Virus record (IMG/VR): IMGVR_UViG_3300034374_010865
Span: 1 to 35,183 of that record
DNA length: 35,183 bases
Direction: 5' to 3' (one strand)
Source: a virus
Part shown: piece by piece, positions 1 to 35,183 of the stretch
Position numbering within the stretch: position 1 is the first letter of the stretch
Layout: each line of letters starts with the position of its first letter
Notes under the pieces: model-generated
What the model was told of the DNA's origin: nothing
Databases searched by the model: none
What the model saw: only the letters and a program-made list of their open reading frames with translations
Made by a program: the position numbers and the translations under genes

Positions 1-785
1 ATGAGGCTGAAGAAGATTTAGATAATTTTATGGCGGCTTTTGATAAGTTTGACATGGAAAAGGCTAAAAGAAGATTTATCAATTCATTAATTCAAGGTGC
101 ATCAAAAAAGGGACATTATATGTTTAGTTTGGTAGAAGAAGAATTGAATAGATTAAATCCTGAATTGTTAAATTTATATGGTGTATTAATGTCAATTAAC
201 GATTTGGTTTATTGGATTATGCCTGATGAAGCCGCACAAATGATGGCGGGTTCAGGTCAAGGAGTTGCCGGCTCAGAAGAGATAGATGATTCTACTGACC
301 CTGTTACTATTAAAGCAAAAGGAATGTTCTTCCCCGTTTTAATCCATGAATTATTAAAAGGAGTATACGAAATTATGGGAACTCAAGGATTACCTGACGA
401 CCCAAAGCAAGCTGAAATGGTTATGTCGTCTCAAGATACGTTACCATATGAAATATGGGATTTAAGATTAGGTCCTGTAATTTGGGAGAAATTCTTATCT
501 GTTTATCCTGATGAATTATTTGAAGAAGATATGAGGGAAATACAAAATTATCTTTTCTCAAGATTTTCAGCAATTAGTACCGACCAATTTTTTGAATTGG
601 CTAAAGAAATATTATCTGGAAGTGAAGATGGTAAGAAGGCGGTAAGAGCCATGGTTGATGAAATCATACAAGAAATTAAAGACGAAGAATATGAAAAGTC
701 TATGAGACAATTTAGAGATGATGATGAAGGATTTGATTTGGATGATTTCTTGGACGGTTTAGGTATTGGTGGTCCTGCAGTATAA
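1..785 (+). CDS. Hypothetical acidic protein upstream of terminase, 5' end cut by window edge
   Basis: The frame is open to the left edge: nine sense codons (reading EAEEDLDNF from base 3) precede the first ATG at base 30, so the gene probably begins outside the window. From that ATG it has 251 residues. The protein looks soluble, with no signal peptide or membrane segment, and ends in an Asp/Glu-rich tail (about residues 225-245) followed by a Gly-rich end. It lies 19 bases before the large terminase gene, the place of the small terminase subunit in T4. I recognise no small-terminase helix-turn-helix, so that role would be a guess from position only. I do not recognise the family. The coding call is supported by length, codon use and collinearity; the true start is unknown. 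Confidence 0.65.
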   Translation, partial: EAEEDLDNFMAAFDKFDMEKAKRRFINSLIQGASKKGHYMFSLVEEELNRLNPELLNLYGVLMSINDLVYWIMPDEAAQMMAGSGQGVAGSEEIDDSTDPVTIKAKGMFFPVLIHELLKGVYEIMGTQGLPDDPKQAEMVMSSQDTLPYEIWDLRLGPVIWEKFLSVYPDELFEEDMREIQNYLFSRFSAISTDQFFELAKEILSGSEDGKKAVRAMVDEIIQEIKDEEYEKSMRQFRDDDEGFDLDDFLDGLGIGGPAV

Positions 786-804
786 AAAGTAAAGAAATGA
801 GAAC

Positions 805-2574
805 ATGGGTTTATCAAGAGAACAGGCTATACTCGAATATGCACGTTGTGTAAAGGATACTCCATACGCTCTAAAAACTTACCTTCAAACATACGATAAT
901 ACACAATCTCGTTACGTTCCGTTAGAATTATTTCCAGACCAAGAACACTTAATAAATGACTACGATAGTTTTGAGGAAAACATTGCCTTAAAATATCGTC
1001 AGGCAGGTGTATCTACAGTAACGTCTGCATGGGTATCAAAAAGATTGGTTACCGCCTCTAAAACAAAACCTGAAAAAATTCTTATTATTGCCAACAAATT
1101 AGATACATCTATGGAGATGGCAAACAAAGTTAGAGCTTTTGTTGACCAATGGCCAGGATGGTTTGGTGTTGGGTTTTCACAAGAAAAGAACTCACAAAGA
1201 CACTTTAAATTAACTAATGGTTGTGAGGTTAAAGCCGTTGCAACATCTAAAGATGCTTTGCGTGGTTATACACCTACTATTCTTATTTTTGATGAGGCTG
1301 CGTTTATTGATGCAGATGATGATTTCTGGTCTGCTTGTATGGCATCGTTATCTACGGGTGGTAAGGTAATAGTAATATCTACACCTAATGGTTTTGATGC
1401 AATTTATTATGCAATCTACGACCAAGCCTTAAGAGGAATGAATGATTTCCGTATTACTGAAATGTACTGGTATCGTGACCCTCGTTATGCAAAAGATTTA
1501 AAACTTATTAAGTGTAAAGATATAGTTCATTATATGCTCAATAGAGAAGATTATGACGATAATGAAATAATAATTGAATATGGTCATATAGACCCAATGA
1601 AGAGAGATTTTGAAGAAATTAAATCAAAATTTTCTGAAGGTTACAAACCATATTCGTCATGGTTTGAGTCTATGGCAAAAAAACTTAAGTTTGACCGTAG
1701 AAAAATTGCACAGGAATTAGAATGTAATTTCTTGGGTTCAGGTGACAATGTGATTCCACCTGAGACTGTAGAATTCTTAAGAGAGAATACTATTATGGAG
1801 CCTGAAAATAAGTTTATGGGTGGTGCAATGTGGCAATGGAAAGAACCCATTGAAGGTCATAAATATATTATGGGTATTGACGTATCTCGTGGTGATTCTG
1901 AAGACTTCACAACATTTTGTATTGTTGATTTTGATGAAAGAGAACAGGTTTTAGAATATTTGGGTAAGATTCCACCTGATGTTGCTGCTGAGGTTGCTTT
2001 TAAGTGGGCAACAATGTATAATGCTTTTGTTGTAATTGATATCACAGGAGGTATGGGTGTGTCAACATCACGTAAACTACAAGAAATGGGATATAAAAAT
2101 TTGTATGTTGATGGTGTTAATATGGCGGATAAATGGAAATATAATCCAAAAATGCATGAAAAGATTCCGGGATTAAACTTTAATTCAAAAAGGGTACAGA
2201 TTATTGCTGCTTTTGAAGAGGCTTTAAGACATAACTTTAAAGTACGTTCTAATAGGTTGTTAAATGAATTGGGTACGTTTGTGTATGTAAATGGTAGACC
2301 TGACCACCAAAAAGGACAACATGATGACCTTATTATGGCAATGGCGATGTCGATATATGTGGGTGAAAGTTCATTTAGTCAACTAGAAAAAGTAACAGAA
2401 CAGACAAAGGCGATGTTAGATAGTTGGTCTGTATCTACTAATGAATATAAACAGAAATCACAAGATTTTAATCCATCTATTCCGGTAATGCCAAATTCAA
2501 ATAATCATAGAGGTATGAATCAAAACCCATCAAGAAATGATTATGAGAAGTATTTATGGTTATTCGGTAAGTGA
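805..2574 (+). CDS. Terminase large subunit, T4 gp17-like
   Basis: This is the packaging motor that pumps DNA into the prohead and cuts the concatemer. The 589-residue length matches T4 gp17 (610). The N-terminal ATPase has a Walker A of the RQAGVST form (residues 65-71), which lacks the usual GK pair but is a known variant in phage terminases. Walker B is ILIFDEAAF (159-167), followed by an ISTPNG coupling motif. The C-terminal RNase H-like nuclease shows its acidic residues in GIDVSRGDSEDFT (D359), VVIDITGG, and HDDLIMA (D507, D508). The portal gene follows after 49 bases, the gp17-gp20 linkage usual in T4-like heads. No Shine-Dalgarno sequence precedes the ATG; the leader is A-rich, as in Bacteroidota. 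Confidence 0.95.
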   Translation: MGLSREQAILEYARCVKDTPYALKTYLQTYDNTQSRYVPLELFPDQEHLINDYDSFEENIALKYRQAGVSTVTSAWVSKRLVTASKTKPEKILIIANKLDTSMEMANKVRAFVDQWPGWFGVGFSQEKNSQRHFKLTNGCEVKAVATSKDALRGYTPTILIFDEAAFIDADDDFWSACMASLSTGGKVIVISTPNGFDAIYYAIYDQALRGMNDFRITEMYWYRDPRYAKDLKLIKCKDIVHYMLNREDYDDNEIIIEYGHIDPMKRDFEEIKSKFSEGYKPYSSWFESMAKKLKFDRRKIAQELECNFLGSGDNVIPPETVEFLRENTIMEPENKFMGGAMWQWKEPIEGHKYIMGIDVSRGDSEDFTTFCIVDFDEREQVLEYLGKIPPDVAAEVAFKWATMYNAFVVIDITGGMGVSTSRKLQEMGYKNLYVDGVNMADKWKYNPKMHEKIPGLNFNSKRVQIIAAFEEALRHNFKVRSNRLLNELGTFVYVNGRPDHQKGQHDDLIMAMAMSIYVGESSFSQLEKVTEQTKAMLDSWSVSTNEYKQKSQDFNPSIPVMPNSNNHRGMNQNPSRNDYEKYLWLFGK

Positions 2575-2601
2575 TATTTAATTTAATTAAATATTTCATA
2601 C

Positions 2602-2608
2602 TATTTAT
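2602..2608 (+). promoter_or_regulatory. TATTTAT motif, candidate late promoter for portal gene
   Basis: The context is ATACTATTTATGTAAAA, starting 22 bases before the portal ATG. It is one of nine sense-strand copies of this motif near gene starts in the window. No convincing -35 element lies upstream, resembling T4 late promoters, which rely on a -10-like box only. The function is inferred. Confidence 0.45.
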
Positions 2609-2623
2609 GTAAAAAGTATTTGA

Positions 2624-4480
2624 ATGGCAGAAAACAATTTAACAATATGGCAAAGACTCGGTCAAGTATTTGGTCCTGACTCTACTTTAGACCAACAAGC
2701 ACCCATATATAGGTTTGATAAGAAAGAACTCTTAAAGACTCCTAACAAACAGGATTATGAAAGAGAAAAACTTCAAGCACAACAATCCTTATATTTAGGT
2801 CAACAATGGACAAAGATTGAAAATAATCTTTATACACAAGCCGTTTACTACGAACCAACTAGACTTGCGTCTTATTACGATTATGAGAGTATGGAATATA
2901 CTCCTGAAATATCTGCCGCATTAGATATATACGCTGAAGAATCAACAACAACAAATGAAGATGGATTTATATTACAAATTTATTCAGAGAGTAAACGTAT
3001 TAAATCAGTTCTTGCTGACTTGTTCAACAATAGACTTGATATTAATACTAACTTACCTATGTGGACAAGAAATACTTGTAAGTTTGGTGACAACTTTGTC
3101 TATTTAAAGTTAGACCCTGAAAAAGGGATTATGGGTGGACAACAACTTCCTAATATTCAGATTGAAAGATTAGAAAGAGGTATGAAATATTCACCAAATA
3201 GGAGTAGTACAACCACAGAGAACGACGCTCTAAAATTCTTATGGAAAGATAAGGATATGGAGTTTAATACTTGGGAGATTGCCCACTTTAGATTATTGGG
3301 TGACGACCGAAAACTTCCGTATGGTACTTCTATGTTAGAAAAAGCAAGAAGAATATGGAAACAGTTATTATTAGCCGAAGATGCGATGTTAATATACAGA
3401 ACATCAAGAGCACCTGAAAGAAGGGTATTTAAAATATTCGTTGGTAACATGGACGATAAAGACGTTGAACCATATGTAAACCGAGTCGCGAATAAATTTA
3501 AAAGAGACCAAATTGTGGACCCATCAAACGGTAATGTGGATTTGAGATACAATCAGATGGCGGTTGACCAGGATTATTTTATTCCTGTTCGTGACCCAAA
3601 TGCACCAAACCCAATTGATACATTACCGGGTGCACAGAACCTTTCAGAGATTGCAGATATTGAATACATCCAAAAGAAATTGTTAACGGCTCTTCGTGTT
3701 CCTAAGGCATTCTTGGGATTTGAAGAGGTAGTTGGTGATGGTAAAAACCTATCATTACAGGATATTAGATTTGCAAGAACTATTAATAGAATTCAAAAAT
3801 CTATGATTCAAGAATTAAATAAGATTGCTATTATTCACCTTTATCTTTTAGGTTTTGAGGATGAATTAAACAATTTTACTTTAGGTCTTACCAATCCATC
3901 AACACAAGCAGACCTTCTTAAGGTTGAACAATGGCAACAGAAAATTCAGTTGTATCGTGATGCTACTACTGACCCAGGAAATGGTATATTACCTGTTTCA
4001 GCGTCATGGGCTAAGAAACACATTCTTGGGTTCTCAGATGAGGAAATTAAGTTGGATATTCAGCAACAACGTATTGAAAAGGCGGTTGCATCTGAACTTG
4101 AAAAGACTGCTGAGGTTATAACTAAGACAGGTATTTTCTCAAATATTGATAAATTATATGGTAACAAACCTGGTGAAGGAGGAAGTGCAACACCTGAAGG
4201 TGAAGTAACCGAACCTGCGGATACAGGATTTGGAGACCTTGGCGGAGGACTTGGTGATATGGGTGGAGGTGAGAGCACACCACCAGCACCTGACTTAGGT
4301 GGAGGAGGTGAAGAGGCGGCACCAGCACCTGAATTGGCACCTGAATCAAGAAACATGGACGATTTAAATTTGATACTTGAAGATGACTTATTAAGTGGTT
4401 TAGATACTTTAGATTTATCAAAAGGAAAGAAATCAATAAATGAAATAGACGATAAATTGAGCGAGTTGTTAAATTCGTAA
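2624..4480 (+). CDS. Portal vertex protein, T4 gp20-like
   Basis: This 618-residue protein should form the dodecameric ring at the packaging vertex, docking the terminase and later the neck. The N-terminal half has the family pattern of T4 gp20: YDYESMEYTPEISAALDIYA, then a segment around TTTNEDGF, and later WTRNTCKFGDNFVYLKLD. The central part holds the stem and crown regions, including LTALRVPKAFLGFEE. The C-terminus differs from T4: roughly residues 520-590 are a low-complexity Gly/Pro/Ala/Glu-rich stretch with repeated PAPELAPE-type units, probably disordered, followed by a short acidic helical tail. T4 gp20 is about 524 residues, so the extra length is mainly this tail. The gene sits between terminase and an unknown core-region gene, as in T4-like head modules. 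Confidence 0.95.
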   Translation: MAENNLTIWQRLGQVFGPDSTLDQQAPIYRFDKKELLKTPNKQDYEREKLQAQQSLYLGQQWTKIENNLYTQAVYYEPTRLASYYDYESMEYTPEISAALDIYAEESTTTNEDGFILQIYSESKRIKSVLADLFNNRLDINTNLPMWTRNTCKFGDNFVYLKLDPEKGIMGGQQLPNIQIERLERGMKYSPNRSSTTTENDALKFLWKDKDMEFNTWEIAHFRLLGDDRKLPYGTSMLEKARRIWKQLLLAEDAMLIYRTSRAPERRVFKIFVGNMDDKDVEPYVNRVANKFKRDQIVDPSNGNVDLRYNQMAVDQDYFIPVRDPNAPNPIDTLPGAQNLSEIADIEYIQKKLLTALRVPKAFLGFEEVVGDGKNLSLQDIRFARTINRIQKSMIQELNKIAIIHLYLLGFEDELNNFTLGLTNPSTQADLLKVEQWQQKIQLYRDATTDPGNGILPVSASWAKKHILGFSDEEIKLDIQQQRIEKAVASELEKTAEVITKTGIFSNIDKLYGNKPGEGGSATPEGEVTEPADTGFGDLGGGLGDMGGGESTPPAPDLGGGGEEAAPAPELAPESRNMDDLNLILEDDLLSGLDTLDLSKGKKSINEIDDKLSELLNS

Positions 4481-4487
4481 TATTTAT
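4481..4487 (+). promoter_or_regulatory. TATTTAT motif, candidate late promoter
   Basis: It follows directly on the portal stop codon (TAATATTTATTAAAA) and starts 21 bases before the ATG at 4502. A TTGAGC with an 18-base spacer lies upstream (4457-4462), inside portal coding sequence. It fits the shared RATATTTATWA pattern. Confidence 0.45.
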
Positions 4488-4501
4488 TAAAAAAAAATAT
4501 T

Positions 4502-5236
4502 ATGACAAAATTCGGTATTATAAAAACTAAAATTGAAGAGTCTATGGCTAAACTCTACGGTAAAGAAGGGTTTAAGTCACATCTTAAGAACTTCAAAACA
4601 AAAGTTTTGGAAAATAAAAACTTATCAAACATATATTACATTTATGATGATTTATCATCTAAAAAAGGTATTGATAAGGAAATTGCCACAGAGTATGTTA
4701 ATGAGTCTATTGAACAATTACAATCATTAATTGAAAAGAGTAATAATGAAATTAAATCATTGTCTGAATGGATTGATACAATCATTAAAGATGATATGAA
4801 CAATTACTCAGATATTGATAATGTGGTTTATAATAACAAGTCAATTAAGAATTTAGAAAGTGTATTAGAATCTAAGAAGAATATTAAGAATGTTATTGTT
4901 TCAACAAAAGAGTCTAAAGTGGTAAAAGAGTCAATTAATATACCATTGTCGTCAATGTTAAAAATTGCATCTAATTCTTTCAATAAAGAATATGAGAATA
5001 TTAATGAATCTGAAAAAGAAGAATTAAAAAATTTATTGTCATTGTCTAAAGATGAGGTAAAGGTTAAATTTGAAGAATTAAAAGAATCTGTATTAAATAA
5101 ATTAAATTCAAATTTAAACGAAACTAACGATTCAGAAATCAAAGAAAAAATAGGATTAACAATAAACAAAATTTCTGAATCACAAAGTGATTTATTATCA
5201 CTTTATAAACTTAAACAATTAAATGAAGGATTATGA
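4502..5236 (+). CDS. Hypothetical coiled-coil protein in the prohead core region
   Basis: This 244-residue, highly charged protein is rich in Lys, Glu, Asn and Ser, with long predicted helical stretches (residues 65-95 and 150-225) and no membrane segment. The family is not recognised. It sits between portal and protease, where T4 carries the small core proteins gp67 and gp68, so a prohead core or assembly role is reasonable but rests on position alone. The leader AATATTTATTAAAAAAAAATATT is A-rich with no Shine-Dalgarno sequence. Its stop codon overlaps the next start (ATGA at 5233-5236), suggesting translational coupling to the following small membrane protein. Confidence 0.75.
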   Translation: MTKFGIIKTKIEESMAKLYGKEGFKSHLKNFKTKVLENKNLSNIYYIYDDLSSKKGIDKEIATEYVNESIEQLQSLIEKSNNEIKSLSEWIDTIIKDDMNNYSDIDNVVYNNKSIKNLESVLESKKNIKNVIVSTKESKVVKESINIPLSSMLKIASNSFNKEYENINESEKEELKNLLSLSKDEVKVKFEELKESVLNKLNSNLNETNDSEIKEKIGLTINKISESQSDLLSLYKLKQLNEGL

Positions 5237-5445
5237 AAAAAGTTTTAGAATTTATTAAGAAAATTTATTCAGTATGTAAGAACTGGGTCGTATCTAACGG
5301 AGTAGAAGGTGTATTAGGTCTTCTAGTTGGTTTAGTACTTTGGATTATGGGATACAAAATTTGGGCTGGATTTTCATTTGGTGTATTTGCTACACGCAAT
5401 TGGGATATCTTAAAAGCTTGGGTTATGTCTAAATTTAATAAGTAA
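5233..5445 (+). CDS. Small membrane protein
   Basis: This 70-residue basic protein has a hydrophobic central part (about residues 23-52, GVLGLLVGLVLWIMGYKIW and onward), enough for one or two membrane segments, flanked by Lys-rich ends. It overlaps the preceding gene by four bases (ATGA) and is followed by a strong hairpin terminator, so it ends the portal transcription unit. The family is not recognised. Small size, a transmembrane segment and a phage setting are compatible with a holin-like or inner-membrane anchoring role (for example a prohead assembly site at the membrane, as T4 gp40 provides), but nothing in the sequence decides this. Confidence 0.7.
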   Translation: MKKVLEFIKKIYSVCKNWVVSNGVEGVLGLLVGLVLWIMGYKIWAGFSFGVFATRNWDILKAWVMSKFNK

Positions 5446-5465
5446 TATAAATTTTCTTTAAAAAT

Positions 5466-5493
5466 AAAAAGGTGTCTTTCGACACCTTTTTTT
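5466..5493. terminator. Bidirectional hairpin terminator between convergent genes
   Basis: The arms AAAAAGGTGTC and GACACCTTTTT (11 pairs) enclose a TTTC loop, with a T run at 5487-5493 on the plus strand and an A-rich run on the left that serves the minus strand. It separates the membrane protein gene (plus) from the bS21 gene (minus). Confidence 0.85.
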
Positions 5494-5497
5494 GTTT

Positions 5498-5692
5498 TTA
5501 GTCTTTTAGACTGTCCTTTAATTGTTGAACGTATTTGGCTTTTTTGATTTTTTCTCTTTTTACCGTACACTTCTTTTTAAATTCTTGACGGTTACGAACC
5601 TCTTCCATTTGTTTGGTTTTGATGACCTTATACTTATAACGTTTAAGGGCTCTATCAATAGATTCGTTTTTTCCTACCTGTATTACTATCAT
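5498..5692 (-). CDS. rpsU: Ribosomal protein bS21, phage-encoded
   Basis: The 64-residue basic protein matches bS21 along its whole length: a start MIVIQVGKNESIDRALKRYK (family pattern for a small beta strand then helix), a central EVRNRQEF, and a Lys-rich C-terminal helix with KAKYVQQL. The pattern is closest to Bacteroidota bS21 proteins, which share the N(E/S)SIDRALKRYK and RxRQxF elements. In Bacteroidota ribosomes bS21 helps to sequester the 16S anti-Shine-Dalgarno tail; a Tyr at position 54, reported to matter for this in Flavobacterium, is present here. The gene stands alone on the minus strand inside the plus-strand head module, with its own promoter signals at 5704-5732 and terminator at 5466-5493. 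The ATG has no Shine-Dalgarno sequence. Confidence 0.9.
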   Translation of the reverse strand: MIVIQVGKNESIDRALKRYKYKVIKTKQMEEVRNRQEFKKKCTVKREKIKKAKYVQQLKDSLKD

Positions 5693-5703
5693 ATATTAAT
5701 ATT

Positions 5704-5732
5704 ATGATAATAAATATATTCATTGTAGTCAA
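5704..5732 (-). promoter_or_regulatory. Sigma70-like promoter for bS21
   Basis: Read on the minus strand: TTGACT (5732-5727), 17-base spacer, TATCAT (5709-5704). This would start the transcript within a few bases of the bS21 ATG. The -35 box is the left arm of the palindrome at 5727-5741. It is seen in sequence; activity is inferred. Confidence 0.45.
5710..5716 (-). promoter_or_regulatory. TATTTAT motif, candidate late promoter for bS21
   Basis: Minus-strand context GAATATATTTATTATCAT, starting 24 bases before the bS21 ATG. It overlaps the spacer of the sigma70-like promoter, so bS21 could have both an early and a late signal. Confidence 0.4.
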
Positions 5733-5741
5733 GTTTTGACT
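5727..5741. promoter_or_regulatory. Palindrome supplying both -35 boxes of a divergent promoter
   Basis: AGTCAA-gtt-TTGACT is a perfect inverted repeat with a 3-base centre. Each arm reads TTGACT outward, in the right place for a -35 box with a 17-base spacer on each side. It could also serve as an operator for a dimeric regulator. Confidence 0.55.
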
Positions 5742-5764
5742 TAGAGCTAAAATTGTTTTATAAT
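5736..5764 (+). promoter_or_regulatory. Sigma70-like promoter for the gene at 5799
   Basis: TTGACT (5736-5741), 17-base spacer, perfect TATAAT (5759-5764). The expected start near 5771 leaves a leader of about 28 bases before the ATG. This is the textbook sigma70 form, not the Bacteroidota TAnnTTTG form. Confidence 0.55.
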
Positions 5765-5798
5765 TTATAAAAATAAACGAAGAGTAATATGAAAATTA

Positions 5799-6239
5799 AT
5801 GAAAAAAGGTAAAACATCTAAGTTAAATGTTTTTGAAAATGCTAAATGTTATTATGGTACAGTAGATTCTAAAGAATTAAAAACAATTTATATAGTTATT
5901 CAATCATGGGTTGAACCAAAAAAAGAAGTACAAAATTGGGATAGAGTAACGGGTAATTTAAAAAGACAAATTCAACATAATTTATTAGAAAGTGTTGATT
6001 TGATAACATTTGAAAAACATTCAATAGTTGATTTAGATTTAAGGACTAGCGGAATACAAATGGATAAGAGGTCATTTATGAATTTAGAAATAACTCTATT
6101 TTTAAAAGATAAAAATCAAGATTTTAAATCACTAATTTTAAGAGATAAAATAAAAACAATAGTAACGTCAGTATATAAGGACGAGTTGTATAATTCCACA
6201 TATTTTACATTATCAAAAAGTAAAACCAAAAAGGTTTAA
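5799..6239 (+). CDS. Hypothetical protein, 146 residues
   Basis: A soluble basic protein with alternating hydrophobic strands in the middle (IYIVIQSWVEP, VDLITFEKHSIVDLDL, FMNLEITLFLKD) that suggests a beta-rich domain, and a Lys-rich end. The family is not recognised. An earlier ATG at 5789 meets a stop after seven codons, so the ATG at 5799 is used. It is the first gene of a plus-strand run leading to the prohead protease and has the sigma70-like promoter at 5736-5764. Its TAA stop runs directly into the next TATTTAT motif. Confidence 0.75.
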   Translation: MKKGKTSKLNVFENAKCYYGTVDSKELKTIYIVIQSWVEPKKEVQNWDRVTGNLKRQIQHNLLESVDLITFEKHSIVDLDLRTSGIQMDKRSFMNLEITLFLKDKNQDFKSLILRDKIKTIVTSVYKDELYNSTYFTLSKSKTKKV

Positions 6240-6246
6240 TATTTAT
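6240..6246 (+). promoter_or_regulatory. TATTTAT motif, candidate late promoter
   Basis: Context TTTAATATTTATTGTAAAA, beginning at the base after the preceding stop codon and 21 bases before the GTG start at 6261. It has the same arrangement as the copy after the portal gene. Confidence 0.45.
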
Positions 6247-6260
6247 TGTAAAATTCTATC

Positions 6261-6650
6261 GTGAATATATTAATAACCGAAGAACAATTAAAAAAATTTA
6301 AAAAGCATCTTAAAGAAGAAAAAAATTCTTTAGATGCTTTAAATAATTTCATAGATAAGAACAAAGTTTATGAAACAGGTTCTTTAAAAATTTATTTAAA
6401 GAATATTAAATTGACAGGTGATATGGATGACCCTTCAATTGAAGCAACAATAGATAAGGTTATTTTTAATAAAAAAGATGTTACAGATTTTGCAATAAAT
6501 TATGCGTTGTATGATGAGTGGACTAGTGATGATTTACCATTAGCAACATCACTAAAAATATTTATAGGTAAAAGTTTAGATAGAATGGTTAAAAGGGCAT
6601 TCGAAAAGGAATTTGATGAATACAATGTTGTTTTACACTTATTTGAGTAA
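6261..6650 (+). CDS. Hypothetical protein with GTG start, 129 residues
   Basis: The reading frame begins at GTG, giving MNILITEEQLKKFKKHLKEE. This opening is typical of many small phage proteins of this lineage, which supports GTG as the start; no ATG lies nearby in frame. The rest is soluble and charged, with a beta-rich middle (SLKIYLKNIKLTGD) and a C-terminal helix (DRMVKRAFEKEFDEY). The function is unknown. It lies between another unknown gene and the prohead protease, each preceded by a TATTTAT motif. Confidence 0.7.
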   Translation: MNILITEEQLKKFKKHLKEEKNSLDALNNFIDKNKVYETGSLKIYLKNIKLTGDMDDPSIEATIDKVIFNKKDVTDFAINYALYDEWTSDDLPLATSLKIFIGKSLDRMVKRAFEKEFDEYNVVLHLFE

Positions 6651-6657
6651 CATAGCA

Positions 6658-6664
6658 TATTTAT
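6658..6664 (+). promoter_or_regulatory. TATTTAT motif, candidate late promoter for prohead protease
   Basis: Context GCATATTTATAAAATAAAA, starting 19 bases before the protease ATG and just after the preceding stop codon. Confidence 0.45.
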
Positions 6665-6676
6665 AAAATAAAACTC

Positions 6677-7405
6677 ATGAGAATATTAGGACCACAAGAT
6701 ACAGGTAAAGGAATATTAGTAGAATGGGATGCTGGGTATGTGTCACCACAAGATTCAAGAAATGCTGAAGTAATTAAAGAATCATACGGACAATTAGACC
6801 ACTCTAAGCCATTTGTATTTTATGCCGTTCTTCAAAAATATGACACACCAAACAGAAACGGTCGTATTTACCCTGAACCAATTTTACGTAGAGAAGTTGA
6901 AAACTATAAGAAGGCAATTGATAAAGGTTTATCTATTTCAGAATTAAATCACCCTGAATCATCATTAATTGATTTGGACCGTGTATCACACCTTATTACC
7001 GACATGTGGTGGGAAGGAAATACTTTAATGGGTAAGATTAAACTTTTAACTTCACCTGGTTTCCACGAAAGAGGTGTTGTTTCATGTCCTGGTGATATGG
7101 CAGCAAACCTAATGAGACAAGGGGTAACTATGGGTGTTTCATCTCGTGGTGTAGGTTCATTGGTTAAGAAAGGTGAAAGAAATGAAGTTCAAGACGATTT
7201 TGAATTAATCTGTTTTGATTTGGTATCATCGCCATCAACACCAGGTGCATATTTGTTCTTAAATAAGGATGATAAAAACAGATACGATGAGAATTTAGAA
7301 GAGGAAACTAAGTTAAGAGCTCAAGAGCCAAGAATAGATGGTGGAAAAGGTTTAAACAAATCGCTTGACTTAATGAAGAAATTGTCCGATTATTTAGGGT
7401 ATTAA
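6677..7405 (+). CDS. Prohead maturation protease, T4 gp21-like
   Basis: This serine protease cleaves scaffold and capsid proteins during head maturation. The 242 residues match the family (T4 gp21 is 212). Family landmarks are YDTPNRNGRIYPEPIL (about 54-69), the catalytic His in ISELNHPESS, and the catalytic Ser in GVTMGVSSRGVGS (about 149-161), followed by the strand DFELICFDLVSSPSTPGAY. It lies between the portal and scaffold/capsid genes, as in T4. The C-terminal tail is charged (EEETKLRAQEPR) and may be trimmed by self-cleavage, as in T4. Its expected substrates are the acidic core protein at 7761 and the capsid protein at 9120, which carries a matching cleavage site. Confidence 0.93.
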   Translation: MRILGPQDTGKGILVEWDAGYVSPQDSRNAEVIKESYGQLDHSKPFVFYAVLQKYDTPNRNGRIYPEPILRREVENYKKAIDKGLSISELNHPESSLIDLDRVSHLITDMWWEGNTLMGKIKLLTSPGFHERGVVSCPGDMAANLMRQGVTMGVSSRGVGSLVKKGERNEVQDDFELICFDLVSSPSTPGAYLFLNKDDKNRYDENLEEETKLRAQEPRIDGGKGLNKSLDLMKKLSDYLGY

Positions 7406-7419
7406 AAAAAACTTAAATT

Positions 7420-7629
7420 ATGGACGAAAAATATTTTGTAGCAAAAATTCAGTATGATTTACCTGATGAGAACAGTGGTAAAATCAAGAAAATTAGAGAA
7501 GAAAAACTTGTAAAAGGTTTTAATGTAACTGACGTTGAAGCTAAAGTTACTGGAAAATTTAAAGGTTTTTCATATGATTGGAGAATCACGGCAGTATCTG
7601 AAAGTAAAATTGACGAAGTATACGAATAA
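7420..7629 (+). CDS. DUF4494-like small protein
   Basis: A 69-residue protein with the pattern of DUF4494, a short domain known mainly from Bacteroidota and their phages: an initial strand (YFVAKIQYDLPDENSGK), KKIREEKLVKGFNVTDVEAKV, and a final strand WRITAVSESKIDEVY. Its biochemical function is not known. It lies between protease and scaffold genes, 14 bases after the protease stop, and is followed by a strong terminator, so it ends the protease transcript. The leader is poly-A (ATTAAAAAAAACTTAAATT) with no Shine-Dalgarno sequence. The domain match is from memory of the pattern and should be read as probable. Confidence 0.75.
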   Translation: MDEKYFVAKIQYDLPDENSGKIKKIREEKLVKGFNVTDVEAKVTGKFKGFSYDWRITAVSESKIDEVYE

Positions 7630-7652
7630 AATTTTAATAAAAAATTAATTAA

Positions 7653-7681
7653 ATCAGGACCAAAAGTCCTGATTTTTTTTT
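7653..7681 (+). terminator. Rho-independent terminator
   Basis: The arms ATCAGGAC and GTCCTGAT enclose a CAAAA loop and are followed by nine T (7673-7681). It ends the protease/DUF4494 transcript before the scaffold gene. Confidence 0.9.
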
Positions 7682-7721
7682 GCCACAATATTAATAAATT
7701 AACTTTTTTTACAAAACAGAA

Positions 7722-7728
7722 TATTTAT
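7722..7728 (+). promoter_or_regulatory. TATTTAT motif, candidate promoter for scaffold and capsid genes
   Basis: Context CAGAATATTTATTAAGTAAAA, 39 bases before the scaffold ATG and just after a terminator, so a promoter is needed here. TTAACT with a 17-base spacer lies upstream (7699-7704). No separate motif precedes the capsid gene, so this one probably drives both. Confidence 0.5.
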
Positions 7729-7760
7729 TAAGTAAAATAAACATTTGCGCAAACAAAAAA

Positions 7761-9095
7761 ATGGCAGACAACACAAAAAAATCATTGGTTGAAGAGGCAT
7801 TATTACAAATGAAAAATTTGGAAGAAGCCGTAACTGAAAATGCAAAAGGAATACTTGCTTCTACTATGAAGGAAGAAATCAGTGAATTAGTAAAAGAATC
7901 ATTATCTGATGTAGATGAGGATATGGTTAACACGGACATCACCGAACAAGGAATTGAAGTAGGTGATGAAGAAGAAGTTGAAATGGAACCTGAAATGGGT
8001 GACATGGATGCGGATGAAGATTCTGAGATGGAAGATGAAGACGAGGGTGGTGAAGAAGTTGACATGGAAGACATGTTGATGTTAGATTTACCTGGTGACG
8101 ATTTGGAAGTTGATGATGAAGAAGAAGTTTTACTTCCTTTAGACTTAACAGGTGCTTCAGATGAAGAAATCTTGAAAGTATTCAAGGCTATGGGTGACGA
8201 AGATGGAATCATTGTTAAACAAGACGGTGATAACATTCACTTAAGTGATGAAGATGAAGACGTTGAGTACATCATCCAAACTGAATCAGAAGACGAATTA
8301 CCAGAAATGGATTCTATGGGAGACATAGATGAAGAAGAAGATGGTGAAGTTGTTTTCGAAATTGAGATGGAAGAAGATGAAGAGGGAGCAAAAGAAGAAG
8401 AAACCGAAATGGTTGATGAAGAATGGAATGAAGAAGAGTCTAACGAAGGTTATAATCATGACTTAGATATTTCTCTTGGTAAAGACCATGGCAAAAAAAT
8501 GAAACAATCTTTTACTGACAGAAGAAAAGAAAGTAAAGGAATGGAAAAGGCTATGGGTAAAAGACCATATTCAGGAGATAAAAGTATGGATTTAACTGCT
8601 GGTGAAACTGCTGAGGCTGCACGTACATTAGGAAACGGTTCGGACAATTTCCCAGGTAGAGGTCTACCTAAGAAAAAAGTATCAACAGTTTCTGAAAGTG
8701 AATTAAAGGCTGAAGTTCAATCTTTAAGAGCTAAGAACGAAGAGTACAGAAAAGCATTAAACATCTTTAGAGAGAAGTTAAATGAAGTTGCTGTATTTAA
8801 TTCAAACTTGGCTTACGCTACTCGTTTATTCACAGAACATTCAACAACCAAGCAAGAAAAAATAAATATCTTAAGACGTTTTGATTCGGTTGAAACACTT
8901 AAGGAATCTAAGACTTTGTATAAGACTTTGAAAGAAGAATATGATGGTAAAAACTCTGTTGTGACTGAATCAGTTCAGTCTAAAGTACAGAAATCACCTT
9001 CTAAAGGTTCTGCTACAAATCTTATCGAGTCTAAAACTTATGAGAATCCTCAATTCTTAAGAATGAGAGATTTGATGAATAAATTAACAAAATAA
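7761..9095 (+). CDS. Prohead core/scaffold protein, gp22-like by position and composition
   Basis: A 444-residue protein lying between the protease and capsid genes, the place of T4 gp22. Residues 40-235 are extremely acidic, with long Asp/Glu runs broken by Met, Val and Leu. This is followed by a basic segment (about 236-300) and a C-terminal coiled coil (SELKAEVQSLRAKNEEYRKA, about 312-350) ending in a Lys-rich tail. Core proteins are cleaved to peptides by the prohead protease and lost, so high charge and low sequence conservation are expected. T4 gp22 is shorter (269 residues); the acidic expansion accounts for most of the difference. The identification rests on order, composition and the coiled coil rather than a specific motif. 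The leader before the ATG is AAACAAAAAA. Confidence 0.8.
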   Translation: MADNTKKSLVEEALLQMKNLEEAVTENAKGILASTMKEEISELVKESLSDVDEDMVNTDITEQGIEVGDEEEVEMEPEMGDMDADEDSEMEDEDEGGEEVDMEDMLMLDLPGDDLEVDDEEEVLLPLDLTGASDEEILKVFKAMGDEDGIIVKQDGDNIHLSDEDEDVEYIIQTESEDELPEMDSMGDIDEEEDGEVVFEIEMEEDEEGAKEEETEMVDEEWNEEESNEGYNHDLDISLGKDHGKKMKQSFTDRRKESKGMEKAMGKRPYSGDKSMDLTAGETAEAARTLGNGSDNFPGRGLPKKKVSTVSESELKAEVQSLRAKNEEYRKALNIFREKLNEVAVFNSNLAYATRLFTEHSTTKQEKINILRRFDSVETLKESKTLYKTLKEEYDGKNSVVTESVQSKVQKSPSKGSATNLIESKTYENPQFLRMRDLMNKLTK

Positions 9096-9119
9096 AACAA
9101 AACTTAAAAAAATACTAAA

Positions 9120-10952
9120 ATGGGAGCATTATTAGAATCAGGTCTTGTTGGTAACATCGGTCTTAAGCACTTGAAAGTTATCAAAGAAGACACAATCAAC
9201 AAATGGGACAAATTAGGATTCTTAGAGGGTCTTAAAGGTCACGTTAAAGAAAACATGGCTCAGTTGTATGAAAACCAAGCTTCACACTTAATCAACGAAG
9301 CTGCATCAACTGACAATTCAGGTTCATTCGAAACTGTTGTTTTCCCAATCGTTAGAAGAGTTTTCTCTAAATTATTGGCAAACGACATCGTTTCTGTACA
9401 AGCTATGAACTTACCTATCGGTAAATTGTTCTACTTCGTACCTAAAATTCAGGGTTATGATACAGCTACTGTATATGACAATCCTCACTACGCACCTTTC
9501 GGGGCACCAAATGCAAGTGCATCACAAACTCCAGAATCAGGTTACTCTACAGGTAAAAACTTGTATGACCGTTTCTACGAGGGTGACGAACCAACTTTGG
9601 ACCCTCCAGGATTATTCGACTATTCAAAAGGAGCTTATACTTCTGTAACTTCTAACGCAGTAACTCAAGTATGGTCTAATGGCGAATTAGTTGAAGGTGT
9701 ATACACTACTATTAATGGTGGTACTACAGCTGGTGCTACTACAGGTGGTCCAATCCACAGAAAAGCTATCATTGCATTGTCAGGTTTCTCAAGTGCAGGA
9801 CAAGGTAAACTTATCGGTCCTGATGGAAACGAACAAGATACGGAAACTTTCTTATCTGACTTACAAGTTAAGGCTGTACAAACTACAGGTGCATTCTCAG
9901 GTTTGGGTACATCTGCACTTATCTTCAGAGTTGTTACTCAGAAATATGGTAAGGGTATTGTTCAGTACGGTACTAACACACAGGCTTCATGGCCTGGTTC
10001 AGGTAACGGTGGTTACTACGATAACATCTGTGATGCTAATGGTATCATTTACTTAGAAGTTGACTGTCAAGTTCCTGCATCTATTGGTGCAGCATCTCTT
10101 GATGGATATTCAGGTATAACTTTACCTTCAAATGCGGCACCAGCTGCAGGACAGTTCACATGTACTTATAGAATCTATAAGAACTTGGAATTCGAAGATG
10201 AGATTGGTGAAGTTTCATTTGACTTAGAGTCAGTAACTGTTTCTGTTACAGAAAGAAAGTTGAGAGCTCAATGGTCACCTGAATTAGCACAAGACGTTTC
10301 TGCTTTCCACAACATCGACGCTGAAGCTGAATTGACAGCTTTATTGTCTGAGCAAGTGGCGGCTGAAATCGACCGTGAAATCTTAAGAGACTTGAGAAAA
10401 GGTGCAGCTTGGACATTACGTTGGGACTACAACGGATGGAAGAGAGGAACTGCAGCTAATCCATTAACTCAATACACTCAGAAAGACTGGAACCAAACAT
10501 TAATCACAGCTATCAACCAAATCTCTGCTCAGATTCACAAATCTACATTGAGAGGTGGTGCTAACTGGATTGTTGTTTCTTCTGAAATCTCTGCAATCTT
10601 TGATGACTTGGAGTACTTCCACGTTTCAAATGCATCTCCAGACCAAGACCAGTACAACATGGGTATCGAGAGAGTTGGTACTTTGGCAGGTAGATATCAG
10701 GTTTACCGTGACCCATACTTCCCACCTAACACAGTATTGTTAGGACACAAAGGTAACTCTTTGTTGGATACAGGTTACGTTTACGCACCATATGTACCTC
10801 TTCAGTTGACTCCAACTATGTACAACCCATTCAACTTTACACCTATCAAGGGTATCATGACAAGATACGCTAAGAAAATGGTTAACAACCGTTTCTATGG
10901 TAGAATCATTGTTGATGGTGTTAGAACATTCGACTTGAGAGAATTGAGATAA
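9120..10952 (+). CDS. Major capsid protein, T4 gp23-like
   Basis: The main shell protein, 610 residues against 521 in T4. The N-terminal part has a basic/helical propeptide, then SFETVVFPIVRRVFSKLLAN and VSVQAMNLPIGKLFYF, both gp23 hallmarks. The C-terminal part has AAEIDREILRDL, LRGGANWIVVSSEISAI and the end FYGRIIVDGVRTFDLRELR. A protease site of the T4 type (Leu/Ile-x-Glu) occurs at IN-E60/A61, close to the T4 cleavage at E65. The extra length is mostly a Gly/Thr/Ser-rich insertion at about 155-330, probably a surface domain. The codons favour AAC, ATC, TTC, TAC and GAC far more than neighbouring genes, as expected for the most expressed gene. The leader is ACTTAAAAAAATACTAAA, without a Shine-Dalgarno sequence. 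Confidence 0.96.
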   Translation: MGALLESGLVGNIGLKHLKVIKEDTINKWDKLGFLEGLKGHVKENMAQLYENQASHLINEAASTDNSGSFETVVFPIVRRVFSKLLANDIVSVQAMNLPIGKLFYFVPKIQGYDTATVYDNPHYAPFGAPNASASQTPESGYSTGKNLYDRFYEGDEPTLDPPGLFDYSKGAYTSVTSNAVTQVWSNGELVEGVYTTINGGTTAGATTGGPIHRKAIIALSGFSSAGQGKLIGPDGNEQDTETFLSDLQVKAVQTTGAFSGLGTSALIFRVVTQKYGKGIVQYGTNTQASWPGSGNGGYYDNICDANGIIYLEVDCQVPASIGAASLDGYSGITLPSNAAPAAGQFTCTYRIYKNLEFEDEIGEVSFDLESVTVSVTERKLRAQWSPELAQDVSAFHNIDAEAELTALLSEQVAAEIDREILRDLRKGAAWTLRWDYNGWKRGTAANPLTQYTQKDWNQTLITAINQISAQIHKSTLRGGANWIVVSSEISAIFDDLEYFHVSNASPDQDQYNMGIERVGTLAGRYQVYRDPYFPPNTVLLGHKGNSLLDTGYVYAPYVPLQLTPTMYNPFNFTPIKGIMTRYAKKMVNNRFYGRIIVDGVRTFDLRELR

Positions 10953-10975
10953 TTTAACTCAAACTGAATAAATAG

Positions 10976-11002
10976 AAAGGGGACCAATCGGTCCCCTTTT
11001 TT
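10976..11002. terminator. Bidirectional terminator after the capsid gene
   Basis: The arms AAAGGGGACC and GGTCCCCTTT (10 pairs) enclose an AATC loop, with T to 11002 on the plus strand. It lies between the capsid gene and the convergent synthetase-like gene; the A tract on the left is short, so termination is stronger for the capsid side. Confidence 0.88.
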
Positions 11003-11022
11003 AATTTAATATGTTATTAATC

Positions 11023-11853
11023 TTAAACAACCGCAAGTTGTTCTTCTTTCATTAATTCATATGCTCTAGCTAAACGAGTCATACCGATTCCACCTCCAAA
11101 ACGAGGGAAGAAATTAAACGATAAGAATTCTTCCAATTCTTTTTCAACTCTTTCTTTACCAAACAGTTCAAACAACTTGGCGGAATAACCACCATTTTCG
11201 ATTGTATAAAACATTTCTCTCATTTCTTCAACATTAGAGGAACGTTCTGCCGAACCTATAGTTTCTTGACCATATAGAATAACATCTACTTTATTAAAGA
11301 TACCATCTCCTTTGTGTTTCATATTCCAAAAAGGGTTTGTTCTTAATGGAAAGTGTTGTAATGAAACAACCGAACCTTTTTCGTCCCACATTCTTTGTTC
11401 GTGTTCATTCTCTAAAATTCTCACACCACCATATTCTTCACATACATCATTATAGTCAACTTCTACAGGTTCATCAAAACCTAACCATTCTAATAATTCA
11501 GACTCAAGTTTTAACATTTCTTCGATTCCACCTTTTGATTCAAATTCAAACATAGGGAAGATAAGTTCGTGCCTACCTGGTATTGGTTCTTTCTCTTCTC
11601 TGTAAGATGTTGAAACACAGAATACACCTTCCCACTCAGGGTTTTTAAGTAATTCATACTCCAACCACATTTGACCTGTTTGTGGTAATGGCCAAATTTC
11701 ACCTGAGTATTCAAAGGTTTTTACAGAGTGTGGATTTTCACACGCAGCCAAAATTGATAATCTACTTTGTGTAGGAACTTCTTTGAAGTTTTTGTTTAAG
11801 AAGAATTCTCTCATCTTCTGTACTAATTCATTGTACGTTTTTGTGTTTTTCAT
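11023..11853 (-). CDS. AsnRS-like class II synthetase core without anticodon domain (possible asparagine synthetase)
   Basis: The 276 residues form a class II catalytic core. Motif 2 is TSYREEKEPIPGRHE (R85, E87), with the following MFEFE strand. VDVILYGQETIGSAERSSN matches the ATP/amino-acid segment that reads EIIGGSQRE in AsnRS/AspRS. Motif 3 is GGGIGMTRL (R260). True AsnRS proteins are 430 residues or more with an N-terminal OB-fold that binds the anticodon; that domain is absent, and the protein opens directly with the catalytic domain. Archaeal asparagine synthetases related to AsnRS have this same short form, so it may make asparagine from aspartate, or adenylate another acceptor. It is transcribed alone, between two terminators, away from the head genes. 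The leader is A-rich. Confidence 0.82.
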   Translation of the reverse strand: MKNTKTYNELVQKMREFFLNKNFKEVPTQSRLSILAACENPHSVKTFEYSGEIWPLPQTGQMWLEYELLKNPEWEGVFCVSTSYREEKEPIPGRHELIFPMFEFESKGGIEEMLKLESELLEWLGFDEPVEVDYNDVCEEYGGVRILENEHEQRMWDEKGSVVSLQHFPLRTNPFWNMKHKGDGIFNKVDVILYGQETIGSAERSSNVEEMREMFYTIENGGYSAKLFELFGKERVEKELEEFLSFNFFPRFGGGIGMTRLARAYELMKEEQLAVV

Positions 11854-11900
11854 TTTGTTTTTTTTTGATTTTATTTTTGTTTATTTAGTTTTTATTGGGC

Positions 11901-11926
11901 AAAAAAAAGAGGACTAATAAGTCCTC
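11901..11926 (-). terminator. Rho-independent terminator, minus strand
   Basis: The arms GAGGACT and AGTCCTC enclose an AATA loop, with eight A on the left (11901-11908) giving a U run on the minus strand. It ends the 93-residue gene upstream of the synthetase-like gene. Confidence 0.85.
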
Positions 11927-11936
11927 AATTAAAATA

Positions 11937-12218
11937 TTATTCAGCTTTATGAATTTCAGGTTCAGGAAAATCATTTTCCGATAATGGTGGTGGAGTTGTT
12001 AAAACCCTTATTGCTTTTGAAATGACTTCTGATTCTTCCATTCCGTAAGCTCCTCTTCTGTGTCCTGAGCGTGTTGCATGTATTACACAATATAATGCTT
12101 GTTCCTGTGTCATTTGGTCAACAAACTTACTCAAATCTTCATTTGAATAATAATTGATAATTTCAAATAGTGTCCCTGCAGGTTGTTGTTCTTGATTTTG
12201 TTCTTGAGTATCCTCCAT
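11937..12218 (-). CDS. Hypothetical protein, 93 residues
   Basis: A small acidic protein: a Gln/Glu-rich start (EDTQEQNQEQQPAG), a helical central part (FEIINYYSNEDLSKFVDQMT and EQALYCVIHATRSGHRRGAYG), and a Pro/Glu-rich end. It has no membrane segment or signal peptide. The family is not recognised. It is divergently transcribed from the plus-strand gene at 12276 across a 57-base AT-rich gap and closed by its own hairpin terminator, so it is a single-gene transcript. Confidence 0.7.
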   Translation of the reverse strand: MEDTQEQNQEQQPAGTLFEIINYYSNEDLSKFVDQMTQEQALYCVIHATRSGHRRGAYGMEESEVISKAIRVLTTPPPLSENDFPEPEIHKAE

Positions 12219-12234
12219 AATCGGTTTTCTTTGA

Positions 12235-12241
12235 TATTTAT
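12235..12241 (+). promoter_or_regulatory. TATTTAT motif in a divergent intergenic gap
   Basis: Context TTGATATTTATAATATATA, 41 bases before the ATG at 12276. The stretch is nearly symmetrical (TATTTATAATA, with TATTATAAATA on the other strand), so it may serve both this gene and the divergent 93-residue gene. Confidence 0.4.
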
Positions 12242-12275
12242 AATATATATAACAAAAAGGATAAAAAAATCAAGT

Positions 12276-13619
12276 ATGCCTGAATATATTTTAAGTGAAG
12301 ATTTGGCCGTTTGGTTTGGTAAAAAAAAGAAACCAAAAGGTAGTAAACAACCTAAGGGGCCATGGGTAGACATTTGTAGAAAAGACAAGGATGGTAAACA
12401 CCCCCCATGTGGTAGGTCAGATGCCGATAAGGGTGCGTATCCTAAATGTAGAGCTGCGGGTGTTGCGGGTAAAATGTCTGCTGCGGAAAAAAAGAGTGCA
12501 TGTGCACAAAAAAGAAGAGCCGAAAAGAAAGATACTCAAACAGGTAAGGGTCAAAAACCTATAATGACATCACATAAGAAAAAAACAAAAAAAGAATCTA
12601 CAGAACAATTGGTTAATTTGGTTGTAGAGAAGTTTAAAGTATCGTCAGACGAATACCAAAAGTTATATGAGGATGAGACTTATTTATTGGTTGCCCCTTT
12701 AACACACAACGCTTCTTGTAAGTATGGAGCCAATACAAAGTGGTGTACAACAAATAGAGATAGTGATGAGATGTTTGATGAACACATCATTGGCGGTGTA
12801 TTGGTATATTTGATTATTAAAGACAAAGAGTTGTCTGAGAGATTAAACAATTCAAAATTTGGTATCTATCGTGGATGGGGTGGAGAACACGGAAGGTCAT
12901 TAGTATATGATGAACTAAATAACGAACACCTTAATGGTGAACAATGGTTATCCAACGAATTTGAAAAGATAGATAAAGAAATGGATTACTATAAATTAAT
13001 GAGGTTATATAATCAATATTATGACTTTATGGATAAACCTTCAAAAATAACAATGAAAAATTTAAAAGAATCAATCAAAAGTGTTTTATCTTCTTATGTT
13101 GAAAAGAAACAAAACATTTCAGAAGAATTACAATATCATATTGATAACAATATCCCCGTGTCAGAGAACGTATACAGAGTGGGTAGTGAAAAGTATTTTG
13201 AAATAATAAAAGAAGCCAGAAAATTAAGAAATGAGGGACATTACTTTAATGAAGAAGATAATGAAATATTGGATTCGGATTTGGGTAAGTTCTTTATCTA
13301 TGAAGGTGAAAGATTACCATTGGATTTCCCGATGATTAACGAAGCCGAATATCAGGGTAAAAAAGTTGAATTGGGTAAACCAAAAAAGGGGGGTTCTAAA
13401 AAATGGTATGTTTATGTTAGAAATCCTAAAACAGGTAAGATTGTTAAAGTATCTTATGGTTCACCTGTTATGACGGCTAAATGGAATGACCCTGCCGCTC
13501 GTGCATCATTTGCGGCAAGACATCAGTGTGAAAAGAAAAAAGACAGAACTAAAGCAGGTTATTGGGCGTGTAGAGCACATAAAGATTTTGGGAACAATGT
13601 TCCAGGAAGATATTGGTAA
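12276..13619 (+). CDS. Three-part protein: Cys4 Lys-rich domain, YGxxTKWC domain, C-terminal KAxYWxCR domain
   Basis: 447 residues from the ATG at 12276; an upstream in-frame ATG would add a hydrophobic stretch read from the intergenic gap and is not believed. The N-terminus has four Cys (34, 45, 58, 76) in a Lys-rich setting with CGRSDADKGAYPKCR, a pattern found in small phage virion or DNA-associated proteins and likely zinc-binding. Residues 110-225 hold a domain with YGANTKWCTT (150-159), a motif I know from many uncharacterised phage proteins. The last 110 residues include KKWYVYVRNPKTGKIVKVSYG and KAGYWACR (C418, C432). The function is unknown. It is joined to the next gene by TAATG, so the two are probably made together. 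Confidence 0.85.
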   Translation: MPEYILSEDLAVWFGKKKKPKGSKQPKGPWVDICRKDKDGKHPPCGRSDADKGAYPKCRAAGVAGKMSAAEKKSACAQKRRAEKKDTQTGKGQKPIMTSHKKKTKKESTEQLVNLVVEKFKVSSDEYQKLYEDETYLLVAPLTHNASCKYGANTKWCTTNRDSDEMFDEHIIGGVLVYLIIKDKELSERLNNSKFGIYRGWGGEHGRSLVYDELNNEHLNGEQWLSNEFEKIDKEMDYYKLMRLYNQYYDFMDKPSKITMKNLKESIKSVLSSYVEKKQNISEELQYHIDNNIPVSENVYRVGSEKYFEIIKEARKLRNEGHYFNEEDNEILDSDLGKFFIYEGERLPLDFPMINEAEYQGKKVELGKPKKGGSKKWYVYVRNPKTGKIVKVSYGSPVMTAKWNDPAARASFAARHQCEKKKDRTKAGYWACRAHKDFGNNVPGRYW

Positions 13620-14176
13620 TGGTATACAATCAAGAAGATTTGGGTAAGAATAAATTCAGAAGAGTTTTTACTGAAAATGTGGACTCTGAAGAGTTGGTAT
13701 GGCACCGTGACCGTGAAGACCGTGAGGTTTTTGTGGAATCAAGTAATGGTTGGATGTTACAAATGGACAATGAACTACCTCAGGTCTTGCAGGAGGGACA
13801 GAAATACTTTATACCTAAAGAGACCTATCACAGAATTTTTAAAGGGACTGGTGACCTTAAAATCGTTATTGATGAAAGTGTCGGTAAGATACGTATACCT
13901 AAGGTCGTAAAAGAGAATATTAAAAAGGGTTTGTGGTACTTAAAAAAGAGTGGTAAAAAATCTAATGTATTTGAATCAATTCACAAATCAGATTCTGTTA
14001 GTTTAGAAACAATATTAGAGTTTAAAAAGTTTTTTGATTCTCACTCAAAAAATGTAACCTTAAATGAAAGTTTTAAAGGTGAACCACAAAAAGACGACAA
14101 CTATATACAATGGCTGTTGAGGGGTGGAAATGCCGGTTACAATTGGGTTATTAGGGAAACAAAAAAGAGGGTCTAA
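13619..14176 (+). CDS. Cupin-like protein
   Basis: 185 residues from the ATG at 13619, which overlaps the preceding stop as TAATG; a TTG two codons upstream is less likely. The first 95 residues resemble a one-domain cupin barrel: WHRDREDREVFVE as the first metal/ligand strand, SSNGWMLQMDNELPQVLQEG, then YFIPKETYHRIFKGTGDLKI as the second. The C-terminal part (IQWLLRGGNAGYNWVIR) is not recognised. Cupins bind metals or sugars; the ligand here cannot be named. The stop codon lies in the loop of the terminator hairpin shared with the convergent 55-residue gene. Confidence 0.75.
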   Translation: MVYNQEDLGKNKFRRVFTENVDSEELVWHRDREDREVFVESSNGWMLQMDNELPQVLQEGQKYFIPKETYHRIFKGTGDLKIVIDESVGKIRIPKVVKENIKKGLWYLKKSGKKSNVFESIHKSDSVSLETILEFKKFFDSHSKNVTLNESFKGEPQKDDNYIQWLLRGGNAGYNWVIRETKKRV

Positions 14177-14189
14177 ACCCTCTCTTTTT
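14161..14189. terminator. Bidirectional terminator with both stop codons in its loop
   Basis: The arms AGAGGGT (14166-14172) and ACCCTCT (14177-14183) enclose a CTAA loop. The plus-strand gene ends with TAA at 14174-14176 and the minus-strand gene with TAG at 14175-14173, both in the loop. A run on the left and T run on the right serve both strands. Confidence 0.85.
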
Positions 14190-14340
14190 CTTTTTTCTTA
14201 ATTTTGACTGAAAACCCATCTTCTGTAAACATCTGTGGGTAGTCAAGATAGAAATAATCAATGGCTCTTTCAGCATCAACCGCTTGAGTTTCCATAATTA
14301 TTTCATCATCTTTTGAAAGTTGATAGGTAACGTGTGACAT
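14173..14340 (-). CDS. Hypothetical small protein, 55 residues
   Basis: A short frame filling the whole gap between two larger genes. It begins MSHVTYQLSKDDEIIMETQA, continues with a helix (VDAERAIDYFYLDYPQMF) and ends in a Lys-rich strand (FSVKIKKKEKERV). Support for coding: natural codon use, exact fit between a promoter-like element (14360-14390) and a terminator whose loop holds its TAG, and an A-rich leader (AAAACAAAAAAAG). It overlaps the convergent cupin gene by four bases. It has no recognised family; the size and beta-alpha-beta look recall small phage accessory proteins. Confidence 0.7.
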   Translation of the reverse strand: MSHVTYQLSKDDEIIMETQAVDAERAIDYFYLDYPQMFTEDGFSVKIKKKEKERV

Positions 14341-14359
14341 CTTTTTTTGTTTTAAGGTA

Positions 14360-14390
14360 CAAATATATGATTTATTTTTTACCTGAACAA
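14360..14390 (-). promoter_or_regulatory. Bacteroidota-type promoter for the 55-residue gene
   Basis: On the minus strand: TTG (14390-14388), 20-base spacer, TATATTTG (14367-14360). This agrees with the Bacteroidota sigma-A consensus TTG / TAnnTTTG. The start of transcription would fall about 15 bases before the ATG. The -33 part lies inside the end of the upstream gene. Confidence 0.45.
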
Positions 14391-14845
14391 TATTTTCCAG
14401 AACATTTTTTCTTTCCGTCTAAACCTGGCATTTTTCCTTTACACACTTGTACTGCATATCCATTAGCATATGCTGAGGGATAAACTTCAAACTTAGCCTT
14501 AGCTGCTGATTTTCCTCTAGCACAAAGTGTTGTGTCTTTCTTTTTTTTCTTTTTCTTTTCGTCAATGACTCTTCTTATAATTTGTTCAAGTAATTTTCTT
14601 TCTTCAATCATATTAACATCATCAATATTCATTGATAATTCCATACCATCTTTTTTAGTTTCATTCATCATAAAATCAAAAACTTGGTCTAAATTATTTT
14701 TTGATTCTGCAATGTGGTCTTGAGCCCAATCATGACCATTATCTAAAATTGATTCAACCATATCTTGGTCTAAATCTAGTAACAAATCACATTGTCTTCT
14801 CATTTGTTCTAGATTACTAAAAAACATGTATCTTTCGCCTTTCAT
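14372..14845 (-). CDS. Small Lys-rich protein with YPSAYANGYAVQVCKG domain
   Basis: 157 residues. The N-terminal part is acidic and helical (MRRQCDLLLDLDQDMVESIL). After a seven-Lys run (DEKKKKKKKDTT) comes a Cys-containing basic domain, LCARGKSAAKAKFEVYPSAY plus NGYAVQVCKG and a final KKCSGKYC. The YPSAYAN pattern is widespread in T4-like phage proteins of unknown role, in cyanophages among others, and is thought to belong to virion or nucleic-acid-associated proteins. The start at 14845 is favoured because its ATG overlaps the preceding stop (TAATG), showing coupling to the structural gene upstream. It is the last gene of the long minus-strand run. The Lys run is encoded by a near-homopolymer. 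Confidence 0.8.
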   Translation of the reverse strand: MKGERYMFFSNLEQMRRQCDLLLDLDQDMVESILDNGHDWAQDHIAESKNNLDQVFDFMMNETKKDGMELSMNIDDVNMIEERKLLEQIIRRVIDEKKKKKKKDTTLCARGKSAAKAKFEVYPSAYANGYAVQVCKGKMPGLDGKKKCSGKYCSGKK

Positions 14846-16359
14846 TATTTCTTATTTACGATTTGGAATTTTAATGTTCTCTTATAAGTATCTATGTTTC
14901 TATCTGTAAGCACTTTCATATCAACAAAATATTCGTTTGGTATTTTGTCTCGAGTGTCAAATACAAAATAATACCCATCTGGTGTTCTGTTAATTTGTGT
15001 CCAATCTTGAACTTGTACCTCAGTGGTACCCTCCATAACATATATTCTATAAAACGCTTGAATATCATTAACAACTTCGGCAACAGAATAAGCTTTCTTA
15101 ATATAAACGCTAACATTTCTAACGTCAGTATTTAATATTTTCTCATCTTGTTTTATGCCACTATACTCAAACCCATAAATTTTTGGTTGCTCAGTTCGAG
15201 TACCAATTTGGTAATAACCATCCGCAGATTTTAAAACAAATTCATTTTCAACATCGGATATATTTGAATTGTTAACTGTTAAATCATACCACTTATCATA
15301 GTAGAAACAAGGTACTGTAGTTGCGGTTAACCCTGATACTTGAACTTTATAAACACCTTCAGTCACTAAACATGATGTTAGTCCCGTAAATTCTGAGATT
15401 GCATCACCATTACCATCTAATATGTCTACTGTTGGTGGTGTGTCAAAATTAAATGGGTTACCATTATTGTAGGCGTATAGATAGAGATAATTTGTATTTC
15501 CTTGATAGAATACATTTCTATCATCTAAAATTAAATCATCATAATTAGTTTCTAAATATGGTTCATAAAAAGTTTGAGTGTGAGGTGAAAAGAACCCTAC
15601 AGAATAATTCTCAGTTAATCCACTAATATTTTCAACTTGTGGTAAATATGCAATTCCATAACCCGTTCTTCCTGTTGTTCCTCCTGATAAAATAGAATTA
15701 ATTTCATCAGTCATATCAAACTCAATATCCTCATCACCAAATTCAAAATGTTGAGTATCTAATATTGTGATGGCAGAGTAATTACAACCTGTAAGACCTG
15801 TTAATGAATTAGTATTATCATAAATCCCTGAAACCGACCAATCACCAATTGTCGTTGTTTGGAACCAATTTGAAGGTCTATCTGAAAAACTTCTATCTGT
15901 AGTTAATGAATCAGGAATACTCATACTATTAGATGCATTTAACGCTCTTGAATTGTTATAGTAATCGTATCCAACACCAGAATCCCATGTTTGAATGTCT
16001 CCTGTATCACCTGAAACTCTTGGTATTTTAAATAAAACTAAGTCAAATGATGTTGCTCTTCTTCTACCTTGAGAGGTTTTACTATTTAATAATTCTGTGT
16101 CAAACGATGATGTATTTGTCATTCTTAAAGTGTGTGTTATACCCGTTAGAGTACAACCTGTGGAGATTACACCATCATTAAATTTTGTTTGTAGTAGATT
16201 TAAATCTAAATCGAATATGTATCGGCTATATCCTTTAGGTGCAATTACATCATCAACTCTACCATAAAAAAGCTCAACCACAGGGTTTCTTGCTGTGTTT
16301 GTGTATGAGTTGTAAATTAGTGTATTACTTTTATTAAAATACGATTTATGAATTGACAT
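14845..16359 (-). CDS. Putative virion structural protein, beta-rich
   Basis: 504 residues, rich in Asn, Thr, Ser, Tyr and Asp with frequent short strands and Gly turns, typical of tail or baseplate proteins. The N-terminal third (KSYFNKSNTLIYNSYTNTAR, then YSRYIFDLDLNLLQ and TLRMTNTSS) resembles a jelly-roll-like domain that brings together structural segments; the C-terminal part (QPKIYGFEYSGI, FYRIYVMEG, RTLKFQIVNKK) looks like repeated Ig-like folds. I cannot assign a T4 counterpart. Its neighbours are a gp5-like baseplate protein upstream and a Lys-rich protein downstream, so a baseplate or tail-fibre attachment role is likely. A TATTTAT motif sits 23 bases before the ATG. Confidence 0.8.
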   Translation of the reverse strand: MSIHKSYFNKSNTLIYNSYTNTARNPVVELFYGRVDDVIAPKGYSRYIFDLDLNLLQTKFNDGVISTGCTLTGITHTLRMTNTSSFDTELLNSKTSQGRRRATSFDLVLFKIPRVSGDTGDIQTWDSGVGYDYYNNSRALNASNSMSIPDSLTTDRSFSDRPSNWFQTTTIGDWSVSGIYDNTNSLTGLTGCNYSAITILDTQHFEFGDEDIEFDMTDEINSILSGGTTGRTGYGIAYLPQVENISGLTENYSVGFFSPHTQTFYEPYLETNYDDLILDDRNVFYQGNTNYLYLYAYNNGNPFNFDTPPTVDILDGNGDAISEFTGLTSCLVTEGVYKVQVSGLTATTVPCFYYDKWYDLTVNNSNISDVENEFVLKSADGYYQIGTRTEQPKIYGFEYSGIKQDEKILNTDVRNVSVYIKKAYSVAEVVNDIQAFYRIYVMEGTTEVQVQDWTQINRTPDGYYFVFDTRDKIPNEYFVDMKVLTDRNIDTYKRTLKFQIVNKK

Positions 16360-16375
16360 TTGTTCCTTTTATCTA

Positions 16376-16382
16376 ATAAATA
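16376..16382 (-). promoter_or_regulatory. TATTTAT motif, candidate late promoter
   Basis: Minus-strand context TTGATATTTATTAGATAAAA, starting 23 bases before the ATG at 16359, in the only gap of this structural run. Confidence 0.45.
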
Positions 16383-18032
16383 TCAATTAATCTTAATATT
16401 GCCATTTAATATTTTTTGTTGAGCATTTAGTATCTCGTTAAGAATATCTTGAGCAGTTGTACCATCTTGTGATGTTGGTACGGGAGGTAGACCAGGATAC
16501 GGATGTACGTGAGTGATTAAAAATTTAACTATTAAATTTAATAACTCCATCAGTTCCTCACCTCTAACTAAAGATGATGTGTTAGGGTCAATATCATTTA
16601 ATATTTTATCTTGGGATATTCCGTATATATCAAAATCTGAAAAATCAATTTGTGATTTACCACTTCCTGTTCCAAGAACGTTGTTACTCAGTAAATATAA
16701 TTTTTTACCACCCATTAATGCCACAGATTCATCAACTGTGTTTATTTCTTCTTTTCTATATGAGTCATCTTTTAATCTAAAAGGTACAGTATCATCACCT
16801 TTTATATTATAAACCAAACTATAACCGGGTGTAATATCTAATTCATTTAACCTTACTTTATTTAAAATAGACCCAACATTTTTTGTGGTATTAATATCAC
16901 TCGTTGTGTCAATATTAGAAATGTATGAAAATAAAGATGATTTAGGTCTAAAGTAATATGGAAATTGTGCACCAGCACTTAATTGTGTGTCAGGTGCGAA
17001 AACACCTGATAAGGTACCAGAGTGAAACTCTTTAATAAAATCATTTATAAACGTAATAACTTGGTCCGAAGATTTATTATCAAACGGTAAAATCATTATA
17101 GATGTAGATATTGAATTATTTAATACAGTATCTATATCAAAATTGGCGGTATTTGTTTGTGGAACTTCACTAGGTAACCTATATAATGTTACATCCCCTC
17201 TAAAGTTATTTTGAGTATTTTCAGGATTGTAGATATTATACTCAATTAAATACTTTATAAAAGTATCATCTTTTATTAGTCTTTTTCTATTCTGTTTATC
17301 ACCAAGAGTTTTTGTAAAATCAAAATTTGAAAGTTGTAAGAACGCTCTTTTTCCATTCGCGTCAGGCATATTTGGTGGATTCAGTGCTTTATATTTTCCC
17401 GCCCTGATTAATACTTCATTATCCTTTACAATAATGTCGGCACTCCCCCTACCCAAAATAGAATTGTCACCAGGCTCAGGAAATATTCCTTTTGTTTTGT
17501 CATTAGTATATCCTAAATTTCTTTTATTTTCATTATTACCGCTAATAATCCCTTTAGAAAATTGAACTGCATCAAATAAATCTTTTGATGCTTGAGTCGA
17601 TAAATTGACTTTAATATTTTTAGGTCTTGGTAATCTTGACCCCGAGTCTAAATGAGTTTTAGATATTTCATGGTCCTCAAAGTTTATGTTTACGGGTGTT
17701 GAAAGTGGACCACATACATAGAATTTATTTTTAGATGTTCTTGCAGACCTATATTGAAAAAATAAATTTACATATTCATCTATTTTCGGTACGGTATTAA
17801 TATAATACGGTAAAAGAGGTAGAAAAACGAAAGGGTCTATATATGACCAGGGACCATTTTCATCGGGGGTTGCACTATTTTCCTTAAACCCTTTTGAAGA
17901 TTTAAGAAGTTCTTGTTCAACATCATTCGCGGGTTTAACTCTAATTCTACCGAGCATTAACGGGTCTTGATTGTCTACAACCCTACCTTCAAAAAATACT
18001 TGAGTATTTAATATGTTATCAATAATACCCAT
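16383..18032 (-). CDS. Baseplate hub/spike protein with gp5-like OB-fold
   Basis: 549 residues. The start VFFEGRVVDNQDPLMLGRIR (about 12-31), then GPWSYIDPFVFLPLLPYY and DEYVNLFFQY, is the N-terminal OB-fold of T4 gp5-type baseplate proteins, which plugs the tail tube. The C-terminus has a helix then ITHVHPYPGLPP (H508, H510), a signature of these hub proteins. The lysozyme domain of T4 gp5 is not visible and no long triple-stranded beta-helix repeat is obvious; the middle holds PEPGDNSILGRGSADIIVKD, recalling the gp5 C-terminal region start. So it is probably a hub/spike organiser, not a peptidoglycan hydrolase. The ATG overlaps the stop of the upstream coiled-coil gene (TAATG). Confidence 0.85.
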   Translation of the reverse strand: MGIIDNILNTQVFFEGRVVDNQDPLMLGRIRVKPANDVEQELLKSSKGFKENSATPDENGPWSYIDPFVFLPLLPYYINTVPKIDEYVNLFFQYRSARTSKNKFYVCGPLSTPVNINFEDHEISKTHLDSGSRLPRPKNIKVNLSTQASKDLFDAVQFSKGIISGNNENKRNLGYTNDKTKGIFPEPGDNSILGRGSADIIVKDNEVLIRAGKYKALNPPNMPDANGKRAFLQLSNFDFTKTLGDKQNRKRLIKDDTFIKYLIEYNIYNPENTQNNFRGDVTLYRLPSEVPQTNTANFDIDTVLNNSISTSIMILPFDNKSSDQVITFINDFIKEFHSGTLSGVFAPDTQLSAGAQFPYYFRPKSSLFSYISNIDTTSDINTTKNVGSILNKVRLNELDITPGYSLVYNIKGDDTVPFRLKDDSYRKEEINTVDESVALMGGKKLYLLSNNVLGTGSGKSQIDFSDFDIYGISQDKILNDIDPNTSSLVRGEELMELLNLIVKFLITHVHPYPGLPPVPTSQDGTTAQDILNEILNAQQKILNGNIKIN

Positions 18033-18232
18033 TATTTATTGTTCCTTTTTTGGTACTCCTCTAATAGTTTATTGTAAGCCCTTTCTAAACCATCTAAATG
18101 GTATGTTAATTTTACTATATCTTCTTTTGTTCTTTCAAAATCAATATTAATAAAATCCATGGCGTCTTTTAAATCTTGATTAGTACTATTTTTATAGTCT
18201 AACAATACTGTTTTTATTTTATTCTCGTCCAT
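18032..18232 (-). CDS. Small coiled-coil protein
   Basis: 66 residues, almost wholly helical: DENKIKTVLLDYKNSTNQDL, then FERTKEDIVKLTYHLDGLER and YNKLLEEYQKR with heptad spacing. It has no recognised family. It is coupled to the baseplate hub gene downstream by TAATG and begins two bases beyond the stop of the 644-residue gene upstream. It may be a tail assembly chaperone or a small baseplate component, an inference from position only. Confidence 0.75.
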   Translation of the reverse strand: MDENKIKTVLLDYKNSTNQDLKDAMDFINIDFERTKEDIVKLTYHLDGLERAYNKLLEEYQKRNNK

Positions 18233-18234
18233 AG

Positions 18235-20169
18235 TTACATTGATTTACCCCAACCTTTTGCGGGTACAGTTAATCCTGCAGGTGTTATTGTTAATGATGG
18301 AATAAAGATTTCAGATTTTCCATTTTCCGTTTGTTCTTGGTTCATACCTTTAACCATATTTAAAATTCCCATATTCATTAAGTTAGGTGAACCATCTGGT
18401 AAGTCACCAGTTGGTAATCCTGATTTTTGTAAATTTTCAACAATGTTTGAAAAGGCTCGTATATCTGAAACACCGGGTAATAGGGCACTTCCTGCCAATA
18501 AAGGTAATGGTACACCTAATCCTGGTAAACCTAAAGACTGTAACCCTAAGTTTAATAATTTAAGTATTTCATCTACAATACTTTTACATTTTCGATAGTC
18601 CAAAAATCCTGTACCTAACAGATAAAGTGCATATATTATCGAACTATACATTTTAACTCTTTTGTTTGCAGCTTCAGCCGAAATTCTTCTAAGTATGTCA
18701 CCAACAAGTCGTTTTACATTTTTCTTTATTAAATCAAATAATTCTTCAATGTAAATAGATAAGGTTCTACTCATTAAGTTAACTACAAACTTTTTAAATT
18801 TATTTAAGAATGTTTTAAGGTTGTCAATACCATCACCAATTAAAACACCTAAAGCTTTTGCAGCCACCATTATACCAAATACAGTTTTTGGTGATAAAAT
18901 AGTAGACATTAATGCTCTAGGTAATTCTTTAATAAAATCTACTTTTAAAGTTGCATTTATATTAAACTTTGGTAATGTTAAAGTTTTCCAATCTTTACTA
19001 TTTGCAGTACCATCTAAAGTGTCTTCTAAATATTTTATTTTTTTAGCGTCCGAAGTTTCTCCTTGAATTTTTTTAATCGCTTCGGTAAGACCAACAACAT
19101 CTACGGGTAATTTCACATTATCACAATCTTCAAATTCAACCACACCCTGTTTTATATTATCAAGTTGAGCGTCGATATTTCTTAAATCTAAAGGTGTCAT
19201 TTCAAAAAATGATTGGTCTAATAAATCTAAGTCTGATAGTTTTGCATTACCACTAACAGCAATTTCCTGTGTGTCATCAAAACATAATCCCATAATACGG
19301 GTTAGTATTTTTTGCCATTTTGCAACGTCTATCTGTTTTCCATCAGACCTTTGTCCTGAAATATCAAACATTGCAAATAAACTTTGGAATACATTTGTTA
19401 TTAAAACATCAAAGTTTAATATGTCAATAGATTGGTAATAGTCCATTAAAAAATCTGATATTCTTTTTACTCCGTTAGTTTGTTTAACTAACGTCACTTT
19501 TAAAAAGTTACCTATATTACCATTATCATCTTGTTTTGTGTATTCAAAATCAAATATTCCTGTGTTTGATGCGCCTATATAATCACTACCAGTATCACTT
19601 TTAAAACTAACTCCCTCATCTTGAATACGCCCATATATGGCTCTATTCATTGAAAAGGGTATTGTACCTGGATTTGTTGAAACCTTCTCATATAATAAAC
19701 CAACAGGTTCATCATCAGGACTATTTTTTAATTGGTCAAATAAATCAATAGATTCGACTTTAATGTATAACGGTTGGTTTAAAATAAATTCTTGTTCTTG
19801 AGAACACCCTATGGCAGCTAAAATCTCTTCTACTAATATCTGTAAAACTTTTTCTTTTGCTTTTATCGATGCTAAAGAAAAAACTTTAAGTAGTGTACTA
19901 TTGTAATTAGAGGTTTGATTATTTGGTAATGTATACTTGAAAATATCTAAAAGCTCATCAAATTGAGTTTTTACTGTTTTGATAGATTTTGTAACACCTG
20001 ATGATGACTCTGATAATGTTCTTTTTATATCTGAAAGGTCTATACTTTGAGCATCACCATCTTGAGATTTTTTTAATTTTTTCCCATTTTCGTCATTTTC
20101 AAGAACAGTAATATAAGCACTTAACTTATTTTTAATTTCAGAATAATCTTGGCTTAAATCAATAGACAT
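18235..20169 (-). CDS. Putative baseplate or tail structural protein, 644 residues
   Basis: A large protein of unrecognised family next to baseplate genes. The N-terminal 130 residues are helical and charged. The middle (about 140-260) is beta-rich (LYIKVESIDLFDQ, NGNIGNFLKVTLVKQTNG). The C-terminal half has two hydrophobic stretches (MSTILSPKTVFGIMVAAKAL and MYSSIIYALYLLGTGFL) and a Gly/Leu/Pro-rich run (LGLQSLGLPGLGVPLPLLAG), which could be membrane-active or buried in the virion core. The final GLTVPAKGWGKSM is short and exposed. Hydrophobic segments in a tail protein suggest a component ejected or used in membrane penetration, but this is inference. Confidence 0.75.
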   Translation of the reverse strand: MSIDLSQDYSEIKNKLSAYITVLENDENGKKLKKSQDGDAQSIDLSDIKRTLSESSSGVTKSIKTVKTQFDELLDIFKYTLPNNQTSNYNSTLLKVFSLASIKAKEKVLQILVEEILAAIGCSQEQEFILNQPLYIKVESIDLFDQLKNSPDDEPVGLLYEKVSTNPGTIPFSMNRAIYGRIQDEGVSFKSDTGSDYIGASNTGIFDFEYTKQDDNGNIGNFLKVTLVKQTNGVKRISDFLMDYYQSIDILNFDVLITNVFQSLFAMFDISGQRSDGKQIDVAKWQKILTRIMGLCFDDTQEIAVSGNAKLSDLDLLDQSFFEMTPLDLRNIDAQLDNIKQGVVEFEDCDNVKLPVDVVGLTEAIKKIQGETSDAKKIKYLEDTLDGTANSKDWKTLTLPKFNINATLKVDFIKELPRALMSTILSPKTVFGIMVAAKALGVLIGDGIDNLKTFLNKFKKFVVNLMSRTLSIYIEELFDLIKKNVKRLVGDILRRISAEAANKRVKMYSSIIYALYLLGTGFLDYRKCKSIVDEILKLLNLGLQSLGLPGLGVPLPLLAGSALLPGVSDIRAFSNIVENLQKSGLPTGDLPDGSPNLMNMGILNMVKGMNQEQTENGKSEIFIPSLTITPAGLTVPAKGWGKSM

Positions 20170-20179
20170 GGTGGTATAC

Positions 20180-20554
20180 TTATGTTAGTTTATACCCATC
20201 ATTTTTACTATCTTTATCTAAATCTCTTTGAATTAATGATTGTAATACATCATCGTCCATTTCGGCTAAATTAAATGATTCACTATCATTATTAGATGCT
20301 TTTTCCCAAATTGAAGATTGTAGTTTAGAAAGAGTTAGTTTTTTTTCGATGGTATCGTTTATTATCTTTTGTTGTTCTTTTATGACAGGACCTATTACTG
20401 TCATATCTTCAGGGTCTTTTAGCATAGCCAACATTTTATTTTGAATTCTAACGGCAGTAGTTCTTTGTTCTACAAGCTCATTGTAGATTTCCTGCATAAG
20501 ACTCAAAACCGAATCTTTAGATAGTACTATTTCTTTTTTCTTAGGTCTTGCCAT
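20180..20554 (-). CDS. Hypothetical helical protein, 124 residues
   Basis: It starts ARPKKKEIVLSKDSVLSL, a basic tail followed by helices (LMQEIYNELVEQRTTAVRIQ, IKEQQKIINDTIEKKLTLSK) and an acidic end. It has no recognised family. It lies between the late sigma gene and the large structural protein. The basic N-terminus and helical body would suit a nucleic-acid-associated or assembly protein. A TATTTAT motif lies 13 bases before the ATG (AATATTTATAGTATTATG), the closest spacing seen in the window. Confidence 0.7.
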   Translation of the reverse strand: MARPKKKEIVLSKDSVLSLMQEIYNELVEQRTTAVRIQNKMLAMLKDPEDMTVIGPVIKEQQKIINDTIEKKLTLSKLQSSIWEKASNNDSESFNLAEMDDDVLQSLIQRDLDKDSKNDGYKLT

Positions 20555-20560
20555 AATACT

Positions 20561-20567
20561 ATAAATA
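20561..20567 (-). promoter_or_regulatory. TATTTAT motif, candidate late promoter
   Basis: Minus-strand context TTTAATATTTATAGTATT, 13 bases before the ATG at 20554. If used as a -10 box the transcript would be almost leaderless. Confidence 0.35.
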
Positions 20568-20581
20568 TTAAATTTAAAATT

Positions 20582-21337
20582 TTATTGATTATTAATATTT
20601 CTCATTAGTTCGTAATAGAGATTTTTAAACTTTTTCATAGAAGTTCTAATTTCTTTTGTTGTCAAATTAGTCATTTCTCTAATTGAAAGTAAAATAATAT
20701 TTTTGTTAAATTTGTTATTATCCGTTCCAATGAATATTTCTTCGTAATTATCAAATAGTTCCATTAATGCAAAACCTAATTTTTTTTCGTTTGTATTTAG
20801 ATTTTCAGTTTTTATAAAATCACGTAACTGTTCTAAAAACTCTTTAATAACTTGGTCAGGTTCAACTTTTTCATATTCAAGATAATAAACCATATCAGGT
20901 CGGTTTTCTAAACTACTAGATATATCTTCGTAAGATATTTTCCTATTAGTTTCTTTTTGGTCTTTTATTATTTGACCCATCAAATAATTTTTACATATTG
21001 TACCAAAATAAGAATAGGCTTTTTTATTACGTGCAGGTTTAAATTTATCAACCTTTGTAATTAAAAAAGAATGAGTATCATGATGGATTTCTCTAAAATC
21101 CATGTCTTTTCTGTAAAGTTTATACCTTCGAATAATTGACTCAATCATTTTATCTAAAGGGGCTCTTAAGAATTCATTATAAATTTCATTTTTTTCGGAT
21201 ATAGTAGAGGCGGTCAGAAACATTCTAACCGCTAACTCTTCACGCTCGGCGAAATAGTTAGTCGTAGTTTTTGGTTTACGACCTCTTCTTTTAACTTCCG
21301 TGTTTAGAGAGGAAGCTGATAATCCTTCTACAAACAT
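20582..21337 (-). CDS. Late sigma factor, T4 gp55-like
   Basis: 251 residues with a sigma-70 region 2 core: LDKMIESIIRRYKLYRKD (61-78), then THSFLITKVDKFKPARNKKA and YSYFGTICKNYLMGQIIK (108-125), which aligns in pattern with the T4 gp55 segment containing HAYITQACFNAFVQRIKK. A C-terminal region (LLSIREMTNLTTKEIRTSMK) looks like a helix-turn-helix, so unlike T4 gp55 a region-4-like reader may be present. An AT-hook-like KRRGRKPKT lies at 16-24, suited to the minor groove of AT-rich DNA. Its expected job is to direct host RNA polymerase to late promoters. The start codon overlaps the stop of the upstream GT2 gene by one base (shared base 21337). Confidence 0.82.
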   Translation of the reverse strand: MFVEGLSASSLNTEVKRRGRKPKTTTNYFAEREELAVRMFLTASTISEKNEIYNEFLRAPLDKMIESIIRRYKLYRKDMDFREIHHDTHSFLITKVDKFKPARNKKAYSYFGTICKNYLMGQIIKDQKETNRKISYEDISSSLENRPDMVYYLEYEKVEPDQVIKEFLEQLRDFIKTENLNTNEKKLGFALMELFDNYEEIFIGTDNNKFNKNIILLSIREMTNLTTKEIRTSMKKFKNLYYELMRNINNQ

Positions 21338-22140
21338 TAAGCATCGATAGATTCATATTTTATGTTTCTATCGTTGGTAAAGAAATATTCTTTTTTTGCT
21401 GATTCTAACCAAAACTTAACTTCATTTTCTGATAAACGATTTTTATCGTTTTTATAATTCCAAAATATTGAGCCAACTCTAAGATTAGTGTGTTTGTAAC
21501 CAATTCTAGGTATTGTCATTATTTGTACAGAGTTATAAGTTAATCTTAACAACAGTTCATAAACAAATGTTAATTTCATTGATTTTTTAAATCCGCCAAA
21601 ATCATCAAAAACTTCTTTTTTAATAACCATTCCACTACTTTGGAAATTTTGGTAATTCAACAATACTTCGTTTGTTAATATACCAATTTCACTGTTCATA
21701 CTGGCGGCAAATGTTGCTTCATTTGTAAATCCTGCAAAAACACCTTTCTCATCAACATCAACGACAATTGGTAAAAATCCTTGTACGTTTGGATATGCCC
21801 GTGCATATCTATCTACATTTTTTACCCAAATTGATGCGTATTCATCGTCAAACTCTAATACTGAAACCCATTCTGATTTTGCATTTGTAACACCTAAATT
21901 CACTTGTGTTGCAAAATCCGTATCACCGTTATTTTTAATTATATTAACGGTTAAACCACTATAGTCAAATTCATTAATAATAGATTCTAATTGTTCTTCA
22001 CCTGAGTGGACAATTACTAATTCGTTTACAGGTACTGTTTGATTTATTACTGATTGTACTGACCTACTAAATAACTCATCAAAATCTTTATGTTTTGATG
22101 ATTCGATAGGTAAAATTATTGATAAGTTAAAATTTTCCAT
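21337..22140 (-). CDS. GT2-family glycosyltransferase
   Basis: 267 residues with a GT-A fold. The opening NLSIILPIESSKHKDFDELF, SVQSVINQTVPVNELVIVHS and the nucleotide-binding DxD-type motif EFDDEY (96-101, in SVLEFDDEYASIWV) are typical of family 2. The acceptor-side half contains FGGFKKSMKLTFVYELLLRL. It is soluble, without membrane anchors. It follows a GT-B enzyme by two bases and overlaps the sigma factor gene by one, linking glycan genes and late transcription in one transcript. Donor and acceptor sugars cannot be predicted. Confidence 0.88.
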   Translation of the reverse strand: MENFNLSIILPIESSKHKDFDELFSRSVQSVINQTVPVNELVIVHSGEEQLESIINEFDYSGLTVNIIKNNGDTDFATQVNLGVTNAKSEWVSVLEFDDEYASIWVKNVDRYARAYPNVQGFLPIVVDVDEKGVFAGFTNEATFAASMNSEIGILTNEVLLNYQNFQSSGMVIKKEVFDDFGGFKKSMKLTFVYELLLRLTYNSVQIMTIPRIGYKHTNLRVGSIFWNYKNDKNRLSENEVKFWLESAKKEYFFTNDRNIKYESIDA

Positions 22141-22142
22141 AA

Positions 22143-23207
22143 TTAAATTTCTTCTGTTACTTTTGATTTATCCAATTGTTCTTGGAACGATTCTTTTCTT
22201 ATGTCAAAATATTCATTAAATAAATTTAAAACATTAGAATTAAAAAGATTTTCATTTTGATATTTTTTAACAGTCTCTAAAGAGTTTTCATACAATGAAT
22301 CTGAGATGTTATCTTCTAACCAATTCTGTATAAATTCTGCTAATATATCTACAATGTTATTTATTTCATATGTCCAAACACCATTGTAATCTGTCATCCA
22401 TTCAGGCTTCATATTTGGAACTTTACCAATCACAGGTGTTCTTGAAGCCATAGATTCTAATGGGAATGTCCCGAATCCTGATTCATCATCAACCCAAACA
22501 GAAACAAAACTATCTTTTAGATATTCAGAATACTGTTGTTGTGTAATGTTTTTCATATCTCTAAATGTTATCCATCTAAATTGAGGGTATTTTAGATAAA
22601 AAGTTTTAATGATTTTTGCAGTATTTCTAGGTTCTCTACACAATATAGAAACAATTGGTTTTGATGGTTTTGTTTTTTCAGAAAAAATTGTTGGAATTAA
22701 AGGTTCTAAAACATCTAAGTCTGTTGATTTCATAACCGTTTTAATATATTCCGATTGTGTTTTATTTGTTGTAATACCTTTTCTAAAACCATATTGTGCC
22801 CAATTAACACCGGGAGCCATAGTCTCTAACATATAATCGTAAGACTGACACAGTATTATTTTTCCACATGGGAAATTTGAAATCTGCTCTAATACGTGAC
22901 CATATAATTCAGGTATAATGATAAAATCATCAGGTGTAATTTCCAAATTTTGGCCTTCAATTGCTTGGTGTGGTAATTCCATATACTCTTCACCTAGCCA
23001 TTCACCAACACCTGTATATTCTTTTGCTTCATGCATAATAACAGGGTTAAAACCATGTTCTTTTAAGGTCATGGCAATTTGATATGTGTAACGGATTGAA
23101 CCTTTACCATTTCCTTTAGTATCTTGTACTAAAAAATAAATTCTTGATTGTCTATTTGACAATCTTTTAATAGATTCTTCTATTTTTAATAATTTTTCGG
23201 GTTCCAT
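22143..23207 (-). CDS. GT4-like (GT-B) glycosyltransferase
   Basis: 354 residues. The N-terminal Rossmann part has IYFLVQDTKGNGKGSIRYTY, a glycine-rich turn for the acceptor domain. The donor domain starts near PIVSILCREPRNTAK and carries the E-x7-E type signature in DDESGFGTFPLESMASRTPV (E242, E251), which holds the nucleotide-sugar. No transmembrane segment is present. Lengths and motifs fit family 4 retaining transferases. It is placed directly before the GT2 gene; the two could act in turn on one glycan. Donor and acceptor are unknown. Confidence 0.88.
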   Translation of the reverse strand: MEPEKLLKIEESIKRLSNRQSRIYFLVQDTKGNGKGSIRYTYQIAMTLKEHGFNPVIMHEAKEYTGVGEWLGEEYMELPHQAIEGQNLEITPDDFIIIPELYGHVLEQISNFPCGKIILCQSYDYMLETMAPGVNWAQYGFRKGITTNKTQSEYIKTVMKSTDLDVLEPLIPTIFSEKTKPSKPIVSILCREPRNTAKIIKTFYLKYPQFRWITFRDMKNITQQQYSEYLKDSFVSVWVDDESGFGTFPLESMASRTPVIGKVPNMKPEWMTDYNGVWTYEINNIVDILAEFIQNWLEDNISDSLYENSLETVKKYQNENLFNSNVLNLFNEYFDIRKESFQEQLDKSKVTEEI

Positions 23208-23210
23208 ATT

Positions 23211-23477
23211 TTATAGACTTTTTAGTATGTTATGTTTTAATAAAGTATTAAATGCAAATCTAAAGGGAATACTTAAATCTTTTGTGGCATAAGTGCCAAG
23301 GTTTTCATCGTAGTCCTCTTTTTCAGTTAATAATACTTCAATCATTATTTTTAATAATTCAAATTTGACCAAATTTACATTGTGTTCATTTTCTTTTTCT
23401 TCGTATTGAATTGTTATTTGACGGTCCAACTCATCGAAATCAAAATAATATAGTTCTCCAAAAATTTTAATCATCAC
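23211..23477 (-). CDS. Hypothetical protein, 88 residues
   Basis: A short acidic protein: two strands (MIKIFGELYYFDFDELDRQI, TIQYEEKE), then helices (LVKFELLKIMIEVLLTE and IPFRFAFNTLLKHNIL). The family is not recognised. Its start overlaps the end of the HAD-like gene upstream by 11 bases and it ends three bases before the GT-B gene, so it is embedded in the transcript. It was probably acquired with, or functions alongside, the phosphatase-like protein. Confidence 0.65.
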   Translation of the reverse strand: MMIKIFGELYYFDFDELDRQITIQYEEKENEHNVNLVKFELLKIMIEVLLTEKEDYDENLGTYATKDLSIPFRFAFNTLLKHNILKSL

Positions 23478-24078
23478 TTTTTAATTTTAATTCTGCATAT
23501 AAATCTTTTAAGTCCTCAAGATTTTCTATTGTATAATCCGATTTAATACCTTCATTGTATGATGTTTTATATTTTATTTTAATTAGATTGGGATTTTCAA
23601 ACATCAATAAATCGGGATTTGATGTAATGATTAAATCATAATTTGATATAACATCCTCTAATGTTATTTTAGAATAAAAAATAATTTTTTCAACCAAAGA
23701 ACCATATTTTGATAAAAAAAATAAAGTTGCGGGTTTTGATTTTTGTATTTCATCAGAAATTATGGAGATATCGTGATTATCTCTTAAATCTTCATAAATC
23801 TCATTCATTACATTAAATGAATTCGGTTTAACTGATGGAGCATGTCCAAAAATATTCATAGGAAAATCAACATAAAGAAAATCATATAAACTTTCTTTAT
23901 TTGGAAATACAAAATGGTCCAAAAGATTTAAGGATGTGACAGGTAAATTTAATTTATATTCAAAATCTTCTTCACCTTCTTCTTTAATATAATCATCAAT
24001 AAAAAACTTTTGGTATACTTCTTCAGCTTTACCTAAAGTATTTCTTAAAACACCATTTACATCTACCGCAATTTTCAT
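23467..24078 (-). CDS. HAD-like protein with altered catalytic motif
   Basis: 203 residues resembling HAD-superfamily hydrolases such as 5'-nucleotidases. Motif I reads AVDVNGVLRNT (residues 4-14): the nucleophile Asp6 is kept, but the second Asp (acid/base) of DxD is Asn8. Motif II is HDISIISDEIQKSKP with Ser, and a later Lys region is KSKPATLFFLSKYGS. The end SNPDLLMFENPN looks like motif IV. The Asn substitution may weaken phosphatase activity, so binding or a different chemistry is possible. It overlaps the PhoH gene by four bases upstream and the 88-residue gene by 11 downstream. Confidence 0.72.
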   Translation of the reverse strand: MKIAVDVNGVLRNTLGKAEEVYQKFFIDDYIKEEGEEDFEYKLNLPVTSLNLLDHFVFPNKESLYDFLYVDFPMNIFGHAPSVKPNSFNVMNEIYEDLRDNHDISIISDEIQKSKPATLFFLSKYGSLVEKIIFYSKITLEDVISNYDLIITSNPDLLMFENPNLIKIKYKTSYNEGIKSDYTIENLEDLKDLYAELKLKSDD

Positions 24079-24800
24079 TCTTCGTATCTATCTAAAATTT
24101 TTGTAATTAATGGGTTTCTAATAATATCATTTGATTTAAATTCAAATACACCAATATTATCAATTTCTTTAAACCTTTCCATAGCATCCCATAGACCTGA
24201 TTGAGTTTTATCTTTATATCTGTCTGTTTGTTCTAAGTCTCCTGAGATAAAAAATTTAGAATTAAAACCAATACGGGTTAGTAATAATTTCATTTGTTTT
24301 GGTGTACAGTTTTGAGCTTCTTCAAAAATTAATATTGAGTTATCTATGTTCATACCTCTCATATATGCTAATGCGAAAACTTCAATAATGTCAGTATTCT
24401 TAAGTTTTTCTCTTGATTCTTTACCTATAATTTTGTTTAACAAGTAATAAGATGGAAAAATATACGGGTCTAATTTTTCTTCAACATTACCCGGTAATGC
24501 CCCTAATTTTTCTTCAGCCTCAACTGCCGGTCTGACGATTATTATTTTTTCATAAGAATTATTTGGGTCAATTAATAATTGAACTGCGGCACTCATTGCA
24601 ATATATGATTTACCAACACCTGCAGGACCCGTACATATTGTTATTTCATTATTCTCTAAAGTATTGTAATATTCTTTTTGAGATTCAGTTAAAAATTTTT
24701 TTCTTGGAGTTTTTTTAATTAATGAGTTAATAAAGTCTTTAGTTGTCATTTTTGGTGGAATACTATTGTTAGCTTCACCATTTGTTTTGCGTACTGCCAT
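24075..24800 (-). CDS. phoH: PhoH-like ATPase
   Basis: 241 residues. After a 35-residue tail the ATPase shows Walker A TGPAGVGKSY (57-66), the PhoH pattern IIIVRPAVEAEEKLGALPGN, Walker B ILIFEEAQNCTP and sensor FISGDLEQTD. PhoH-like proteins are common in T4-like phages of marine and gut bacteria; they are helicase- or ribonuclease-linked ATPases whose phage role is unclear. It is placed between the HAD-like gene and the GDP-mannose dehydratase gene, thus at the boundary between sugar enzymes and other functions. It is full length for the short phage type. Confidence 0.92.
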   Translation of the reverse strand: MAVRKTNGEANNSIPPKMTTKDFINSLIKKTPRKKFLTESQKEYYNTLENNEITICTGPAGVGKSYIAMSAAVQLLIDPNNSYEKIIIVRPAVEAEEKLGALPGNVEEKLDPYIFPSYYLLNKIIGKESREKLKNTDIIEVFALAYMRGMNIDNSILIFEEAQNCTPKQMKLLLTRIGFNSKFFISGDLEQTDRYKDKTQSGLWDAMERFKEIDNIGVFEFKSNDIIRNPLITKILDRYEE

Positions 24801-24825
24801 ATATTATTAATATTATTTTTATTAG

Positions 24826-25797
24826 TTATAATTTATAAAAATTTAACCAATAATCAATCATTTCATCCATCATAGTCTCAAAAGTGTATTTTGGCGACCA
24901 TCCGGTTTGTGTTCTTAATTTTGTCGAATCTCCCTTTAAATCATTAAGTTCTTCAGGTCTTAAGAATTTTTCATCTTGTTTTACATAATCCCGATAATCT
25001 AAACCTAATTTATTAAAAGTATATTCACATAAATCTCTTACTGTATGTGAAATACCTGTTGCACATACATAATCATTTGGACTATCTAACTGAAGTATCA
25101 TCCACATTGCTTCTACATAATCCTTAGCATGACCCCAATCTCTAGTTGCGTCTAAGTTTCCTAATTTTAATACATTTGATAGTCCTAATTTTATTTTAAC
25201 GGCTTCTTTAGCAACTTTGTTTGTTACAAAGTTTGTACCTCTTCGTGGAGATTCGTGATTAAAAAGAATTCCATTAGAAACAAATAGGTTATACGAATTT
25301 CTGTAATTTCTACAAATGTTATAACTAAACACTTTTGCACATCCGTATGGGGACACTGGGTTCATTGGGGTCGTTTCTCTTTGGAAACCGTCCTCATCTA
25401 TTGAGTTACCAAACATTTCAGATGAGGATGCCTGATATACTTTACTATCTGGTTTAATCATTCTTACAGCCTCTAACAAATTTAACGACCCTAATCCTGT
25501 TACGTTTGAGGTGTAAATTGGTTGGTCAAATGAGATTCTTACATGTGATTGAGCAGCTAAATTATATATTTCATCAGGCATTACTTTTTGTAAAACAGAT
25601 ATAAGCGATGATAAATCTGTCATATCTGCATAATGCAAAATAATTTTGTCAAATATTCCGTCTAATCTTGCAGTTTGATTTTCTGCTACAGAATTTCTTT
25701 TTAATGTACCATGTACTTCATATCCTTTATCTAACAAGAACTCGGCCAAGTATGAACCATCTTGTCCGTTAATTCCTGTAATTAACGCTTTTTTCAT
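24826..25797 (-). CDS. gmd: GDP-mannose 4,6-dehydratase
   Basis: The 323-residue SDR enzyme converts GDP-D-mannose to GDP-4-keto-6-deoxy-D-mannose, the precursor of GDP-fucose, colitose, perosamine and rhamnose. The NADP-binding GINGQDGSYLAE (8-19) is the Gmd form of the Rossmann loop. Catalytic residues are visible: S124-S126 with E127 (QASSSEMFG) and Y151/K155 (SPYGCAK). The signature NGILFNHESPRRGTNFVT and the LGNLDATRDWGHAKDYVEAM loop are diagnostic. It lies two bases downstream of the ColD-like gene, and PhoH follows after 25 bases. Phage-encoded Gmd is known; here it is in one cassette with the two following pathway steps. Confidence 0.95.
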   Translation of the reverse strand: MKKALITGINGQDGSYLAEFLLDKGYEVHGTLKRNSVAENQTARLDGIFDKIILHYADMTDLSSLISVLQKVMPDEIYNLAAQSHVRISFDQPIYTSNVTGLGSLNLLEAVRMIKPDSKVYQASSSEMFGNSIDEDGFQRETTPMNPVSPYGCAKVFSYNICRNYRNSYNLFVSNGILFNHESPRRGTNFVTNKVAKEAVKIKLGLSNVLKLGNLDATRDWGHAKDYVEAMWMILQLDSPNDYVCATGISHTVRDLCEYTFNKLGLDYRDYVKQDEKFLRPEELNDLKGDSTKLRTQTGWSPKYTFETMMDEMIDYWLNFYKL

Positions 25798-25798
25798 A

Positions 25799-26953
25799 TT
25801 AAGAATGTTTGTTAATTATATCTGTTATTTTTTGTATATCGGTTTCCGTTAGGTCTTGATGATTTGGTACGTAAAAACCATAATCATCTAATAATTGACA
25901 ATTTTCTAATTCAACTCTACCGTATTTTAAATACCACATTGGTTTATTTGCCATATTACCTGCAATTAATGGTCTAACTTCAATGTTATTATTAATAAGC
26001 TCTTCAACAATCTTATTTCTATTTTTGTTAAGAATAGGTATTGCAAAACTTGATATAAAATCAGTATTTCTTGTATCTAATTGTAATTGATTAGATTTTA
26101 AATTTGACTTGTAAAATAAAAAGTTTTTATTTCTTATTTTACTATAGTTGTCTAATTTTTCTATAGCCCTTAATCCAATAAATGCTTGTAAATCTGTAGA
26201 ACGTAAGTTCATACCTGGTACGTAAAAATTATATAGAGAATCAAAATCTGAAGATTTATATTTGTTTCTTAATTCTTCTTGTGTTTTTCTTGGTAAATCC
26301 CTGTCCCAACCATGACTTCTCATCATTAATAATAAGTGATAAAATTCTTCATCATTTGTATTAATAAACCCTCCCTCTATTGTTGATAAGTGATGTCCAA
26401 AATACATGGAATAAAAAGACGCCAAACCAAATGAACCTAAATATTTACCATTAAATTTAGAACCCATACTTTCACAAACATCTTCTAATAATATTACATC
26501 ATAGTCATTACAAAGTTTTAGTACCTTGTCCATTTCTGGTACCAATCCCAAAGGTGATACCAATATTAAAACTGATGGATTTTCTTTTTTAAATAACTCT
26601 TCTAAATGATTTAAGTCACAAGACAAATCATCTAAATTACAATCACATAAAAAAGTCTCATACCCTAATAACATTGGACTACTTACATCGGTAGCCCAAC
26701 TCAAACCTGGTACAATTATTTTATTATTTTTTAATTTATTTGAATGTAAAAGGGCTGCTAATGTTAATAATATTGACGATGAACCCGAGTTTACAAAAAC
26801 GGAATACTTTGTACCCATTTTCTTTGCCCATTTTTCTTCAAGCTCAATAGTTAACTCACCTTTTGTTAATCTAGGAATCTCATCTTGAGATAACCATTCT
26901 ATTAAATGATTTATATCATTTTTATCGATTGTATCGCTGACTAATTTTATCAT
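25799..26953 (-). CDS. ColD-like PMP-dependent sugar 3-dehydratase (DegT/DnrJ/EryC1 family)
   Basis: 384 residues, fold-type I DegT family. The PLP-pocket Asp is present (LLEDVCESMG, D158). At the place of the PLP-binding Lys (six residues before the E of EGG) stands His187 in MYFGHHLSTIEGG. That substitution marks the ColD/E1 branch, which uses unbound PMP to remove a 3-hydroxyl instead of transferring an amino group. With Gmd next door its natural substrate would be GDP-4-keto-6-deoxymannose, leading to GDP-colitose. It is not a perosamine synthase, which needs Lys. The first 32 bases overlap the Fcl-like gene upstream. The RSHGWDRDL segment recalls related dehydratases of capsule clusters. 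Confidence 0.88.
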   Translation of the reverse strand: MIKLVSDTIDKNDINHLIEWLSQDEIPRLTKGELTIELEEKWAKKMGTKYSVFVNSGSSSILLTLAALLHSNKLKNNKIIVPGLSWATDVSSPMLLGYETFLCDCNLDDLSCDLNHLEELFKKENPSVLILVSPLGLVPEMDKVLKLCNDYDVILLEDVCESMGSKFNGKYLGSFGLASFYSMYFGHHLSTIEGGFINTNDEEFYHLLLMMRSHGWDRDLPRKTQEELRNKYKSSDFDSLYNFYVPGMNLRSTDLQAFIGLRAIEKLDNYSKIRNKNFLFYKSNLKSNQLQLDTRNTDFISSFAIPILNKNRNKIVEELINNNIEVRPLIAGNMANKPMWYLKYGRVELENCQLLDDYGFYVPNHQDLTETDIQKITDIINKHS

Positions 26954-27830
26954 AAACTTTTTTTATACCTTTATTAAAAGGTAATGGTTTAAAATTTATA
27001 AGTAAATCTTTTAATTTTTGAATTGATACATCTTTCCTATATTGACCATCAGGCTTAGTAATGTCAAAATTTAGTTTAATGTGATTTAAATTTAATTCGT
27101 TTAGTGATATCTCAGCCATTTGTCTTATTGATAAATTTTCTTCGGTAGCAACATTGAAACTTTCGTAGATTTCTTTTGTTAAACATTCATTAATTACCCA
27201 AGCCAAATCATCTGAATGCATGAATTGTCTTAATGGGTTACCGGTCCCAAATAAATTTATTTCATTTTTTTCATTAACAACTGCGTTGTGTATTTTTTCT
27301 AAAAGTGCAGAAACAAAATGACTGTTGTGACCTACTTTGTCATTTTCACCATACAAATTACATGGAGTTAAATATTGATATTTTGTACCGTATTGTTTGT
27401 TTAATGCATCTATTTGTACCGCCAAACATCTTTTTGCGTATCCATATGAAAAATTTGTAATCGTTGGTGGACCTAAATGTAAATCTTCTTCAGACATAGG
27501 ATATGTATCAACTTTATCGGGATAGATACAAGTAGATAAAATTCCAATAAATTGTTCTACATTATTTTTAAAAGAATGTTCGACCATCAATGTATTCATT
27601 TGAACATTATCAACAAAATATTGATATGGTCTTTCAATATTATCTATAATACCACCAACTCTAGCGGCTAAGTGTACGACCTTTTTTGGTTTATATGTTT
27701 TAAACATTTTGATTACGTCTTCTTCTTTTGTTAAATCGTAATCTTTAGATGAAATGTATATGGCATCGGGTAATAATTTTTTTAAAGATTGTCCAACCAT
27801 TCCTGAACCTCCGGTTACTAAAATTTTCAT
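26922..27830 (-). CDS. GDP-fucose synthase or GDP-colitose synthase (Fcl/ColC-like)
   Basis: 302 residues from the ATG at 27830. An ATG eight codons upstream (27854) would overlap the previous gene and puts residues before the Rossmann start, so KILVTGGSGMVGQ is taken as the N-terminus. The SDR epimerase-reductase has catalytic Ser99, Cys101 (STCIYP), Tyr129/Lys133 (YGYAK), ARVGGI and a His in NSHFVSALL, matching Fcl residues Ser107, Cys109, Tyr136, Lys140 and His179. The Cys/His pair indicates C5 (and, in Fcl, C3) epimerisation. ColC acts on the ColD product and is homologous, so which name fits depends on the neighbour. RQFMHSDDLAWVI and KPDGQYRK are also family signatures. Confidence 0.9.
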   Translation of the reverse strand: MKILVTGGSGMVGQSLKKLLPDAIYISSKDYDLTKEEDVIKMFKTYKPKKVVHLAARVGGIIDNIERPYQYFVDNVQMNTLMVEHSFKNNVEQFIGILSTCIYPDKVDTYPMSEEDLHLGPPTITNFSYGYAKRCLAVQIDALNKQYGTKYQYLTPCNLYGENDKVGHNSHFVSALLEKIHNAVVNEKNEINLFGTGNPLRQFMHSDDLAWVINECLTKEIYESFNVATEENLSIRQMAEISLNELNLNHIKLNFDITKPDGQYRKDVSIQKLKDLLINFKPLPFNKGIKKVYDKISQRYNR

Positions 27831-27840
27831 TTTGTTTAAT

Positions 27841-28716
27841 TTATAAAAAAGCATTTATTTGTTCTGTAATTTCTTCAAAAGTATTGTCCTCTACCCAATT
27901 TTTTTTAAATAAAATTTTTGTAGTTTCTTTAGGTAACCAATTAACAATGTCCATTTTATGTCTACAACTTGTCATATTGGTTAAAACCATATTCTTTTTT
28001 AATCCTGCGGCCATTGGCCAAATACCACTATCCGTAGATACAAAAACTTTACAGGTCGACAAACAATATAAATCATCCATCATGTTTCTATCCTCATATT
28101 GTGCAAAATCTATAATGTTTTCATGTACAGGTAAGGGAGTTTGTTTTGAATCACCAAGTCTAATAACTTTGTAACCTAAATTAGCATAATAAAGTGAAAT
28201 TTTAAAAAAAGTATCAATATTTATAAATCTTTTATTTTCAAAATTTGCACCATCAATTCGTTTATCAAAAGTTCCTTTTTCTCTAAACTGAATTACAATT
28301 GCGTTTTTTGGTAAGTTATGTTTATTTTGGTATGTTTCATGAGGAAATTCAAGAGAGGCTTCAGGTGTGTGTTTTAAATCTGACCACATTGCTGGATATT
28401 TTAATCCGTTATAGGCGTATGGTTCAGGCATATAAACATCCTTGTACTCATCAAGTGAAAAAAAATTATTTTTTAAAATTGTACCAACATTACTAATATT
28501 AATATTATTAAAAATCTCTTTTGGTATTAGTTTTATATCCTGCTCTTTTACATTTTTAATACATAAGGCAAAATACTTTTGAAATTCGTTTTCAACATAA
28601 ATCTTAGGTTTTACATCTGGATTTAAATGTAAGAATTTAGATAGTCCAACAGTATGTTCTGCTGAATTACCTAAAGCATTTTCATGTCTCCATATTGCAA
28701 ATTTTAATTCTCCCAT
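27841..28716 (-). CDS. TIGR04372-like putative glycosyltransferase
   Basis: 291 residues. The C-terminal half has the pattern of the TIGR04372 family of putative glycosyltransferases: IVIQFREKGTFDKR, then GYKVIRLGDSKQTPL, NIIDFAQYEDRNMMDDLYCL, CKVFVSTDSGIWPMAAGL and VLTNMTS. The donor and acceptor are not known. The fold is GT-B-like. Its start overlaps the HAD gene upstream by 13 bases, and 10 bases separate its end from the Fcl-like gene. This type is often placed in surface polysaccharide clusters, consistent with the setting. Confidence 0.75.
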   Translation of the reverse strand: MGELKFAIWRHENALGNSAEHTVGLSKFLHLNPDVKPKIYVENEFQKYFALCIKNVKEQDIKLIPKEIFNNINISNVGTILKNNFFSLDEYKDVYMPEPYAYNGLKYPAMWSDLKHTPEASLEFPHETYQNKHNLPKNAIVIQFREKGTFDKRIDGANFENKRFINIDTFFKISLYYANLGYKVIRLGDSKQTPLPVHENIIDFAQYEDRNMMDDLYCLSTCKVFVSTDSGIWPMAAGLKKNMVLTNMTSCRHKMDIVNWLPKETTKILFKKNWVEDNTFEEITEQINAFL

Positions 28717-29345
28717 CCTAAATATTTTTTTATATTTTGTGGTGTGTGATTAATTTTGTTTTTAACTAAAGCGTCAATGTATTTATCAATCGCCAATACT
28801 AACATGGGTCTTTTTTCTTTAAAAAGGTATTCTGATTTTTTTCGTAATTCCACTAATCTTTCATCATCTTTACACATGGCCATTTCGTCCTCTAAGTACC
28901 AATATCGGATGTGTACAATACATAATTTATCAATTAATTCGGAAAATGTATCTGTGTGGATATTATCATAATTTGGGAATTTATTGTCTTTAAGTATTGA
29001 GTCTACAAAGTTACTTATTTTATCATCTATTATTTCACCGGCAGTTAAATCGTCAAAAAATGATTTATCCGAATTTGCCTTATCATCAATTAATTTATCG
29101 TAGTGTAATTTTTTACCAACTCTTAGTTCATGATATTTTACACCCCACGAGTCTAATTGATTTTTTGTTACATCATACCAATCTATTTTTGTTTGAGCAC
29201 CTCTAGCTGTATCAATAATAATAGTATTACCATCGTCATATAGTTTATTTACAATGTTAATACGTTCAATTATTGGTTCTGCTTTATCATACTCACTTTT
29301 TGTTAGTGTGCATAAAGTACCGTCTAAATCAAAGCAATATATCAT
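28704..29345 (-). CDS. HAD phosphatase fused to a helical C-terminal domain
   Basis: 213 residues. The first 95 hold a compact HAD phosphatase of the capsule type: DLDGTLCTLT (nucleophile D6, D8), TARG (motif II), and KLHYDKLIDDKAN (Lys and DD). After a linker the C-terminal half (about 115-205) is helical, with IDKLCIVHIRYWYLEDEMAM and RLVELRKKSEYLFKEKRPML. This recalls the DUF4254-type helical domain seen in glycan clusters, but I cannot confirm it. The phosphatase would remove a phosphate from the NeuB-type 9-phosphate or another sugar phosphate. Its start overlaps the NeuB gene by 17 bases. Confidence 0.8.
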   Translation of the reverse strand: MIYCFDLDGTLCTLTKSEYDKAEPIIERINIVNKLYDDGNTIIIDTARGAQTKIDWYDVTKNQLDSWGVKYHELRVGKKLHYDKLIDDKANSDKSFFDDLTAGEIIDDKISNFVDSILKDNKFPNYDNIHTDTFSELIDKLCIVHIRYWYLEDEMAMCKDDERLVELRKKSEYLFKEKRPMLVLAIDKYIDALVKNKINHTPQNIKKYLGWEN

Positions 29346-30162
29346 TTGTCTTTCTTAGTTTTTTGATGATAGGTAATTCACTATCATAAACTACCTTAAT
29401 GCCATCACCTAAAACATTTTCCATTTTTCTTATACCTTCAACTAATTCCTCAACATTCTCAATAGAGGCAGATTGGTCAGAGCCATACATAGTTCTATCT
29501 AAAGTAATGTGAAATTCAATACATTCTGCTCCAAGAGAAACTGCACCAAACATAGGAACTAAACCACTATGGTGATTTGAAAATCCAATTTTGTATTGTG
29601 GATATTTTTGAGATAGTGTTGTGATATATCTTAAATTCATTTCTTCTTCTTTTGTTGGGTAAGTACTTGTACAAGCCAAAACATATTCAACATTATTTAA
29701 AATATTTAATGCTGCTTCAATTTCCTCTTCATTTGACATACCTGTTGAAACAATTATAGGTTTACCTGTAGCATTCAATTTTTCTAAAAATGATTTATCG
29801 GTTAATAGTGCCGATGCAATTTTATGGTATTTTACGTTTAGATTAGATTCAACTAAGTCTAAACTAACTTCATCCCAACAAGAAACAATAAAATCAATAC
29901 CAATTTCATTACAATAATTTTCAATTTCTTTATATTGTTCAATTGAAAATTCAATACCTTCTTTTTGTTCCCTAAATGTAGTGCCCCAGGGGGATTCTCT
30001 GTGTGATGATAATTCTTCAGGTGTATAGACAGAGTCAATATCTCTTTTTTGAAATTTAACTGCGTTACAACCAGATTCTTTAGATTTTTTTATCAATTCT
30101 TTGGCTATATTCATATCACCATTATGATTGATTCCGATTTCTGAAATAATGTAAGTGCTCAT
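29329..30162 (-). CDS. neuB: NeuB-type nonulosonate synthase without SAF domain
   Basis: 277 residues. The enzyme condenses a sugar with phosphoenolpyruvate to a 3-deoxy-ulosonic acid. The TIM barrel is complete: SEIGINHNGD, SGCNAVKFQKRD, HKIASALLTD, IVSTGMS, CTSTYPT, GFSNHHSGL and EFHITLDRTMYGSDQSASIE. The common form reads EKHFTLD and GxDHxAS; here it is EFHITLD and GSDQSAS, a recognised subtype. The C-terminal SAF (antifreeze-like) domain of NeuB/SpsE (about 70 residues) is missing, so the protein stops after the barrel. SAF normally completes the active site of the partner subunit, so a different substrate is possible. It lies in a cassette with isomerase, SDR and cytidylyltransferase. 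Confidence 0.9.
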   Translation of the reverse strand: MSTYIISEIGINHNGDMNIAKELIKKSKESGCNAVKFQKRDIDSVYTPEELSSHRESPWGTTFREQKEGIEFSIEQYKEIENYCNEIGIDFIVSCWDEVSLDLVESNLNVKYHKIASALLTDKSFLEKLNATGKPIIVSTGMSNEEEIEAALNILNNVEYVLACTSTYPTKEEEMNLRYITTLSQKYPQYKIGFSNHHSGLVPMFGAVSLGAECIEFHITLDRTMYGSDQSASIENVEELVEGIRKMENVLGDGIKVVYDSELPIIKKLRKTNDILL

Positions 30163-30167
30163 AATTT

Positions 30168-30740
30168 TTATTTTTTAAACATTTTATTTTCTACAATTTC
30201 TAATACTGTGTGTCCAATTAACATGTGACATTCTTGAATTCTTGCCGTATCTTCTGATGGGATTACTATCGATATATCAGACATGTCTTTCATTAATCCT
30301 CCATCTCTACCAAGAAATGAAACAACAAACGCGTCAGGATTAGATTCAATTAATTTTATTATATTTTTAGATTTTCCTGATGTAGATAAACATATTACCA
30401 CATCACCTTTTTTAAATGATGATTTAAACTCTCTTGAAAATATTTCTTCATAAGAATAGTCATTAGCCACTGCAGTAAGATATGATAAATTAGAACCTAA
30501 TAATACTACTTCTAATGGTTCTCTATCAAAATAAAATCTACCATTTAGTTCTGCCGATAAATGTTGTGAGTCTGCAAAACTACCACCATTACCACAGAAA
30601 TAAATCTTATTTCCATTTTTATATGTTTCAATAATAATATTACTAATTTCATATATTTTATTGATAATATTCTCATCATTCAACAATGATGTTTTTAATC
30701 TGATTGACTCAGATATGTTGTTTTTAATTGTTTCTACCAT
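30168..30740 (-). CDS. gmhA: SIS-domain isomerase, GmhA-like
   Basis: 190 residues, the length of sedoheptulose-7-phosphate isomerase. Hallmarks: CGNGGSFADSQHLSAEL (49-65), GRFYFDREPL, VANDYSYEEIFSRE, CLSTSGKSKNI (phosphate-binding), and DTARIQECHMLIGH with the metal/catalytic Glu and His. The enzyme should interconvert a ketose and an aldose phosphate. No heptose kinase or adenylyltransferase (HldE type) is visible, so it may feed the NeuB branch instead of ADP-heptose. It overlaps the SDR gene by seven bases. Confidence 0.88.
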   Translation of the reverse strand: MVETIKNNISESIRLKTSLLNDENIINKIYEISNIIIETYKNGNKIYFCGNGGSFADSQHLSAELNGRFYFDREPLEVVLLGSNLSYLTAVANDYSYEEIFSREFKSSFKKGDVVICLSTSGKSKNIIKLIESNPDAFVVSFLGRDGGLMKDMSDISIVIPSEDTARIQECHMLIGHTVLEIVENKMFKK

Positions 30741-31552
30741 ACTGTTTTTCCTCCATCAATTATTAAATTAGTACCTGTCATATAGCTACTTGCATCAGAA
30801 CACATAAAGACAATAGCCCCCTTATATTCGTCAATGTGTGCCATTCTCCCCATCGGAATAATGTTAGATAATTTTTGTACAAATTCATCTGGGTGGTCAT
30901 TATATACACCAGTTGGACTTAGACAGTTTACTCTTATGTTATCTTTGGCAAAATATGTTGCCAAATATTTTGTCATACCAATAACTGCCCATTTTGCTGC
31001 TGAATATGTTATTGGTTTTACGTTTTGTAAGTTTTTAGGTTTGGTCGGGTCTTCATAAATTCTTTGGTCAGGTGCTATAACACCCAAATCTGAAGATATA
31101 TTTAAAATAACTCCACCACCTGTCTTTAACATTTTATTTGATATGCATTGTGATACTAAGAATGTGCCGTTAATTATTGCATCAATACCTTCAGAAAAAT
31201 AGTCAAAAGTCATTTCTTCAAACCTACTATCGGGTGTAAGACTTTTATCATCTTTTGTAACCTTTGGGTCTTTTGCTGCGTTATTAATTAAAATATCAAT
31301 TTTTGGAAATTTAGATATTACATCATTTATTGATTTTTTATCGACAACATCCATGTATTGGTAAAAAACTTTTTCCTTACCAAACTTTTCACTTAAATAA
31401 TTAAACTTTTTTATAAGTGAATTTAAATCTACATCGGTTAATATTACAGATGCACCAAATTCTAATAAAGCTTCAGCATGTTTAGGTCCAAGTAACCCAC
31501 CGGCTCCTGTAACCAACGCAACTTTATCCGTTAAATCAAAATAATTTACCAT
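30734..31552 (-). CDS. Short-chain dehydrogenase/reductase
   Basis: 272 residues of classical SDR type. Cofactor loop VTGAGGLLGPKHAEAL (TGxxxGxG), NNAAKDP (NNAG variant), catalytic Ser in ILNISSDLGV, YSAAK (Tyr and Lys), and the IRVNCLSPTGV end. It is most similar in build to PtmA-type oxidoreductases found in flagellin nonulosonate clusters, but the similarity is by recall. It would oxidise or reduce a sugar intermediate. It is located between the TIM-barrel gene and the GmhA-like gene, two bases after the former. Confidence 0.88.
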   Translation of the reverse strand: MVNYFDLTDKVALVTGAGGLLGPKHAEALLEFGASVILTDVDLNSLIKKFNYLSEKFGKEKVFYQYMDVVDKKSINDVISKFPKIDILINNAAKDPKVTKDDKSLTPDSRFEEMTFDYFSEGIDAIINGTFLVSQCISNKMLKTGGGVILNISSDLGVIAPDQRIYEDPTKPKNLQNVKPITYSAAKWAVIGMTKYLATYFAKDNIRVNCLSPTGVYNDHPDEFVQKLSNIIPMGRMAHIDEYKGAIVFMCSDASSYMTGTNLIIDGGKTVW

Positions 31553-31553
31553 A

Positions 31554-32330
31554 TTAAAATGTAATGTTTTTTTTAATCAAATTAAAGTGTTTATTAATAT
31601 ATTCATATTCATTTCCTGATATTTCTCTACATAATTGTAATATAAAGTTACCGTCATAATTAATTTTATTAAGGGATTTAAATATTGTGTTAAAATCAGT
31701 GTCTCCACTACCATATGGTACTGTAACAGAATCAAAAGTTCTATCTTTTATATGGACATTTAATATTCTATTTTTTAAATAAAATATATTTTTTTCATGG
31801 TTTACCTCTTCACCATAAAAAGAAGTCACATTACCGGTATCGTATGTAACATACACATTATCACCTAATTCAAATAATTCTGAAATTGTCTCGACATCAC
31901 ACTCAAACTCAAAACAAAAGTTAATGTTAGGGTAGTCAGTTATGAATTTCTTTATATTTTGTTTAAATTTATTTCTTATTTCAGGTTCTATAATTGAACT
32001 ATCTTCTAATAGTGGGATGACAATGTTTTTAACTTTTTGTGTTCCCATTCTATCTAAAGTAGGTTTTAAATTATCCAACAGATAGTCAAAATCTACTATA
32101 TTCTTAGATATTATATTATCAACACAAACTGATAATATATTAGATGAGCTTAAGTCATATAAAAAGAAAGGATTGTTTAAATAATTTTTTTCGGTTATAA
32201 TCCATTCAATCCCATCTAATCCCATTGTTATTAAATCAAATAATTCCTCTCTCCAATAATGAATTGGAAATTCCTGTATTTGACCATCTATCGGCTCAGA
32301 GAGACGACCTTGTAAAACACCTATTTTCAT
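31554..32330 (-). CDS. Xylose isomerase-like TIM-barrel sugar isomerase/epimerase
   Basis: 258 residues with the pattern of the AP-endonuclease-2/sugar isomerase TIM barrel: MKIGVLQGRLSEP, WREELFDLITMGLDGIEWI, a metal-binding Glu in INFCFEFECD, then VYVTYDTGNVTSF, ILNVHIKDR (His for metal) and PYGSGDTDF. Proteins of this kind accompany nonulosonate and capsule clusters and probably epimerise a sugar or sugar phosphate. Its start overlaps the fusion gene by four bases (ATGA type). Confidence 0.82.
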   Translation of the reverse strand: MKIGVLQGRLSEPIDGQIQEFPIHYWREELFDLITMGLDGIEWIITEKNYLNNPFFLYDLSSSNILSVCVDNIISKNIVDFDYLLDNLKPTLDRMGTQKVKNIVIPLLEDSSIIEPEIRNKFKQNIKKFITDYPNINFCFEFECDVETISELFELGDNVYVTYDTGNVTSFYGEEVNHEKNIFYLKNRILNVHIKDRTFDSVTVPYGSGDTDFNTIFKSLNKINYDGNFILQLCREISGNEYEYINKHFNLIKKNITF

Positions 32331-33964
32331 TTTTTAAAATTGTATGGTGTTGAAACCTTTGAATCGATAATAAATTCATTGTTAAAATCTTTAATCTGTT
32401 GTTCGATGTCTACACCAACATTATCACTCCATTTGTCTAGTAATCTCTTAGTTATTGGACCCATTTTACCATCACCAAAATCTATATAATTTACAGATTT
32501 CACTGGTAAGATACAAAATGGTGTGGCAGTCATAAAAGACTCATCGGATGTGTAAGCATCATATAAAGTAAGGTTCTTTTCAACACAAGGAATTCCTAAT
32601 TCATCACATAACTCAAAAATATAATCTCTTGAGATTCCTCTTAAAATATTTCTACCTTCAGGTGTATATACAACACCATCTTTAACAAAGAATACATTAT
32701 CACCACTACCTTCGGCAATAAAACCATCCTCATCTAATAAAAGAGCCCAATTGTTTTCTCCTTTAAATTGTGAAGCCTCAATGTTAGCCATCTGATAGTG
32801 GAGTCTACTTCTATTTTTAATTTTAGGGTCTAATAAATGATTTGGTATTGCTTTTTGATTAGTTACTACAGCATTTATACCTTCATCAAATAATTTACCC
32901 ATTCCACTGACTGTCCACTTTAATGGAAAATCTGCAACAATTACTGTGGCGCCAACTTTATCAAACAAATGTGAATATAAACCTAATGGTCCTCTTGAAA
33001 TATTAATAACAAGTCTGTGTTCATCAGTAGGTAAAAATAAAGGTTCATTAATTTCAATTACTTTGTTACAGATATCAATAAGTTCTTCTTTTGTATATTG
33101 TAATGGAATTCTTAAGATTTTAACACCATTTAATAATCTATCAATATGTTCTTCTAATTTAAATTGTTTTTTATTAAATGACCTTGTCATTTCAAAAACC
33201 ATATCACCAAACATTAATGCTGAATCGTAAATTGAAATTTTAGCGTCCATTTCATTTACGTAATCTCCATTCATAAAAACTTTTCTACCTGTAGATAAAA
33301 AATGTTTTTTATAAAGATAAGAACAAAAATCTAAATCTTCGTAATTATCAATTTCAAACATTTTCCAACTTTCCTGTGTGACCGTACCAATCTTACCAAA
33401 CAATCTATTTTTATTTTCTATAAAACCATTTTTGTTGAAGATATACATTGAACCGTTTTCAACAATCTGTGGATTGTGGTCCTGTCTTCTTTTTCTATTT
33501 AAAAAATCGTAATTTAAACTTTTTAATAAATCATCTTTTTTTTCCCACATTAAAAAATCTTCCAATTCACATGATGAGAACATTGAGTCATAATTGTTAT
33601 TAACATAGTCATTTATCATCCTGTCTATGTCTGATGTCTCTCTTAGAGGTGATGTTACCTGTAAAAATACGATAGTATCAAAATCTTGACTGATATTCTC
33701 AATGGAGTGTAAAATTGCGTCTTCACTTGATGCAAAATCTCCCGATATCCCTTCAGGTCTTTTAATTGGTGTTGCTCCATAATCAGAAGATATGTTTAAT
33801 ATTTCATCACTATCTGAAGTAACAAATACTTCACTTATCAAGTTTGAGTTTTTTGCATTTAAGATGGTATGTGAAATAAGTGGTTTACCACAAAATTCAA
33901 TTATATTTTTATTTGGTATTCCCTTACTACCACCTCTGGCGGGTATTATACAAGCTATTTTCAT
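32327..33964 (-). CDS. Fused cytidylyltransferase (NeuA-like) and class IV aminotransferase
   Basis: 545 residues. Residues 1-220 are a CMP-sugar synthetase: CIIPARGGSKGIPNKN (5-20), VFVTSDSDEI, LQVTSPLRE (101-109), NGSMYIFNK. Residues 227-510 are a BCAT/D-amino acid transaminase fold (class IV): FMNGDYVNEMDAKISIYD, FEEHIDRL-type helix, PLP Lys383 in KIKNRSRLHYQMANIEA (13 residues before the EA pair, as in the family), GFIAEGSGDNVFFV and LRGISRDYIFELCDELGI. A final tail of about 35 residues follows. No stop, frameshift or internal start suggests two genes. The fusion would link amination of a sugar or cosubstrate to CMP activation in one protein. Unusual: sugar aminotransferases are normally DegT type. 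Confidence 0.9.
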   Translation of the reverse strand: MKIACIIPARGGSKGIPNKNIIEFCGKPLISHTILNAKNSNLISEVFVTSDSDEILNISSDYGATPIKRPEGISGDFASSEDAILHSIENISQDFDTIVFLQVTSPLRETSDIDRMINDYVNNNYDSMFSSCELEDFLMWEKKDDLLKSLNYDFLNRKRRQDHNPQIVENGSMYIFNKNGFIENKNRLFGKIGTVTQESWKMFEIDNYEDLDFCSYLYKKHFLSTGRKVFMNGDYVNEMDAKISIYDSALMFGDMVFEMTRSFNKKQFKLEEHIDRLLNGVKILRIPLQYTKEELIDICNKVIEINEPLFLPTDEHRLVINISRGPLGLYSHLFDKVGATVIVADFPLKWTVSGMGKLFDEGINAVVTNQKAIPNHLLDPKIKNRSRLHYQMANIEASQFKGENNWALLLDEDGFIAEGSGDNVFFVKDGVVYTPEGRNILRGISRDYIFELCDELGIPCVEKNLTLYDAYTSDESFMTATPFCILPVKSVNYIDFGDGKMGPITKRLLDKWSDNVGVDIEQQIKDFNNEFIIDSKVSTPYNFKK

Positions 33965-34686
33965 AATATATTTGGTATTGTTGTTAACGTATCTTTTAAA
34001 TGACTAATTTCACTTAAATTATAAATTTTTGTACCTATGTTATTAGCACTATCATTAATAATTCTAAAATCGTTTAAGATATTTTTTAAATAAGGATTAA
34101 ATGTGTCTCTATTAGTTGTAACACCATCAACATATCCTTTAGTGTAATCTAAATCACATCCTGCAATGTATATTGTTGAAAATCCCATTAGTACTGCCAT
34201 TGCTAACATGTGTGTTGCAACAGTATCGGAGGGGCTATACCTTTCATTATGTTTTGTATATGATTGTAAATGTTCCTGAATTGTTAATCTATCCGAAATT
34301 AAATTTCTACATCCTTGAGGACAATAACCACATTCTTTACCATCAAAGTGTCTTTGGTCATATCCATAAAAATCTCTATTCATAATACCCTCAACATGAT
34401 TTCTGGGTGTTGGGTCAACTGAATCTGCATAAATAATATCAATAGAATTTAAATTATTAATTCTTTGAATCATTCTTGGTATTGAGTTTGGTGACGAATT
34501 AGCCATCATCCAATAATTTGGTTCAATATCAGTCATTAAATCAAAATCATTTGTTGAAATTGTGATAGCTTTTTTACTTTTTATATACTCTAAATGAGAT
34601 TTTAATGATGGTCCCAGTGCTGCTACAAAACCAATTTCACCTTTGTGTTTATTAATTAAATTTGATATGTCTCTGTAGTTACCCAT
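33961..34686 (-). CDS. DUF115/MAF-like protein, possible nonulosonate transferase
   Basis: 241 residues. The Rossmann-like build VAALGPSLKSHLEYI (21-35), ITISTNDFDL, DTVATHMLAMAVLMGFS (154-170) and IYIAGCDLDYTKG is that of the DUF115 / MAF group, and it recalls the sialyltransferase family GT42, with which those share GPSL and an (A)xxLG-x-(Y)-G-D element. MAF proteins transfer nonulosonates to flagellin. Here a three-Cys cluster CGYCPQGC (C119, C122, C126) interrupts the middle and may bind a metal. It overlaps the fusion gene by four bases, directly upstream of the NeuA domain, so use of its CMP-sugar is plausible. Confidence 0.72.
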   Translation of the reverse strand: MGNYRDISNLINKHKGEIGFVAALGPSLKSHLEYIKSKKAITISTNDFDLMTDIEPNYWMMANSSPNSIPRMIQRINNLNSIDIIYADSVDPTPRNHVEGIMNRDFYGYDQRHFDGKECGYCPQGCRNLISDRLTIQEHLQSYTKHNERYSPSDTVATHMLAMAVLMGFSTIYIAGCDLDYTKGYVDGVTTNRDTFNPYLKNILNDFRIINDSANNIGTKIYNLSEISHLKDTLTTIPNIL

Positions 34687-34692
34687 GTTATA

Positions 34693-35183
34693 TTAAATTA
34701 TCACCCATTCTTTACAATATAAATCATCTGTGGGTAAATGTGAATTCTTTGGTCCAAACCAATTTTTTGGTATTATTACTTTTTTGTTTGGATTTTCATT
34801 TAACCATGAGCCCCACCATGAAAATGTAGAGTTACATATGATATTGTTCTTACAGAATGACATAAGATATAGGTCTTCAAAATCAGTTGAATCCTCAATG
34901 AATATTTTATCTTTTATAAAATCAAAATTTTGTTTACACCAATCCATATCGTCAGAAAAAATTAAATATTTTTTTTCTTCTCCCATTTTTTGGTATGCGT
35001 TTTTGTAATAATTAATGTCTTGTACGTAATGAAAATCACTTAATCTAATGTAATCACCTCTTCTTACATGTATTGAGCATGTATCCTCACTTAATACTTT
35101 TGAATATTTTTCTTGAAGTTTTTTATTTGTTTGTTCGTCAATTTTGAATAACTCAAGAATTTCATTCCTATAGTTTTTAAAAT
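34693..35183 (-). CDS. Alpha-1,2-fucosyltransferase-like GT11, 5' end cut by window edge
   Basis: The reading frame runs to the right edge; an internal Met at 34986 is not the start, because the codons before it encode SIHVRRGDYIRLSDFHYVQD, the GT11/GT-B fucosyltransferase motif I (HxRRGDY). The remaining 163 residues include YLIFSDDMDWCK, the second family motif, and NSTFSWWGSWLN, the third, then VIIPKNWF. Family 11 enzymes transfer L-fucose from GDP-fucose, or a related GDP-6-deoxysugar, to a galactose. The missing N-terminal part is estimated at about 120 residues. It stands first in the visible transcript, six bases before the DUF115 gene. Confidence 0.9.
   Translation of the reverse strand, partial: FKNYRNEILELFKIDEQTNKKLQEKYSKVLSEDTCSIHVRRGDYIRLSDFHYVQDINYYKNAYQKMGEEKKYLIFSDDMDWCKQNFDFIKDKIFIEDSTDFEDLYLMSFCKNNIICNSTFSWWGSWLNENPNKKVIIPKNWFGPKNSHLPTDDLYCKEWVII

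Follow-up and report, generated by a model that had tools for sequence, protein, structure and literature searches.

A Bacteroidia-type bS21 gene in the head module of a phage, its Shine-Dalgarno state and its candidate control elements

The window analysed here, the whole of a virus record of 35,183 bases, contains a gene for the ribosomal protein bS21, which lies alone on the minus strand inside a plus-strand module encoding the terminase large subunit (terL), portal, protease and major capsid protein (MCP). With a promoter-like element and a terminator of its own and its opposite orientation, the gene appears to form a self-contained cassette. It is reasonably likely that this cassette is expressed late together with the head genes, and that its product replaces host bS21 on the 30S subunit and keeps the anti-Shine-Dalgarno (anti-SD) sequence hidden. 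The arrangement and the replacement, which were the core idea of an earlier sequence-only reading of the window, have already been published, and only details of control are new. The novelty looks to be the control of the cassette, with a shared ATATTTAT element, a covarying terminator, a conserved divergent TTGAC-N17-TATAAT site and a fixed slot from which bS21 is missing in three relatives. The genes concerned are the following.

805..2574, plus strand: terminase large subunit
2624..4480, plus strand: portal protein
4502..5236, plus strand: ORF of 244 aa between the portal gene and the bS21 slot, retained by relatives, including those without bS21
5233..5445, plus strand: ORF of 70 aa downstream of bS21 and convergent with it
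5498..5692, minus strand: bS21 gene, 64 aa, with Tyr54 and the phage signature KVIKTKQ at residues 22-28 (from family profiles, alignment and protein comparison)
5799..6239, plus strand: ORF of 146 aa divergent to bS21, with no database family or named fold
6677..7405, plus strand: head maturation protease
9120..10952, plus strand: major head protein (major capsid)

The bS21 gene starts with an ATG at 5692, stops at 5498 and encodes MIVIQVGKNESIDRALKRYKYKVIKTKQMEEVRNRQEFKKKCTVKREKIKKAKYVQQLKDSLKD. The product exceeds the curated cut-offs of Pfam PF01165 (E 2.3e-10, 40.4 bits; cut-off 27) and of the NCBIfam model TIGR00030 (35.5 bits; cut-off 28.95), and the flanking head genes are on the plus strand, which bears out the earlier description of a complete bS21 gene placed in opposite orientation within the head module. 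Values of dN/dS between relatives range from 0.03 to 0.13, pointing to purifying selection and thus to a functional gene. In the PDB, the F. johnsoniae ribosome provides the top match with its bS21 chain (7jil, 1.6e-13), whereas the third-ranked sequence and those below reach about 2e-5, and no closer bS21 from outside the Bacteroidota was found in this check. The alignment of the two proteins spans residues 1-63 without a gap and pairs Tyr54 of one with Tyr54 of the other, and the tyrosine noted earlier is thus seen in the translation as well as in the alignment; by residue identity, it would take the position that stacks on A1534. With a profile of phage bS21, one set of genomes, which is also part of the class Bacteroidia draw, gave scores of 72-98 bits; the remaining genomes of the phylum draw did not exceed 56 bits. 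Judged by these similarities, the window bS21 appears to be of Bacteroidia type, as had been proposed, and closer to bS21 of the class Bacteroidia than to that of other bacteria. Similarity of bS21 and gene content would make the host a Bacteroidia bacterium. An AlphaFold model of the isolated protein consists of three helices (pLDDT 91), the arrangement of which is not fixed (pTM 0.46). A structure search with this model matched only bS21 chains, at an rmsd of about 10 Å, and superposition on the F. johnsoniae protein was abandoned, since Tyr54 is not placeable at such a distance.

We compared 110 bS21 proteins of phages with 125 of hosts, all of them distinct. An aromatic residue occupies position 54 in about 99% of the phage proteins (Y 90%, H 8%, F under 1%), and a tyrosine in 97% of those of the hosts. 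A near-complete split between phages and hosts is found at residues 8, 21, 23, 24, 27 and 28, with a Jensen-Shannon divergence of 0.83-0.99. From host to phage, E/D is replaced by K/N at residue 8, F by V at 23, E/D by I/Y at 24, G by K/R at 27 and V/T by Q at 28; segment 21-28 reads R-K-F-D/E-K-T-G-x in hosts and x-K-V-I/Y-K-T-K-Q in phages. This set of residues extends the one given by Chen et al. (PMC9723584). The median net charge is +13 for phage and +10 for host bS21. In a tree calculated from 62 columns, in which many forks are open, 66 phage rows form one branch (support 100/97) apart from the Bacteroidia hosts, and the window bS21 falls within its own phage clade and outside any host genus. 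A few other phages are scattered among the hosts, and bS21 was therefore probably taken up more than once. Two Bacteroidia genomes (L309 and L338) encode a host bS21 with Arg instead of Tyr54 (NRAIRRQ); both genes lack an SD, and anti-SD sequestration may differ in these bacteria.

The slot of the cassette was compared in 80 loci obtained by a portal search. In 67 of them a bS21 can be detected, which always lies on the opposite strand and starts 0.9-2.2 kb past the portal gene. Ten loci, in which the sequence reaches no more than 0-1.4 kb beyond the portal gene on its downstream side, contain neither bS21 nor the 146-aa neighbour, and three (L255, L262 and L286) contain the neighbour without bS21. 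As these three relatives, with a portal identity of about 70%, do without bS21, the lineage does not depend on it, which counts against the reading favoured below. No ORF of note is present in the slot of L262 and L286; in L255, a short minus-strand ORF with a lipoprotein-like start (MSTFIILIIVLLLSSCKNYS) occupies it, between the portal and the 146-aa gene. The neighbour probably corresponds to bS21_CN of Chen et al., who suggest a function as dedicated bS21 partner for it; this function was rejected in view of the three loci that keep the neighbour without bS21, and the 146-aa gene is thus not tied to bS21. Its structure, predicted with good confidence, yielded no named fold, and the best PDB match in a second look (Z 7.5) was at background level. 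Foldseek returned two weak phage-neck matches, and the one clear structural relative of the model is an uncharacterised myovirus protein.

Elsewhere, the window carries a PhoH gene and, on the minus strand (24826-34686), a run of surface-sugar genes of nonulosonic-acid type, which encode dehydratases, a DegT aminotransferase, a NeuB synthase, a SIS isomerase, an MptE/sialyltransferase-like protein and a fusion of a cytidylyltransferase with a class IV aminotransferase. Neither the Rfam scan nor the tRNA scan gave a match anywhere in the window. A protein of 276 aa (11023-11853, minus strand; phrog_29758) possesses the catalytic core of class II tRNA synthetases of the Asp/Asn type (PF00152, 1.8e-12) and apparently no anticodon domain; it is 76-91% identical across 80 viral loci on contigs of up to 464 kb, an unusual conservation for a phage gene, and it may be asparagine-synthetase-like or a modifying ligase.

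Four elements surround the bS21 gene.

5466..5491, bidirectional: intrinsic terminator separating bS21 from the 70-aa ORF that converges on it (2 found, 0.1 expected)
5704..5732, minus strand: sigma70-like TTGACT-N17-TATCAT on the bS21 strand, with TTGAC kept in close relatives only; probably fortuitous
5710..5717, minus strand: ATATTTAT, promoter-like element of the phage group upstream of bS21 (from strand bias and conservation)
5736..5764, plus strand: promoter-like TTGACT-N17-TATAAT facing the divergent 146-aa neighbour, conserved in relatives

In the window, ATATTTAT starts on the sense strand 14-42 bases upstream of seven genes (0.3 expected); it precedes bS21 as well as genes of the head module at 4502, 6677 and 7761. 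No other 8-mer is as sense-biased across 46 phage loci, in which it is found upstream of 180 of 615 genes in sense and of 12 in antisense orientation. Upstream of bS21, the exact word is present in 55 of 116 main-group copies and the form ATATTT[AG] in 83 of 116, compared to 11% of shuffled leaders. We infer that ATATTTAT acts as a promoter late in infection; that it is shared by bS21 and head genes is only indirect evidence for late co-expression. Upstream of phage head genes, the leaders contain two further strand-biased words, AAATAAAC (67 times in sense, 0 in antisense) and AATAAACT (43 and 0), which are possible transcription start or leader signals. The dual promoter signals named in the sequence-only reading are both present; however, the sigma70-like promoter on the bS21 strand had to be dropped, since the region contains 8 such sites with 8.2 expected by chance and TTGAC on this strand is conserved in close relatives only. 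Conserved near bS21 are instead ATATTTAT at 5717-5710 and the TTGAC-N17-TATAAT site of the opposite strand, in which TTGAC is found in 96 of 106 relatives and at least five of the six TATAAT positions in 61 of 106, with a spacing of mostly 17. The terminator after bS21 forms a perfect hairpin in six close relatives, and two-sided changes at 4 of its 11 pairs reveal covariation.

An SD was called when the duplex energy with the anti-SD core was -8 kcal/mol or lower. The bS21 leader TATTATCATAATATTAATAT consists of 9 A, 10 T and 1 C, and is therefore A/T-rich, not specially A-rich; without a single G, its duplex energy with the anti-SD is +2.9 kcal/mol, which confirms that no SD precedes the ATG. 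The extended SD before the start, which characterizes autoregulated rpsU of the F. johnsoniae type, is likewise absent. SDs were found in 7 of 122 phage bS21 leaders, compared to 52 of 58 rpsU leaders of the closest hosts, mostly Flavobacteriales (Fisher p 1.5e-30, which is not a strict probability, as the sequences are related). In a class-wide sample of Bacteroidia rpsU (L290-L374), 20 of 76 leaders have an SD, and SD control is thus far from universal in the class. Phage genes carry an SD in 11 of 615 cases over the phage loci and in 1 of 35 in the window, where the leaders contain 54% A (38% in the coding strand) and 71% A at position -3. The missing SD had been regarded as specific to this gene; as a general statement this was rejected, because its absence is the default in the window phage and in most class-wide rpsU. 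The claim holds in comparison with the Flavobacteriales only, and SD absence is informative only if the host belongs to this order. In two loci of the main phage group (L250, 3445-3627; L261, 3194-3376, minus strand), bS21 has a strong SD (AAAGGAGG) directly after ATATTTAT, which is the sole strong SD in each locus; SD control may have been kept or regained here.

According to the reading that we favour, bS21 would be a cassette in a fixed head-module slot of a large myovirus lineage and would be co-expressed with the head genes late in infection, a timing suggested by the metatranscriptomes of related phages in Chen et al. Its product would displace host bS21 on host 30S subunits, and ribosomes carrying it would still hide the anti-SD and keep favouring SD-less, A-rich leaders. 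The anti-SD would stay hidden because the aromatic residue 54 is kept, and this conservation, together with the SD-less, A-rich phage leaders, argues for a hidden anti-SD rather than for a ribosome opened to SD messages. The earlier suggestion that the phage copy could keep the anti-SD sequestered fits the aromatic residue found in about 99% of the 110 phage copies. The phage-specific residues 21-28 would probably change contacts near the mRNA path; this segment is the best candidate for a phage-specific effect, and Chen et al. place that part of bS21 where mRNA would bind. If the reading is correct, the window would provide a well-conserved further case of a phage ribosomal protein suited to the unusual translation initiation of its host.

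Other explanations were weighed against this reading. Phage bS21 might merely be supplied to 30S subunits that are new or poor in bS21 while the host is shut off, completing them and leaving mRNA choice unchanged. Strong purifying selection and the retention of A15, L16, K17, K20, K22, K40, R46, A52 and Y54, which are invariant in 24 phage and host proteins, are consistent with such a supply; however, the clade-diagnostic replacements at residues 8, 21, 23, 24, 27 and 28, which are missing in hosts, would not be needed for it, and we consider it unlikely. A switch based on the SD is doubtful, too: translated from an SD-less mRNA that a head-gene promoter drives, phage bS21 would go on being loaded into ribosomes with the anti-SD hidden, host rpsU would be held down and the pool would turn over to the phage form. 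This idea builds on host rpsU of Flavobacteriales being translated best by bS21-poor ribosomes via its SD. Apart from this switch, the comparison turns a published idea into a prediction: Flavobacteriales control their own bS21 through the SD and nearly all phage copies lack one, so that phage bS21 is expected to be produced at times when production of the host protein stops. Mizuno et al. (2019; PMC6375957) could show that bS21 of the pelagiphage HTVC008M enters E. coli ribosomes, which retain about 5% activity. This result speaks against the favoured reading, as replacement may poison ribosomes instead of redirecting them. A dominant inhibitor, which on entry into host ribosomes would depress host translation as a whole (shut-off) without steering among mRNAs, would also agree with the consistent phage-clade swap in residues 21-28 and the median net charge of +13 versus +10. 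However, the activity test crossed phyla, from a Pelagibacter phage to E. coli, the contact residue 54 of the anti-SD is kept, and expression with the head genes, at the time of greatest phage translation need (PMC9723584), speaks against a general poison, making an inhibitor quite improbable. An extra-ribosomal role, in which a small basic protein that binds nucleic acid would serve in the head, perhaps as capsid cargo, or would be injected along with the genome, is suggested by the head-module position, the shared cis element, the net charge of +13 and the packaging raised by Chen et al. (PMC9723584), but is very improbable, since ribosome-facing residues including Tyr54 are kept and separate bS21 acquisition by other phage lineages fits ribosomal use better.

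Replacement of host bS21 with the anti-SD kept hidden is thus preferred, and its closest precedent is the work of Chen et al. (2022; PMC9723584). There, 47 phage genomes, the complete ones of up to 331 kb, carry bS21 on the reverse strand in the terL-portal-protease-MCP region, Bacteroidetes hosts are predicted, and every copy has an aromatic residue 54 and a divergent N-terminal half. bS21 is highly expressed late in infection alongside structural genes in metatranscriptomes of related phages, substitution into host ribosomes is proposed, and virion packaging is raised as a possibility. The anti-SD logic of the Bacteroidota, which the sequence-only reading held to be specific to the window, is already contained in that paper and in McNutt et al. 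(2023; PMC9976891), who also discuss phage bS21. The window shares with the phages of Chen et al. (clades a-e, freshwater Bacteroidetes) the reverse-strand bS21 among terL, portal, protease and MCP, the aromatic residue 54, the divergent N-terminal half, a divergent hypothetical neighbour, PhoH, a DegT aminotransferase and surface-sugar genes, and the departure from host bS21 around residues 21-28, here at 21, 23, 24, 27, 28 and 8. A DNA match of the window was not found in the phage collection, from which the genomes of Chen et al. may be absent. In contrast to the sections of Chen et al. considered, cis elements, terminator and SD state are described here, and the neighbour occurs without bS21 in three loci. 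Like HTVC008M bS21 (PMC6375957), the window protein is borne by a large myovirus; however, the host phylum differs, and entry into E. coli ribosomes was shown for HTVC008M bS21. With bS21 of F. johnsoniae, its best PDB match, it shares the length of 64 aa and Tyr54. F. johnsoniae rpsU has an extended SD and is better translated by ribosomes that lack bS21 or the Tyr54 contact (PMC9976891). The phage gene differs in residues 21-28 and has no extended SD, and the published SD autoregulation should therefore not apply to it.

Follow-up and report, generated by a model that had tools for sequence, protein, structure and literature searches.

The window analysed here, a stretch of 35,183 nucleotides from an IMG/VR virus record, comes from a T4-like phage; genes for terminase, portal, head protease and a major head protein (within positions 805-10952) show its phage origin. 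On its minus strand lies a tightly packed row which reads, in order, MAF/MptE-like protein (34686-33961), NeuA fused to a class IV aminotransferase (33964-32327), TIM barrel protein (32330-31554), short-chain dehydrogenase/reductase (SDR; 31552-30734), GmhA-like SIS isomerase (30740-30168) and NeuB (30162-29329), with junctions of -4, -4, +1, -7 and +5 nt. This confirms the phage-borne cassette described in the initial annotation, and condensation, isomerisation, redox, phosphate removal, activation and transfer are all represented, by enzyme family, as it had claimed. Its gene order requires one correction: the HAD phosphatase gene, which had been placed between the TIM barrel and NeuA, follows NeuB at 29345-28704 with a 17-nt overlap, just beyond the range 29329-34686. 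The packed operon extends to at least 24826, and the contig end falls just upstream of the row, where it truncates a GT11 glycosyltransferase gene (34693-35181, minus strand; PF01531, 1.1e-28) whose counterpart in locus L003 is a 260-aa ORF.

The 241-aa protein that opens the row matches PF01973 (MptE-like, 1.2e-11) and, below cut-off, CST-I (0.0037). Its AlphaFold2 model (pLDDT 80.8), compared by VIA-align with the families within Foldseek's first 1000, is closest to Maf (5mu5, Z 16.6), CstII (1ro8, 14.2) and an archaeal HPPK (8sd5, 13.4), followed by SteA (10.3-10.7) and human sialyltransferases (8.5-9.9), with the next rows at 4.6 or below. As modelled, the protein has the fold of the Maf central domain and CstII (Maf/GT42 sialyltransferase fold), and since the HPPK also reaches Z 13.4, this fold is no proof of transferase activity. 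The 545-aa fusion joins a NeuA-type cytidylyltransferase (residues ~1-222; PF02348, 1.5e-25), which is PseF-like (TIGR03584, 119 bits, below the cut-off of 205.7), to a class IV PLP aminotransferase (~229-515; PF01063, 9.6e-47). The latter scores highest against branched-chain aminotransferases and aligns with solved class IV enzymes across the lysine region, including a lysine that we take to bind PLP.

Downstream, the xylose-isomerase-like TIM barrel (AP_endonuc_2, PF01261, 1.8e-10) appears to be of the ketose 3-epimerase type: its model (pLDDT 76.9) is nearest to the L-xylulose-5-phosphate 3-epimerase UlaE (3cqi, Z 23.8; Foldseek 3cqj, 1.4e-12), and E143, D164, H193 and E241 are invariant across six sequences including that of the window. 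The SDR (PF13561, 2.7e-37) carries a YxxxK motif (YSAAK) and is PtmA-like, scoring 169 bits against PRK09186 (cut-off 255) and 112 bits against FlagModPtmA (cut-off 350). The SIS protein scores 165.7 bits against TIGR00441, under the cut-off of 209, has GmhA as its best solved relative (2xbl, 8.8e-42), and retains the catalytic and zinc positions of GmhA as H60, E64, Q169 and H177. NeuB (277 aa; PF03102, 1.8e-65) is a short synthase that matches TIGR03569 only to position 278 of 329; Pfam found no SAF domain (PF08666) in it, while the same library detects SAF in the NeuB of two Bacteroidota loci (L113 and L114). H197 and H218 are among the positions fully conserved across 17 sequences including the window's, and 70 of 76 viral relatives among the matches listed are of similar length (271-292 aa). 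The HAD protein combines a capless HAD-like phosphatase (~1-106; TIGR01689 EcbF-BcbF, 0.00025, far under cut-off) with a weakly matching DUF4254-like second half (PF14063, 18.4 bits, cut-off 27), the two being separate genes in locus L004; it also matches phrog_1238 (4.5e-24), a family annotated in PHROGs as 'phosphoheptose isomerase'.

Beyond the HAD gene, and likewise on the minus strand, are a TIGR04372 glycosyltransferase (27841-28716; 82 bits, cut-off 45), an Fcl/ColC-like SDR of the GDP-sugar epimerase-reductase kind (26922-27854; NF047922, 198 bits, cut-off 500), a ColD-like GDP-4-keto-6-deoxymannose 3-dehydratase (25799-26953; phmmer best 2gms, 1.3e-62; 3gr9 ColD, 2.8e-61) and a GDP-mannose 4,6-dehydratase (GMD; 24826-25797; PF16363, 8.1e-119), the last at 400.9 bits falling 14 bits short of the TIGR01472 equivalog cut-off of 415. 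In the ColD-like protein GHH aligns with SHH, placing His at the PLP-lysine position, which we take as the mark of a ColD-type 3-dehydratase. The window thus resembles the GDP-colitose pathway in carrying GMD and such a ColD; its third enzyme, compared with NF047922, is Fcl-like at 198 of 500 bits. Together with GT11, these three genes would form a second module making a GDP-colitose-like sugar. A DegT-family gene is therefore present (26953-25799), contrary to the initial annotation, and we rejected it as the row's aminating enzyme because of its ColD-like alignment.

The row is not unique to this phage: further environmental phages, and some bacteria, carry modular sets like it. At least 594 of at least 600 matched viral stretches encode a NeuB relative, of which 80 were kept; filtering reduced 142 viral loci to 134 with a short NeuB and to 89 at 97% NeuB identity. 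The 89-locus set, like a set of 46 NeuA-aminotransferase pairs, includes loci fetched with class IV aminotransferase and TIM queries, which makes the class frequencies in both unnatural; co-occurrence was counted in 76 non-redundant short-NeuB loci fetched by NeuB alone from the matches listed, one of them (L017) representing the lineage of the window itself. The calling of ORFs and starts was mechanical, classes were assigned by BLAST against a small panel, and loci cut by contig ends, the viral records being linear and possibly fragments, were counted as absences. Among Bacteroidota, 2 of 395 genomes have a similar row (L113 and L114), and partial rows lie on Azospirillum and Methylomagnum plasmids. 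L113 and L114 share with the window NeuB, a GmhA-like SIS, TIM, SDR and an aminotransferase gene immediately preceded by NeuA; they differ in a NeuB-SAF-TIM fusion, a class III or DegT aminotransferase and an HddA-like kinase upstream, and in L114, the one of the two searched for it, there is an HddC-like gene. The check proposed in the initial annotation, a search for the row in bacteria, is thus answered in part: no known product was found for the bacterial rows, which therefore offer no instance of the same row with a known sugar. A class IV aminotransferase profile, run without a positive control, gave no match at E ≤ 1e-60 in the 395 Bacteroidota genomes, and a profile search of genome contigs returned one weak NeuA match; Bacteroidota were the phylum sampled as a group. 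Flippase and initiating-transferase families (PF01943, PF02397) had no match in 16 viral records, with controls matching in 13 and 9 of 14 genomes. A NeuB-SDR-aminotransferase row was common in the Bacteroidota loci examined.

An aminotransferase of class IV, class III or DegT type lies within 6 kb in 38 of the 76 viral loci, among the matches listed, and its presence is associated with SDR (26 of 38 loci with an aminotransferase vs 1 of 38 without; Fisher 7e-10) and with TIM (19 of 38 vs 1 of 38; 2.5e-6); of 20 TIM loci, 19 have an SDR and 19 an aminotransferase. With one locus counted in both class IV and DegT, SDR accompanies 10/16 class III, 8/14 class IV and 9/9 DegT loci, and TIM 9, 7 and 4 of these, respectively. 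A tree-aware test of the aminotransferase-SDR association was not significant (median p 0.125) and lay in the expected direction: of 8 independent pairs on starred branches, 4.2 went the same way, 0.1 the other way and 3.7 showed no difference. HAD is not confined to loci with an aminotransferase (24/38 vs 16/38 without). Neither are cupins, considered as a possible supply of mannose-6-phosphate and present in 29/76 loci (16/38 vs 13/38; with GMD, p 0.06). SIS is found in 7/38 loci with an aminotransferase vs 2/38 without (p 0.15) and in only 1/14 class IV loci, probably the window's own lineage, which argues against a general role for SIS as the first step.

Position, fusion and tree all link the aminotransferase to NeuA more closely than to NeuB. 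NeuA lies directly upstream in 46 of 49 aminotransferase loci of the larger set; among the 46 adjacent pairs the two are fused only in the window, and 36 of the other 45 overlap. The NeuA tree requires 5 changes of aminotransferase class (mean of 20.7 after shuffling, with 0 of 200 shuffles, all run on this tree, as low) vs 15 for the NeuB tree, and in a 30-locus subset the NeuA, SDR and NeuB trees require 3, 9 and 11. Against L009 and L010, respectively, the window is 76 and 77% identical in NeuB, 78 and 80% in SDR and 50 and 49% in TIM, and 58 and 31% identical in NeuA, where the class goes from IV to III. Since NeuA and the aminotransferase are adjacent, joint transfer alone could produce their co-swap.

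On the families with their intact catalytic positions, the TIM epimerase and transferase folds and the co-occurrence of SDR, TIM and aminotransferase, we tentatively read the row, at a little under an even chance, as a route, encoded by the phage and following Kdn/Kdo logic, to an amino-ulosonic acid activated with CMP. The GmhA-like isomerase would supply an aldose phosphate, which the SAF-less NeuB would join to PEP to give a 3-deoxy-2-ulosonate phosphate; the HAD enzyme would take off the phosphate, the SDR would oxidise one hydroxyl, the TIM barrel would invert the carbon beside the new ketone and the class IV domain would convert that ketone to an amine. The NeuA domain of the same polypeptide would then add CMP, and the MAF/CstII-fold protein would transfer the activated sugar, which probably decorates a phage protein or enters a host surface glycan. 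Amination is tied to CMP activation in this scheme because of the upstream position of NeuA, the fusion and overlaps, and the agreement of class with the NeuA tree. Class IV aminotransferases usually act on 2-keto acids, which counts against the amino-ulosonate reading. We consider it improbable that the isomerase gives NeuB heptose-7-phosphate, leading to an aminated, CMP-activated ten-carbon 3-deoxy-dec-2-ulosonic acid, a new sialic-acid-like class that phages would assemble from exchangeable modules, drawing on three families of aminotransferase; bearing on this are the adjacency of SIS and NeuB (SIS then NeuB, 5 nt apart, in the window; NeuB then SIS, overlapping, in L113 and L114) and the kinase gene, HddA-like and thus of heptose-phosphate type, that immediately precedes these genes in both full Bacteroidota rows.

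The co-occurrence of SDR, TIM and aminotransferase would also suit a route in which SDR and aminotransferase act before NeuB, on a hexose or heptose phosphate or a nucleotide sugar, and NeuB condenses an amino-sugar phosphate. Kanosamine synthesis by NtdC-NtdA-NtdB follows such logic, and the GmhA-like and HAD enzymes imply phosphorylated intermediates. An arginine of the SAF domain contacts the N-acetyl group in NeuB, and the absence of SAF here, with an aminotransferase that goes with NeuA and not NeuB, leaves early amination rather unlikely in our view. In its favour, and against late oxidation by the row's SDR, the relevant passages of a paper on Plesiomonas flagella assign the related PtmA to the first, GDP-GlcNAc half of legionaminate synthesis (PMC4481668).

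It is less probable still that the row makes a plain Kdn- or Kdo-like acid, with the aminotransferase providing an amino acid used elsewhere, for instance for an N-acyl group, and leaving the ulosonate untouched. The branched-chain likeness fits this, as do the 38 of 76 viral loci, among the matches listed, that have no aminotransferase inside 6 kb; against it, three aminotransferase families fill the same slot beside NeuA (class III and DegT enzymes have one fold type in common, class IV another), and SDR and TIM accompany them. A Leg, Pse or Neu5Ac pathway left incomplete and finished by the host, to which the PtmA-like SDR, the PseF-like NeuA and a Rhizobium legionaminate locus in which an SDR of this kind (39% identical) comes after NeuA would point, seems very improbable: the window ORFs scanned hold no NeuC/PseG hydrolase/epimerase, acetyltransferase or Leg/Pse aminotransferase, and its NeuB belongs to a class whose scores stand some 30 orders of magnitude apart from those of long synthases. 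The standard pathways themselves were rejected on the SAF-less NeuB and the lack of a GlcNAc-type dehydratase/DegT aminotransferase pair; in this contig, a fragment, the dehydratase met with is of GDP-mannose type and the DegT protein is ColD-like. As to the earlier remark that acetyltransferases are missing, Pfam matched no acetyltransferase, LegH/PseH included, and no LegG/PseG hydrolase in the 25 window ORFs scanned; with the contig stopping a short way upstream of the row, such an enzyme may belong to a lost part or to the host.

Our search of the open-licence literature found no paper on this gene row; a cyanophage 'cytidylyltransferase' is likened, in the part of the source consulted, to the glycerol-3-phosphate type with unclear function (PMC9146016), and the passages seen of PMC13079714 name no NeuA. 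Were the amino-ulosonate reading right, environmental phages would carry modular routes to such acids, not found described in that literature, with the NeuA-aminotransferase unit swapped like a cartridge while the remainder of the row is kept. New sugars of the sialic-acid kind could then be sought by a testable route, phages would have one possible means of changing the surface of the virion or the host, and the finding would draw attention to the uncharacterised NeuB-SDR-aminotransferase row among the Bacteroidota loci examined.

As the initial annotation had held for Neu5Ac, legionaminate, pseudaminate and Kdo, the set corresponds to none of the known Neu5Ac, Leg, Pse, Kdn and Kdo pathways. 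With legionaminate synthesis (Ptm/Leg) it shares a PtmA-like SDR, NeuB, NeuA and a Maf-type transferase, and differs in that LegB, LegC, LegG and the acetyltransferase were not found in the window and its NeuB lacks SAF. In the Kdo8N pathway of Shewanella an ulosonic acid is oxidised and transaminated late, before CMP activation, as in the route proposed here; KdnA and KdnB are an iron-type alcohol dehydrogenase and a DegT-type enzyme, unlike the SDR and class IV enzyme of the window. The Kdn pathway of Bacteroides thetaiotaomicron (BT1714 and others, including a HAD phosphatase of the KdsC/BT1713 type) is not known to have an aminotransferase, SDR or TIM. The HAD of Bacteroidota row L082 is KdsC-like, whereas that of the window is weakly EcbF-like and matches phrog_1238. 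The Kdn pathway resembles the row in its NeuB-type synthase, phosphatase and CMP transferase, and its synthase reaction with mannose-6-phosphate is described for a Prymnesium enzyme and, by reference, for BT1714 (PMC6200933). The closest tested precedent is EpaA-EpaB of Acinetobacter baumannii prophages, in which a phage-encoded pair with a fused cytidylyltransferase modifies an ulosonate at a late stage and so remodels host capsule, with NMR support (PMC12053666). The window shares with it a cytidylyltransferase fused to a second enzyme and an SDR of the adh_short_C2 family. In the prophages a CTP_transf_3 domain is fused to an aldo-keto reductase (EpaA), where the window has a PF01063 aminotransferase, and a separate adh_short_C2 SDR (EpaB) acts with it on an ulosonic acid; the two-gene set epimerises host-made Pse without a NeuB, SIS or TIM of its own, all three of which the window encodes.

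The NeuB row of the window is a real, phage-borne, multi-gene predicted ulosonate operon within a broad modular family. It lies in a packed minus-strand operon that reads from 34686 to 24826 and has gene junctions between -32 and +5 nt, in the order MAF-like protein (a Maf/MptE-like transferase), NeuA fused to a class IV aminotransferase, xylose-isomerase-like TIM barrel, SDR, GmhA-like sugar-phosphate isomerase (SIS), short NeuB, HAD fused to a DUF4254-like domain, glycosyltransferase TIGR04372, Fcl-like protein, ColD-like protein and GMD. T4-type head and packaging genes of the window, an IMG/VR virus record of 35,183 bases, lie within 805-10952, and the terminase shares 31% identity with those of the Flavobacterium phages 'immuto', 30% with that of an uncultured 484-kb phage and about 25% with those of cyanophages. 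Every protein from MAF to GMD in the cassette of another contig, L003, is 100% identical to its counterpart in the window. L003 reaches further upstream, where it has a longer GT11 (98%) and three additional ORFs, of which one is cut, and it may come from the same virus. Right after GMD stands a PhoH-like gene (24075-24800, minus strand), found in the same place in several relatives, and a 276-aa protein resembling class II aminoacyl-tRNA synthetases (11023-11853, minus strand; PF00152 1.8e-12, phrog_29758 8e-100, PRK05159 25 bits) is encoded next to the major head gene. The DUF4254-like domain, fused to HAD in the window (28704-29345), has its own gene in the related loci L004 (1854) and L005 (8790-9146).

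The initial annotation had described a DegT-type aminotransferase as missing. Taken literally this does not hold, as a DegT-family gene lies at 25799-26953; what stands is that the NeuB row shows no DegT enzyme of the aminating kind. The encoded protein aligns best with E. coli ColD entries (2gms, 1.3e-62) and carries His-His where aminotransferases have the PLP lysine. Together with GMD, the Fcl/ColC-like protein and GT11, it makes up a predicted GDP-colitose-like module, and the operon, read from its genes, serves two sugars rather than one.

NeuB, which is without a SAF domain, retains the invariant residues of a 17-sequence alignment, including H197 and H218; SIS retains H60, E64, Q169 and H177 (of these, H60, E64 and H177 do not vary across six sequences); and the alignment of the aminotransferase domain runs through the lysine region. 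The TIM protein keeps E143, D164, H193 and E241, which we take to have metal roles, and its model (pLDDT 76.9) is closest to ketose 3-epimerases (UlaE Z 23.8; Foldseek 1.4e-12). For the model of the MAF-like protein (pLDDT 80.8), the alignment to Maf transferase 5mu5 covers 203 residues (Z 16.6, rmsd 3.6); CstII reaches Z 14.2, archaeal HPPK 13.4 and SteA 10.7. The top Foldseek match is to a sialyltransferase of Pasteurella (E 7e-6, TM 0.47-0.50); such a modelled fold is by itself no proof of CMP-ulosonate use.

Searching IMG/VR with A1, a profile of short NeuB without SAF, we found that 594 of 600 stretches among the matches listed encode a NeuB relative, and 80 were kept. The 76 NeuB-fetched loci sampled from the matches listed, non-redundant at 97% NeuB identity, have a NeuB ORF of 271-292 aa in 70 cases and an aminotransferase within 6 kb in 38 (class III 16, class IV 13, DegT 8, class IV plus DegT 1). 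Within this sample SDR accompanies 26/38 loci with an aminotransferase versus 1/38 without, and TIM 19/38 versus 1/38 (Fisher 7e-10 and 2.5e-6, both p-values inflated by kinship); the corresponding counts are 7/38 versus 2/38 for SIS (p 0.15), 24/38 versus 16/38 for HAD (p 0.11) and 9/38 versus 3/38 for MAF (p 0.11). Broken down by class III, class IV and DegT, the sampled loci hold SDR in 10/16, 8/14 and 9/9, TIM in 9/16, 7/14 and 4/9, and SIS in 6/16, 1/14 and 0/9. Aminotransferase presence changes 14 times on the NeuB tree, and tree-aware tests over 8 independent pairs on starred branches gave, for SDR, 4.2 the same way, 0.1 the other way and 3.7 with no difference (median p 0.125), and for TIM 2.2, 0.2 and 5.6 (median p 0.5). 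The link is therefore consistent but does not reach significance once descent is allowed for.

Several further genes recur in these loci. A VOC/glyoxalase-family protein of about 140 aa is present in 16/16 class III loci, 0/14 class IV loci and 6/38 loci without an aminotransferase (for example L150 6424-6837, with Pfam run on this one only, L209 12565-12999 and L213 10555-10977). Short cupins occur in 29/76 sampled loci (e.g. L176 13117-13485, L190 8590-8940) and look like type II mannose-6-phosphate isomerases, with Pfam giving only Cupin_2 for L190 and NCBIfam nothing for L176. Radical SAM genes are found in 26/89 viral loci, including two in L024 (5125-6513 and 7133-7930), one with a B12-binding domain, and 9/89, including L028, L214 and L166, carry a second, more distant NeuB-like gene, giving two NeuB-family genes per phage sugar cluster; the second copy of L214 is 46% like the NeuB of the window.

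Loci fetched by aminotransferase and TIM queries are included in a larger, non-redundant set of 89, and here NeuA lies directly upstream of the aminotransferase (a gap of up to 900 nt) in 46 of the 49 loci that bear one. Leaving aside the window's pair, the two genes overlap in 36 of 45 pairs, with gene starts called mechanically; a methyltransferase lies between them in L009, L167 and L190 (gaps 523-620 nt), the gap in L133 is 332 nt, and only the window's pair, among the 46, is fused. On quick trees of the 46 rows, which have three long branches, aminotransferase class changes 5 times along NeuA (least possible 2) versus 15 along NeuB, and classes shuffled on the NeuA tree alone averaged 20.7 changes, with 0/200 as low as 5; for the 30 loci with SDR the changes number 3 for NeuA, 9 for SDR and 11 for NeuB. 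The window's other shared genes are about equally distant from those of L009 and L010, and its NeuA is 58% identical to that of L009 and 31% to that of L010, where class III stands for class IV. Adjacency can account for part of this co-swapping; the class-specific VOC gene and the fused pair of the window argue for a functional unit.

At E <= 1e-75, A1 matched 141/395 Bacteroidota genomes. Of 147 places, 139 score at least as well as 2.1e-119 and the remaining 8 fall between 9.7e-88 and 2.9e-76, a gap by which the short NeuB stands apart. Among 40 fetched places, 18 have a class III aminotransferase in the row, 11 of these with transketolase, and at its fullest the row reads NeuA, split transketolase, aminotransferase, SDR, HAD and NeuB. 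This row, with class III aminotransferase, KdsC-like HAD and short NeuB, recurs in several Bacteroidota loci, L082, L078 and L097 among them; L082 has a fatty-acid hydroxylase next in line, and the top matches of its HAD include KdsC and the Bacteroides phosphatase 3e81, presumably BT1713. The class III aminotransferase of phage locus L010 shares only 21-27% identity with those of the Bacteroidota rows. The TIM profile (E <= 1e-20) matched 2/395 Bacteroidota genomes, both with a fuller row: L113 holds a NeuB-SAF-TIM fusion, SIS, methyltransferase, NeuA, class III aminotransferase, TIM and two SDRs, and L114 NeuB-SAF-TIM, SIS, NeuA, DegT, TIM, Gfo/Idh and SDR. Directly upstream of NeuB both have an HddA-like kinase (239 and 257 bits, cut-off 600), beyond which L114 has an HddC-like gene (145 bits, cut-off 300). 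Partial rows lie on plasmids of Methylomagnum (transketolase, class III aminotransferase, SDR, NeuB, HAD) and Azospirillum (SDR, TIM, NeuB, HAD, adjoining legionaminate genes). We found no known product for the Bacteroidota, Methylomagnum or Azospirillum rows.

The link between aminotransferase and NeuA would place amination beside CMP activation, after NeuB; oxidation by SDR, epimerisation beside the ketone by TIM and transamination would together make a coherent trio. The alternative, in which SDR and aminotransferase act on sugar phosphates before NeuB, draws on the SDR relative PtmA, which the Plesiomonas authors (PMC4481668) assign to the early half of the legionaminate pathway, and this speaks against late amination. 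The GmhA-like enzyme adjoining NeuB and the HddA-like neighbours in two bacterial rows suggest a further reading, in which SIS would hand NeuB a heptose-7-phosphate and the product would be an aminated, CMP-activated 3-deoxy-dec-2-ulosonic acid; we consider this quite improbable, because SIS lies within 6 kb in just 9/76 sampled viral loci.

The sugar may be added to protein in the cytoplasm, a Maf-like use, or host glycan assembly may be diverted, an Epa-like use. This reading draws on the result that two export-related families, the flippase PF01943 and the initiating transferase PF02397, gave no match in 16 viral records, the window's included, which are linear and maybe fragments; the controls gave hits to PF01943 in 13 and to PF02397 in 9 of 14 genomes. 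Among known systems, a precedent from the Kdn pathway is described in PMC6200933. The best tested precedent for the window row is the prophage-encoded EpaA-EpaB, which converts capsular Pse to 8-epi-Pse on NMR evidence (PMC12053666); it combines an SDR with a cytidylyltransferase that is fused to an aldo-keto reductase.
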